From a virus: a stretch of 38,767 nucleotides of DNA. Within the stretch, counting starts at the first letter, position 1. Each line of letters begins with the position of its first letter. Shown in pieces: positions 1 through 38,767 of this stretch. The position numbers and the translations under genes are program-made. Location: the IMG/VR virus record IMGVR_UViG_3300032242_001263, positions 1-38,767 of that record. One strand, 5' to 3'. The notes beneath the pieces are model-generated. The model searched no databases. It saw nothing but the letters and a program-made list of their open reading frames with translations, and was not told the origin of the DNA.

Positions 1-123
1 AACGTAAATTTGAGAGCGCGAGGACGGTGGAAAGCCAAAGGCTAAAGGCCCCTGCGAGCTGTATGAGAGGCTAGTTTGTGCGATTGGATAGATAACCTTA
101 TCCGACTCAAACCAAAGCGGAGA
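1..123. repeat. Terminal direct repeat, left copy (circular overlap)
   Basis: These 123 bases are identical to 38645-38767. Joining the ends through one copy keeps the adaptor gene open (474 + 417 nt = 297 codons), so the window is one full turn of a circular assembly. The repeat lies inside a coding frame and far from the terminase genes, which fits an assembly overlap of a circularly permuted or circular genome better than a real packaging terminus. Confidence 0.95.
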
Positions 124-474
124 AAGGTCATTTACGGTCGTTAAATTGGTAGGTGAAGCGCCGTAGCTGAGCGCACTGAAAGCAATAATAGGCGTAATTT
201 CAGGACGGATAATGAGATTACCCTGGGGAGACATTCTCGTACGCTTCTGCTCCGTCATTGTACGAGCGATCAGCGACTGATTGAGGTGGGTGTTAATCCA
301 CGAGCTAGCGCGTCCGATAACCGCCATAAGCTCGGCGTCCTGTTGAGCAGCTGTACCGCCTACGACCAGATTGTCATAGTCGATAGCCGTGGGAGCATTT
401 TTATACTCGGCAAGAGTTAGGTATTCGTCGTCCTGGTAGTACGGTGTGTTATTCGTTATTACCGTCGTCGCCAT
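1..474 (-). CDS. Head-tail adaptor, N-terminal part (continues at 38767)
   Basis: ATG at 474. The frame runs off base 1 and resumes at 38644, ending at 38228; the joined protein is 296 aa. The first 158 codons start MATTVITNNTPYY and contain a helical segment (AELMAVIGRASSWINTHLNQS, approximate) typical of gp6/gp15-like connector proteins that sit under the portal. It overlaps the end of the zinc-ribbon gene by 26 bp. Position between the capsid genes and the tail terminator supports a head completion role. The family is inferred from fold-like pattern and synteny, not from a catalytic motif. Confidence 0.75.
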   Translation of the reverse strand, partial: MATTVITNNTPYYQDDEYLTLAEYKNAPTAIDYDNLVVGGTAAQQDAELMAVIGRASSWINTHLNQSLIARTMTEQKRTRMSPQGNLIIRPEITPIIAFSALSYGASPTNLTTVNDLSPLWFESDKVIYPIAQTSLSYSSQGPLAFGFPPSSRSQIYV

Positions 475-766
475 TTATTTCCCCATCTGTCTCAAGCTCG
501 GACTCAAAAGTGTTTCCGCAGCGTGAACATTTCTTAAACCAGGAGCCGAAACCGCACTGGGTACAAGTGTACCCTCGTTGTCCATCTCCTGAATTGTAAG
601 TATTTAGTGAAGCCTCGACGAAACCTTGATCCTTGAGAGCGCGGATATCGCTCGCATTAGATACCTCATAAAGCCCAGATTTATCGGCCTTATATCGTCT
701 TACGCCTGATTGACTTTTGATATTTGTCTCTTTGACGAAACCGTCACGAGGTACAAGTCTTGCCAT
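449..766 (-). CDS. Small zinc-ribbon virion-associated protein
   Basis: 105 aa, preceded by a good AGGAGG site. The N-terminal half is basic with a motif GLYEVSNASDIRALKDQGF; the C-terminal third holds CTQCGFGSWFKKCSRC, a two-CxxC zinc ribbon, then a very acidic tail ending GDDGNNE. It sits directly after the major capsid gene and before the adaptor, where many siphoviruses keep small head-completion or decoration proteins. Function is not recognised; zinc binding is inferred from the four cysteines. Confidence 0.75.
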   Translation of the reverse strand: MARLVPRDGFVKETNIKSQSGVRRYKADKSGLYEVSNASDIRALKDQGFVEASLNTYNSGDGQRGYTCTQCGFGSWFKKCSRCGNTFESELETDGEINGDDGNNE

Positions 767-782
767 TTTTGCCTCCTAATTA

Positions 783-818
783 GATAAAGGGAGAGAGCCG
801 TAGCCCTCTCCCCCTATC
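783..818 (-). terminator. Strong hairpin after the major capsid gene
   Basis: On the minus strand GATAGGGGGAGAGGGC pairs with GCTCTCTCCCTTTATC (16 pairs, a few G-U) around a UACG loop closed by C-G, a UNCG tetraloop of the very stable class. It lies in the 67-bp gap between the capsid stop and the next ribosome site and has no U-run after it. It may act as a partial terminator or as a 3' stabiliser of the capsid message. Confidence 0.6.
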
Positions 819-833
819 TTATTCAGTTTTGAC

Positions 834-2498
834 TTATGCAGCTGTGATACCTGAGACGATACCGTTCCAGGCTGGAGCTGAGCAGAAGAAAGTACCGCGG
901 AAGTAGGTGCTGAACTCATAAGCGAACTGAGTTACAGGCCACTGGATACCCATATAGTCCTGGACGAGGTAGTTAGACCAAACGTCTGAAACCTCTGTGT
1001 CAGGAATTGGAAGTGTCCACGAGATAACTGGTGCGACACCCTGTGGAAGCCACGGGTGAACGATAAGGTCTACTGCCTTACCAGTTACTTCATTTACGAT
1101 ACCGCCGACGACTGAACCGAGGACTGCGCCTGTCGAGTCGTCTTGAGTGATATTGAGACGGTAATTAGCGTTAGCAGATCCCTTGATAGAGTCTGAGAGC
1201 TGCTTACGGTCTGAACCGTTGATAAGGATAGCGTCTGGATCAGCTTTTACAGAATTGTAGAGACCAGCAAATACTGACTGGAATTCCACACCTGGGTTAG
1301 TGTTTGAGAAGGTACCAGCGATATTGTTGATAAATCCGCTTGAAGGCCCGAGGAGAGTAGGAAGAATTCCGTCATATCCTGTTGCATAAGCAGAAGTATC
1401 AGCTGCAGCGCGTGAAGCTAGTGCGCCAGTGGTCTTGAGAGGCCCCTGATTTCCTGTTGAGGAAGTAGCTGCGCCACCGACTGTGAATACTGTACCTGTT
1501 GTACGACCCTGGTAGTAAGCGTTAGCTGCGCCAGTAGTTGTACCTACATATACGTTGTAAGCGATTGCGCCAGTTACAGGTGTAACGGTGACGACAAGAG
1601 CCTGACCTGAAGTAGTAGTAGCTGAAGCGACAGTAGAAACGATCGACTCACCAAAACCAGTTGAAGATACGCCAGCGTCAGCTGTGACGTAGACGTAGTA
1701 GGTGTTAGCAGCAATACCTGTAACTGAACCTGAAGCCGTTGCACCAGCAGCTGAAGCTGTAGGAGCAGAAAGAGCGCCTGAGTAGCCAGTTGAAGTACCG
1801 CGAGCCATCAACATCATTCGCTCTTCCATCAACATAGTTGCGTAGAGAGTAGAGGTTGAAGAAAGCTGACGGAGATCCTGGTATCCGAGACCTGAGAAGT
1901 TAGCGTCGAATGAAACGCTATCTGACAAGCTGTAGGAATTGTAAGGTAGGACGATATCGTCGGCTGTGTACGAAATCTTTGGGCCACGCTCAAAGTTGAT
2001 TGAGCCAAAAGCTGTAGTCGTAGTTTCAGATACGCCAGGCCAGATTTGGCCTTGTCCACCAGTACCAGTACCTGTGTAACCAGTAATGCGCTTGATACGG
2101 TGTGAAGTACCTACGCCCTTTTTACGAGGAATACGGTTACGGAGAGGTGTAGGACGTGGGGTAAGTAGCTTTGCAGGTGCCTCAAGGTCGAACGCAGCAA
2201 AAGAGGTGCTGAGTGGGCTGGTGAGGGAGATATCCTTCTGGATATCCTGCATAGCTAGACGCTGTGCTGAGATTGCGTTATTGAGACCAGCTAGAGCGTC
2301 AGGTGTGAGCGACTTATTAGCAGCCATAGACTCGAGAACTGACATTGGGTCAGCTACTGGAGCTTGTCCTGGGACAGACGAACCAGAAGAGAGAGCCTTT
2401 GAGAGCTCGCCCTGGTATTCGTCCATACGCTTAGCTGCCTTTTTAGGTGATTCGACGTCTGCAAAGAGGTCGGTCGCCTTTGGAGGTGTTAAAGCCAT
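834..2498 (-). CDS. Major capsid protein, HK97 fold with inserted Ig/FN3-like domain
   Basis: 554 aa with an AAGGATCC ribosome site. Residues 1-110 are helical and Ala/Ser-rich like a scaffold-type N-arm. Residues ~125-230 (FERGPKISYTADDIVLPYNSYS) and ~370-554 look like the HK97-type core, including a PDAILINGSDRKQL strand-helix segment and a C-terminal YRGTFFC strand. Between them, about residues 240-340 form a Thr/Ala/Val-rich beta module with NTYYVYVTA and YNVYVGTT, like a fibronectin or bacterial Ig repeat, probably displayed on the capsid surface. It follows the protease-scaffold gene, the usual order. Family membership is inferred from architecture and synteny. Confidence 0.85.
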   Translation of the reverse strand: MALTPPKATDLFADVESPKKAAKRMDEYQGELSKALSSGSSVPGQAPVADPMSVLESMAANKSLTPDALAGLNNAISAQRLAMQDIQKDISLTSPLSTSFAAFDLEAPAKLLTPRPTPLRNRIPRKKGVGTSHRIKRITGYTGTGTGGQGQIWPGVSETTTTAFGSINFERGPKISYTADDIVLPYNSYSLSDSVSFDANFSGLGYQDLRQLSSTSTLYATMLMEERMMLMARGTSTGYSGALSAPTASAAGATASGSVTGIAANTYYVYVTADAGVSSTGFGESIVSTVASATTTSGQALVVTVTPVTGAIAYNVYVGTTTGAANAYYQGRTTGTVFTVGGAATSSTGNQGPLKTTGALASRAAADTSAYATGYDGILPTLLGPSSGFINNIAGTFSNTNPGVEFQSVFAGLYNSVKADPDAILINGSDRKQLSDSIKGSANANYRLNITQDDSTGAVLGSVVGGIVNEVTGKAVDLIVHPWLPQGVAPVISWTLPIPDTEVSDVWSNYLVQDYMGIQWPVTQFAYEFSTYFRGTFFCSAPAWNGIVSGITAA

Positions 2499-2525
2499 TT
2501 TGGATCCTTTCGAGGGTTGGTGGAA

Positions 2526-4427
2526 TTAGTCCTGGTCTTCAGAATTGCCAGCTTTAGAGAGAAATTCCTTCTCTAGTGCCTTGTATCCCTTGACCAAGAT
2601 TGGGTCAGAAGTAGCAGCTGCCTTAGCGCGATATTCCGCAGCTTTTAGCACCAGCTCATTTGTTTGTGTGACAGCGATACGTCCAGTGCGCTTTGGCCCA
2701 CCAGATACTGCTGCCGATTTTGCTGCCACAAGCTCTGACTCAAGAGCTACCGCCTTCTCTACAGCTGCCTTAGTTGCAGCTTGAAGAGACGCGATCTCTG
2801 CTCGGACTGATTCAGTCGCCGTCTTTACAGCCTTCTCTACGATTTCAGCCGTAGCTTCGTCGTCGAGAATTTCAGGGGTAGCTTCAGCCTCAGCTGGAGC
2901 TTCTACTGCTACAGGCTCTTCGCCCTCTGCAGATTTGATTGACCCAGCGTTTTGCTCTGGGGTCATAATGATTGCTGTTGATACGTTAGCTGTCGTAGAG
3001 ATACCGCTATTGTTTCCAGGGATTTGTACGGTGCTTGCACCGTGAGAGTCTCCTGGTACGTGGCAGCCACACTCTAGGCACTTACCGATAGTGGCAGATT
3101 TAGCCATAGAGCACTTATCGCACGGTGTACTTTCGCAGCCACCGTCGGCCTTACAGCCTTTGCAACCGTCGCACTCACACTCAGCGTCAGCGCCCTTTGC
3201 AGCCAATTCGATAGTAGAGCCAGACATATCGTTAGTCTCGCCCTCTTCGTCTTCGCCATCTTTCCAGCGGAAAAGGTGCTTGAGAGCGTCGCTGAGCTCT
3301 TCGATATCGTCGCGCTCATCTGATCCGTTAGCCATTTCGCCAGCCTCTGTGATGATGAGCTGAGCTAGTGCGCGACGAGCTGTGTCGTATGAAGCCTGGT
3401 CGAATTTAACGGTCTCGCCTGTAGCTGACTTAGCCAGCTCTAGGATTGTTTGAGCTAGGACTGATTTAGCCACTGGCGTCTCCTTTGTAGGTGTTACTGA
3501 TTTAGATTTTCCTTCTACTTTGTCTGCAAGAGCATTAAGACTTGAGGCTACAGAAGAAAAAGTGCTACCTGTGCCGTCTTTAAGGGTTGAAGCTGCGTTA
3601 CGCATAGATTCAGCAGCAGCAGGTTTGTTATCACCTAATAAATTATTGTGAGCTTCCTGCAGGTGTCCCTGAGCGTCGTCTTTAGCTTGAGCGATATCCA
3701 TAACGCGAGCAGACATAGGCTGACCAGAGACGTGATCCTTCATAAAGGCCTCGCTATAAGCCTGGGTAATGCTGTCCTGGATTTTTCCTAAAGCTGCACC
3801 GTGATCACCGTTTGGAGGAGTCCAGTCTGCGCCACCTTGATTTGGGCCTTGACCTGAACGGCCTCCACCGCCACCGCTTGAGCCAAAGCGACCGCGTTCG
3901 TCGCGCTCCTGGCTATCTGAATACTTCTCGATTAGCTCTTCTGGGACGGCTGAGAGTGTGCTCTCGCCTCCAGCTGACTTAGCCAATACGAGCTGGCAGG
4001 TAGGGTTAGCAGGACGATCGACAAGAGAAAGCTCGACGATTTGTCCGTCAATAATGCGACCGTTAGCAGCTTTGTTATCGCGTACTACGCGTGGGCCTTT
4101 AATGCCGATTGAAAAGCCTTTGAGGACTTTGTGCTCAACCTTGAGGATAGAGTTTTTGTCTACGACTTTGGCTGTGACGTAAAATCCGTCGCCCTTTTCT
4201 TCGTATTCAGTAGCGACCCCAGCTGCAATAGAGCTGTGCTGTTCGCGTATATTTCCACCAGACTTAAACCACTCTGGCATAGCTTTCTTGAGCCAGTCGT
4301 TGTCGCAGATTTGCTGGTCAATATCCAGATCGTCTGAAGTAGCTTTGCCGTAGACGGTAAGTGTGCCGTCGTCGTTTTTGTCATATTTGAGAATATCTAC
4401 GTAGGAGGTAGCGAAATCTTGAGTCAT
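2526..4427 (-). CDS. Prohead protease fused to scaffold, with Cys-rich insert
   Basis: 633 aa, AAGGAG ribosome site. Residues 1-150 resemble the HK97 S78 protease: REQHS (candidate catalytic His64), GFSIG (candidate Ser106) and ELSLVDRPANP. A linker at 173-183 reads QERDERGRFGS and is followed by poly-Gly. Residues ~200-310 are helical. Residues 417-455 hold ten cysteines in CxC/CxxC spacing, an unusual metal-binding insert. Residues 505-570 are an acidic then Ala/Glu-rich coiled coil, the scaffold part. Protease-scaffold fusions are known in tailed phages; the Cys-rich block is the odd part. The protease is expected to mature the head and remove the scaffold. Confidence 0.85.
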   Translation of the reverse strand: MTQDFATSYVDILKYDKNDDGTLTVYGKATSDDLDIDQQICDNDWLKKAMPEWFKSGGNIREQHSSIAAGVATEYEEKGDGFYVTAKVVDKNSILKVEHKVLKGFSIGIKGPRVVRDNKAANGRIIDGQIVELSLVDRPANPTCQLVLAKSAGGESTLSAVPEELIEKYSDSQERDERGRFGSSGGGGGRSGQGPNQGGADWTPPNGDHGAALGKIQDSITQAYSEAFMKDHVSGQPMSARVMDIAQAKDDAQGHLQEAHNNLLGDNKPAAAESMRNAASTLKDGTGSTFSSVASSLNALADKVEGKSKSVTPTKETPVAKSVLAQTILELAKSATGETVKFDQASYDTARRALAQLIITEAGEMANGSDERDDIEELSDALKHLFRWKDGEDEEGETNDMSGSTIELAAKGADAECECDGCKGCKADGGCESTPCDKCSMAKSATIGKCLECGCHVPGDSHGASTVQIPGNNSGISTTANVSTAIIMTPEQNAGSIKSAEGEEPVAVEAPAEAEATPEILDDEATAEIVEKAVKTATESVRAEIASLQAATKAAVEKAVALESELVAAKSAAVSGGPKRTGRIAVTQTNELVLKAAEYRAKAAATSDPILVKGYKALEKEFLSKAGNSEDQD

Positions 4428-4436
4428 TATTTCTCC

Positions 4437-4721
4437 TTATGCCGAATACAGCACTGAGACAGCACCTGTAGAAGTACCAGCTGCTGAAACTGCATAGATA
4501 GATTCGTTGCCGTGTAGCCAGACTTGAAAAGTGCCAGAAGTCGCAGCGATTAAGTGACCGCCGTTAGCGCCAGAAGCAGCTGTGATATTTGCGTCTCCGA
4601 CATAAACCGCAGCACTATCACGGTTTTGGATTGAGACAGCGACATAGCCTACGCCGTTAGGAATAGTTGCGAGAAGTGTAGGGGTAGTGCCTACCGTAAT
4701 ATTTAAGTGATTCAGAGCCAT
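4437..4721 (-). CDS. Small beta-rich structural protein
   Basis: 94 aa, MALNHLNITVGTTPTLL at the start, AGGACTCCT before the ATG. Composition (Thr, Ser, Ala, Val, Gly, no Cys) and alternating pattern suggest an all-beta head decoration or fibre-base protein, similar in style to the 105-aa protein at 30973-31290 of this genome. It lies between MuF and protease-scaffold genes in the head module. Decoration is inferred from size and place only. Confidence 0.6.
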   Translation of the reverse strand: MALNHLNITVGTTPTLLATIPNGVGYVAVSIQNRDSAAVYVGDANITAASGANGGHLIAATSGTFQVWLHGNESIYAVSAAGTSTGAVSVLYSA

Positions 4722-4751
4722 AGGAGTCCTATCTGCGTGTGTGTAGAAATT

Positions 4752-4765
4752 GTAACGGTTTCACA
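4752..4765. promoter_or_regulatory. Near-palindrome related to the GTAAN3TTAC sites
   Basis: TGTAACGGTTTCACA starts at 4751. It differs by one base in the core from the perfect palindrome at 18211-18223 and lies 30 bp upstream of the 94-aa gene, in the gap after the 57-aa gene. On the minus strand it yields TTACAAT, a possible -10, but no -35 is visible. Confidence 0.3.
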
Positions 4766-4775
4766 CGCGCCGTGC

Positions 4776-4949
4776 TTAGAACTTAGAGTCGTCTACTGCC
4801 TCCCAGTAACCGCGAGCCAATATCTGCTCTATGGGACGAGGAGAGAATTCTGTGCCATTTGGACTGACAATATGCCCTATAACCTGGTCGCCCTCCTTTT
4901 TGTCAAAAACGAGTTTAGATCCGTCTGCCTGTGTATAGAGTATTTTCAT
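4776..4949 (-). CDS. Hypothetical 57-aa protein in the head module
   Basis: Translated from the minus strand: ATG at 4949, TAA at 4776, starts MKILYTQADGSKLVFDKKEG and ends WEAVDDSKF. AAGGACTGATA precedes the ATG, 9 bp after the MuF stop. It has a beta-hairpin-like pattern and charged turns, no Cys and no membrane segment. It fills the otherwise 240-bp gap between MuF and the decoration-like gene. Function unknown. Confidence 0.6.
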   Translation of the reverse strand: MKILYTQADGSKLVFDKKEGDQVIGHIVSPNGTEFSPRPIEQILARGYWEAVDDSKF

Positions 4950-4958
4950 TATCAGTCC

Positions 4959-6908
4959 TTATCTAATCTTTACTGGGATATTTAGCCCACGGTATTCCAG
5001 TAGATTTTTTACTGAGTAGGCTCTTGAATTGGGTACGTAGATAGCGGCGATATCAGAGATTTTTACCCCACCGTGGATTTGAGCCTCGATATAGTCAGCC
5101 GTAGGTAATCCCGCCATATGGCTCGGAATGCCTGCCGAATACAGACCCATTTGAGTCATATTTGGATCTGGATTTGTTAGGTTTTCAGCCAAAGCTCCTG
5201 TGCGTAAGGAGTCACCGATAGTGGCCGTCGTATTTTCCCTTACGGAGTCTTTAAGGACGATTCGTATTTCTCCGTATTGATCTACATTGCTATTGTTGAT
5301 ACTGGCGATATTGCTCCAGGTTTTTTCTACATTTCCCCTTCTGGAGTCGTATTCGATACCAGGGTTATCGTTTGTCGTAAGAAATCCATAAATAGGTCTT
5401 TCGCTGTTTTTAACGCCTACAGGGACTTCAAGAGCTGCTCCCTCTCCCTGCTTACGAATGCCTATGTCTTTTAGACCACCCGAGGTTTTGGTCTCAAACT
5501 GATTCTTAAACCGTCCGTCGTCTAGTACGTCTGCCAGCGTCCTCTCTGAAAGGGCAATAGTGACGTTTCCGTTTGTCATAATGTCGGATACAGCCTGAGT
5601 ACCGTATTCAGAATTAGCCTGATAGTTTTTTACGTCCTCTTGAACCAGCGGATCTGTTTTAGCCTCCTCTTGCATACGCGCTAAGAATTCCTCCTCACGC
5701 GCTTTCTGGTCTAAATTACCCTGGTAGTAATAAGCCCTAGATATATCGACTCTGGCTTGAGCTATGGCGTTATTTTTGCCCATACCTTTATCCATATATT
5801 CTTTGATAAGGCCGTTTCTGAGGTTTTCCAAAATCTGTGGATAATTACCTCGAACTACATCTATAGGGGATTCGCCCTTTGTGTATTTGCTCCAGTCTTT
5901 GAGTTGAGCTTCGACCTTAGCCGTCCTGTCCTGAGACATTGACCCAGAGCCAAACCGTCCACGCTCGTCTCTTTCCTGGTCAGGGTTATATTTAGTAAGG
6001 TCAGCTACTACAGCCATTTCGCTATCGTCTGGCTGGTCTGCTTCCTGGTCGTCATAGTTAGGCATACCGCTTAAATCTGGCATTACTGGGATTACGTCAC
6101 ACTGGCAATTAGGGTGTACTGGAGGTTTTGAGTCTCCGCTAGGGAAATCGTCGCCTAGATTGACTATTTCACCGTCGTTACCTTCGCACTCAGGACACGG
6201 ATCATTAGTCGTCCATTCGATTTGCTCCACGCCGTTAGCTTGATAACTGTCTACGTTAGCTGCGATTTTGGCTCTCTGGCCTTCAGTAATAGCGACTGTG
6301 AGAGCTCGCTCTGGGGAAGAAAGGCTATCTCGAATGTCATTAGCGATTTGTACTGGCGTATCACCTCGAGCGATACCGTCAGCTAGCGCCGTACCGAGTA
6401 AATCGTGGCTGTAGTCCTCTATTCCGCGTGACTGTACGTCTATATCCCCGAGAAGCTCCTTGAGTCCTCCAGGCGCTGACAAGAGAGCTGCTGCCCCTTC
6501 GTTTCCAGGTGTCCAGGCGTCCCAGTTAATTGAGAAACTAGGATCAAAAATTGGAAAGCCTTTAGGGTCGAGCTTTGGCTTTGTATTAGCCGTGGCTATA
6601 GGCCCTTTCTGAGCTTTGGCGCCCTTAGCCATATTCTCGAGAGCTTCTCTTTGCCCGAGCACGTACATATCGGCGTAATGGCGAGCTAGGACTTTCTTAT
6701 AAGCTGTTAAGTCTAGGCTGACATTCTTTATAGCCCAGGCGCGAGCGCGAGCTCTACTTAACGCCTGGTCTTTGGTGATTGGTGGATTTGTCTCCATATA
6801 TTGAGCATAGACACGCCTAGCGTCGATACTGGCTACGAGAGCAGCGCGTATCTTTACTGCGTCTTTAGCTGCTACACGCGCACTAGCCTTCTGTGCGCCT
6901 ATGCTCAT
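4959..6908 (-). CDS. MuF-type minor head protein with C-terminal DUF3626-like effector domain
   Basis: 649 aa; ATG overlaps the portal stop (ATGA). Residues 1-275 are the MuF part: a helical N-terminus, then ITEGQRAKIAANVDSYQ, then a zinc site CPEC...HPNCQC (C238, C241, H265, C268, C270). A linker carries QERDERGRFGS at 311-321. Residues ~330-649 form a separate domain with RPIYGFL (504-510), YGEIRIVLK (545-553), RENTTATIGDS (557-567) and YIEAQIHGGVKISDI (606-620). That pattern recalls the DUF3626/ADP-ribosyltransferase-like toxins often attached to MuF proteins. MuF proteins sit inside the head near the portal and can be ejected with DNA. Enzyme identity is inference. Confidence 0.8.
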   Translation of the reverse strand: MSIGAQKASARVAAKDAVKIRAALVASIDARRVYAQYMETNPPITKDQALSRARARAWAIKNVSLDLTAYKKVLARHYADMYVLGQREALENMAKGAKAQKGPIATANTKPKLDPKGFPIFDPSFSINWDAWTPGNEGAAALLSAPGGLKELLGDIDVQSRGIEDYSHDLLGTALADGIARGDTPVQIANDIRDSLSSPERALTVAITEGQRAKIAANVDSYQANGVEQIEWTTNDPCPECEGNDGEIVNLGDDFPSGDSKPPVHPNCQCDVIPVMPDLSGMPNYDDQEADQPDDSEMAVVADLTKYNPDQERDERGRFGSGSMSQDRTAKVEAQLKDWSKYTKGESPIDVVRGNYPQILENLRNGLIKEYMDKGMGKNNAIAQARVDISRAYYYQGNLDQKAREEEFLARMQEEAKTDPLVQEDVKNYQANSEYGTQAVSDIMTNGNVTIALSERTLADVLDDGRFKNQFETKTSGGLKDIGIRKQGEGAALEVPVGVKNSERPIYGFLTTNDNPGIEYDSRRGNVEKTWSNIASINNSNVDQYGEIRIVLKDSVRENTTATIGDSLRTGALAENLTNPDPNMTQMGLYSAGIPSHMAGLPTADYIEAQIHGGVKISDIAAIYVPNSRAYSVKNLLEYRGLNIPVKIR

Positions 6909-9241
6909 AGGAGATAAGCCTTGACCAGAGATTTAGCCGTGTCCATATCGTTATCAAAGTAGCAGCGATTAAGCGCGTCTCCGATAATTGGATCTAGCGC
7001 CTTAAACTCAAAGCTACGTGTGCGACGGTATGGCTTGTCGGCCCACTTGATAAAAGCGCGAGCTTCGTCCCCTGCAGCTTTGCCCATATCGGCATTACCT
7101 ACCCAGGCTGGAGCTGTGTCCATTCCGAGAAGCCACATAGCAAATAATCTATGGTGTCCGTCAATAATGATTAGCTTTTCTCCGTCGTCATAAACTAACG
7201 GATAGCCACGATAAGGAGTAAGAGCTTGACCCATAGACTCAATATGCTTAGCTACGTTTTCACGATTTAAGCCAAAATTAGTACCCCAGAGCTCTTTGAT
7301 ATTAACTAAATTGAGCTCAGCCTTCTCCCATACGTCAGGGCTGACAATATAATTACCGCCAGTAGTTTCGACGATAGGCCAGGGACTTTCGACCGAATTA
7401 GCTAATACGTCAGGATCATCTGACGCTGGGTGCTCAGCAGCCTCATTAGGCAAAATTGCTAACCGTGAAAGAGCTTCTTTGACCTCAGACTTAGACGGTA
7501 CGCCAGCCTTGTCGAGAGACTTGACAGCACCTGGCTCAATTTTAGGCTCTTCAGGTTTAGGCTTTTCTTCCCCTGGCTTTGGCTCTAAATTTGGCTCTGA
7601 ATTTGGAGCGACTGGCTCTGGCTTATCAGGCTGTGGAGCTACTGGATTGGTGTCTGGGTCGAGCTCTTCAGCTGATCCTGCAGCCGTCGTGACGTTCACA
7701 ATTCCGTCTGGAGTGAAGAGGAATACGCCAGCGCCAGCTACGAGCATAGGCTGATCTGCAGCTGGAGTATCCAGGAGAGGTAGTCCGAGCTCTGAGCGTC
7801 GCTCGTTGATTGTACGAGTCGCACCGCGTAGCTCCATATCAGCACGAGCAGCTTCTGACTGAGTATCGCGCCCTTCTGAAATCATAAACTTAAACTCAAG
7901 CTCTCTAGGCATACCGAGGTAGCTGTAGCTGAGGTTTGTGAACATTTTGGAAAGCCAGGTAACGAGTGGCCCTACGCCGATTTGTTGAGCCGATTCCTGC
8001 TCGCCTTTCTGGTGTCCAGATTGACCTAAGCCACCGTGACCAGAGAAGCCAATTTCACTAGGCATTACCCCAAAGTGACCGCAGATAGAAGTGACAAGAT
8101 AAGTGTCGAGGATTTCTCTAAATTTCTCGCCGTAGCCCTCAAATTGCACTGGGTCAAAGCCAGCTGGAAGCACACGAGCTCTCTTACGCTGCTCTGTCTG
8201 TCCAGCGAGATCATCATTAAGCGAGTCCTCAAGCTGACGTAGAAGGATTGGGTCATTACCAAAATCAGGATCTACCTTGAACATAAGCTCAGGTAGTACG
8301 CCGTCAGTCCACTCAGCGCGTAGCCACTGTTGGCGACGTAGGTAAAGGTCAGCGACAGGTAGGCAGCGCTCTACAGGAGAGGAGCCGTAGACGCTTGTAG
8401 CTTTACGATTGCGAACTAGGTAAGTCAGCTCGTCAGCTGTAAATTCTCCGTCAGCGTCTAAATTATCGTTTTGGGCTGTGAATTCTGTGCGTGGGAAGCC
8501 GTAAAGGATTTGCTGGTAGGCAGCATTAGGCGCCATAGGACGCATTCCACGGTCGTCGATAAGTGGCTTGATTGTTGCACCATCTAGGATTTGTAGTCCG
8601 TAGAGGTCGCCTCCTACGGTCTTTTGAGGCCAGATAGCGAGAGCGTCGATTACGAGGATTTCCTCAAGAGCTATCATCAGCCAGTCAATAAAAGTAAGTC
8701 CGTTAGCCTTATCTGGATTTTCCCAGAAAGTACGCAGACGATAAATTTCGTCTGAAAACTTCTCACGAGCCTGGGCCATAGCGCGAACGTGATCTCCACC
8801 AATTTCAGCCACAATTTTTTCGGCTGCGTCCTCTGCGATAGTGATATCCCAGTCGATTCCTGTGATTTTAGACTTCAGCACTTCTACGCAGCGACGAACT
8901 ATGTCGATTTGGTCAGCTGCTCCGCGTAGAGTCTTGAACGGTACGAGCTTCTGCTCTGTAGCGACGTTGATATTTTGAGCGACCTGATACTCATAACGGC
9001 GAGGATCAGCGCGACCTGTGCTACCGACAGGGTTAATAGCGCCAGGGGTAATAGGCAGACCTGGAGCGAAAGGTACGTTACCAAAATTAGGGTTACGTGG
9101 GAGAGGTTTAGTCGTGTAGCTGTTATTTTGAGCCGATTGTTGCATTTGGAGCTCTGTCATAGTGACGGCCCCAGCTGGAAGGCTAGGAGACTTCTCGATT
9201 TGCTCTGCTACCGCTTTTGCTAGACGGTCGATTAGACCCAT
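6905..9241 (-). CDS. Portal protein with C-terminal ParB/Srx-like domain
   Basis: 778 aa, AAGGAGAG ribosome site. Residues ~80-540 match a phage portal: long helices, DWDITIAED, GEQESAQQIGVGPL, and NERRSELGLPLLD near the end of the core. Then comes a Pro/Glu-rich linker (~545-590). Residues ~600-725 resemble the ParB/sulfiredoxin fold: PYRGYPLVYDDGEKLIIIDG then HHR (IDGHHR at 693-698) and GMDTAPAWVG. The portal forms the twelve-subunit DNA channel. The extra domain roughly explains the length beyond a usual 450-550 aa portal. ParB-like domains in phage polyvalent proteins are known; its target here is not. Confidence 0.85.
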   Translation of the reverse strand: MGLIDRLAKAVAEQIEKSPSLPAGAVTMTELQMQQSAQNNSYTTKPLPRNPNFGNVPFAPGLPITPGAINPVGSTGRADPRRYEYQVAQNINVATEQKLVPFKTLRGAADQIDIVRRCVEVLKSKITGIDWDITIAEDAAEKIVAEIGGDHVRAMAQAREKFSDEIYRLRTFWENPDKANGLTFIDWLMIALEEILVIDALAIWPQKTVGGDLYGLQILDGATIKPLIDDRGMRPMAPNAAYQQILYGFPRTEFTAQNDNLDADGEFTADELTYLVRNRKATSVYGSSPVERCLPVADLYLRRQQWLRAEWTDGVLPELMFKVDPDFGNDPILLRQLEDSLNDDLAGQTEQRKRARVLPAGFDPVQFEGYGEKFREILDTYLVTSICGHFGVMPSEIGFSGHGGLGQSGHQKGEQESAQQIGVGPLVTWLSKMFTNLSYSYLGMPRELEFKFMISEGRDTQSEAARADMELRGATRTINERRSELGLPLLDTPAADQPMLVAGAGVFLFTPDGIVNVTTAAGSAEELDPDTNPVAPQPDKPEPVAPNSEPNLEPKPGEEKPKPEEPKIEPGAVKSLDKAGVPSKSEVKEALSRLAILPNEAAEHPASDDPDVLANSVESPWPIVETTGGNYIVSPDVWEKAELNLVNIKELWGTNFGLNRENVAKHIESMGQALTPYRGYPLVYDDGEKLIIIDGHHRLFAMWLLGMDTAPAWVGNADMGKAAGDEARAFIKWADKPYRRTRSFEFKALDPIIGDALNRCYFDNDMDTAKSLVKAYLL

Positions 9242-9291
9242 TGTCTCTCCTTTTTAGCGCCCCTTATTTTTCAGGCTAAGGTGTAATGCTA

Positions 9292-11307
9292 TCAGTAAGA
9301 CGGATACCACTTCGTAGTACCTGGATCATAAGTCATTGTGAGAGCTCTTGAAACTGTAGCTACTGAAGCGAGCGCGATATTTCCAGCCGTCGTCGTAGTG
9401 AATAAACCTGTAGGAATGAGGGTAATCGACCCACCGTTAGTTGAAATTGGAGAAGGAGCCGTGATGGTAGCGATTGCTGTCGTTCCCGAGATAAAGACGA
9501 TTGGATTTACTGGTGCGATAGTCGTAGCTGACGCGATAGTAGGAGCGCCAGAAACCGTACCTGTGGCGATAATGCCGTTAGCTCCTAGCCTTACTATGGC
9601 TACGCCACCCTGATTTTGCCACTGTTGAAGATCACCGCTAGGTAGCGATACTGCTGCACCGCCTGACGTGTAAGTATCAGACAGAGCGTTTGTTACCGTG
9701 AATTGAGTTGCAGAGGCTGAGGCTATTGTGGCGTTAGTGAGGTTAAATCCAGCGCCAGCCGTGCCTGTGGGGTTTCCTGTTGAAAGTACGCCAGTAATAG
9801 TTACGGTCTGACCTGCAGCCATATAAATAGTGTTAGACGCCGTATAAGTAATAGTCGTACCGTTAGCCGTAGCAGCTGTGATTGTGCCTACGGTAGCGCT
9901 CGCTTTGACTGCAAGTGGAGTCTGATTGGCACCGACAGTAGTTATGACGACTGGCCCTGCGTTATTGACGTTATTTGTATTTGAGCCAGGAGTGATTGTT
10001 GCTCCAGTTAAAGACGAATTTCGTAATGATCCACTGTTAATCGTAAAATTATTAGCATATACAATTCCATTTTGATTTACTGAAGCCTGAACGACTCCAG
10101 TAGAGTTTTGCCATTCTTGCAGTGGAGCATTCTGATTTGCAATTCCTTTGGCAACGATAGGCACTGTGGTAAACGTGTTCGCCACGGCAGAAATTGAAGG
10201 AGAGTTATAGGCGTTTCCAAATACCGTAGCAGTTGCAGACGCTACGAATGTGGCTGCTGCGTTATAGACCGTGTAAGCGTAAGAACCTGATGAGCCTGAA
10301 ATTGAAGTGACGACAGCCGTGGCGTTAAAAGACGCTGGAGTGAACCCAGTAAAAGTTACTGTTTGACCTAAAGCGAGGACTAAATTTGCATTGTTACCTG
10401 TATAAGTGGCGACTGTTGTTGAAGCAGCAGTCGCAGCAGTCCAGTTAAAATATGCGCTTGCAGAGACAACGCTCGTTATATTTCCAGAGTAAATCTGACC
10501 TGCAGCATTAACGCCTGAGAGGACTGTGCCAGCTGAGGACTGATTCTGAATAAGGTTAGCCGTTTGACCTGCAGCGCCTTTATTTGTAAGACCTACCGTA
10601 GTCGTAGCAGCTGGCGCGATTGTGTTAGCGCTTGTAAAAGTATTTGTAGTGGCTAGCTCAGGTACTACGGTGGTATCTACGATCAGATTAGAGGCTGAGG
10701 TCGTAAGTCCAGTACCGATATTGAGAGCTACCGTCTGTGTGCCTGAATTGTAAGTAATAGGAGCTGTAGCAGCGACTACGCCTGTGGCTCCAGTAGGGCC
10801 TGTGGCTCCTGTTGCACCTGTCGCGCCTGTGGCTCCTTGTATTCCCTGGGGAATACCAAAATTAAATACGGCTGCGCTAGTAGATCCTGAATTGCTAACC
10901 GTCGCGCTTGAGCCTGCTCCGAGCGTCGTCGTAGAGCCGACTGAGATAGTAGCTGCAGAGCCATTTGCTCCTGTGGCACCTGTGGCACCTGTAGCGCCAG
11001 TAGATCCTGTCGCGCCCTGTGGGATAGTGAAATTAAATACAGCTGCTGAAGTCGTGCCAGAATTTGTTACCGTGGCTGAAGTGCCAGGATTGCTTGTGGT
11101 AGTTGAACCTACGGCGATAGTAGCTGCTGAACCGTTAGCGCCTGTCTGCCCTGTCTGCCCTGTCTGCCCTGTAGCTCCAGTAGCACCTGTCGCACCCTGA
11201 GCACCTTGAGGCCCTTGAGCTCCTAGCTGGCTAACCGTTATCGAGGGCTGTTGATTAGTGACGATTACGTTTTGGACAGCCTGGGTGACTATGACGTTAT
11301 CTGTCAC
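9292..11307 (-). CDS. Collagen-like fibre protein
   Basis: 671 aa. GTG start overlaps the previous stop (GTGA). Three Gly-X-Y tracts (about residues 29-60, 100-122 and 158-180; GATGATGATGQTGQTGQTG type) alternate with two near-identical modules containing NGSAATI-VGSTTT and TSAAVFNF-IPQG. The rest is a Thr/Ala/Val-rich beta structure. Collagen-like triple helices are common in phage fibres. Its place between terminase and portal, away from the tail genes, makes a head fibre as likely as a tail fibre. The Gly-X-Y DNA contains short tandem repeats that may change length. Confidence 0.8.
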   Translation of the reverse strand: MTDNVIVTQAVQNVIVTNQQPSITVSQLGAQGPQGAQGATGATGATGQTGQTGQTGANGSAATIAVGSTTTSNPGTSATVTNSGTTSAAVFNFTIPQGATGSTGATGATGATGANGSAATISVGSTTTLGAGSSATVSNSGSTSAAVFNFGIPQGIQGATGATGATGATGPTGATGVVAATAPITYNSGTQTVALNIGTGLTTSASNLIVDTTVVPELATTNTFTSANTIAPAATTTVGLTNKGAAGQTANLIQNQSSAGTVLSGVNAAGQIYSGNITSVVSASAYFNWTAATAASTTVATYTGNNANLVLALGQTVTFTGFTPASFNATAVVTSISGSSGSYAYTVYNAAATFVASATATVFGNAYNSPSISAVANTFTTVPIVAKGIANQNAPLQEWQNSTGVVQASVNQNGIVYANNFTINSGSLRNSSLTGATITPGSNTNNVNNAGPVVITTVGANQTPLAVKASATVGTITAATANGTTITYTASNTIYMAAGQTVTITGVLSTGNPTGTAGAGFNLTNATIASASATQFTVTNALSDTYTSGGAAVSLPSGDLQQWQNQGGVAIVRLGANGIIATGTVSGAPTIASATTIAPVNPIVFISGTTAIATITAPSPISTNGGSITLIPTGLFTTTTAGNIALASVATVSRALTMTYDPGTTKWYPSY

Positions 11308-11645
11308 GATACTCTCGACTGTGCAATAGTGATTAGACCGTCTGACCAGTCGTAAGCGACACCTGAAGCTGAGGTCGCCTTAATTCCGTAATAGTAAGTG
11401 CCGACTGGGATAGCTGCTGTCTGAGTACCCGTGACGCGATAGGTAGTAATGCCAGAAGCAGGCGTAGTGAGCGTAATGCCAGAGCCGATTGCAAGTCCGA
11501 GTACGCTTGAATTGTCCACCTGATTACGGATTTGTAGAGATACCGTGTAGCCAGTCGTGTTAATTGCTGCGCCTGTGCTGTCTTGCCAGGTAGTCGTAAA
11601 AATCCAGTCTATGCCCTGATTTACTATGGGGTTATATTGCGCCAC
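11304..11645 (-). CDS. Small beta-sandwich structural protein (fibre-associated)
   Basis: 113 aa. GTG start 6 bp after AGGAGG; it begins one frame over from the terminase stop. The sequence WIFTTTWQDSTGAAINTTGY, YTVSLQIRNQ, GTYYYGIKAT and VAYDWSDGLITI resembles small Ig-like baseplate or fibre-attachment proteins found beside phage fibre genes. It is translationally coupled to the collagen-like gene, so it may be its attachment partner or chaperone. No enzymatic motif. Confidence 0.6.
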   Translation of the reverse strand: MAQYNPIVNQGIDWIFTTTWQDSTGAAINTTGYTVSLQIRNQVDNSSVLGLAIGSGITLTTPASGITTYRVTGTQTAAIPVGTYYYGIKATSASGVAYDWSDGLITIAQSRVS

Positions 11646-13012
11646 TAGACACCTCCTGGGTTAATGATAGCGCTTTGACATTTAGGGCAGACTGACGTTC
11701 CCTTTGGTGATGGCATTCTGCAATTAGGGCAGAAGTCCACTTTATGCGAGAGATAGCGCATAGCTGGAGAAGCTACGGATAGCTCAGTAATAGCCCAGAC
11801 TAGAGCGTCCATTCTGTCAGGAGAACTGCCAGATTCAGGCGTCCAGCTCACCATCTGATCCTCAAGCTCGTTAAATCCTCCTACGTGATGGACTTTGCCC
11901 TGTTCATAAAGAGCCGATACTGGCTCAGCTCTTACCTGCTTACCTCGTGAAGCTGTAACGAGCTTGATAGGCACCGTGTTATCCACGTGACGAATAACTA
12001 AACCGACCATATCTCCACCGTTATTTTTTTCTGCCACGATTCGATTCGCTTTGTATTGGTGATAGAGCTCGACAGCTCTTCTGGCCCAGCCGTCAGGAGA
12101 AGCTCGTAAAGTGCCGTCGTGGAGGACGTAATACTGTCCGTCCATAGAGACACCAGCGACTACTATTCCTGTCTCGTCTGAGTCCTCTCCAGAGGTCACT
12201 GCAGGGTCAATAGCGACGCATATCCTGGTCAGGTTAGGAGCTTCATCTACTCTGGCGTCGTCGATCATCTTTCTTGTCCATAATGCGCCCTCGATATCCT
12301 CGAGAAGCTCGCCGTACAGCTCCTGGCGTCCTAGCCGTGTGCCGTTATAGCGTAGCTGTAGCTCTACGAGAGCTTGAGGAGCGAGGTTAGCTGCGTTATC
12401 AAAGGTAGAGCCTCTCACGACGCGTACAGAGCCGTCAGAGCGTCCTACAAGGTTTCGCACGAGAGCTACAGGCTTAGGCGTCGTCGTAACTACTGTGCGT
12501 GGGTGGTCTCCTAAACGCAGGCCAAATTGAAGCTGATCCCACGTGTCTGAGTATCTCCAGGAGGAAAGCTCATCACACCAGGCGCCGTGAAATTGTGGGC
12601 CACGCAGACGGTTAGGCTCGTCAGCTGAAAAAAGTCGAATGAGTGATCCGTTAGTGAGCTTGATATGCCCATAGGTACGGTTATAGTCCTCGAGGACGCC
12701 GTACTCTCTCAAGATACCGATAATGCCTGAATTACCCTCAGCGCAGACGTCTCTTACGTCACCAAAGGTAGGAGCAATAATCGCCCAGCGCGTATCGTTA
12801 TTTGTAGCTGCTTCCCAGGCTAACCATTCGGCAGCCATACGAGTCTTGCCAGCGCCACGGCCTGCAAGATAAAGCCAGGTAGACCAGTCGCCTTCATCTG
12901 GAAGCTGCTCAGTCCGAGCTAGGGTCGCTTCCCACTCTGCTCTCCGTATCGCTGTGCTCTCGTACAATTTTGATAATCTGTCGAGCTCTTTCGCGTAAAA
13001 GGTCTCCGTCAT
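11645..13012 (-). CDS. terL: Terminase large subunit
   Basis: 455 aa. Walker A is AGRGAGKTR (50-58), Walker B GAWCDE (D147, E148), coupling motif VTTTPKP (175-181). The nuclease acidic residues are in AIDPAVTSG (D269), ENNGGD and DRMDALVWA. The ATPase drives packaging and the nuclease cuts the concatemer. The C-terminus (428-445, CPNC...CPKC) adds a zinc ribbon not usual in this family. The ATG follows GGAGGTG by about 7 bases, so the 104-bp overlap with the small subunit is real. Confidence 0.96.
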   Translation of the reverse strand: MTETFYAKELDRLSKLYESTAIRRAEWEATLARTEQLPDEGDWSTWLYLAGRGAGKTRMAAEWLAWEAATNNDTRWAIIAPTFGDVRDVCAEGNSGIIGILREYGVLEDYNRTYGHIKLTNGSLIRLFSADEPNRLRGPQFHGAWCDELSSWRYSDTWDQLQFGLRLGDHPRTVVTTTPKPVALVRNLVGRSDGSVRVVRGSTFDNAANLAPQALVELQLRYNGTRLGRQELYGELLEDIEGALWTRKMIDDARVDEAPNLTRICVAIDPAVTSGEDSDETGIVVAGVSMDGQYYVLHDGTLRASPDGWARRAVELYHQYKANRIVAEKNNGGDMVGLVIRHVDNTVPIKLVTASRGKQVRAEPVSALYEQGKVHHVGGFNELEDQMVSWTPESGSSPDRMDALVWAITELSVASPAMRYLSHKVDFCPNCRMPSPKGTSVCPKCQSAIINPGGV

Positions 13013-13403
13013 AGGTAGTCACCTCCACTTTAGACTCTTTCGGTGCGTATAAACCTAGTAGCGCTGCCTCCTCTTTCAGAAGCGCGAGAAGGTTAGGGAA
13101 AGCCTGTAAGTCCCCTGCCTCTACTTTGGGCCATAAAAGCCCTACAAGGTGCTCTAAGCGTCGTAGGTGAAGAGCTCGATACTCATTAACCGACTCCATA
13201 GGCGTACGCTCTGTAGCCCTTAGCCAGGCGTCTCTAGCTCCTGAGTGATCGGCGTAACCGAGCTGATTTGCGATTTGCTCAAAGGTTTTGCCCTCTAGCC
13301 GTAGCTGTACTACCTCGTGCTCACGCTGGAGGACTGACAGGTCTTTCTTGATTTTTTTAACGCGTTTGGGAGTTACCGCTACAGAATTGGTAATCTCAGA
13401 CAT
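12909..13403 (-). CDS. terS: Terminase small subunit
   Basis: 164 aa. A Lys-rich N-terminus, then a helix-turn-helix segment (KTFEQIANQLGYADHSGARDAW, in pieces; about 39-60) and an amphipathic C-terminal oligomerisation region (RALHLRRLEHLVGLLWPKVE). This is the usual layout of TerS, which recognises phage DNA and loads TerL. It is the first gene of the late unit and overlaps terL by 104 bp, much longer than the 4-bp overlaps elsewhere. Start ATG has only a weak AGG nearby. Confidence 0.85.
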   Translation of the reverse strand: MSEITNSVAVTPKRVKKIKKDLSVLQREHEVVQLRLEGKTFEQIANQLGYADHSGARDAWLRATERTPMESVNEYRALHLRRLEHLVGLLWPKVEAGDLQAFPNLLALLKEEAALLGLYAPKESKVEVTTYDGDLLRERARQIIKIVREHSDTESRVGSDPSSD

Positions 13404-13504
13404 AGCCTAACTGTACTGTAATCGTTACTACTGGTCTAACCTAGAAAATATGATTAGATTTACTGAGCGACGGTTTATTTTTTGGGGAAGAGATAAGTCG
13501 TCGT
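13404..13504 (-). promoter_or_regulatory. Probable late promoter region with GTAAN3TTAC palindrome
   Basis: A 100-bp gap between the terminator and terS. It contains the palindrome GTAATCGTTAC (13418-13428). On the minus strand this runs into TTACAGT (a possible -10 TACAGT) only 11 bases before the terS ATG, which would give a nearly leaderless message. No good -35 is seen. The whole late unit (about 25 kb around the join) must be transcribed from here or from read-through. Confidence 0.4.
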
Positions 13505-13547
13505 GCAAAACCCCATCTATCATTAAAAGGTAGGTGGGGTTTTTTGC
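13505..13547. terminator. Intrinsic terminator
   Basis: GCAAAACCCCATCTATC (13505-13521) pairs with GGTAGGTGGGGTTTTTTGC (13529-13547): about 15 pairs, a 7-base loop and a T-run on both sides, so it can work in both directions. It contains the last codons and stop (TAA at 13523-13525, in the loop) of the 64-aa gene. It separates the methyltransferase unit from the late unit. Confidence 0.85.
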
Positions 13548-13717
13548 ATAGCTTCTAACCTAGCGTCGAGAAGATCATCTATGCTGCTTTCGAGTATCTG
13601 GCGTTTTCTCCAGTCCATACGATTTCCAAAAGTGTCGGTTTTTAATTGCGTGTACAGATTAGCAATAGCCTCATCTAGCTCAGCTATCGAGACTTCCTCT
13701 GTGACTACTACCGACAT
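13523..13717 (-). CDS. Hypothetical 64-aa helical protein
   Basis: Begins MSVVVTEEVSIAELDEAIANL, followed by charged helices (RKRQILESSIDDLLDARLEAM). Ends KTPPTF inside the terminator stem. No strong ribosome site. Last gene of the SSB-methyltransferase unit, 19 bp after the Dam-like gene. No known family recognised. Confidence 0.6.
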   Translation of the reverse strand: MSVVVTEEVSIAELDEAIANLYTQLKTDTFGNRMDWRKRQILESSIDDLLDARLEAMQKTPPTF

Positions 13718-13736
13718 AAGTGGAGTTTAGTCTTGA

Positions 13737-14201
13737 TTACTCTAAGCCTGCTCGATTCCTCATAATGATTACAGCTGACGGAAAAGGTGCAGAGTTAGGC
13801 TGATTGCCAAATTTCAGCCGTCCTCGGATAAATCGCACTTCGTGATCTATACAGTAATCCCACCACCAGGCAGTATCTGTACGAGCTGGGACTAAGCAAA
13901 CGATTACCCCCCCTCGCTTACTTTCTAGGTCTGCTTTCTTGACCCATTCTTTAATCGCTCTACCGTACGGTGGATTTAGCCAGATAGTCTTTCCAGCGGC
14001 GTCCTCCGTCCAATTACGGACTAAAGCGTCTTGACGGTTTTCGTCTGGGTGATCTGGGCCGTACCATTCTGAGCAGAGAGCAGAGGATTCGAGAGCTGCT
14101 GCGTCTAAACCAAAATCAAACTCCGTGTGCAATTTTTCGTAAAAATCTCGAGGTGTCGTCCACGTATGGTCTATAGAAAGAAAAGCAGCCTTAAAATTCA
14201 T
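13737..14201 (-). CDS. DNA N6-adenine methyltransferase (phage Dam type)
   Basis: 154 aa, the usual size of the phage Dam family. WTTPRDFYEKL near residue 14, FGLDAAA (30-36) as the SAM-binding strand, and catalytic NPPYG (76-80), followed by RAIKEWVKK and a late FGNQPNSAPFPSAVIIM strand. It methylates adenine in DNA; the site cannot be read from sequence. ATG overlaps the previous stop (TAATG), so it is coupled to the cytosine-type enzyme upstream. Confidence 0.9.
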   Translation of the reverse strand: MNFKAAFLSIDHTWTTPRDFYEKLHTEFDFGLDAAALESSALCSEWYGPDHPDENRQDALVRNWTEDAAGKTIWLNPPYGRAIKEWVKKADLESKRGGVIVCLVPARTDTAWWWDYCIDHEVRFIRGRLKFGNQPNSAPFPSAVIIMRNRAGLE

Positions 14202-14839
14202 TAAATATTTTCACCCTCGAGAGTGTTCATAATTTCCTCGCCTAACGCATAAGGGACTCGTGATCTATCTTTGGCACCCTTGAGACCCTGAGTACCTGTT
14301 TTGGATCCTCTAGGAGCTGCTTCGTGACAGGGCATTCCATTCTTACACGGAGTGCGAGGTGTCCAATTAGGCACCGTTCCCCATAAATCAGTCGGCTTCA
14401 TTCGTGTATCGCCATAGGTGCAATATGTCACCGTGCGACGCTCATAGCCCTCGACTACTGGCAATTTACGGAGCATTCCGCGAGGATTTTCCATTAACCA
14501 GCCTTTTGTCGGTTTTAGATTCGTTATTAGTTTGAGAGTGTGCGCCACCAATAATTGAGAAATCCGTGCGCCTTCTGTTTTTGGAATATAAGCCCCCTTT
14601 CCTCCTCCCCAGTGATGGCCCATAGAGGCCACGCTGAAAGCCGTACAAGGAGGGGAAGCCCAAATAAAGTCTGGCTGACCGTATTTCTCTAAAAGATACT
14701 CTGCCGATAGGTTAAAGACGTCTACGTTTTCCGTAGCCTCAAAATACGTATCTAGCTCAAAAGTAATAACCGTGTGTCCAGCGTCTACGAATGCTTGAGT
14801 AGAACTACCTGTCCCAGCGAAAAAATCAAATATAAGCAT
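14201..14839 (-). CDS. Compact C5-cytosine methyltransferase-like protein
   Basis: 212 aa. SAM motif DFFAGTGSS (5-13), catalytic SPPC (62-65; Cys65) and ENPRG (117-121) follow the order of C5-methyltransferases. The protein is about half of normal length and no clear target-recognition region or motif X is seen, so it belongs to a compact phage branch. The C-terminus has CKNGMPCHEAAPRGSKTG. ATG directly follows the HTH gene stop. DNA cytosine methylation is the likely role; a base-modifying relative cannot be excluded. Confidence 0.8.
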   Translation of the reverse strand: MLIFDFFAGTGSSTQAFVDAGHTVITFELDTYFEATENVDVFNLSAEYLLEKYGQPDFIWASPPCTAFSVASMGHHWGGGKGAYIPKTEGARISQLLVAHTLKLITNLKPTKGWLMENPRGMLRKLPVVEGYERRTVTYCTYGDTRMKPTDLWGTVPNWTPRTPCKNGMPCHEAAPRGSKTGTQGLKGAKDRSRVPYALGEEIMNTLEGENI

Positions 14840-15022
14840 TTAACGCGACGCTTTTTTGGCTGCGTAATCTTTGACCTCTTCAGCCACGTAGTAGACGTTT
14901 CTACCCTGGCGCTTTTTCCACTTAATCCTGCCTCGGTGCTGGAGCTGTCGCAGGTTATTAAGCGTGACCCCTAAATACTGTGTGACCTGAGTACAGTCCC
15001 ACCATTCCTGATTCTCTACCAC
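14840..15022 (-). CDS. Small winged-HTH protein (excisionase/MerR-like)
   Basis: 60 aa, GTG start. WWDCTQVTQYLGVTLNNL, then RIKWKKRQGRNVYYVAEEV is the classic HTH_17/excisionase pattern: first helix, recognition helix, and a basic wing. No integrase is present, so it is more likely a small regulator than a true excisionase. Overlaps the SSB stop by 7 bp. Confidence 0.8.
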   Translation of the reverse strand: MVENQEWWDCTQVTQYLGVTLNNLRQLQHRGRIKWKKRQGRNVYYVAEEVKDYAAKKASR

Positions 15023-15369
15023 CCTGGAGTATCCTCGCTCTGAGTCGCTCCAGAAGCCTTAGTAACCTTAATAGTGATAGCTACGTCTGTAGCTGCAATT
15101 TCGTTAGAGGTTTTCTCTAAGCCGTCTTTGGTGTATTTAGAGACACCGAATTTACCTGTGACCGTCACGGAGTCGCCTTTGCGTAGCTCACGAGCGACAG
15201 CTGGGGCCTTATTTCCCCAGACCGTAACCTTGAACCAGATTGTCTCGCCCTCACCCTTTGCTTTGCTCCAGGGAGTGTGAGCTAGTGAGAATTGGCAGAG
15301 CTCGTATTCGCCTACCTGCTTAATCTCTGGGTCTGTGCCGAGATTGCCTTGAATAATGATCTGATTCAT
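15016..15369 (-). CDS. ssb: Single-stranded DNA-binding protein
   Basis: 117 aa with an OB-fold: NQIIIQGNLGTDPEIK, FSLAHTPW, ETIWFKVTVWG, ARELRKGDSVTVTGKF. The C-terminus is short and ends SEDTPGW instead of the acidic DDDIPF tip that recruits host repair proteins, so partner binding may differ. AGGAGG-type site (GGAGGCAAA) before ATG, coupled to the HNH gene (ATGA). Confidence 0.92.
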   Translation of the reverse strand: MNQIIIQGNLGTDPEIKQVGEYELCQFSLAHTPWSKAKGEGETIWFKVTVWGNKAPAVARELRKGDSVTVTGKFGVSKYTKDGLEKTSNEIAATDVAITIKVTKASGATQSEDTPGW

Positions 15370-15719
15370 TTTGCCTCCGTAATTATTGTGATATTTCCAT
15401 CTTCGAGTAATAGTACGACTGAGCCGTCAGCTCTCACTAACGGTACTTCAGTCGCGTTTTCCCAGCTATGCACCATATAGCCCAGCTTTTGAGCTACTGC
15501 AGGCTTCAAGTGAATACTGTCGGTTTTTAGATTGTGACAGCCGTGGTGAACCCAGACAAGGTTAGACACCGAGTCCTCTCCCCCACGAGATTTTAATTTA
15601 CGGTGGTGAAGAGCCATAGTCTCCTCGGCTGGACAGTCGCAGAATTCACAATATCCAGCAGCTCGGGCCTTAACGAGCTCTACGACGTTTTTGTCTATCA
15701 CTCGTCCTCCTCTTGCCAC
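15366..15719 (-). CDS. HNH endonuclease
   Basis: 117 aa, GTG start. AGYCEFCDCP gives a zinc knuckle, then MALHHRKLKSRGG with the HH of the active site, NLVWVHHGCHN completing the ββα-metal core, followed by a C-terminal beta tail. Stand-alone HNH proteins in phages are either free homing-type nucleases or packaging helpers; being in the SSB-methyltransferase unit rather than beside terminase favours the former or a host-DNA attack role. Confidence 0.85.
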   Translation of the reverse strand: MARGGRVIDKNVVELVKARAAGYCEFCDCPAEETMALHHRKLKSRGGEDSVSNLVWVHHGCHNLKTDSIHLKPAVAQKLGYMVHSWENATEVPLVRADGSVVLLLEDGNITIITEAK

Positions 15720-15784
15720 TCTTTAGGATCTACAGAAGGGACAGTCACCGTGAGTGGCTCTAGTACAGGTGTCCAGATACTCAT
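15698..15784 (-). CDS. Possible 28-aa coupled peptide
   Basis: ATG at 15784 with AAGGGA upstream; begins MSIWTPVLEPL, ends KEWQEEDE. It fills the gap between the transglycosylase stop and the HNH start and overlaps the HNH start by 22 bp, a coupling pattern seen for the other small genes. Too short to judge by composition. Confidence 0.4.
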   Translation of the reverse strand: MSIWTPVLEPLTVTVPSVDPKEWQEEDE

Positions 15785-15806
15785 AGCTTCTATCCCTTCT
15801 GTCGAT

Positions 15807-16244
15807 TTAATACCAGTAATGTTTTTTCCAGAATGACCAGGCTTTGCAGGCTGATCCGTACCGTACTGTAATGTATCGTAGCCCAGCTTTCACCTGGATT
15901 AACGGATTTTTAGGTTTTAATGGGTAGTGATAATTACCCCAGGTTTGGGGTAAAAATTGAGCTATACCGAAAGCTCCAGAGCTCTTATTCAGCGCTTTGG
16001 GATTCCAGTGGCTTTCGTGCGTCCAGATTTGGTCTAAGCAGGCGTACTGACGATTTACGTCTTTCCACTGTTTAGAGATAAGCACTTTGCTATAAATCCT
16101 CGGTGACATTTGGATATGGACTAAGGATTTCATAGGCGCCATAGCTGCCTGAGCGCTTGTTACGTGCAAGAGTCCCACCGTAAAGGCTGTTAAGAGGACT
16201 CTGGCCTTAAAAACTATGCTGAGACCTTTACTCCTGATCCGCAT
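15807..16244 (-). CDS. Secreted lytic transglycosylase-like protein
   Basis: 145 aa. A signal peptide: basic MRIRSKGLSIVFKAR, hydrophobic VLLTAFTVGLLHV, cleavage after TSAQA (about residue 33). The mature part is SLT-like: CLDQIWTHESHWNPKALN with the catalytic Glu in THESHWNP, SSGAFGIAQFLPQTW, then GLRYITVRYGSACKAWSFW. It would cut cell-wall glycan outside the membrane. It is not in the lysis cassette but in the SSB-methyltransferase unit, so it may loosen the wall early, or aid lysis after export by the host Sec path. Confidence 0.85.
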   Translation of the reverse strand: MRIRSKGLSIVFKARVLLTAFTVGLLHVTSAQAAMAPMKSLVHIQMSPRIYSKVLISKQWKDVNRQYACLDQIWTHESHWNPKALNKSSGAFGIAQFLPQTWGNYHYPLKPKNPLIQVKAGLRYITVRYGSACKAWSFWKKHYWY

Positions 16245-16327
16245 ACTCCGCAGGCGTTACCAGCGTAAATCCATTCGCCACACGAGCAGCGACTTATTTT
16301 CTTATCTTCGATTTCCTGGCTATTCAT
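16214..16327 (-). CDS. 37-aa zinc-ribbon peptide
   Basis: ATG at 16327 preceded by AGGAGG at ideal spacing. Begins MNSQEIEDKKISRCSCGEW and has CSC...CGVCG, a compact one-ribbon zinc finger. The 3' end overlaps the transglycosylase start by 31 bp. It is the first gene after the TTGGCA-17-TATAAT promoter. Function unknown. Confidence 0.7.
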   Translation of the reverse strand: MNSQEIEDKKISRCSCGEWIYAGNACGVCGSGVKVSA

Positions 16328-16366
16328 TTTCGTCCTCCTAAGTAAGAGATAGCGAATAGTGGCTAA

Positions 16367-16395
16367 ATTATATCGAGAAAGGTTGAGCCTGCCAA
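16367..16395 (-). promoter_or_regulatory. Near-consensus sigma-A promoter
   Basis: On the minus strand TTGGCA (16395-16390), 17-bp spacer, TATAAT (16372-16367). A start near 16360 gives a 33-base leader with AGGAGG before the zinc-ribbon gene. It should drive 16327 to 13523. The -35 touches the right arm of the 11-bp inverted repeat 16381-16421. Confidence 0.8.
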
Positions 16396-16479
16396 AGGTC
16401 TACGCAGTGACAGGCTCAACCGTGAGCTAGGGTCAGGAAACCCATAGCTCGTATTAGGCTCAAAGCAGGTAGAGCCTAA
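16381..16479 (-). other. Three tandem hairpins (terminator, operator or RNA element)
   Basis: Hairpin 1: GGTTGAGCCTG / CAGGCTCAACC, 11 perfect pairs, arms 16381-16391 and 16411-16421. Hairpin 2: GAGCTAGGGT / ACCC-A-TAGCTC, arms 16424-16433 and 16440-16450. Hairpin 3: TTAGGCTC / GAGCCTAA, arms 16454-16461 and 16472-16479, overlapping the stop of the 76-aa gene. Hairpins 1 and 3 share AGGCTCAA, so their arms could also pair with each other. On the minus strand hairpin 1 is followed by TTTCTC, a weak terminator tail. They separate two transcription units. Confidence 0.7.
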
Positions 16480-16706
16480 AGATAGCGTCCAAATAAGGAC
16501 ATATAGCGTCTGCTAATTTGGATCACTTTGGGGTGAGGTGTTTTCCAGTCCAGAGCTGGGTATTTATCCAAAAGTCTCAAGCAGATACTAATTGGCACCT
16601 GCTTAGGTCTCGGCGCATATCCACCAGCTTCTAGGCCAAATTCTTTAGCGATATCACGGCGAACTTCCTCGTGATAATCACGAATAGGATCATCTATAAA
16701 AATCAC
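16476..16706 (-). CDS. Hypothetical 76-aa protein
   Basis: The GTG at 16706 is chosen because AGGAGG lies 8 bases ahead; an upstream GTG at 16715 would sit on that site. Starts MIFIDDPIRDYHEEVRRDIAKE, then PRPKQVPISICLRLLDKYPALDW and a basic C-terminus. Two charged helices, no Cys pair. No family recognised. Last gene of its unit; the stop lies in hairpin 3. Confidence 0.6.
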   Translation of the reverse strand: MIFIDDPIRDYHEEVRRDIAKEFGLEAGGYAPRPKQVPISICLRLLDKYPALDWKTPHPKVIQISRRYMSLFGRYL

Positions 16707-16708
16707 GG

Positions 16709-16909
16709 CTACCACCTCCTACGCGTATTTGTAGAGATATAACCTTCTGGAAATACCACCTGGGGAATTTTTGGGTAATGCTTCTGTGCTTCTACCTCGG
16801 CAGCTTCAGCCAGATATTGACAGATACACTCGTCCACGTTTCTATCGTGTCGAAATTTTAGGCATATCTCCGCAGCTTCAGCTACGTTTAATTGACTCAT
16901 TTCGCTCAT
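16709..16909 (-). CDS. Hypothetical 66-aa protein
   Basis: Starts MSEMSQLNVAEAAEICLKF, has CICQYLAEAAEVEAQKHY, ends NTRRRW. Its ATG overlaps the stop of the 19-aa membrane peptide (ATGA). Helical, with three cysteines. Its last codons form the AGGAGG of the next gene. Confidence 0.6.
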   Translation of the reverse strand: MSEMSQLNVAEAAEICLKFRHDRNVDECICQYLAEAAEVEAQKHYPKIPQVVFPEGYISTNTRRRW

Positions 16910-16965
16910 TTCTTACCCCAAACGTAGCAAAAGCAAATACCAGCTATAAGTAAAAACCAATTCAC
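16906..16965 (-). CDS. 19-aa membrane peptide, coupled at both ends
   Basis: GTG at 16965 overlaps the stop of the 88-aa gene (GTGA) and its own TGA overlaps the next ATG (ATGA). The peptide MNWFLLIAGICFCYVWGKK is one hydrophobic helix with a Lys-Lys end, a normal membrane anchor. Two precise stop/start overlaps argue that it is translated. Role unknown. Confidence 0.55.
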   Translation of the reverse strand: MNWFLLIAGICFCYVWGKK

Positions 16966-17228
16966 CCTATAACCCTTTCGATAGCTTGAACGGTCGGACA
17001 AGGCCACATAACGTCATTTATCATTTTGACTGGGTTACAGGCTATGCAGATAAAAGACTCACAATTAGGGTTAGCGCAGTGTTTTAGAGGTGTGTGTAAA
17101 TCCAGCACGGCTAAAAGAGCTTTATCGTTTCTGGATTTTAGCTGTTCAACGTTATAGGTACGCTCACCGTGGGTAATGAGGATAAATTCTTTCTGAGCGA
17201 TTCTGGCTTTCAATTCGTCGTGCTTCAT
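16962..17228 (-). CDS. 88-aa zinc-binding hypothetical protein
   Basis: MKHDELKARIAQKEFIL then FILITHGERTYNVEQL, and a CANPNCESFICIACNP cluster near residues 51-66 that should bind zinc. ATG overlaps the stop of the ribbon-helix-helix gene. No known family recognised; the short actinophage zinc proteins are usually of unknown function. Confidence 0.65.
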   Translation of the reverse strand: MKHDELKARIAQKEFILITHGERTYNVEQLKSRNDKALLAVLDLHTPLKHCANPNCESFICIACNPVKMINDVMWPCPTVQAIERVIG

Positions 17229-17398
17229 TCTTGATCCCCTAGCCAGTCAGCATAAAGACGAATTAGCTCGTTAATCTTGATATTTAGGCGAGCTGCTTCG
17301 TTATGGATTGCCTGCTTCTGGACACTTGAAAGACGCACCTGGATAGTTTCCTGCTTGTCGGCAGAATACTTCTCGCGCCACTTATTCGCTTCTGACAC
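17225..17398 (-). CDS. Ribbon-helix-helix (Arc/CopG-like) DNA-binding protein
   Basis: 57 aa, read from the minus strand (GTG 17398 to TGA 17225). The stretch ETIQVRLSSVQKQAIHN is a beta strand then helix, followed by AARLNIKINELIRLYADWLG, the second helix with the turn typical of the fold. It overlaps both neighbours (16 bp and 4 bp). Such small dimers repress phage promoters; it is a good candidate for binding the palindromes in the nearby non-coding gaps, but that is inference. Confidence 0.65.
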   Translation of the reverse strand: MSEANKWREKYSADKQETIQVRLSSVQKQAIHNEAARLNIKINELIRLYADWLGDQE

Positions 17399-17519
17399 TC
17401 TGGTACTCCTTATCGTCGGTATAGGCTAAATCAAAGTGCTCTGTACAGTGATTTACGGATCCTGTTTTTTCGTAATGAATGGTGAGGACTGAATTACCGT
17501 CGCAGAAGGAGCAGGTCAT
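17382..17519 (-). CDS. 45-aa zinc-finger-like protein
   Basis: ATG at 17519 overlaps the stop of the membrane-peptide gene (ATGA), which decides this start over an upstream TTG. MTCSFCDGNSVLTIHYEKT and NHCTEHFDLAY give CxxC...HCxxH, a likely zinc site. Function unknown. Confidence 0.6.
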   Translation of the reverse strand: MTCSFCDGNSVLTIHYEKTGSVNHCTEHFDLAYTDDKEYQSVRSE

Positions 17520-17659
17520 AATCCCACGCACTTTTGCATAGTCCCCCAGCAATAACCATCTCCTACCCACCAAAGGTGATTAACGACATAAAATAAACCG
17601 TACAGCGCTATTAGAGCTGCAATAGATACGACGACTTTGCCTCTACGTGTAAGTCTCAT
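17516..17659 (-). CDS. 47-aa single-pass membrane protein
   Basis: ATG 17659 overlaps the upstream stop (ATGA). Basic MRLTRRGK, then VVVSIAALIALYGLFYVV as one transmembrane helix, then a Trp/Cys-rich outer part (HLWWVGDGYCWGTMQKCVGL) with two cysteines that could form a disulfide outside the membrane. Could be a superinfection-exclusion or other host-membrane factor; no evidence beyond topology. Confidence 0.6.
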   Translation of the reverse strand: MRLTRRGKVVVSIAALIALYGLFYVVNHLWWVGDGYCWGTMQKCVGL

Positions 17660-17892
17660 TTTGCTACCTCAATTCTTGAAAAACATTTCATACGTTTTGC
17701 GCCTTCTGGTGTCTCCAGAATGATTACGCGCTCCCAGTCAGCCATACCGTGATCTACGAATTTAACGAAATCCTGAGCTGCGTCTAAAGCTGTGTCGTAA
17801 TAATTTTTCCAGACGATACCGCCATCTTCGTAGACGGTTATTGAATGAAGTCCTGCCTGTGCTATTACCTTTGTGCTAGCTTTCATTTTCAT
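17656..17892 (-). CDS. Hypothetical 78-aa protein
   Basis: MKMKASTKVIAQAGLHSITVYEDGG, beta-rich first half, then a helix DAAQDFVKFVDHG and a final strand. GGAAGAAAA precedes the ATG. Looks like a small alpha/beta protein; no match recognised. Confidence 0.6.
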   Translation of the reverse strand: MKMKASTKVIAQAGLHSITVYEDGGIVWKNYYDTALDAAQDFVKFVDHGMADWERVIILETPEGAKRMKCFSRIEVAK

Positions 17893-18068
17893 TTTTCTTC
17901 CTTAACCTTAACTACGGCTGTTACTGAATACTCGTGACGAGCACGGCACCAAGTACCAGGAATATTGACGCGGATACGGCCGTCGCGTAATTGAGTAATT
18001 ACACCTTGACGACCTTCCCAAATAGTGCGAACGAAAATTACTCGGTCTCCTACTTTTAATTCATTCAT
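17889..18068 (-). CDS. Small KOW-like beta-barrel protein
   Basis: 59 aa from ATG 18068 (chosen over GTG 18077, which is 3 bases from the AAGG site). MNELKVGDRVIFVRTIWEGRQGVITQL, then GRIRVNIPG. The VGDRVIF...G-G-V pattern is like KOW/SH3-type small barrels that bind RNA or protein. First gene of its unit, 140 bases after the TTGACA promoter. Confidence 0.6.
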   Translation of the reverse strand: MNELKVGDRVIFVRTIWEGRQGVITQLRDGRIRVNIPGTWCRARHEYSVTAVVKVKEEK

Positions 18069-18077
18069 TTTATGCAC

Positions 18078-18208
18078 CAGCCTTTTGATTACGGTTATGG
18101 ATAATGTCGCGCTCAGAAGGGTTAATTACAATTTCCTTCCTTTTTCGAGTTTTACCTGTGACATTTCATTTCCTGCTTTCCGAGGGCTTTCCTGTCCCTA
18201 CGTAGATA
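18078..18208 (-). other. Long leader between promoter and the KOW-like gene
   Basis: About 130 bases with no good ATG-started gene on either strand. A frame ending at the next start has AAAGGAAGGAA followed by ATTGTAATTAACCC and would need an ATT start (about 20 codons). Purine-rich runs occur. I see no clear hairpin. Confidence 0.3.
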
Positions 18209-18236
18209 ACTGTAACGGTTACACCCCTAGTGTCAA
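18209..18236 (-). promoter_or_regulatory. TTGACA promoter with embedded palindromic operator
   Basis: On the minus strand TTGACA (18236-18231), 16-bp spacer, TACAGT (18214-18209). The perfect 13-bp palindrome TGTAACGGTTACA (18211-18223) covers the spacer end and the -10, where a bound dimer would block polymerase. It probably drives 18068 to 16476. Confidence 0.7.
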
Positions 18237-18260
18237 GTATCTATAGAAAGATTTTTTAGA

Positions 18261-18632
18261 TTATTTTTGACCTATAAAGATATTAACGCCAGGCTCACCG
18301 TAGCTTTTAGTAGCTAGGATAGAAACCACCTGAGCGTCGTCACGGTAGACAATTCCAGTCAAAGCGTCTAACACGCCACGGATTAGTTTATCGAGGTCAG
18401 GTGGGACGGTAGGCATATCGCGCTTAATTGTCCGTGGCTTAAGCATAAAAAAGTCCAGCTGGATAGCTACTGGGCCTTCCATAAATTTAACCTCGTGCAA
18501 TTTGGCAGCTAAAGCTACCGTCGAACGCCATACCGCCAGCGCTGATCCTTGAGAATGAACCATACGTCCATTTCCGACGTGCTTCATAGACCCCTGGGGT
18601 ACAGGTAAGCCATCTACGCGGAATGAAATCAC
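18261..18632 (-). CDS. rusA: RusA-family Holliday junction resolvase
   Basis: 123 aa, usual RusA length. PVPQGSMKH near residue 10, PPDLDKLIRGVLDALTG with D79 and D81, and VYRDDAQV with D98/D99 are the metal-binding acidic residues. It cuts four-way junctions formed in phage recombination and packaging. GTG start without a clear ribosome site. Last gene of the replication unit, before the TTGACA promoter. Confidence 0.92.
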   Translation of the reverse strand: MISFRVDGLPVPQGSMKHVGNGRMVHSQGSALAVWRSTVALAAKLHEVKFMEGPVAIQLDFFMLKPRTIKRDMPTVPPDLDKLIRGVLDALTGIVYRDDAQVVSILATKSYGEPGVNIFIGQK

Positions 18633-18649
18633 CGCGTAAGTATTACAGA

Positions 18650-18832
18650 TTAAAGTACGAGTGTCACTACGTCTGCTATGACCTCGTGCTTTGTAGCTAG
18701 ACCGTCGGTAATATAGAAATCGTAAGCGCCGTGATTATCTGGCCCTGAGACGTCTTTTACTACCCAGGCTTGACCGTGGATATAAACTTGATCGCCGTAC
18801 TGGACTTTTGCTGGTGAGACTACTGTTGTCAT
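18650..18832 (-). CDS. Hypothetical 60-aa protein
   Basis: MTTVVSPAKVQYGDQVYIHGQ, then AWVVKDVSGPDN and HEVIADVVTLVL. GGAGGAATA before ATG. The beta pattern with YGDQVYI resembles small SH3-like barrels, as in the KOW-like neighbour at 17889. No known function. Confidence 0.6.
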   Translation of the reverse strand: MTTVVSPAKVQYGDQVYIHGQAWVVKDVSGPDNHGAYDFYITDGLATKHEVIADVVTLVL

Positions 18833-18849
18833 TATTCCTCCGTCTGGGT

Positions 18850-18886
18850 GTAATGATTACTGTAATGATACACGAATTACGTAATT
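18850..18886. promoter_or_regulatory. Cluster of palindromes upstream of the 60-aa gene
   Basis: GTAATGATTAC (18850-18860, perfect), TGTAATGATACA overlapping next to it, and AATTACGTAATT (18875-18886, perfect 12 bp). All lie in the 53-bp gap after the initiator gene. On the minus strand ATTACAGTAATC gives a TACAGT -10 that would leave a 20-base leader with GGAGG. Likely an operator-promoter. Confidence 0.5.
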
Positions 18887-19710
18887 TAAGTGCCTTGAGT
18901 CACGCGTATTAGCTTTTTCAATTCATCTGGCATAGGTACCGCGTTAGCTTTCGCTGCCTCTCGCTCTAAATCGAGCCGTGAAGCCTTCTCTCGAGCGATT
19001 TCGGCTGCTTCCCTAGCCTTAGCCAGCTCCTGGGCTTTAATGTCCTCTGGGGATAGTTTTCGGGCAGGTAGAGGGTCGTCTAACCAGCGCTCCTGATTAA
19101 GCCAGGTACTAGCGTGAGCCGTGAAGCTAGGATCTCGATTAGGGTCGTCCCGATAGCGCTCAGCTGCAGATATCAGCTCCTCTGCGCTCGCTTTCTTTCG
19201 AGCTTTAACCCAGGCGGCCGTAGCTGCTCCTTTGGCTGTCTTTCGAGGATAGGTTTTCCAGAAAGCGTCGAATGAATATATCTTTTTATTATCTTCCTCT
19301 TCTTCTTTATCTTCCTCTTCATATATAGGCATTTGCTCAGCATTTGCTTCCTGAAAATCTAGCATTTGCTTAGCATTTGCTAGTCTTTTGCTTGCACCGA
19401 TTAAACCATTTGCTGACAATTTGCTGGACTTAGCGCGAATTTTGTCCAGATCACGCTCTATTCTGGATTGAGTCCAGGTGTCACCGTCAATAATAAAAAA
19501 CTCAGCTAACACTGGCTCGACCTCTTTCCAGCGTTCAGCTGAAAGCCTAGCTACGTGAGCTAGACGTCCATTTGAGTTATCAAGGGGTTTAGATCTTTGC
19601 CAGTAATTCATTAGCAAAAGCAGGTATGCACCGTGCTCCTCTGTCGTTAGGTGCGCTGTGTCGGCTAAGTAATCCGAGGTGTAAAGCTGCATATACGGTA
19701 ATGAGGTCAT
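18886..19710 (-). CDS. Replication initiator-like protein (DUF1376 N-domain)
   Basis: ATG at 19710 is chosen: it overlaps the methyltransferase stop (ATGA) and has GGAG 6 bases ahead. 274 aa. N-terminus MTSLPYMQLYTSDYLADTAHLT with EEHGAYLLLLMNYW is the DUF1376/YdaU winged domain. An acidic linker of Glu/Asp follows. Then FDAFWKTYPRKTAKGAA and STWLNQERWLDD is the C-terminal motif shared by phage replication proteins that load helicase. No helicase or polymerase gene follows, so it should recruit host DnaB. Confidence 0.8.
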   Translation of the reverse strand: MTSLPYMQLYTSDYLADTAHLTTEEHGAYLLLLMNYWQRSKPLDNSNGRLAHVARLSAERWKEVEPVLAEFFIIDGDTWTQSRIERDLDKIRAKSSKLSANGLIGASKRLANAKQMLDFQEANAEQMPIYEEEDKEEEEDNKKIYSFDAFWKTYPRKTAKGAATAAWVKARKKASAEELISAAERYRDDPNRDPSFTAHASTWLNQERWLDDPLPARKLSPEDIKAQELAKAREAAEIAREKASRLDLEREAAKANAVPMPDELKKLIRVTQGT

Positions 19711-21116
19711 TTTTGCTCCAATAATCTCGAGATAATCCATTCGACTACAGGTACGGCTACGGCGTTACCCATTTGTTTATATCGGTGACTATCAGCCTGT
19801 CCCTCTGTCCAGTTATCAGGAAAACCCTGCAGGCGTTCACACTCGATTGGGGTAAGACGGCGCACGGTAGACCCAGTAGAGACTCCGTGTCCACTGACTC
19901 TATCTAAAGTAAACATTGGATCATTAAGCTCGCCATAACCTTTACCCTGCGGCCCAGAGGTGTCTGCTCTACCGATAATCGTCCCCTGAATGGGATAAGT
20001 AGAAGCCACCATAGAGACATTATTTCCTCCTGTCCCCATACGAGAAGTAAGAGTATTCATAGTCTCGCCTTGAACCCTAGCGCCGTCGTGATAGTGAGGG
20101 TGAAAGACTGTAACCACCGTGGCACGTGACTCGCCTGTGTTATCCATAACGTTTAACGTAGGAGATACGTCGCGCTCGGCCCAAACCTCGGCAGGTAATG
20201 AACCGTCCTCAGCTCTAGCTCCTGACCGTATTACTTTGACGAATGGCTGAACTATTGCTATTCCACCTTGATTTGCTGAAGGATTTAATGCTGCTGTATC
20301 TATAGTTTTTGATAAAAATACTTCTCTGCACCCCGAAACTGGATTAGCGGATTTCATAGAATTACTTGCAAGAGAGTCAAAAGAATAAGCTACAGAATTA
20401 CTAATAACTAAATCCGTAGCGTCTTTGTAATCCCTAGCTTTTAAGACGCCAGCAACCTGATCTAATTCGTAATCTCCGAAATCTCGCTGGCGCGCGAGAG
20501 AGCTTCCATTAGTGGAGGTGGAAGAGTCTTGCCCCTTCTGCTCGCTCTGTTGATTATCCCCTGCGCTGCTTTCGAGGAGATCAAGTATTTGTGCAGGTGT
20601 TCGCCCTGAGTCTCCAAGACGTCCGACAATAAACACTCTACGGCGTCTTTGGGCGACTCCGAAATATTGCGCGTCGAGAACTCTGTAAGCGACCCCATAC
20701 CCGAGCTCAGCCAGCGACCCGAGGACGGTACCCATATCGCGTCCTCCGTTAGAAGACAAGAGACCTGGGACGTTTTCGAGGATAAACCATTTCGCTTTCG
20801 TTTCTTTGAGGAGTCGGTGGATTTCCCAGAAGAGTCCCGACCGTGCTCCTTCAAGTCCTGCTCGCTTTCCAGCGACTGAGAGATCCTGACAGGGAAAACC
20901 TCCGACGATAATTCCGTCTGAGTTAAATCCGAGCTCTGTGAGTTGATTTCCTGTGACATTACAGACGTCCTCCAATATTTCAGTATCTGGAAATTGTTTT
21001 GCTAGGACTTTCCTAGCGTGTTTATCTATATCTACTGCTGCTACGACTTCTACTCCTGACCGTGATAAAGCTAGGTCAAAACCTCCTACGCCTGCAAATA
21101 ATGAAACCGCCTTCAT
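19707..21116 (-). CDS. dcm: C5-cytosine DNA methyltransferase (Dcm type)
   Basis: 469 aa. Motif I FAGVGGFDLAL (7-17), IV GGFPCQDLS with catalytic Cys76, VI ENVPG (114-118), VIII QRRRRVFIVG (156-165), a variable target-recognition region, and X QMGNAVAVPV near 450. Residues ~175-215 (SSAGDNQQSEQKGQDSSTST) are low complexity. This is exactly where a second frame encodes an ordered-looking protein (20462-20959). It protects phage DNA from restriction. Coupled to WhiB (ATGA). Confidence 0.95.
   Translation of the reverse strand: MKAVSLFAGVGGFDLALSRSGVEVVAAVDIDKHARKVLAKQFPDTEILEDVCNVTGNQLTELGFNSDGIIVGGFPCQDLSVAGKRAGLEGARSGLFWEIHRLLKETKAKWFILENVPGLLSSNGGRDMGTVLGSLAELGYGVAYRVLDAQYFGVAQRRRRVFIVGRLGDSGRTPAQILDLLESSAGDNQQSEQKGQDSSTSTNGSSLARQRDFGDYELDQVAGVLKARDYKDATDLVISNSVAYSFDSLASNSMKSANPVSGCREVFLSKTIDTAALNPSANQGGIAIVQPFVKVIRSGARAEDGSLPAEVWAERDVSPTLNVMDNTGESRATVVTVFHPHYHDGARVQGETMNTLTSRMGTGGNNVSMVASTYPIQGTIIGRADTSGPQGKGYGELNDPMFTLDRVSGHGVSTGSTVRRLTPIECERLQGFPDNWTEGQADSHRYKQMGNAVAVPVVEWIISRLLEQK
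20462..20959 (-). CDS. Overprinted 165-aa ORF inside the cytosine methyltransferase
   Basis: Same strand, shifted frame, ATG at 20959. The C-terminal part (LSSGMGSLTEFSTRNISESPKDA then CLLSDVLETQGEHLHKYLIS and KAAQGIINRASRRGKTLPPP) resembles, from memory, a protein often annotated in phages beside or inside Dcm genes, with a conserved SPKAA-GIL-RA--RGK-LP core. Its ordered region lies over the low-complexity part of the methyltransferase. The first 60 residues are Ser-rich. I judge the second half likely real; whether it is expressed is unknown. Confidence 0.5.
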   Translation of the reverse strand: MSQEINSQSSDLTQTELSSEVFPVRISQSLESEQDLKEHGRDSSGKSTDSSKKRKRNGLSSKTSQVSCLLTEDAIWVPSSGRWLSSGMGSLTEFSTRNISESPKDAVECLLSDVLETQGEHLHKYLISSKAAQGIINRASRRGKTLPPPLMEALSRASEISEITN

Positions 21117-21445
21117 CTTTCCTCCAAAGCCTCGTGGATCATAGATTTAGTAATGCCCTGCTCTTCTAGGTCTTTATAGACCGTGAGCTTTATTGACTCT
21201 TTACCGCCTTTAGTGAAAGCTCGGCGCTCGTCTGTTTCCATACCGCCCCACCAGCCGTAGTTTTCGTGACCAGCTGCATACGCTAAGCAGTCTTTCCAGA
21301 TAGGGCAGCTAGCGCAGAGAGCGCGTAAAGGTTTGATATAAATTTCTGGATCGGGGTAATGAATTTCCTCGATACGGTAAAAAACCTCAACCTCTACTCC
21401 AGCGCAGGCTGCCTTTCCCCAATTTACTTCCGTGTACTCGGGCAA
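21113..21445 (-). CDS. WhiB-family iron-sulfur regulator
   Basis: 110 aa. Cys14, then CASCPIWKDC (C-x2-C-x5-C) complete the four ligands of a [4Fe-4S] cluster, followed by the WhiB turn GWWGGMETDERR. A basic C-terminus would bind DNA. TTG start is set by AGGAGA 7 bases ahead; no other start keeps the first Cys. Phage WhiB proteins can displace the host homologue from the primary sigma factor. It overlaps the nuclease gene by 22 bp. Confidence 0.92.
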   Translation of the reverse strand: MPEYTEVNWGKAACAGVEVEVFYRIEEIHYPDPEIYIKPLRALCASCPIWKDCLAYAAGHENYGWWGGMETDERRAFTKGGKESIKLTVYKDLEEQGITKSMIHEALEER

Positions 21446-22092
21446 CCCACTTCTCCTGACGCGTCGTAGTAATTACAGTAATTCGCGCAGAATACAGCGT
21501 CTTTTTCTGGAGCTGGTACCGACTCGCCAGATACGGCTAGAGCTTTTACCTCTGCTAACCAGGCTAAACCCTGTTGAGCCATTTCTGGGTCGTATGGCTC
21601 GCTATGGCTTTTGATTTGAGCCATTTCACCGTCACGAGGTACAGCGACAAGAGCTACATTTTCTACTTCATATCCATTCGCCGTGAGAAGGTAGCCGTAA
21701 ATCTGTACCTGCATTCTCTGTTGAGCACTAGGAAAATAACGCAGAGACTTTAGTTTTGTAGTTTTCCAGTCCACGATAGTTTTCTGGTCTTTGATATAGA
21801 GGTCTACGTGGCCCTTAAGGTCTCCAGCGACGAATTCTTCCTCTATAAGGAAATTGTCTCCGAATGGATCCTCTCGCTTGATAGCCTCCGCTACGCCAGC
21901 GTGGATAAACGTTCCCAAAATAGCTGCGAGAGATTCCGTGTCAGGGTTAGTCTCTGGCGTACCTACCAGCTGGTGATACACCTGGCGACGACAACCGCCT
22001 ATCTGGGAAGGCCCTATCTCCACCTGGGTAGAGCGATCACGAGAATTGTCGTAAGCCGTCAGCGACTTAGCGAGCAGGTTAGATAAGTCCAT
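21424..22092 (-). CDS. Cas4/RecB-like exonuclease with Fe-S cysteines
   Basis: 222 aa. GGCRR (Cys34), GTFIHAG (motif with His), GHVDLYI (D97), IVDWKTTK (D108, K110) and QVQIYGYLL form the PD-(D/E)XK core. C202, C206 and C217 with Cys34 complete a Cas4/AddB-type cluster. It should resect DNA ends and hand strands to the annealing protein at 23106. Coupled to the 89-aa gene (TAATG). Confidence 0.88.
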   Translation of the reverse strand: MDLSNLLAKSLTAYDNSRDRSTQVEIGPSQIGGCRRQVYHQLVGTPETNPDTESLAAILGTFIHAGVAEAIKREDPFGDNFLIEEEFVAGDLKGHVDLYIKDQKTIVDWKTTKLKSLRYFPSAQQRMQVQIYGYLLTANGYEVENVALVAVPRDGEMAQIKSHSEPYDPEMAQQGLAWLAEVKALAVSGESVPAPEKDAVFCANYCNYYDASGEVGCPSTRK

Positions 22093-22361
22093 TAGTGGTC
22101 TCCTAAAATCTGATCGCCAGGTAATCCCTTTGTAGCGATAATTACCGCTGCCGTTTTTGTGCGCTTAGAAGCTGCGTACCAGTCTGAAGAGATATCAGTC
22201 GGCGTCTCTAGGAAATCAAGCTCTCTAGCAATTCTATTGCGCCAGTAAGACTCGAAACGGTGAGCGATAATTTCATAGCTCAAGCCACCGTCAATTTCTG
22301 TAAAGAGAGCGTCGCCTGTAATAAAGGCTAAGACTTGATCGTGCATAGCAATTTGATTCAC
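22092..22361 (-). CDS. Hypothetical 89-aa protein
   Basis: GTG start overlapping the previous stop (GTGA). MNQIAMHDQVLAFITGD, then FESYWRNRIARELDFLE and a beta C-terminus (KTAAVIIATKG). Lies between the basic zinc peptide and the nuclease. No family recognised. Confidence 0.55.
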   Translation of the reverse strand: MNQIAMHDQVLAFITGDALFTEIDGGLSYEIIAHRFESYWRNRIARELDFLETPTDISSDWYAASKRTKTAAVIIATKGLPGDQILGDH

Positions 22362-22513
22362 TTTGTTTTCCTCACTATGTCTATGGCTACGAGAAAATCA
22401 AAACACGGCTCGTGTTTAGCTTTCTTTCGCTCGTCCCAGCTTTTACGGCATTGAGCGCAGACGAATTTTGTAAGTTTCTTTTCCATCTTTTTACGAACGC
22501 GCTTAAATTTCAT
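22358..22513 (-). CDS. 51-aa basic zinc peptide
   Basis: ATG 22513, TGA 22358, with ATGA and GTGA overlaps at the two ends. MKFKRVRKKMEKKLTKF then CAQCRKSW...HEPC; very basic N-terminus and a CxxC...C set. Could bind nucleic acid. Function unknown. Confidence 0.6.
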   Translation of the reverse strand: MKFKRVRKKMEKKLTKFVCAQCRKSWDERKKAKHEPCFDFLVAIDIVRKTK

Positions 22514-22878
22514 AGGTCAAAACCTGCTCTTACTGAAGTACCGAGAGAGCGAGCTAGGTCGATTTGAGTCCTGACTCGACTGGCGTTAGCTCGAGAAGCT
22601 CTTACGATTGCGTCAGCCTCGCCCATTTGACGGTGCAGATTCTGATTCTCAATAAGAGCTATGTCCTCGCGCTCCTGCACGGTGTAATTTTTACCGTTAG
22701 GCGCTGACTTTCTCGATAATTCGATACGGACTTTAGCGAGCGCTATTTCATAGTCGGCCTTGACCGTGGCGTAGTTATTTTCTGCAGCTACAAGGTCTTT
22801 GTGGCTGTCGTCCAGCTCGTCGCTGAGCTGGCGCAGCCTCCTTTCAACCTGTCCTGGAGTAACGACCGTATCAGTCAT
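22510..22878 (-). CDS. 122-aa coiled-coil protein
   Basis: Continuous heptad-like helices (RLRQLSDELDDSHKDLVAAE, then YEIALAKVRIEL and ASRVRTQIDLARSL) with no beta part. Such small coiled-coil proteins are common next to phage recombination genes. Its place between the annealing protein and the nuclease suggests a recombination helper; not shown by sequence. Confidence 0.65.
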   Translation of the reverse strand: MTDTVVTPGQVERRLRQLSDELDDSHKDLVAAENNYATVKADYEIALAKVRIELSRKSAPNGKNYTVQEREDIALIENQNLHRQMGEADAIVRASRANASRVRTQIDLARSLGTSVRAGFDL

Positions 22879-23113
22879 TGGTATTTGGTACTGACTGGAG
22901 CTTACGGTTTTCGATTTCTAACACTTTCCAGGTATCAGAGCTGTAACCGAATGGATCTGGCTCAAGTAGATAACCTGAGCGCTCGAGAGCTTTACCCAAT
23001 TCCACGGAGTCGATTTTCAATTCTTTAGCCACGCGCTCTACGGCTACCTGCTGGTAGTTAATAGCGACAAGCCAGCCCATAGTGGGCTCAAACTTATTCT
23101 CTTTCTTACTCAC
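22871..23113 (-). CDS. 80-aa hypothetical protein
   Basis: GTG at 23113 is chosen, with AAGGAGA 6-7 bases ahead; an upstream TTG lies inside the annealing gene. GWLVAINYQQVAVERVAKELK and ELGKALERSGYLL look like an HTH-type helix pair. Ends NTND. Possibly DNA binding; weak evidence. Confidence 0.5.
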   Translation of the reverse strand: MSKKENKFEPTMGWLVAINYQQVAVERVAKELKIDSVELGKALERSGYLLEPDPFGYSSDTWKVLEIENRKLQSVPNTND

Positions 23114-23723
23114 TGACGGTCTCCTTTTCAATTTGTGCTACTCGAACGTTAATCGCGTCGAGGACGGTAGTGCCATTTGCTTTGCACTCGTGGAAATCCT
23201 TTTCACGTGTCCAGAGCTGACGCAGAGTAGATAAATCCGCTGTCGCTGCAATTTCAGCGAGAATGGATTGCGCGTAAGAGATTTCAGCCTCTGTATAGAC
23301 GCGCTCAGCTTTTGCGATTGGCTTAAAATTCTTAGGTGCTGGTACTCGACTCAAGCCGACGTCTGAGGTCTTTTCTTGACGGTTACGTACCTCTTCAGAG
23401 CTAGCAATTCCCTTACGAGTATCAGCTGCTAGGACGGCGACGATAGCGCGACCCCAGGCTGCTGTCTCTGCGTTTTGGACTTCAGAGTCTCGGGTGAAAT
23501 TGGTAGGCCCTGGGATTGGCTCCCAGGCTGTGCCGATTCCAGGACGGATATCTTCTGGAGTACGGAAAGCTGCTGCCGTATAGATAATCCAGTCTTTTCC
23601 TGCTACCTGGACGAATTCGTATTTAACCTGTTGCAGTGATCCTGTTGGGTATTTCTCTCTGAATTCGACGATACGCGTAGCCACGTCGATATAATCCAGA
23701 GGCCCTTTGTAATTCTGAGCCAT
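23106..23723 (-). CDS. Single-strand annealing protein-like recombinase
   Basis: 205 aa. YIDVATRIVEFREKYP and KYEFVQVAGKDWIIYTAAA, then the signature EVQNAETAAWGRAIVAVLA, which is shared by Erf/RecT-like phage annealing proteins of actinophages. A variable linker and a C-terminal helical part (TLRQLWTREKDFH) follow. With the Cas4-like nuclease it would form an exonuclease-annealase pair. First gene after the TTGTCT promoter. Family call is moderate. Confidence 0.65.
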   Translation of the reverse strand: MAQNYKGPLDYIDVATRIVEFREKYPTGSLQQVKYEFVQVAGKDWIIYTAAAFRTPEDIRPGIGTAWEPIPGPTNFTRDSEVQNAETAAWGRAIVAVLAADTRKGIASSEEVRNRQEKTSDVGLSRVPAPKNFKPIAKAERVYTEAEISYAQSILAEIAATADLSTLRQLWTREKDFHECKANGTTVLDAINVRVAQIEKETVSE

Positions 23724-23764
23724 CTTTTGCCTCGTTTCTGTGGAGCTTCTATTAAGCTCGGTCA

Positions 23765-23815
23765 GGGTGTAATCTATAGCACCCCACCGACATTAGACAA
23801 GCACCCTCTCGGGTG
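23765..23815. promoter_or_regulatory. CACCC/GGGTG inverted repeats in the divergent region
   Basis: GGGTG at 23765, CACCC at 23780, CACCC at 23802, GGGTG at 23811. Two inverted pairs, one with a 10-base gap and one with a 4-base gap. They lie between the only plus-strand gene and the leftward unit, and probably bind a regulator or form hairpins. Confidence 0.5.
23773..23800 (-). promoter_or_regulatory. Candidate promoter of the recombination-replication unit
   Basis: On the minus strand TTGTCT (23800-23795), 16-bp spacer, TATAGA (23778-23773). About 50 bases before the annealing gene. GGGTG / CACCC half-sites lie across it. Confidence 0.6.
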
Positions 23816-23848
23816 TGTCGAACCTGTAAGGAATGAGAGGATAGGACT

Positions 23849-24052
23849 ATGGCTGCTTTTTCTTCTATTGAGATTTCCCTGGGTGGACTTACTGTGAACG
23901 TCCAGACGGAATTGTCATACCCAGACGCTATCGACGATCTGTGCGCTCGTACTCTGTCGGTCTTTAAGGAGGCTGTAGCTACGGCTAAAGCTAACGATAT
24001 CGACATTACGGTAATGAGCCTTCACACTGATTACTCAGACGACGACGAATAA
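23849..24052 (+). CDS. 67-aa acidic protein, the only plus-strand gene
   Basis: MAAFSSIEISLGGLTVNVQTEL, then SYPDAIDDLCARTLSVFKEAV and an acidic end SDDDE. GAGAGG lies about 8 bases before the ATG. It is divergent from the replication unit and convergent with the metabolic unit, ending before a bidirectional terminator. A lone reversed gene in a one-strand genome is usually a regulator or a late acquisition. No family recognised. Confidence 0.7.
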   Translation: MAAFSSIEISLGGLTVNVQTELSYPDAIDDLCARTLSVFKEAVATAKANDIDITVMSLHTDYSDDDE

Positions 24053-24072
24053 ACCTACGCATTAAATAAAAA

Positions 24073-24113
24073 TAGCCTCGTAATACGGTTTTTAGGGCCG
24101 TAGAAGGAGGCTA
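24073..24113. terminator. Bidirectional terminator
   Basis: TAGCCTC (24073-24079) pairs with GAGGCTA (24107-24113), with an inner stem TACGG / CCGTA. The minus side has TATTTTTATTT after the stem, the plus side AATTTTAT. It ends the unit 27053-24212 and the plus-strand gene. Confidence 0.85.
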
Positions 24114-24211
24114 ATTTTATGCACCGAAATCCTTACGGCGCTATCTCACACTCACCGAGATAAATTGCTTATTTAGTTTTTCTGGCATTTTGCCATTGGC
24201 TGAAACTTACC
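24114..24211. other. Short non-coding gap
   Basis: AT-rich bases with a small hairpin TGGCA-TTT-TGCCA (around 24183-24195) preceded by T-runs. No gene seen. Confidence 0.3.
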
Positions 24212-24595
24212 CTACGCGAGCTGTAATCCCAAACCTATTTCAAGATACGACACGCGCTTTATTTTTACCTTTGTATCGGCAAAATCTGTGGTAGTCGGCA
24301 TTTCGTGATCTACCCAGTCCAGCTTAGCCTCAGAGAGATTAAAGGCCCAAACCCCTTGAGGGGTTGAGCAGATATAAATAGGCAGTAGACCTCTATCAGA
24401 AGCTGCCCTAATAAGACGGTCAAATTTTGATTTTTCTATTAAGAGCTTGTCGTAATGAGTCCGACGGCATTTAAGCTCGACGTAGATTCTGTTATTTTCT
24501 GAATAGCAGTCCCAGGTTGAGTAAGGGTCGGTAGAGCGTGTTAAATCTTCATAACCTAAATCGCGTAAAAGGTTAAATAGGTCAAGCTCGTTCAT
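24212..24595 (-). CDS. PD-(D/E)XK-like endonuclease
   Basis: 127 aa. STDPYSTWDCYSENNRIYVELKCRR (split) gives D29...E40-L-K42, the catalytic triad; then YDKLLIEKSKFDRLI as the helix after. FNLSEAKLDW and a C-terminal strand finish the fold. It resembles short resolvase or VSR-like nucleases. Coupled to the PP-loop gene (TAATG), which suggests a shared role. Substrate unknown. Confidence 0.7.
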   Translation of the reverse strand: MNELDLFNLLRDLGYEDLTRSTDPYSTWDCYSENNRIYVELKCRRTHYDKLLIEKSKFDRLIRAASDRGLLPIYICSTPQGVWAFNLSEAKLDWVDHEMPTTTDFADTKVKIKRVSYLEIGLGLQLA

Positions 24596-25407
24596 TATGC
24601 CTCCGTCTCATTAGACTCAAAAAAGCAACCGCAGCCACCTATATCAAAAGTATCTATCAAAGTCGGTGCGTTTTCAGCTCTACGGCGTAGCTCGACTAGA
24701 GGTAAAGGTTTTTTTACTCCAGCTACGGTTTCGCTCAAAATAGAAACGTCTTTTTTTAGAAAATCTCTCATTTCTTGCTCTTTGGCTTCCCATACGGCAA
24801 AGCGATCAGGCATAACCTCAAGGAGTTTCTTAAATTGCCCTTGTCCAGCTCTGACGCAGCCTCCACCGCAGTTATTATGGCTAAAGCCTAAATCGTAAAG
24901 CCGAGGGGTCGTAATTCCTTCACGTTTAGCCCATTCGATAAGCTGCTGCTTTTCAAGATACGGTGGCTCTGTCAAAGGAGCTTCTGCTTTATATGGCAGG
25001 TAATTTCTAACGATTGCTGGAAGCCTGTGGGTTTCCGTCCAGTCAATTCCTACATAAACTACGGTATTTTCTGGATCACAATTTGCCTCAAGCCAAGCTC
25101 TAGCTGGCTTTTGTTTGAGAAGGTGAGAGCAGTTAGCCAAACGGCTATTACCTAAGAATTTTTTATCCTTAAATACTTTCCAGATATCTCGACCCTCATT
25201 AAGGTAGACGTAAGTGCCACCGACGTTAGCGACCGCTTCCTCTATAAAACGGTAAGTATCTTCGTCCTCTCCAATATGAGGAGATTCTGCAGACCCTTTG
25301 ACGTCAGCAAAAACGAGGTATAAATCTTCTGTACCGTATTTTTCAGCTACTAATTTTGCTGTACCCCAGGAGCCAATACCACCTGAAAACATTACGACGC
25401 GTTTCAT
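24595..25407 (-). CDS. PP-loop ATPase, PAPS-reductase-like
   Basis: 270 aa. SGGIGSW (8-14) is the PP-loop that binds ATP or an adenylyl group. NCSHLLKQKP, NNCGGGC and GGCGC hold several cysteines, as in Fe-S sulfur-transfer enzymes (CysH, DndC, TtcA). VVYVGIDWTETHRLPAI is a core strand-helix. This family is common in actinophages and is usually called phosphoadenosine phosphosulfate reductase, but the phage enzymes may act on nucleic acid or nucleotides. Coupled to the metallophosphoesterase (ATGA) and the nuclease. Confidence 0.85.
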   Translation of the reverse strand: MKRVVMFSGGIGSWGTAKLVAEKYGTEDLYLVFADVKGSAESPHIGEDEDTYRFIEEAVANVGGTYVYLNEGRDIWKVFKDKKFLGNSRLANCSHLLKQKPARAWLEANCDPENTVVYVGIDWTETHRLPAIVRNYLPYKAEAPLTEPPYLEKQQLIEWAKREGITTPRLYDLGFSHNNCGGGCVRAGQGQFKKLLEVMPDRFAVWEAKEQEMRDFLKKDVSILSETVAGVKKPLPLVELRRRAENAPTLIDTFDIGGCGCFFESNETEA

Positions 25408-26594
25408 CTATTCTCCCCAGCTAATACCGATAAATCACGGCGCGGATCGTAATTAGCACCTACGACAAGGGAGACGATTCCAGTAGGAGACTCAAGGCCT
25501 TTAGCGTTCCTAAACCAGGCTGAACCGCCGTCCATAGCTGGGACTTGAAGCCATAAACGAGGGCCTACCTGTTGAGCTAGAAAGTGATGGTAGTGACCAG
25601 TCAAGAGGATATCGGCTGAACCGATAGCAGTTTTTCCTGTCGCCTGACCCTGCCACCATTGAGCAGCGTTTCGAGATTGGTGTCCGTGAGCGAGTCCCAC
25701 CATTACGCCATTAAGGTTAATAGCTAGCGTCGAGTTATCCTTTTCTGGATATCGAAATTCGATATGAGCCAGAGCTGGATTTTCAGCGCAGATATCCTGG
25801 ACTGAAGCGACAATATCAAGCTGCCACGAGTCGGTCGGATCTGTTAGAAGCATTCTGTGGGTTTCGTCGTGATTGCCTGGTACAGCTGGGATTATGACTT
25901 TCTCGGCTATTGGAGCGAAAGCCTTAACCCAATTAAGCAAAATACGACGGCCTAAACGTACTTGAGCTGTTATGCCTAAATCGCTTCTACCGAGGATTTT
26001 TCCATTTTGAGAGGTGGATCCTTCTATGCAGTCTCCTAATTGAGGTAAGCAGACTGAGCCTATTTTTCTTCCAATTTTAAGTAGCTCCCTATGACGGAAT
26101 AGGGAGCTATCTACGGCAGCGAGGACACGCCTAACGGTACCCTCTGTGCCGTCCCCACCATCTTTGCCGTACTGGGTATCCCCTATGGCGTAGATAGCAG
26201 TTAAATCACCTGTCTCTTGCTTTTGTCCAGCTTTAGGCCGCCACTTAGAGATTTCGTGGAGGAGCTGTTCAATATCGAGCTGAGATTCTGCGCGAACCTG
26301 GTCTGCAGGTTTTACATTAACCCGAGCTGCTTCTAGCCATTCACCGTCGTATCTTTGCCAGCGAGATTTACGGACGCTTACGACTGTCCAAACCGTAGGG
26401 TCTAGGTCAAATTCCTTAAATAGCTCTACGGCGTCTGGTAGATCTCCAGCTGTTTTAGGCGTAGAAATAAAGTAACCGCCGTCATTACCTATATCTAATC
26501 GCGCTCGCCATTCTTGAGGAGTGTTACTTTTGCGTGAGTCCGAGCCTGCTCCGTGAAGCTGAGTGAGCTCGTTAAATTTACCCTCTAAATCCAC
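25404..26594 (-). CDS. Calcineurin-like metallophosphoesterase
   Basis: 396 aa, GTG start, AAGGAA ahead. Motifs in order: AIGDTQYGK, LPQLGDCIEG, PAVPGNHDE, LAHGHQSR and TGHYHHF, all metal-ligand motifs of the superfamily. An N-terminal domain of about 120 aa (GGYFISTPKT, WTVVSVRKSRWQ) is specific to actinophages. It could act on DNA ends (like SbcD/Mre11), on nucleotides or on signals. Overlaps the upstream gene by 17 bp. Confidence 0.88.
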   Translation of the reverse strand: MDLEGKFNELTQLHGAGSDSRKSNTPQEWRARLDIGNDGGYFISTPKTAGDLPDAVELFKEFDLDPTVWTVVSVRKSRWQRYDGEWLEAARVNVKPADQVRAESQLDIEQLLHEISKWRPKAGQKQETGDLTAIYAIGDTQYGKDGGDGTEGTVRRVLAAVDSSLFRHRELLKIGRKIGSVCLPQLGDCIEGSTSQNGKILGRSDLGITAQVRLGRRILLNWVKAFAPIAEKVIIPAVPGNHDETHRMLLTDPTDSWQLDIVASVQDICAENPALAHIEFRYPEKDNSTLAINLNGVMVGLAHGHQSRNAAQWWQGQATGKTAIGSADILLTGHYHHFLAQQVGPRLWLQVPAMDGGSAWFRNAKGLESPTGIVSLVVGANYDPRRDLSVLAGENR

Positions 26595-26838
26595 GATCTA
26601 CAATTTCCTTGTAGTGACGTAAATAGCCAAACTTATCGTCGTAACTATCTTCGTGTGCTGGATTGTGGAAGAGTCGGACTGATTTAAGCGAGTCCATAAG
26701 GAGTGCGACCTCGTGAGCTGGTATGTCGTCAATTTTGAGGAGTGCTCCCCAGATTCGTCCAATAGCTGTAAATTCTGTTTCAGCGTCTCCATATTGGTCA
26801 AGCCTCTCTGCTAGGATTTCGTCTACTTTGTCACGCAT
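26578..26838 (-). CDS. DUF6378-like protein
   Basis: 86 aa from ATG 26838, with GAGGAGA 6 bases ahead (a GTG two codons earlier would touch that site). RLDQYGDAETEFTAIGRIW and HEVALLMDSLKSVRLFHN, then KFGYLRHYKE, match the helical phage family with YG...A..W and LK..R motifs. Possibly nucleotide-related like MazG, but no function is established. Confidence 0.7.
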   Translation of the reverse strand: MRDKVDEILAERLDQYGDAETEFTAIGRIWGALLKIDDIPAHEVALLMDSLKSVRLFHNPAHEDSYDDKFGYLRHYKEIVDRGFRG

Positions 26839-27053
26839 TGACACTCTCCTCGTCTGTGTTTATAGATTGTATTTTCAGAGAGGGATAACCCTTCGGATCG
26901 AGCTGCTCTTGCAATAACGTAAGGGCTTAAATTACTTTTAATAGCTAAATCAAGAGCTTTGGCGTTTTTTTCGTCTAAAGTAGTTAAAAGAGCATTTACT
27001 CGACACTGGTATTTTTGGGGTGTTTTTTCTTGAAAGGCTGCCTCTAAGTCCAT
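26823..27053 (-). CDS. HTH DNA-binding protein (actinophage type)
   Basis: 76 aa. VNALLTTLDEKNAKALDLAI, then YVIARAARSEGLSLSENTIYKHRRGECQC: helix-turn-helix with the HRRG-C-C end seen in a small family of actinophage regulators. First gene of its unit; a TATAGA only 10 bases before the ATG and no ribosome site suggests a leaderless message. Confidence 0.7.
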   Translation of the reverse strand: MDLEAAFQEKTPQKYQCRVNALLTTLDEKNAKALDLAIKSNLSPYVIARAARSEGLSLSENTIYKHRRGECQCVTK

Positions 27054-27146
27054 AGTAGGGGAGTCTATATCTAAACCAGAGGTAAAGGGTTACGACACGC
27101 TAAAGGATACTTTCATAAGCAGTATCGAAATCGTCAATATGGGTAT

Positions 27147-27187
27147 CCACGTCACGGTGGATAGGTATAAATATCGCCGTGACGTGG
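27147..27187. terminator. Perfect 11-bp inverted repeat at the end of the late unit
   Basis: CCACGTCACGG (27147-27157) and CCGTGACGTGG (27177-27187) with a 19-base loop. Downstream of the holin on the minus strand; no U-run follows, so it may be a factor-dependent terminator, a transcript end stabiliser or a protein-binding site. TTGACG lies just beyond it on the minus strand and may be a -35 for the HTH unit. Confidence 0.5.
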
Positions 27188-27201
27188 CTACTCATTAGGA
27201 A

Positions 27202-27426
27202 TTACTTTGTAGTTTTTGGCGTACCGTCAGGGTTAAGCTCTGTGATTCCGTACTGATTTGTAAGCGGAGTAAGTACAAGAGCCAAAGCTGCGATAGCCGA
27301 GCCTACAAGAGCCTCTACAGGCTTTGATAGGTGCAGGCTGTGAGCATAGGTAACGGCGACGGTGAACACTGATCCAAGTAAAGCGATTAGCGCGTGGCGT
27401 AGCTGGGGTGAGAGTTTTTCAAGCAT
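27202..27426 (-). CDS. Holin, two transmembrane segments
   Basis: 74 aa from ATG 27426 (GGAAG directly ahead; a TTG six codons upstream is less likely). LRHALIALLGSVFTVAVTYA and ALVGSAIAALALVLTPLT are two membrane helices, with charged ends and a short tail PDGTPKTTK. Beside the amidase, it should make the membrane pore for lysis. Confidence 0.85.
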   Translation of the reverse strand: MLEKLSPQLRHALIALLGSVFTVAVTYAHSLHLSKPVEALVGSAIAALALVLTPLTNQYGITELNPDGTPKTTK

Positions 27427-27850
27427 TTTCTTCCTTCTTCCCAATTAGATTTCGGACGTATTTCTCGGCCTCAAAATCGCTAGCTGAAGCGTGATGGATA
27501 CCACCTACGCCCCTATGGTGCTTTTCGCATAGCCATTCGAGGTTATCGGCTGATTCTACCCACGCTCCTACTTCCTCGGGATTGGAAATACCTGGATAAA
27601 CCGTTTCTAGCCATTTAAGGTCTACGCCGTTTTGGAGGCTAAATTCGACGTGGGAATGATGAAGCTCTAGTCCTCCATCACACTCAGAGAAATCCTTACG
27701 AGCTCCTCCGATAGCGCACACGGCGCTGGCTTTTGTGCGCTCACGGTAGGCGTGAAAGTCTTTGTAGTGGGGATCGCTTTCGCGTGGCTCGTGATTCGGA
27801 TAATGGACGATATACGAGTTAGTAGTCTTTTGATTGTGTGCATTTGTCAC
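27419..27850 (-). CDS. HNH endonuclease inside the lysis cassette
   Basis: 143 aa, GTG start overlapping the amidase stop (GTGA). CDGGLELHHSHVEFSL contains the HH, NLEWLCEKHHRGVGGIHH the second half with metal ligands. No intron boundary is visible, so it is a free-standing gene. Such HNH proteins appear between amidase and holin in other actinophages. Confidence 0.85.
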   Translation of the reverse strand: MTNAHNQKTTNSYIVHYPNHEPRESDPHYKDFHAYRERTKASAVCAIGGARKDFSECDGGLELHHSHVEFSLQNGVDLKWLETVYPGISNPEEVGAWVESADNLEWLCEKHHRGVGGIHHASASDFEAEKYVRNLIGKKEENA

Positions 27851-28383
27851 TGGCTGACCGCTTTTAAGAAACTAGCTAGGGGGAAATTGACGCCAGGATC
27901 TGTATGGCCCCCAGCGATTTTCTTAGCTGCTGTAATATCGGAATGGTAGACGAAACCCTTACTCTTGCTGTCGAGAATTTGAGCAGCCGTGAGGTGTACA
28001 GCTGGAATTGAGTAAGTCTTGCATAAAGCCTTTGAGAGCTCTACGAGGTGAGCCATTTCAGCCTTAGAGTAGGCGTCGCTCCATTGAGCCACCGTCTGAG
28101 AAGCTGCGCCTGCGAGCTCGATAGAAATAGATTCTTGATTTAGCCCAAAATCGTCTACGGCCCAGGCTGTATCGGTATCTTTGACGGACTGATAAATAGA
28201 CGTATTGTCTACGCAGTAATGCGCTGAAGCCTGCGGAGCTGTAGCACCTGCAAACCATTCGGCTACCTGATGAGCGCGTCCAGCCGTCTCAGGAGTCTCC
28301 ATAGTGTGTATGACGATCATTCGAGGAGTCTTGCCACCTCGCCCAGCCGTAAAGTGCTTAGCCTGCGTAAAAGGGTAAATCAT
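27847..28383 (-). CDS. Endolysin: N-acetylmuramoyl-L-alanine amidase
   Basis: 178 aa. RMIVIHTMETPE (His26, zinc), QASAHYCVDN, WAVDDFGLN with SISIELAG, and VYHSDI...GGHTDPG give the amidase_2/PGRP zinc set and catalytic residues. It consists of the catalytic domain only, with no wall-binding repeats. It cuts the peptide from glycan. No signal peptide, so it depends on the holin. Overlaps the membrane gene (ATGA). Confidence 0.92.
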   Translation of the reverse strand: MIYPFTQAKHFTAGRGGKTPRMIVIHTMETPETAGRAHQVAEWFAGATAPQASAHYCVDNTSIYQSVKDTDTAWAVDDFGLNQESISIELAGAASQTVAQWSDAYSKAEMAHLVELSKALCKTYSIPAVHLTAAQILDSKSKGFVYHSDITAAKKIAGGHTDPGVNFPLASFLKAVSQ

Positions 28384-28640
28384 TTGTCTACTTCCAATTT
28401 AGTTTTAATAATTGCCTGATTTATCTTCAATTCCTGAAGGGCCTCGTCCTGGCGATTCATCTGGTCTTTCATAGAGCCTCCACCGTTTTCGTAGAGTTGA
28501 TACTCGATTTTGTCTAAGCGCTTGTCTAGCTTAGAGAATGATTTGTGAAGCCAAAAAAGAGGTGCGCCGATTATGACCACGCTTTCCAAAAAGGCCCATA
28601 TAGCCTGAGTGACCGTATCGGCATTATTCCAAAAATACAT
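28380..28640 (-). CDS. Membrane-anchored coiled-coil protein of the lysis cassette
   Basis: 86 aa. NNADTVTQAIWAFLESVVII then GAPLFWLHK is one membrane helix; the rest is a charged coiled coil (KLDKRLDKIEYQLYENG, EALQELKINQAIIK). It may be a second holin, an antiholin or a spanin-like part. Between tail genes and amidase. Confidence 0.7.
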   Translation of the reverse strand: MYFWNNADTVTQAIWAFLESVVIIGAPLFWLHKSFSKLDKRLDKIEYQLYENGGGSMKDQMNRQDEALQELKINQAIIKTKLEVDK

Positions 28641-28664
28641 ATTTGCGCCCTTTCGGGTTATGAG

Positions 28665-28880
28665 TTAGCTCCAGGTAATTGTCTTAATTGTACCTGTTGA
28701 GTCCACTACCTTCAGAGTGTTAGAAGTGCTGTTAATCCACATATCCCCATTACGACGGTTAGTAGGATCTGTTGCAAGAATTGGCACGGTAAAACGCTGA
28801 GCTGTCTCGAGCTTACGAATACGTGCCAGGATATCGTCAAGTAAATCTTTCCAATTAGGCTGAAAATTTAGATATGGCAT
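28665..28880 (-). CDS. Short tail or baseplate-associated protein
   Basis: 71 aa. A helical start (WKDLLDDILARIRKLETAQ) that can trimerise, then TNRRNGDMWINSTSNTLKV, a motif common at fibre ends. Ends KTITWS. Likely a small fibre or plug. Ten bases from the hub gene. Confidence 0.6.
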   Translation of the reverse strand: MPYLNFQPNWKDLLDDILARIRKLETAQRFTVPILATDPTNRRNGDMWINSTSNTLKVVDSTGTIKTITWS

Positions 28881-28887
28881 AGTGACC

Positions 28888-29979
28888 TCAATTCGACGTA
28901 AGCGAAAGAGTAATAGTAACTAATTCGGGTTGATTGCTTTCTCCAGCTTGCACCGTAAAAGCCACAATTCTATAAATAGTGTCCAGCTGGGAGGTAAATC
29001 GGTCGTCAAGAATACGAATACGAGCGTCGTCGCCTACCTCATAAGAGCCAAAAATCGGATCTGCAATAGCTGGAATAACGATTTTAACCGTGGTAGGTGG
29101 GTAGGAGGTAATCGCTACCTGAGCCGTGGCTAGGTTAGACAATAAGGTCGCGTCTGCCACGTCGCCATAATTGGACTGATCCTCGAGGACAGGCCACCCA
29201 GCCGTAATTTTTGTGCTGTCTACAGCTGTAGAGATTAAGCGTCCAGGGTTAGAGCCTGCTCCTAGCGCATAAAGGTTATTGACAGCGCTTGAGCCGTCCT
29301 CGGGCCACGAGTATTCAGTGATATTGCCTGGAAGCTCAAATACTGGGACGGTCGTAGAAGTAGTCGTATATTTGCGACCGTAGCGCGGATAACCCAAACG
29401 GAGTAGCTTTGCAGGGTTGCCGTTAGAGTCGTAATAGACCTGGATATTAAAATCAAAGCCTGTAGCCGATTTAGATAGCTCTTGAATAGCTGAGAGCACC
29501 GTCTTATATTCGTAGCCGTAAAAAGTACGATTTATGAGGACGCCAGAGGTCTCAGAGCCTACGGCGATACCGATATTACCGTTAGTAATACCTTGAGCAT
29601 TATTTACGATTGTCTGGACAGCCGTAAGCTGATCTGTATTAGCAAAGACCGTATCCGTCGTAATACGACGACGCTCAAAATAAGACTCAAATTCTCTGGC
29701 GTTGAGGGTAATACTCTGAGATTTAGAGCTGTACTCACGATTCCAGAGAATACCTCCCCAGACCAAAGTACCGTCTCTGTCTACATAAATAGCCGTGCGA
29801 GCTGGGATAGTCGCAGCCGAAACGTTGAAATCAGCAGCGTTAAGGCCTGCTAATTGAAGCTCTGCGCTAAAGCTACCTGGAGAGTTAATCTGTTGAGAAA
29901 ATTGAACTTTAGTGAGGGGTAGCTCACCGATAATCTGATTACTGATTAGGTCGGCAAAAAGATAACGATAGCTAGCCAT
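28888..29979 (-). CDS. Baseplate hub / minor tail protein
   Basis: 363 aa, AAAGG site. YLFADLISNQIIGELPLTKVQF at the start, SPGSFSAELQL, WGGILWNREYSSKSQSITL (split) and FDFNIQVYYDSNGNP resemble the gp37-like hub of siphoviruses of actinobacteria (the gp27-type fold). It probably joins the distal tail ring to the fibres. Follows Dit and fibre genes. Confidence 0.8.
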   Translation of the reverse strand: MASYRYLFADLISNQIIGELPLTKVQFSQQINSPGSFSAELQLAGLNAADFNVSAATIPARTAIYVDRDGTLVWGGILWNREYSSKSQSITLNAREFESYFERRRITTDTVFANTDQLTAVQTIVNNAQGITNGNIGIAVGSETSGVLINRTFYGYEYKTVLSAIQELSKSATGFDFNIQVYYDSNGNPAKLLRLGYPRYGRKYTTTSTTVPVFELPGNITEYSWPEDGSSAVNNLYALGAGSNPGRLISTAVDSTKITAGWPVLEDQSNYGDVADATLLSNLATAQVAITSYPPTTVKIVIPAIADPIFGSYEVGDDARIRILDDRFTSQLDTIYRIVAFTVQAGESNQPELVTITLSLTSN

Positions 29980-29993
29980 TTACCGACCTTTCT

Positions 29994-30143
29994 TTAATCC
30001 GCTATAGGTGTTTCTGCCACGAGCTCGTATTTTCCATTATTACAGGAATTACACGAGGTAAAAAATTGAGGATCATTTTCCTCACGCTGCTCTACGTATT
30101 CGTGACCACACGTTGAGCACTTATATTCATATCTAATAGTCAT
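29994..30143 (-). CDS. 49-aa zinc ribbon
   Basis: ATG 30143, TAA 29994. MTIRYEYKCSTCGHEYVEQ then CNSCNNGKYELV: CxxC...CxxC of the FmdB-like small zinc ribbons. GAGAGG site ahead. It sits between the glycine-rich fibre and the hub. Function unknown. Confidence 0.7.
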   Translation of the reverse strand: MTIRYEYKCSTCGHEYVEQREENDPQFFTSCNSCNNGKYELVAETPIAD

Positions 30144-30158
30144 TTTTAGCCCTCTCTA

Positions 30159-30959
30159 TTAGTAATAAAGGAGAATGCAGCCTACGCCACCAGCACCTGC
30201 AAGAGCAGCTGCCGTACCCGACGCACCGCCTCCACCGCCACCTTGACCGCCAGCTCCACCGACGTTACCGCTTGAAGGATTGCCTACAGCAGCTGCACCG
30301 CCACCGCCAGCGCCTGAAGTAGTACCTGTACCGCCAGCAAAAAGACCTGCGCCACCGTTACCGCCACCGCTTGCACCGTTACCTGAACCGCCACCGCCAG
30401 CTATGGCTCCTAGTCCACCATTAGTGGCTGCACCGCCACCTGCACCGCCACCGCTTACGCCAGTACCACCGACAGTAGACGCTGCACCGCCATTTGCTCC
30501 TACTGCTCCAGAAGGTGATCCGTAATAACCTGTTCCACCTGTTCCACCTGTTAAACCGCCACCGCCAGCACCGCCAAGAAAACCTGCTCCACCTGCTGTT
30601 GTTGAAGAGTTGTTAGAACCGCCACCGCCACCGCCAGCTGAAAGTCCACCAAAAAAAGTAGTACCTCCAATATTTCCGCTAGAACCTGCTGCGCCGACCG
30701 TACCGCCAGCGCCAATAGTGCAAGGAGTGGTAGTTGAGACTTTTGCCCACCCAATAGTGACACCGCCACCGCCACCGCCACCTGGAGTACCGCCTGAACC
30801 ACCAGCGCCACCGCCACCTACGACAATAGCGTAGACCCAGTTAATACCTGAAGGAATAGTGACAGTCGTACCAGAAACGATTGTTTGCTGAAGCGTGAGA
30901 CCGTAAGGAGCGTTTGTATTAGCTAACGGTAAATTTGTAGGTACAAGAGAAGAACCCAT
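30159..30959 (-). CDS. Glycine-rich fibre / receptor-binding protein
   Basis: 266 aa. An N-terminal anchor (TIVSGTTVTIPSGINWVYAI) then about 200 residues with many poly-Gly runs broken by Ala, Ser, Asn, and an end GVGCILLYY. Polyglycine sandwiches of this kind form the tip of T2/S16-type adhesins, so a receptor-binding role is likely. The DNA is a chain of GGT/GGC repeats, which may allow length change. Confidence 0.8.
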   Translation of the reverse strand: MGSSLVPTNLPLANTNAPYGLTLQQTIVSGTTVTIPSGINWVYAIVVGGGGAGGSGGTPGGGGGGGVTIGWAKVSTTTPCTIGAGGTVGAAGSSGNIGGTTFFGGLSAGGGGGGSNNSSTTAGGAGFLGGAGGGGLTGGTGGTGYYGSPSGAVGANGGAASTVGGTGVSGGGAGGGAATNGGLGAIAGGGGSGNGASGGGNGGAGLFAGGTGTTSGAGGGGAAAVGNPSSGNVGGAGGQGGGGGGASGTAAALAGAGGVGCILLYY

Positions 30960-30972
30960 TTAATTAGTCTCC

Positions 30973-31290
30973 TTAGACGATCTGAACGCCTGATATATGG
31001 AATGAAACTGTAACCGCTGACGCGCCACCTGTAATGGTCTGAGTCGTAGTTAGTACCTGCTTAAGGTCGATATAGATAGTCGAGTTAGCAGGAATAGCAG
31101 TAGCTGTGTGGAGAGCTGTGTTAGCTCCAGCTGTACCCATACCGAGAGTAAAGGTTGCTGCTGAGGACGCTGTATTTGTTACGGCGATACTTGAGACGAC
31201 AGTAGTCGTCGAGGCAGGTACTGTATAAAGCACCGTGGTCGTAGTTAATGAAGCAGCTGTACGCGCCAGGATTGTAGGTGTCGTTGCCAT
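30973..31290 (-). CDS. Beta-rich minor tail or fibre protein
   Basis: 105 aa, very rich in Thr and Ala: MATTPTILARTAASLTTTTV, VSSIAVTNTAS and YIDLKQVLT. An all-beta small protein like the 94-aa protein at 4437. Located between two fibre-type genes. Function inferred from place. Confidence 0.6.
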   Translation of the reverse strand: MATTPTILARTAASLTTTTVLYTVPASTTTVVSSIAVTNTASSAATFTLGMGTAGANTALHTATAIPANSTIYIDLKQVLTTTQTITGGASAVTVSFHISGVQIV

Positions 31291-31293
31291 TTG

Positions 31294-31917
31294 TTACATA
31301 GCTCCCATCAGAAGTGCCATTATTGTATCGGGAAGAGACCCGATAGAGTTTGTGCCAGTTTGGACGATATTACCTGTTGAGGTAAGACCAGCCACGGTAT
31401 ATGACTGGGTAGCATTAACACCGATAGAAGTCGTAGTGACGACGCGTAGATCCGTGATATTGGCATTAACGATTGAGGTTACGTTAGCTCCTACTAAAAC
31501 CTGCGCTAAAGCGATTGAGTTAGCAGGGGTAGCAGGCACGGTAGGAGACGCGTTAGGCGTACCAGCGATAACCTGGAAAGTAACGTTATTAAGCGAACCT
31601 GTGTAATACGCGTCATTGACGGTGACTACTACGAGGTCGATACGTGGAAGAGTCGCGTTAGCCGTAGTAAAAGTAACCGTCGTCACACCGTCGTTATAGG
31701 CCGTATAAGCGCCCATATTGGTCTGGGTCGTACCGATAATAACCGCGTATCCAGCTGCTACCTGAGCCGTCATAGCTGGAGTAGCAGACTGGGTTACAGC
31801 TAGGTCGGTCGCATTGACGATACCTGTAGTTTTCCAGATAGCCTGAGCTGTTAGACGGTCATTTTCGGCAGGGTGCGATCCCTGCTGCAGCCAGCTAGGG
31901 GGTGTCCTTAACGCCAT
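31294..31917 (-). CDS. Minor tail / upper fibre protein
   Basis: 207 aa with AAGGAG ahead. MALRTPPSWLQQGSHPAEND, then AVTQSATPAMTAQVAAGYAVI, RIDLVVVTVND and a PATPANSIALAQVLV stretch, patterns known from upper tail fibres of actinophages. Ends GTNSIGSLPDTIMALLMGAM. It should connect the baseplate to the adhesin. Confidence 0.75.
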   Translation of the reverse strand: MALRTPPSWLQQGSHPAENDRLTAQAIWKTTGIVNATDLAVTQSATPAMTAQVAAGYAVIIGTTQTNMGAYTAYNDGVTTVTFTTANATLPRIDLVVVTVNDAYYTGSLNNVTFQVIAGTPNASPTVPATPANSIALAQVLVGANVTSIVNANITDLRVVTTTSIGVNATQSYTVAGLTSTGNIVQTGTNSIGSLPDTIMALLMGAM

Positions 31918-31929
31918 TGGATCTCCTTT

Positions 31930-32793
31930 TTAGATATACGCATTGTAGTAGTTTATCGTCGCGCCAGCGCCTGCCGTAGTGCCAGTAGCCGTGAAGTAAT
32001 ACTGAGACGTCCCTGGGGGAGCTCCAAACCATTGAGAAGAGTTAGAAACAAGGTTACGAGCAGGGTTTCCGTTGAGCAGAATTGTACGATTAAGCAGGTT
32101 AATTACGAGGGTATCGGTAGAGACCATTGAGTAATTTAGAGATATAAATTGACCGCTGGTATAGCTACCGACCGTAGGGTTAGTAGCTGGGCCGACTATC
32201 GTAATCGTAGGGTAAGTCGTCGTCGTACCCTGATTTATGACTAGCCCAGTATTAGTCTGAGAGCCTCCACCGTAGGTGACGTTATAGGTACGGTTATATC
32301 CGCGTCCTAGAGGTGTCTGAACCGTAAGAGAGGTCGTATTTACCGCATTGTCGTAGTAACGAGGATCAGGACAGAAGAAATCGTACTGAGCCTTAATCTT
32401 GCCGTAGGTGTAATCGGGGTCAATAGTGACCAGATTTTTACGGACACGAGCGTTAATAAATTGAAGTCCTCCAGCATTTGAGAGCTGGAATTGGAGGGTA
32501 GAGGTACCGTTTTGCTGAGGTTGAAGAGCTGCCTGAAGGAGATTGTAATTAGCCTGAGCGCTAAGACCGTTACCGCCCATAATCTGAAGCGTGACAGTAA
32601 TTGTACGAGCTGCGAGGAAATCCCTACCGCTAATCATTCCGTCCTGGTAGCCACGATCTGAGTCCTGGACACGTAGAGTAGGCAGACCTTCTAGGCCGTC
32701 TACCTGAAGCACCTGGTAAGGAGAGCTACCGCCACCAAATACGAAACCATTAAAAGCGAAAGAGTAGTTACTCAGCGAGGTTACTGTGCTCAC
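31930..32793 (-). CDS. Distal tail protein (Dit-like)
   Basis: 287 aa, GTG start overlapping the tape-measure stop (GTGA). YSFAFNGFVFGGGSSPYQV is the N-terminal ring domain; FLAARTITVTLQIMG and KAQYDFFCPDPRYY follow, as in siphovirus Dit, and the last 100 residues form an added beta domain. Direct neighbour of the tape measure as in most siphoviruses. Confidence 0.85.
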   Translation of the reverse strand: MSTVTSLSNYSFAFNGFVFGGGSSPYQVLQVDGLEGLPTLRVQDSDRGYQDGMISGRDFLAARTITVTLQIMGGNGLSAQANYNLLQAALQPQQNGTSTLQFQLSNAGGLQFINARVRKNLVTIDPDYTYGKIKAQYDFFCPDPRYYDNAVNTTSLTVQTPLGRGYNRTYNVTYGGGSQTNTGLVINQGTTTTYPTITIVGPATNPTVGSYTSGQFISLNYSMVSTDTLVINLLNRTILLNGNPARNLVSNSSQWFGAPPGTSQYYFTATGTTAGAGATINYYNAYI

Positions 32794-35417
32794 ATTCCCA
32801 CCATTCCGAATTTAGAAATCTTTACTATCGCATTCTGGATATCGTTAGGCGCCGTTGATCCATCTACCGTAATAGGCGCGTGGATTGAGACTCTAGGCTC
32901 TAATTGTAAATCTGAGGTAGAGGTAGGCATACCTGAATTGACCGTACCTGACTGAATTCCTGTCGTGAATGCTGGGGTAGTTGTCCCAAAGCCAGGGATA
33001 CCAGAAACCTGTCCACCGAGACCTACAATTTTTGCAGCCGTAGCGTCGATTTTTGCCATAAGAGCCGTGAGCTGCTTATCGGTACTGTCAGAAATACTCT
33101 TAATAGCCGTGTCATAGGCCTCTTGAGCTGATTGAAGAGAATTAGTAAGAGAGTCCTGAGCCTTTTTAAGGGCAATATCTCGAGCGTTTCCAGCTGCTGT
33201 TAGAGCTTTAGCGTAAGCCTCTTGAGCCGAATTAAGAGCGTCCGTGTATTTATCCTGCTCTGTTTTAAGATCAGCCGTGAGCTTAGTCTGATTATCGGCT
33301 AATTGCTTCTGTAAATCTATGCCTACCTGAGCGTAGGCTTGAGCCATAGCCTGAGTAGCGAAAGTCGTACCGTCGTTCATAGACTTAGCTAGAGCGTCAA
33401 GTCCATTCTGAGATACAGAGTCAATTTGACCGTAGAGATCCTTAATTTGAGCAGCTGTCTCTGGGGTAGCGTTGAGCACTGCTTGAGCCATCTGGTCGCC
33501 TAGTACAGGCCCCTTAGCGATAACCTGGTCAATAAACGACTGCGAGTATCCAGCAGCTGAGAGTTTTCCAGCGTCTTTCTGAAGTTGAAGAATTTTGTCA
33601 AGCTCAGATTTAAGGGAAGTAGCTAAGCCTGTAGCCGTGTTTCCACCGCTGATAAAGAGAGATCCGAGGTCTATCTTTGTGTACTTTTCCCAGGTGCTAG
33701 TCATAACGTCCATTGACTGCTGAATAATTGCCTGGCGCTTATCGACTGCGTTTTGCTCAATTTGGAGAGCGTTATCGGCTGCTGCTTTACGGATAGAAGC
33801 TAGAGAGTCCTGGTGATTTTGTTCAATAGACTCGACCGCTTGAGTGTAATTAGTTAAAGCTGCTTCTGTTTTATCCTGGTAAGCCTGGTCGATATCTGCT
33901 TTAGCCTGGTCAAATTTGGTCTGAGCGTCTATCTGTTTTTGTTCCCAGTCAGCCTTAGCTTTGTCCATCTTATTTTGGCGATCCGTCAGGACAGCATTAT
34001 ATTTATCCTGAAGAGCGAGCATTTCGTTTTGAGCTTTTTTGAGAGCTGCAGCCTGTTTAGCTGCTGCTGCTGCGACTTTGCCCCCTCCTGCGTCGTGAGC
34101 TAGACCAGTAATATCTGGACTACCGCCAGCTGCACCGCCAGCGTTAGCGAGCGCGTCTTTAATATTAGGAAATTTAATGCTGATTTTCTTATTAGCTAAT
34201 CCTTCTAAGCCGTCGGCAAAGTGATCTACGCTGTCGGCAGCTTTACCTAAATCTCCAGGAATATCCTTAAATATGTCTAGGGCAGCTTTGGCGTACTTTC
34301 CCACCTTTGGTAAGTGAGAGAGAGCTTCGAGAAGCATTTGGACAGGTTTAAGCACCGTGGATTCTAAGAAACTAGCCCACTCTGCCAGAGCACGAATAAC
34401 GAAAGCGACGGCGTGGATAATCATTTGCAGGCCACCGACGATACCTTTACGAACCCAGTCAAATTTATTCCAAAGGAAAACGAACCCAGCGACGAGTAGC
34501 CCAATAGCTGCGATAACTAGGACTATCTCAAAATTGGCAGCGAGCCAGGCTGCAGCTTGATTGTAAAGAGCCACCGTCATATTCACTACGACAGCCATAA
34601 GCACCGTGCCGACTACGAAAGCGATAGCCTCCATTATGGCTTTATGCTCAGAAAGCCACTTCATAGCCCCAATAAACCAGCCTTCGAGCTTTGTGAGGAC
34701 TGGAAGGAGGAGACTGCCGACCTTTTCCTTTAGATCCTCAGTCTGGACTCCGATAATTTCCATTTTTCCAGCGTAAGTCTGAGCGTAGGCTGCAGCTTGA
34801 CCGCCGATTTTCTTATTTAATTCGTCGAATGCTTTAGAGATAGCTTGATTCTTAGGAATATGCGTATCTAGGGTAATGCCGAATTCACGGAAAGCTCGCA
34901 TAGCGCCAGTAGTACCGCGTGTCAGAATAGAAGCAGCCGAGGCTAAATCCTGGTGCTTGAGACGAGCGTAATCAGCTGCTACGCCCATAAGACGCTGAGA
35001 TTCTGTTACGGATCCTGTCGCCGTGACCATCTTTGTAAAAGCATTACGGACGTCGTTACCCTTAAAGCCGAGAGCGCCCATAGCCTCAGTGCTCTTCATA
35101 ATAGCTTCACGGTTAGCGTCGGTATTGACCTTCGCGTTATTCATAGCCGTACTAAGAGCAGCGATAGAAGTCTGAGCCTCTTCAGCAGCTTTTACGGATT
35201 CCTCAAGAAATCCTTTAATTTCAGATAAACCTTTTTGGATTGCCGAGCTTGCAAAAGTGCCGAGCATAACCGTCTTGAGACCAGTGAATTTTGAGCCAGC
35301 ACCCTCAGCAGCAGCTGAGATATTTTTAATACTTGCCGTGGCCTGATCTACGCCACTTTTAACGCTAGAGGTTTCAAGATTGACCGTGATATTTAGCGGA
35401 GGGATTTCACCTGCCAT
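32790..35417 (-). CDS. Tape measure protein
   Basis: 875 aa, GGGGGATA ahead. Helical start with KSGVDQATASIKNIS, a membrane-like region near 260-315 (AIAFVVGTVLMAVVV, VLVIAAIGLLVAGFVFLW), then long coiled coil (KKAQNEMLALQDKYNAVL, AQTKFDQAKADIDQAY) and an Ala-rich end. At about 1.5 Å per residue it predicts a tail of roughly 130 nm. It sets tail length and is ejected ahead of the DNA. Confidence 0.95.
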   Translation of the reverse strand: MAGEIPPLNITVNLETSSVKSGVDQATASIKNISAAAEGAGSKFTGLKTVMLGTFASSAIQKGLSEIKGFLEESVKAAEEAQTSIAALSTAMNNAKVNTDANREAIMKSTEAMGALGFKGNDVRNAFTKMVTATGSVTESQRLMGVAADYARLKHQDLASAASILTRGTTGAMRAFREFGITLDTHIPKNQAISKAFDELNKKIGGQAAAYAQTYAGKMEIIGVQTEDLKEKVGSLLLPVLTKLEGWFIGAMKWLSEHKAIMEAIAFVVGTVLMAVVVNMTVALYNQAAAWLAANFEIVLVIAAIGLLVAGFVFLWNKFDWVRKGIVGGLQMIIHAVAFVIRALAEWASFLESTVLKPVQMLLEALSHLPKVGKYAKAALDIFKDIPGDLGKAADSVDHFADGLEGLANKKISIKFPNIKDALANAGGAAGGSPDITGLAHDAGGGKVAAAAAKQAAALKKAQNEMLALQDKYNAVLTDRQNKMDKAKADWEQKQIDAQTKFDQAKADIDQAYQDKTEAALTNYTQAVESIEQNHQDSLASIRKAAADNALQIEQNAVDKRQAIIQQSMDVMTSTWEKYTKIDLGSLFISGGNTATGLATSLKSELDKILQLQKDAGKLSAAGYSQSFIDQVIAKGPVLGDQMAQAVLNATPETAAQIKDLYGQIDSVSQNGLDALAKSMNDGTTFATQAMAQAYAQVGIDLQKQLADNQTKLTADLKTEQDKYTDALNSAQEAYAKALTAAGNARDIALKKAQDSLTNSLQSAQEAYDTAIKSISDSTDKQLTALMAKIDATAAKIVGLGGQVSGIPGFGTTTPAFTTGIQSGTVNSGMPTSTSDLQLEPRVSIHAPITVDGSTAPNDIQNAIVKISKFGMVGM

Positions 35418-35420
35418 TTA

Positions 35421-35885
35421 CTATCCCCCTAATGGTCTGAACGAGTAAGCCAGAATTTCGCTGAGTTTCCCCGAGCTTACGAGTCCCGAAAGAGCAGGCT
35501 CCATATATGGATATTTTACCCCACTAGGCCAATTTCCACCGCCCAATTCCAGGTGACGAGCATAAATAGCACCAGCTCCTACTTCAGCCGTGTAACTACC
35601 AAAACCTTTGCGACCAGAGTTAAAGGTCATAGAGCTCAATAAATTTCCAGTACCTCTGTTAGGGCCTCGACCGTCGCCTGGGGTTATATGAGGGTGGTAT
35701 CGATAATACTGATTGCCATTACGACCAGTAACGCGTAACGGAGGATTAGAAGCTGAGTCGGCGTTTTTCTTTGCGTTAATATAAATCTGGCGAGCGATCA
35801 GTGACATAGCATTTCCTGAAGCCTGGTCAAAGCGCGAAAGCCAAAGCTCCATACCAGCTTGAAATTCAGAAAAATTATCGCTCAC
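35421..35885 (-). CDS. HK97 gp10-like tail protein
   Basis: 154 aa, GTG start that overlaps the frameshift stop (GTGA). NAMSLIARQIYINAKKNAD and YARHLELGGGNWPSGVKYPYME (split) match the HK97 gp10 family of head-tail or tail-completion proteins. In most phages this gene lies before the tail terminator; here it is between the chaperones and the tape measure, an unusual order. Confidence 0.7.
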   Translation of the reverse strand: MSDNFSEFQAGMELWLSRFDQASGNAMSLIARQIYINAKKNADSASNPPLRVTGRNGNQYYRYHPHITPGDGRGPNRGTGNLLSSMTFNSGRKGFGSYTAEVGAGAIYARHLELGGGNWPSGVKYPYMEPALSGLVSSGKLSEILAYSFRPLGG

Positions 35886-36441
35886 TTTTTAGCCTTTTCC
35901 ATTTTCTCATTTTGCACTTCGTCAAGAATATCAGCGATAGCTAATAGCCAGTCGGCGCGAGCTGGAGGTAGGTCGTCTACTTGATTAGGTGTCCACCCAA
36001 AGCGATCAGCGAACTTAAAATATGCCCATTCTTCGTCAGGGTACTCAAAGTCCTCGTGACGTTGAAAGCCGTTAAGTACGTCTTTTAGGCGTTGGAGCTT
36101 TCTGTAATCGCTTTTGGGTCGGCCTCATTCTTCTCGCTCTTTGCAAGGGTAGGGAAAAGAATGGAGCTGACGTCCTCTGAAGCCTTGACCAGAGCGTCAT
36201 AATCTGCAATTTCGAGCTCTTCTAGGGATTCAGGCTTAATAGACGGAATGATGAGGTCGTATGACCAGTCCTCGACGATTGTGGCAATAAGAGCCTCCGT
36301 GAAAGCGAGACCTTTAGCAATATCACCTGTAAGACCGTCGCCAGCCTTGATAACGCGATTACGGTCTCTTACGCGTAGACCAGACGGATCCTTAATAGTG
36401 ACTGTCGCGCCAGAAGGGAGAGTAATTTTTGTAGTTGCCAT
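35882..36441 (-). CDS. Tail assembly chaperone G-T fusion by -1 frameshift
   Basis: Reading frame 0 from 36441 to the slip at 36112, then -1 to TGA at 35882: 110 + 76 = 186 aa. After ADPK the shifted frame continues SDYRKLQRLKDVL, EYPDEEWAYFKFADRFGWTP and ARADWLLAIADIL; the FGWTP-QVD part is the common T motif of siphoviruses. Frame 0 alone gives the 118-aa G protein. Both coat the tape measure during tail assembly. Confidence 0.88.
36085..36441 (-). CDS. Tail assembly chaperone G (frame 0 product)
   Basis: 118 aa: ITLPSGATVTIKDPSGLRVRD, then KGLAFTEALIATIVEDWSYD and ELEIADYDALVKASEDV, ends ITESSNA. This is the beta start and helical end typical of gpG. AGGAGG lies 10 bases ahead. It comes after the major tail gene and its hairpin, as usual. 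Confidence 0.88.
   Translation of the reverse strand: MATTKITLPSGATVTIKDPSGLRVRDRNRVIKAGDGLTGDIAKGLAFTEALIATIVEDWSYDLIIPSIKPESLEELEIADYDALVKASEDVSSILFPTLAKSEKNEADPKAITESSNA
36112..36118 (-). promoter_or_regulatory. -1 frameshift slippery site CCCAAAA
   Basis: On the minus strand GAC CCA AAA G reads C-CCA-AAA, matching X-XXY-YYZ. The -1 frame is open from here for 76 codons, and the frame 0 stop is 8 codons later. No clear pseudoknot is seen. Confidence 0.88.
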
Positions 36442-36492
36442 AATGCGTATGCCTCCTAATAGGTATGCGTCATATCTTAGGGCATAAAAGCC

Positions 36493-36540
36493 GACTAGGG
36501 GAATTAACGGCGAGGCAAAGAACCGTTAATCCCCCTAGTC
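36493..36540 (-). terminator. Strong hairpin after the major tail gene
   Basis: Arms GACTAGGGGAATTAACGG (36493-36510) and CCGTTAATCCCCCTAGTC (36523-36540): 17 of 18 pairs, 12-base loop. On the minus strand it is followed by GGCTTTTATG, a short U-run. It should reduce read-through from the abundant tail protein to the chaperones. Confidence 0.8.
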
Positions 36541-36551
36541 AGTATTAGGGT

Positions 36552-37529
36552 TTATGCGTAGGAAGTAGTTACTGCATTCTTGATAACCCACTTAATAGGT
36601 GAGTATCCGACCGTGCCAGCGTCCGTGAGGTTTCCGAGAGCCTCGATAGTCGCTGTTACTTCGACGTAATCCTTTGAGCGCTCGATTGAAGCGAGGGTAT
36701 AAGCGCCCTTACTGATTGTTGCCTGTACTTGAGTCTGTGTAGCTCCTGTGCCTTGAGTCCAGTTGAGGACGATAGAAGGCTGAGTATTTGTGAGGTAGCG
36801 TGTTAATTCGGTGTCAGTTTCCATAAGGAAAGTGATCTTGCCTGTTACTTCAGCTGCTCCCACGAATACCTGGAATGGGTTTTGAGTATTTGAGATACCG
36901 AAAATAGGTGTCGCTGGACGCTTAATGTCGATATTTCCAGATACTGCGTTAGAGATAGTTGAGCCACCGATAGTGACCGTACCAGCCCATACAGGAGTAG
37001 GAAGAATGGTGCTGAATGACGGTGTAGGGGTTGAAGCTGTGGCTGAAATCCAGCCTGTTCCCTTTGCGTCGTATTCAAGGAGGCCTTCAGCTGTGAATTT
37101 CAAGGAGAAATCGTGGAAGGTCATACCAGGATAAGCACGGACGTTAGCTGAGTAGAAGTCTGTCAGTGTGTAGCTTGTAGGCTGAGCGTCTACTGCGACG
37201 GTACCGCTGTTTTCGAGGCTGATTGTGTGAACGTATGGAGCTGATCCAGATACGACGTCCTCACCGAGTACGCCTGTGATAACCCAGCCCACGGTGTCAG
37301 CGAATACTGCGCCACCAAAGTCAAAAGTAGAATGAGCGCGACCCTGGATATAGTTATAGTTTTTAACCATAGATCCACGGAGTCCCTCATCATAGAGAGC
37401 GCCGTAGACGTCCTCTGGCTTGAGAGAAGAGGCTAATACTGGGATAAAGGCTGTAGGCGTTACCGCTGTACCGCGTGTAGCTTCCTTAGCGATTCCCAGG
37501 TACGAACGGTGGGTATTTTGTACTGACAC
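36552..37529 (-). CDS. Major tail protein
   Basis: 325 aa, GTG start with AAGGAGC 8 bases ahead. KEATRGTAVTPTAFIPVLAS, YIQGRAHSTFDFGGAVFAD, TYTLTDFYSANVRAYPGM (approximate) and FLMETDTELTRYLTN are beta-rich and typical of siphovirus tail-tube proteins. It is placed between the tail terminator group and the chaperones. Confidence 0.85.
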   Translation of the reverse strand: MSVQNTHRSYLGIAKEATRGTAVTPTAFIPVLASSLKPEDVYGALYDEGLRGSMVKNYNYIQGRAHSTFDFGGAVFADTVGWVITGVLGEDVVSGSAPYVHTISLENSGTVAVDAQPTSYTLTDFYSANVRAYPGMTFHDFSLKFTAEGLLEYDAKGTGWISATASTPTPSFSTILPTPVWAGTVTIGGSTISNAVSGNIDIKRPATPIFGISNTQNPFQVFVGAAEVTGKITFLMETDTELTRYLTNTQPSIVLNWTQGTGATQTQVQATISKGAYTLASIERSKDYVEVTATIEALGNLTDAGTVGYSPIKWVIKNAVTTSYA

Positions 37530-37533
37530 TTAC

Positions 37534-37731
37534 TCACGCTCCTTGCGTTGAGTCGGACGAGGCCGACGGTGTGGACGCAGCTACTGAAGCTGCTTTCTTA
37601 GGTGCTGCTGCAGGTACTACGTCAGCCGAGACGAAATCGTCTGGAGCCTCGAAAGTGTCGCCTGGATTTACTGTCAGTACAAGCGTAGGAAATTCACGAA
37701 CCTCTGCGCCTGTGTAGGTGTAGCTTGCCAT
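37534..37731 (-). CDS. Small head-tail region protein
   Basis: 65 aa. MASYTYTGAEVREFPTLVLTV then NPGDTFEAPDDFVSADVV and an Ala/Ser/Pro-rich end. The pattern YTG-EV-EFPTL-PGDTF-AP is common in actinophages upstream of the tail tube gene, function unknown. Its last codons carry the ribosome site of the tail gene. Confidence 0.65.
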   Translation of the reverse strand: MASYTYTGAEVREFPTLVLTVNPGDTFEAPDDFVSADVVPAAAPKKAASVAASTPSASSDSTQGA

Positions 37732-37738
37732 TTTTCTC

Positions 37739-38227
37739 CTATGCCTGGATCATCTCAGTAACATCAAAACGAACCTCTGCGAAAGTTTCAGTAGCTCCGT
37801 TGTCTGAGGTCACTGGCTCTCCGTAGAGACAGTCGATCGCAGGCTCCGCGCCCTGCCACACCAGATTTCCAGTCGTATCACCGAACCTGTGGTCTGCTCG
37901 TAGCGTCGTCTTAATATTGTCTATAAGTGTATCAAAATCTGCCATAGCGTCCTCAGCGTCTCGCTGCAGACTATGGTGGAAAACCTGAATAACGACGGTG
38001 AAATCAACCTGCTTCCAGCCGTTAGTAGCTCCACCTATTGCTATGCGCTTTTCGCGCTCGCTCTGGATAAAAATTACAGCTGCAGCTCGTGAAAGCTGCC
38101 CAGGTTTAGAATTGACCTGGTAGTTAATACGCTTAGGAAAAGACGTAAAAATTTGATTGAGCTGGTAGATATTGGCGCCCTTAATATAGTTAAAGAGCGT
38201 CGCTCGTACGTCTGCGCGACCTGCCAT
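37739..38227 (-). CDS. Tail terminator protein
   Basis: 162 aa. GRADVRATLFNYIKGANIYQ, AAAVIFIQSEREKRIAIGG, DFTVVIQVFHHSLQRDAED and a final FAEVRFDVTEMI are as in siphovirus tail terminators (gpU-like): alpha/beta ring protein that caps the tail tube. It directly follows the adaptor. Confidence 0.75.
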   Translation of the reverse strand: MAGRADVRATLFNYIKGANIYQLNQIFTSFPKRINYQVNSKPGQLSRAAAVIFIQSEREKRIAIGGATNGWKQVDFTVVIQVFHHSLQRDAEDAMADFDTLIDNIKTTLRADHRFGDTTGNLVWQGAEPAIDCLYGEPVTSDNGATETFAEVRFDVTEMIQA

Positions 38228-38767
38228 TTATCGAACCTTACGGAATGGACGCAGAAGCTCTTTAGCCAGCGCTAAATCAGATCCGATAATGTCTTGAACA
38301 CTAGGCCCAGAATTAGCACGAGTAGTAACCGCCATAGTAAGGGAATTGTCTCCGCGAACCTTGAGAAAGTCGGTAACGACCAGGATAGCTGCCTCTTTGA
38401 CGGCTGCAGGCATACCTGAGAAAGCTGCGTTTGTGTGCGTGTAGGCGAGGTTAGTCGTCACTGCTACCGTGGTAGATCCGTAAGAATAGTTAGAAGCCAC
38501 CTGTAGGCGCTCGCTATATTGACCGTCGTAGAAGTTAATAATCTGTCCTGGAAGGATACCTGTGGGGTTAGAGACCGTGATATTTTTCTGTCCAGCCGTG
38601 CCTGAGCCGAGAGTATTAACGTAACCTGCCGTATAGCTGTAATTAACGTAAATTTGAGAGCGCGAGGACGGTGGAAAGCCAAAGGCTAAAGGCCCCTGCG
38701 AGCTGTATGAGAGGCTAGTTTGTGCGATTGGATAGATAACCTTATCCGACTCAAACCAAAGCGGAGA
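38228..38767 (-). CDS. Head-tail adaptor, C-terminal part (continues from base 1)
   Basis: Stop at 38228. This segment includes a repeat of bases 1-123, so codons upstream of 38644 are those given at 1-474. The unique part reads YGSTTVAVTTNLAYTHTN, VKEAAILVVTDFLKVRGDN and ELLRPFRKVR, the helical C-terminal part typical of connector proteins. A shorter ATG-started frame at 38500 is a piece of this gene and not a separate one. Confidence 0.75.
   Translation of the reverse strand, partial: SPLWFESDKVIYPIAQTSLSYSSQGPLAFGFPPSSRSQIYVNYSYTAGYVNTLGSGTAGQKNITVSNPTGILPGQIINFYDGQYSERLQVASNYSYGSTTVAVTTNLAYTHTNAAFSGMPAAVKEAAILVVTDFLKVRGDNSLTMAVTTRANSGPSVQDIIGSDLALAKELLRPFRKVR
38645..38767. repeat. Terminal direct repeat, right copy
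   Basis: Identical to 1-123; see that entry. Confidence 0.95.

Follow-up and report, generated by a model that had tools for sequence, protein, structure and literature searches.

Promoters of actinobacteria are characterized by a conserved TANNNT -10 element and a weak -35. In many bacteria, clusters of hairpins lying less than 15 nt apart, mostly less than 20 nt from a stop codon (the criterion used was within 80 nt) and with no need of a poly-U tract, are reported to coincide with transcript ends; examples include Mycobacterium tuberculosis and Streptomyces (Gupta and Pal, 2021; PMC8355165). In gene e of phage T4, long transcripts have their Shine-Dalgarno sequence and AUG closed, and the late ones, which are made without the 5′ arm, escape (PMC3014915).

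The phage locus described here can be compared with each of these. Like T4 gene e, it concerns a peptidoglycan-cutting enzyme, with a Shine-Dalgarno sequence and start codon in an RNA helix and a promoter immediately upstream; unlike gene e, the helix is on a small upstream ORF overlapping the enzyme gene, and whereas the T4 late transcripts lack the 5′ arm, the predicted start in this phage places it at the very 5′ end. Like the cluster-hairpin terminators, which do not need poly-U, the locus has several hairpins less than 15 nt apart, starting less than 20 nt from a stop codon; it differs from them in being a phage element, known here from sequence, with the stop codon within the first hairpin and with a promoter fused to the array. 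The parts are of known kinds, and the variant is their arrangement, with a leader stem that starts where the mRNA itself is predicted to start; no description of such an arrangement was found in a non-exhaustive search of the literature.

The window (the whole stretch of DNA analyzed, a 38,767-base IMG/VR virus record) has all of its clear genes on the minus strand, and all positions in the locus refer to features on that strand. The minus-strand order is: stop codon of an upstream gene, three hairpins (H1, H2, H3), promoter, leader, small ORF, and SLT transglycosylase gene. The upstream gene (16476–16715, 79 aa) ends an operon containing replication genes (for a primosomal protein and a RusA-like protein); its TAG stop, at 16478–16476, is inside H1, and its product gave no match in PHROG and Pfam searches and no relative in a search of viral proteins. 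The small ORF (16214–16327, 37 aa) has a zinc-ribbon-like CxCG...CxxC pattern, with a structure prediction too weak to use (pLDDT 62), and overlaps by 31 nt the SLT gene (15807–16244, 145 aa, PF01464), which starts inside it and encodes a protein with a hydrophobic N-terminus. A hairpin followed by TTTT (13503–13547) is the probable end of the operon begun by the promoter in the 16360 region. This is one of the three strongest hairpins in the genome, the others being at 36493–36540 and 27139–27195, all in or beside intergenic gaps. A further strong hairpin, GATAGGGGGAGAGGGCTACGGCTCTCTCCCTTTATC, is found on the minus strand at about 783–818, directly before the Shine-Dalgarno sequence of a 105-aa zinc-finger-like gene (766–449), and the window also carries a phage-borne phosphoadenosine phosphosulfate reductase-like gene (24595–25407, phrog_424).

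No DNA relatives of the window were found in the phage collection, and relatives were collected via the SLT protein, first 19 loci and later 80; many of these loci have the same gene order as the window. The host is probably an actinobacterium, because the SLT protein has its best relatives in phages of Streptomyces, Gordonia, and Mycobacterium and because L156 and other relatives have a WhiB-like ORF, as read from their sequences; it is not certain, since terminase matches span a wider range of hosts. In Streptomyces phage Endor2 the SLT relative begins 1–2 nt past the preceding gene, leaving no room for a cassette of this kind.

Hairpins at a proposed operon boundary

An earlier, sequence-only reading of this DNA had listed hairpins of 11, 10, and 8 pairs, which were confirmed at 16381–16421 (H3), 16424–16450 (H2), and 16454–16479 (H1), separated by gaps of 3 nt (H1–H2) and 2 nt (H2–H3). 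H1 (UUAGGCUC/GAGCCUAA, 8 pairs) has a predicted energy of -10.7 kcal/mol (z -4.15) and H2 (GAGCUAUGGGU-UUCC-UGACCCUAGCUC, 10 pairs in the count of that reading) one of -15.0 kcal/mol (z -4.61). H3 (GGUUGAGCCUG...CAGGCUCAACC), the last before the promoter, reaches -24.0 kcal/mol (z -5.9), with 11 strict pairs, or 14 counting G-U on the minus strand. Folded as a whole, the 151-nt block scored z -6.3 as minus-strand RNA and z -4.5 as plus-strand RNA; none of the shuffles was as stable.

Conserved pairing in relatives, on which, along with transcript ends, the sequence-only reading had staked the element, was found: all three hairpins, with compensatory changes, are present in eight contigs, namely the window, L003–L005 (group A), and L006, L007, L010, and L012 (group B). 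H1 is identical in L003–L005 and is a different hairpin in L006–L012; its internal compensatory change (GGGG/CCCC to GGAG/CUCC) falls within coding sequence. H2 has the loop word UUCCUG in all eight contigs, with changes in both of its arms (GGGU/ACCC to GGAU/AUCC; U-A to U-G). The H3 stem is kept in both L003–L005 and L006–L012 with wholly different arms, in several unrelated sequences, that of L003–L005 being a hairpin with the arms GTGAGACCCGCCA. These compensatory changes come from visual inspection; H1 and H3 were misplaced in the automatic alignment (A4). Within group B, H3 has two quite different versions (L006 and L012 as against L007 and L010) between the same flanks in nearly identical contigs, looking as if the 5′ side and loop of the hairpin had been swapped.

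One-sided changes in the hairpins give G-U pairs on the minus strand, where on the plus strand they would be A-C, and the functional molecule is therefore likely to be the sense RNA. A comparison of sense and antisense hairpins over all loci was biased by the picking of the best sense hairpin, and was set aside. The earlier suggestion of a structured RNA thus holds in the sense of stems kept by compensatory change, with wobble pairs fitting the transcribed strand. Its suggestion that H1 and H3 share AGGCTCAA arms stands in part: the 8-mer occurs in both outer hairpins, with two of its eight bases in the loop of H1 rather than in an arm. None of the relatives L003–L012 has it in H3, and the proposed swapping of partners between H1 and H3 is not conserved, H3 of L003–L005 having different arms.

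The array is best read as a cluster-hairpin intrinsic terminator that lacks a U-tract and stands at an operon boundary. Its spacing is well inside the 15 nt used for clusters of at least two hairpins, and its position inside the 80 nt allowed after an operon's stop codon, which lies here within H1, with H3 starting about 55 nt farther on. It does not have the form of a canonical rho-independent terminator (the tail after H3, UUUCUCGA, contains no U-tract), and a terminator scan of the window did not list H1–H3. Of the “ordinary double terminator” proposed earlier, then, the terminator is the best-supported part, and “ordinary” and “double” do not survive: there is no U-tract, and there are three hairpins, starting in a stop codon. 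In many relatives the promoter and leader are present and no hairpin array is obvious, so the array is optional, and termination non-essential to the cassette.

Another possibility, which we regard as unlikely though worth keeping in view, is that the hairpins are not a terminator but a structured 3′ UTR or small RNA (a stability element or the remnant of a phage RNA). The place of H1–H2 is taken in many relatives by a three-way-junction RNA of about 75 nt, here called R1, with the consensus GAGCGUUAAAGCGG..CCGCUAAGGCUGGUCAUGAUGGC..GCCUAGCCAGACCUGCGCUC; in an alignment of 18 sequences (A3), 96.6% of cells are paired, and 16 of 21 pairs are changed on both sides (shuffled mean 9.0). Copies include L169:3743-3820, L163:3741-3818, L205:3742-3818, L237:2656-2740, and L245:4339-4433, among others. 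H1–H2 might be what is left of R1: in L163, L169, L173, L177, L186, L205, and others, R1 is found upstream of the last hairpin, after the stop codon or close to it, and L166 and L168 have a reduced P1-P2-P3 form from which the conserved core is missing. Against this, the R1 model found no match in the window (best E 1.5, filters off) or in L003–L012, and there is no sequence similarity between H1–H2 and P2–P3. Because of its absence from the window and L003–L012, R1 is not part of the finding for the window. The cluster-hairpin terminator is kept as the preferred reading of the array. Further phage contigs carry R1 as well; in L230, L234, and L239 it directly precedes a seemingly ordinary terminator. 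It was not found in three actinobacterial genomes, an uninformative result; one copy had no blastn match among named phages. The Rfam 15 covariance models gave no gathering-score match in the window, nor in ten relatives, R1 included.

The leader stem

The 5′ arm of the leader stem (CUAUUCG, 16353–16359) pairs with UGAAUAG at 16320–16326, which is bases 2–8 of the small ORF, including part of its start codon; the Shine-Dalgarno sequence AGGAGG (16334–16339) is in the loop or in an inner stem. In 43 of 56 leaders the first paired base is 6–8 nt after the -10, approximately where transcription would be expected to start, and in most loci the start predicted from the -10 falls 0–2 nt before the 5′ arm.

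Complementarity between leader and small ORF takes different forms in different relatives (CUAUUC with GAAUAG, GUCCAU with AUGGAU, GUCCA with UGGAC, UUAUCC with GGAUGA), and it persists with loops of 22–31 nt. In an alignment of 33 distinct leaders (A5), 85.5% of cells are paired, vs. 20–45% with the partner slid. At one pair, 22 of these leaders have C-G and 10 have U-A, with no mismatches; at another, 14 have A-U, nine G-U, and seven G-C. In codon 2, A changes to G only alongside a U-to-C change in the leader, in register, and this holds for all 32 rows that have letters at that place. Without guidance, RNAalifold arrives at the same stem, which is also the fold of most leaders, the Shine-Dalgarno sequence then being in an inner stem. 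The leader stem covaries, and it looks like a leader that closes a ribosome-binding site: the Shine-Dalgarno sequence and AUG are in a helix that covaries in relatives, with few well-supported independent switches.

The strength of the covariation has its bounds. Reconstruction on the SLT tree gives six occurrences of the C-G/U-A switch, two of them on well-supported branches, and for both this count and the loop-length survey the arms were registered on a motif chosen to fit the pairing. Column shuffles (55 of 500) did not separate the number of covarying leader pairs from chance. The G-C pair at the start codon is constant throughout, and about 14 of the 33 leaders fail to form the two outermost pairs. 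In the window alone, the leader helix ranks fifth among 57 gene starts, with a leader z of -0.58. It is also possible that recombination carries leader and gene start along as a unit.

It is therefore worth asking whether the pairing is only a by-product, leader and first codons each being conserved separately and their complementarity only apparent. The weak stem in the window, the small number of well-supported independent switches, and the motif-based anchoring would all be accommodated by this explanation; the tie between codon 2 and the leader in 32 of 32 rows, complementarity across loops of different lengths, and the unaided recovery of the stem by RNAalifold would not, and we consider it improbable. 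A leader closing the ribosome-binding site remains the preferred interpretation.

Two other candidates were abandoned. One was a pairing, seen by eye only, between the ACCUUUC loop of the last hairpin and the Shine-Dalgarno sequence downstream of it; it showed no covariation (loop ACCGUUC with Shine-Dalgarno GAAAGG). A search for the leader in host genomes returned 43 matches, in unrelated species and with no obvious SLT gene following, and these were taken as chance.

L024:1691-1730, L042, L062, L092, and about 40 similar loci belong to an unrelated phage SLT family, in which a leader, TTCGCTATCTCTAAAGGAGG, immediately follows a strong promoter. In these, a predicted pairing joins UCUCUA to UGGAGA at the start codon, in a sequence that is invariant, and the word CGCTATCTC after the -10 is shared with the window-type cassette.

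The promoter and its overlap with the hairpins

The TTGGCA-17-TATAAT promoter reported in the sequence-only reading is present on the minus strand, from 16395 to 16367, with 11 of 12 consensus bases: a -35-like TTGGCA (16390–16395) and, 17 nt after it, a TATAAT -10 box (16367–16372), from whose spacing a transcription start is predicted about 7 nt on, at 16360. The -35 had been described as touching a hairpin; the contact is real and goes further, TTGGCA lying inside the 3′ arm of H3. Among the 16 promoter-like sites in 10000–29000 this one ranks first, in a scan in which such sites overall were no commoner than in shuffles.

A TANA[AC]T box is at the expected place in 56 distinct leaders, two further leaders lacking it, while the best -35 match over the 56 loci averages 2.77 of 6 positions, vs. 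2.82 in shuffles; among relatives the -35 is kept, as TTGGCG, only in L003–L005. The -10 is thus the conserved part of the promoter and TTGGCA a trait of the window's own group, so that “near-consensus” is borne out across relatives for the -10 and not for the -35. In keeping its -10 with a -35 at chance level, the family resembles actinobacterial promoters in general; the window departs from them in having a good -35, and in having it inside a hairpin.

The overlap of the dyads with the -35, together with the 8-mer common to two of the window's hairpins, could suggest an operator array, in which a phage repressor bound to AGGCTCAA half-sites would control the promoter. Absence of the 8-mer from H3 of L003–L012 speaks against this proposal, also made in the sequence-only reading, and stems kept in different sequence by compensatory change, including G-U pairs, suit an RNA and not a DNA-binding site; we think it very improbable. 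About as improbable is a replication origin, hairpins near replication genes recalling the RNA-based prophage origins of mycobacteriophages (PMC7157519) and the upstream operon carrying primosomal protein and RusA-like genes, since no parABS-like gene was recognized among the scanned proteins, no skew switch centered at the hairpins was found, and the array is missing from many relatives that keep promoter and leader.

A possible switch for a cell-wall enzyme

The interpretation that we favor, with moderate confidence, is that the locus is a minus-strand operon boundary combining terminating hairpins, a new promoter, a start-closing leader, and coupling to the SLT gene. H1, H2, and H3 would close the upstream replication operon at its 3′ end, jointly terminating it without a U-tract. 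The -10 after H3 would then start a new transcript at about 16360, with the -35 optional, as conservation of the -10 suggests. The first bases of this transcript would fold onto the first codons of the small ORF, enclosing Shine-Dalgarno sequence and AUG in one hairpin, which may damp or gate initiation; SLT output would probably follow translation of the small ORF by coupling, to judge from their overlap. The effect would be to keep read-through transcripts from yielding a secreted peptidoglycan-cutting enzyme, and to make its expression from its own transcript low or gated.

A broader and much more tentative idea, which we hold to be doubtful at present, is that a single regulatory cassette for a secreted transglycosylase, made up of a 3′-end RNA module, a -10-only promoter, and a start-codon clamp, is spread through many, probably actinobacterial, phages. 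The 3′-end module would be the three-way-junction RNA in many of these phages and the tandem hairpins in the window's lineage, and the clamp would stay shut until opened, conceivably by the zinc-ribbon-like product or by a host factor. If this is so, the clamp predicted in the second, unrelated SLT family would make it a recurring device for such enzymes.

What began as a list of hairpins becomes a testable candidate switch for the expression of a cell-wall enzyme, in environmental phages about which little is known. The pairs of its leader stem change in concert, and the relatives also yielded a phage RNA, R1, that covaries strongly and is absent from Rfam.
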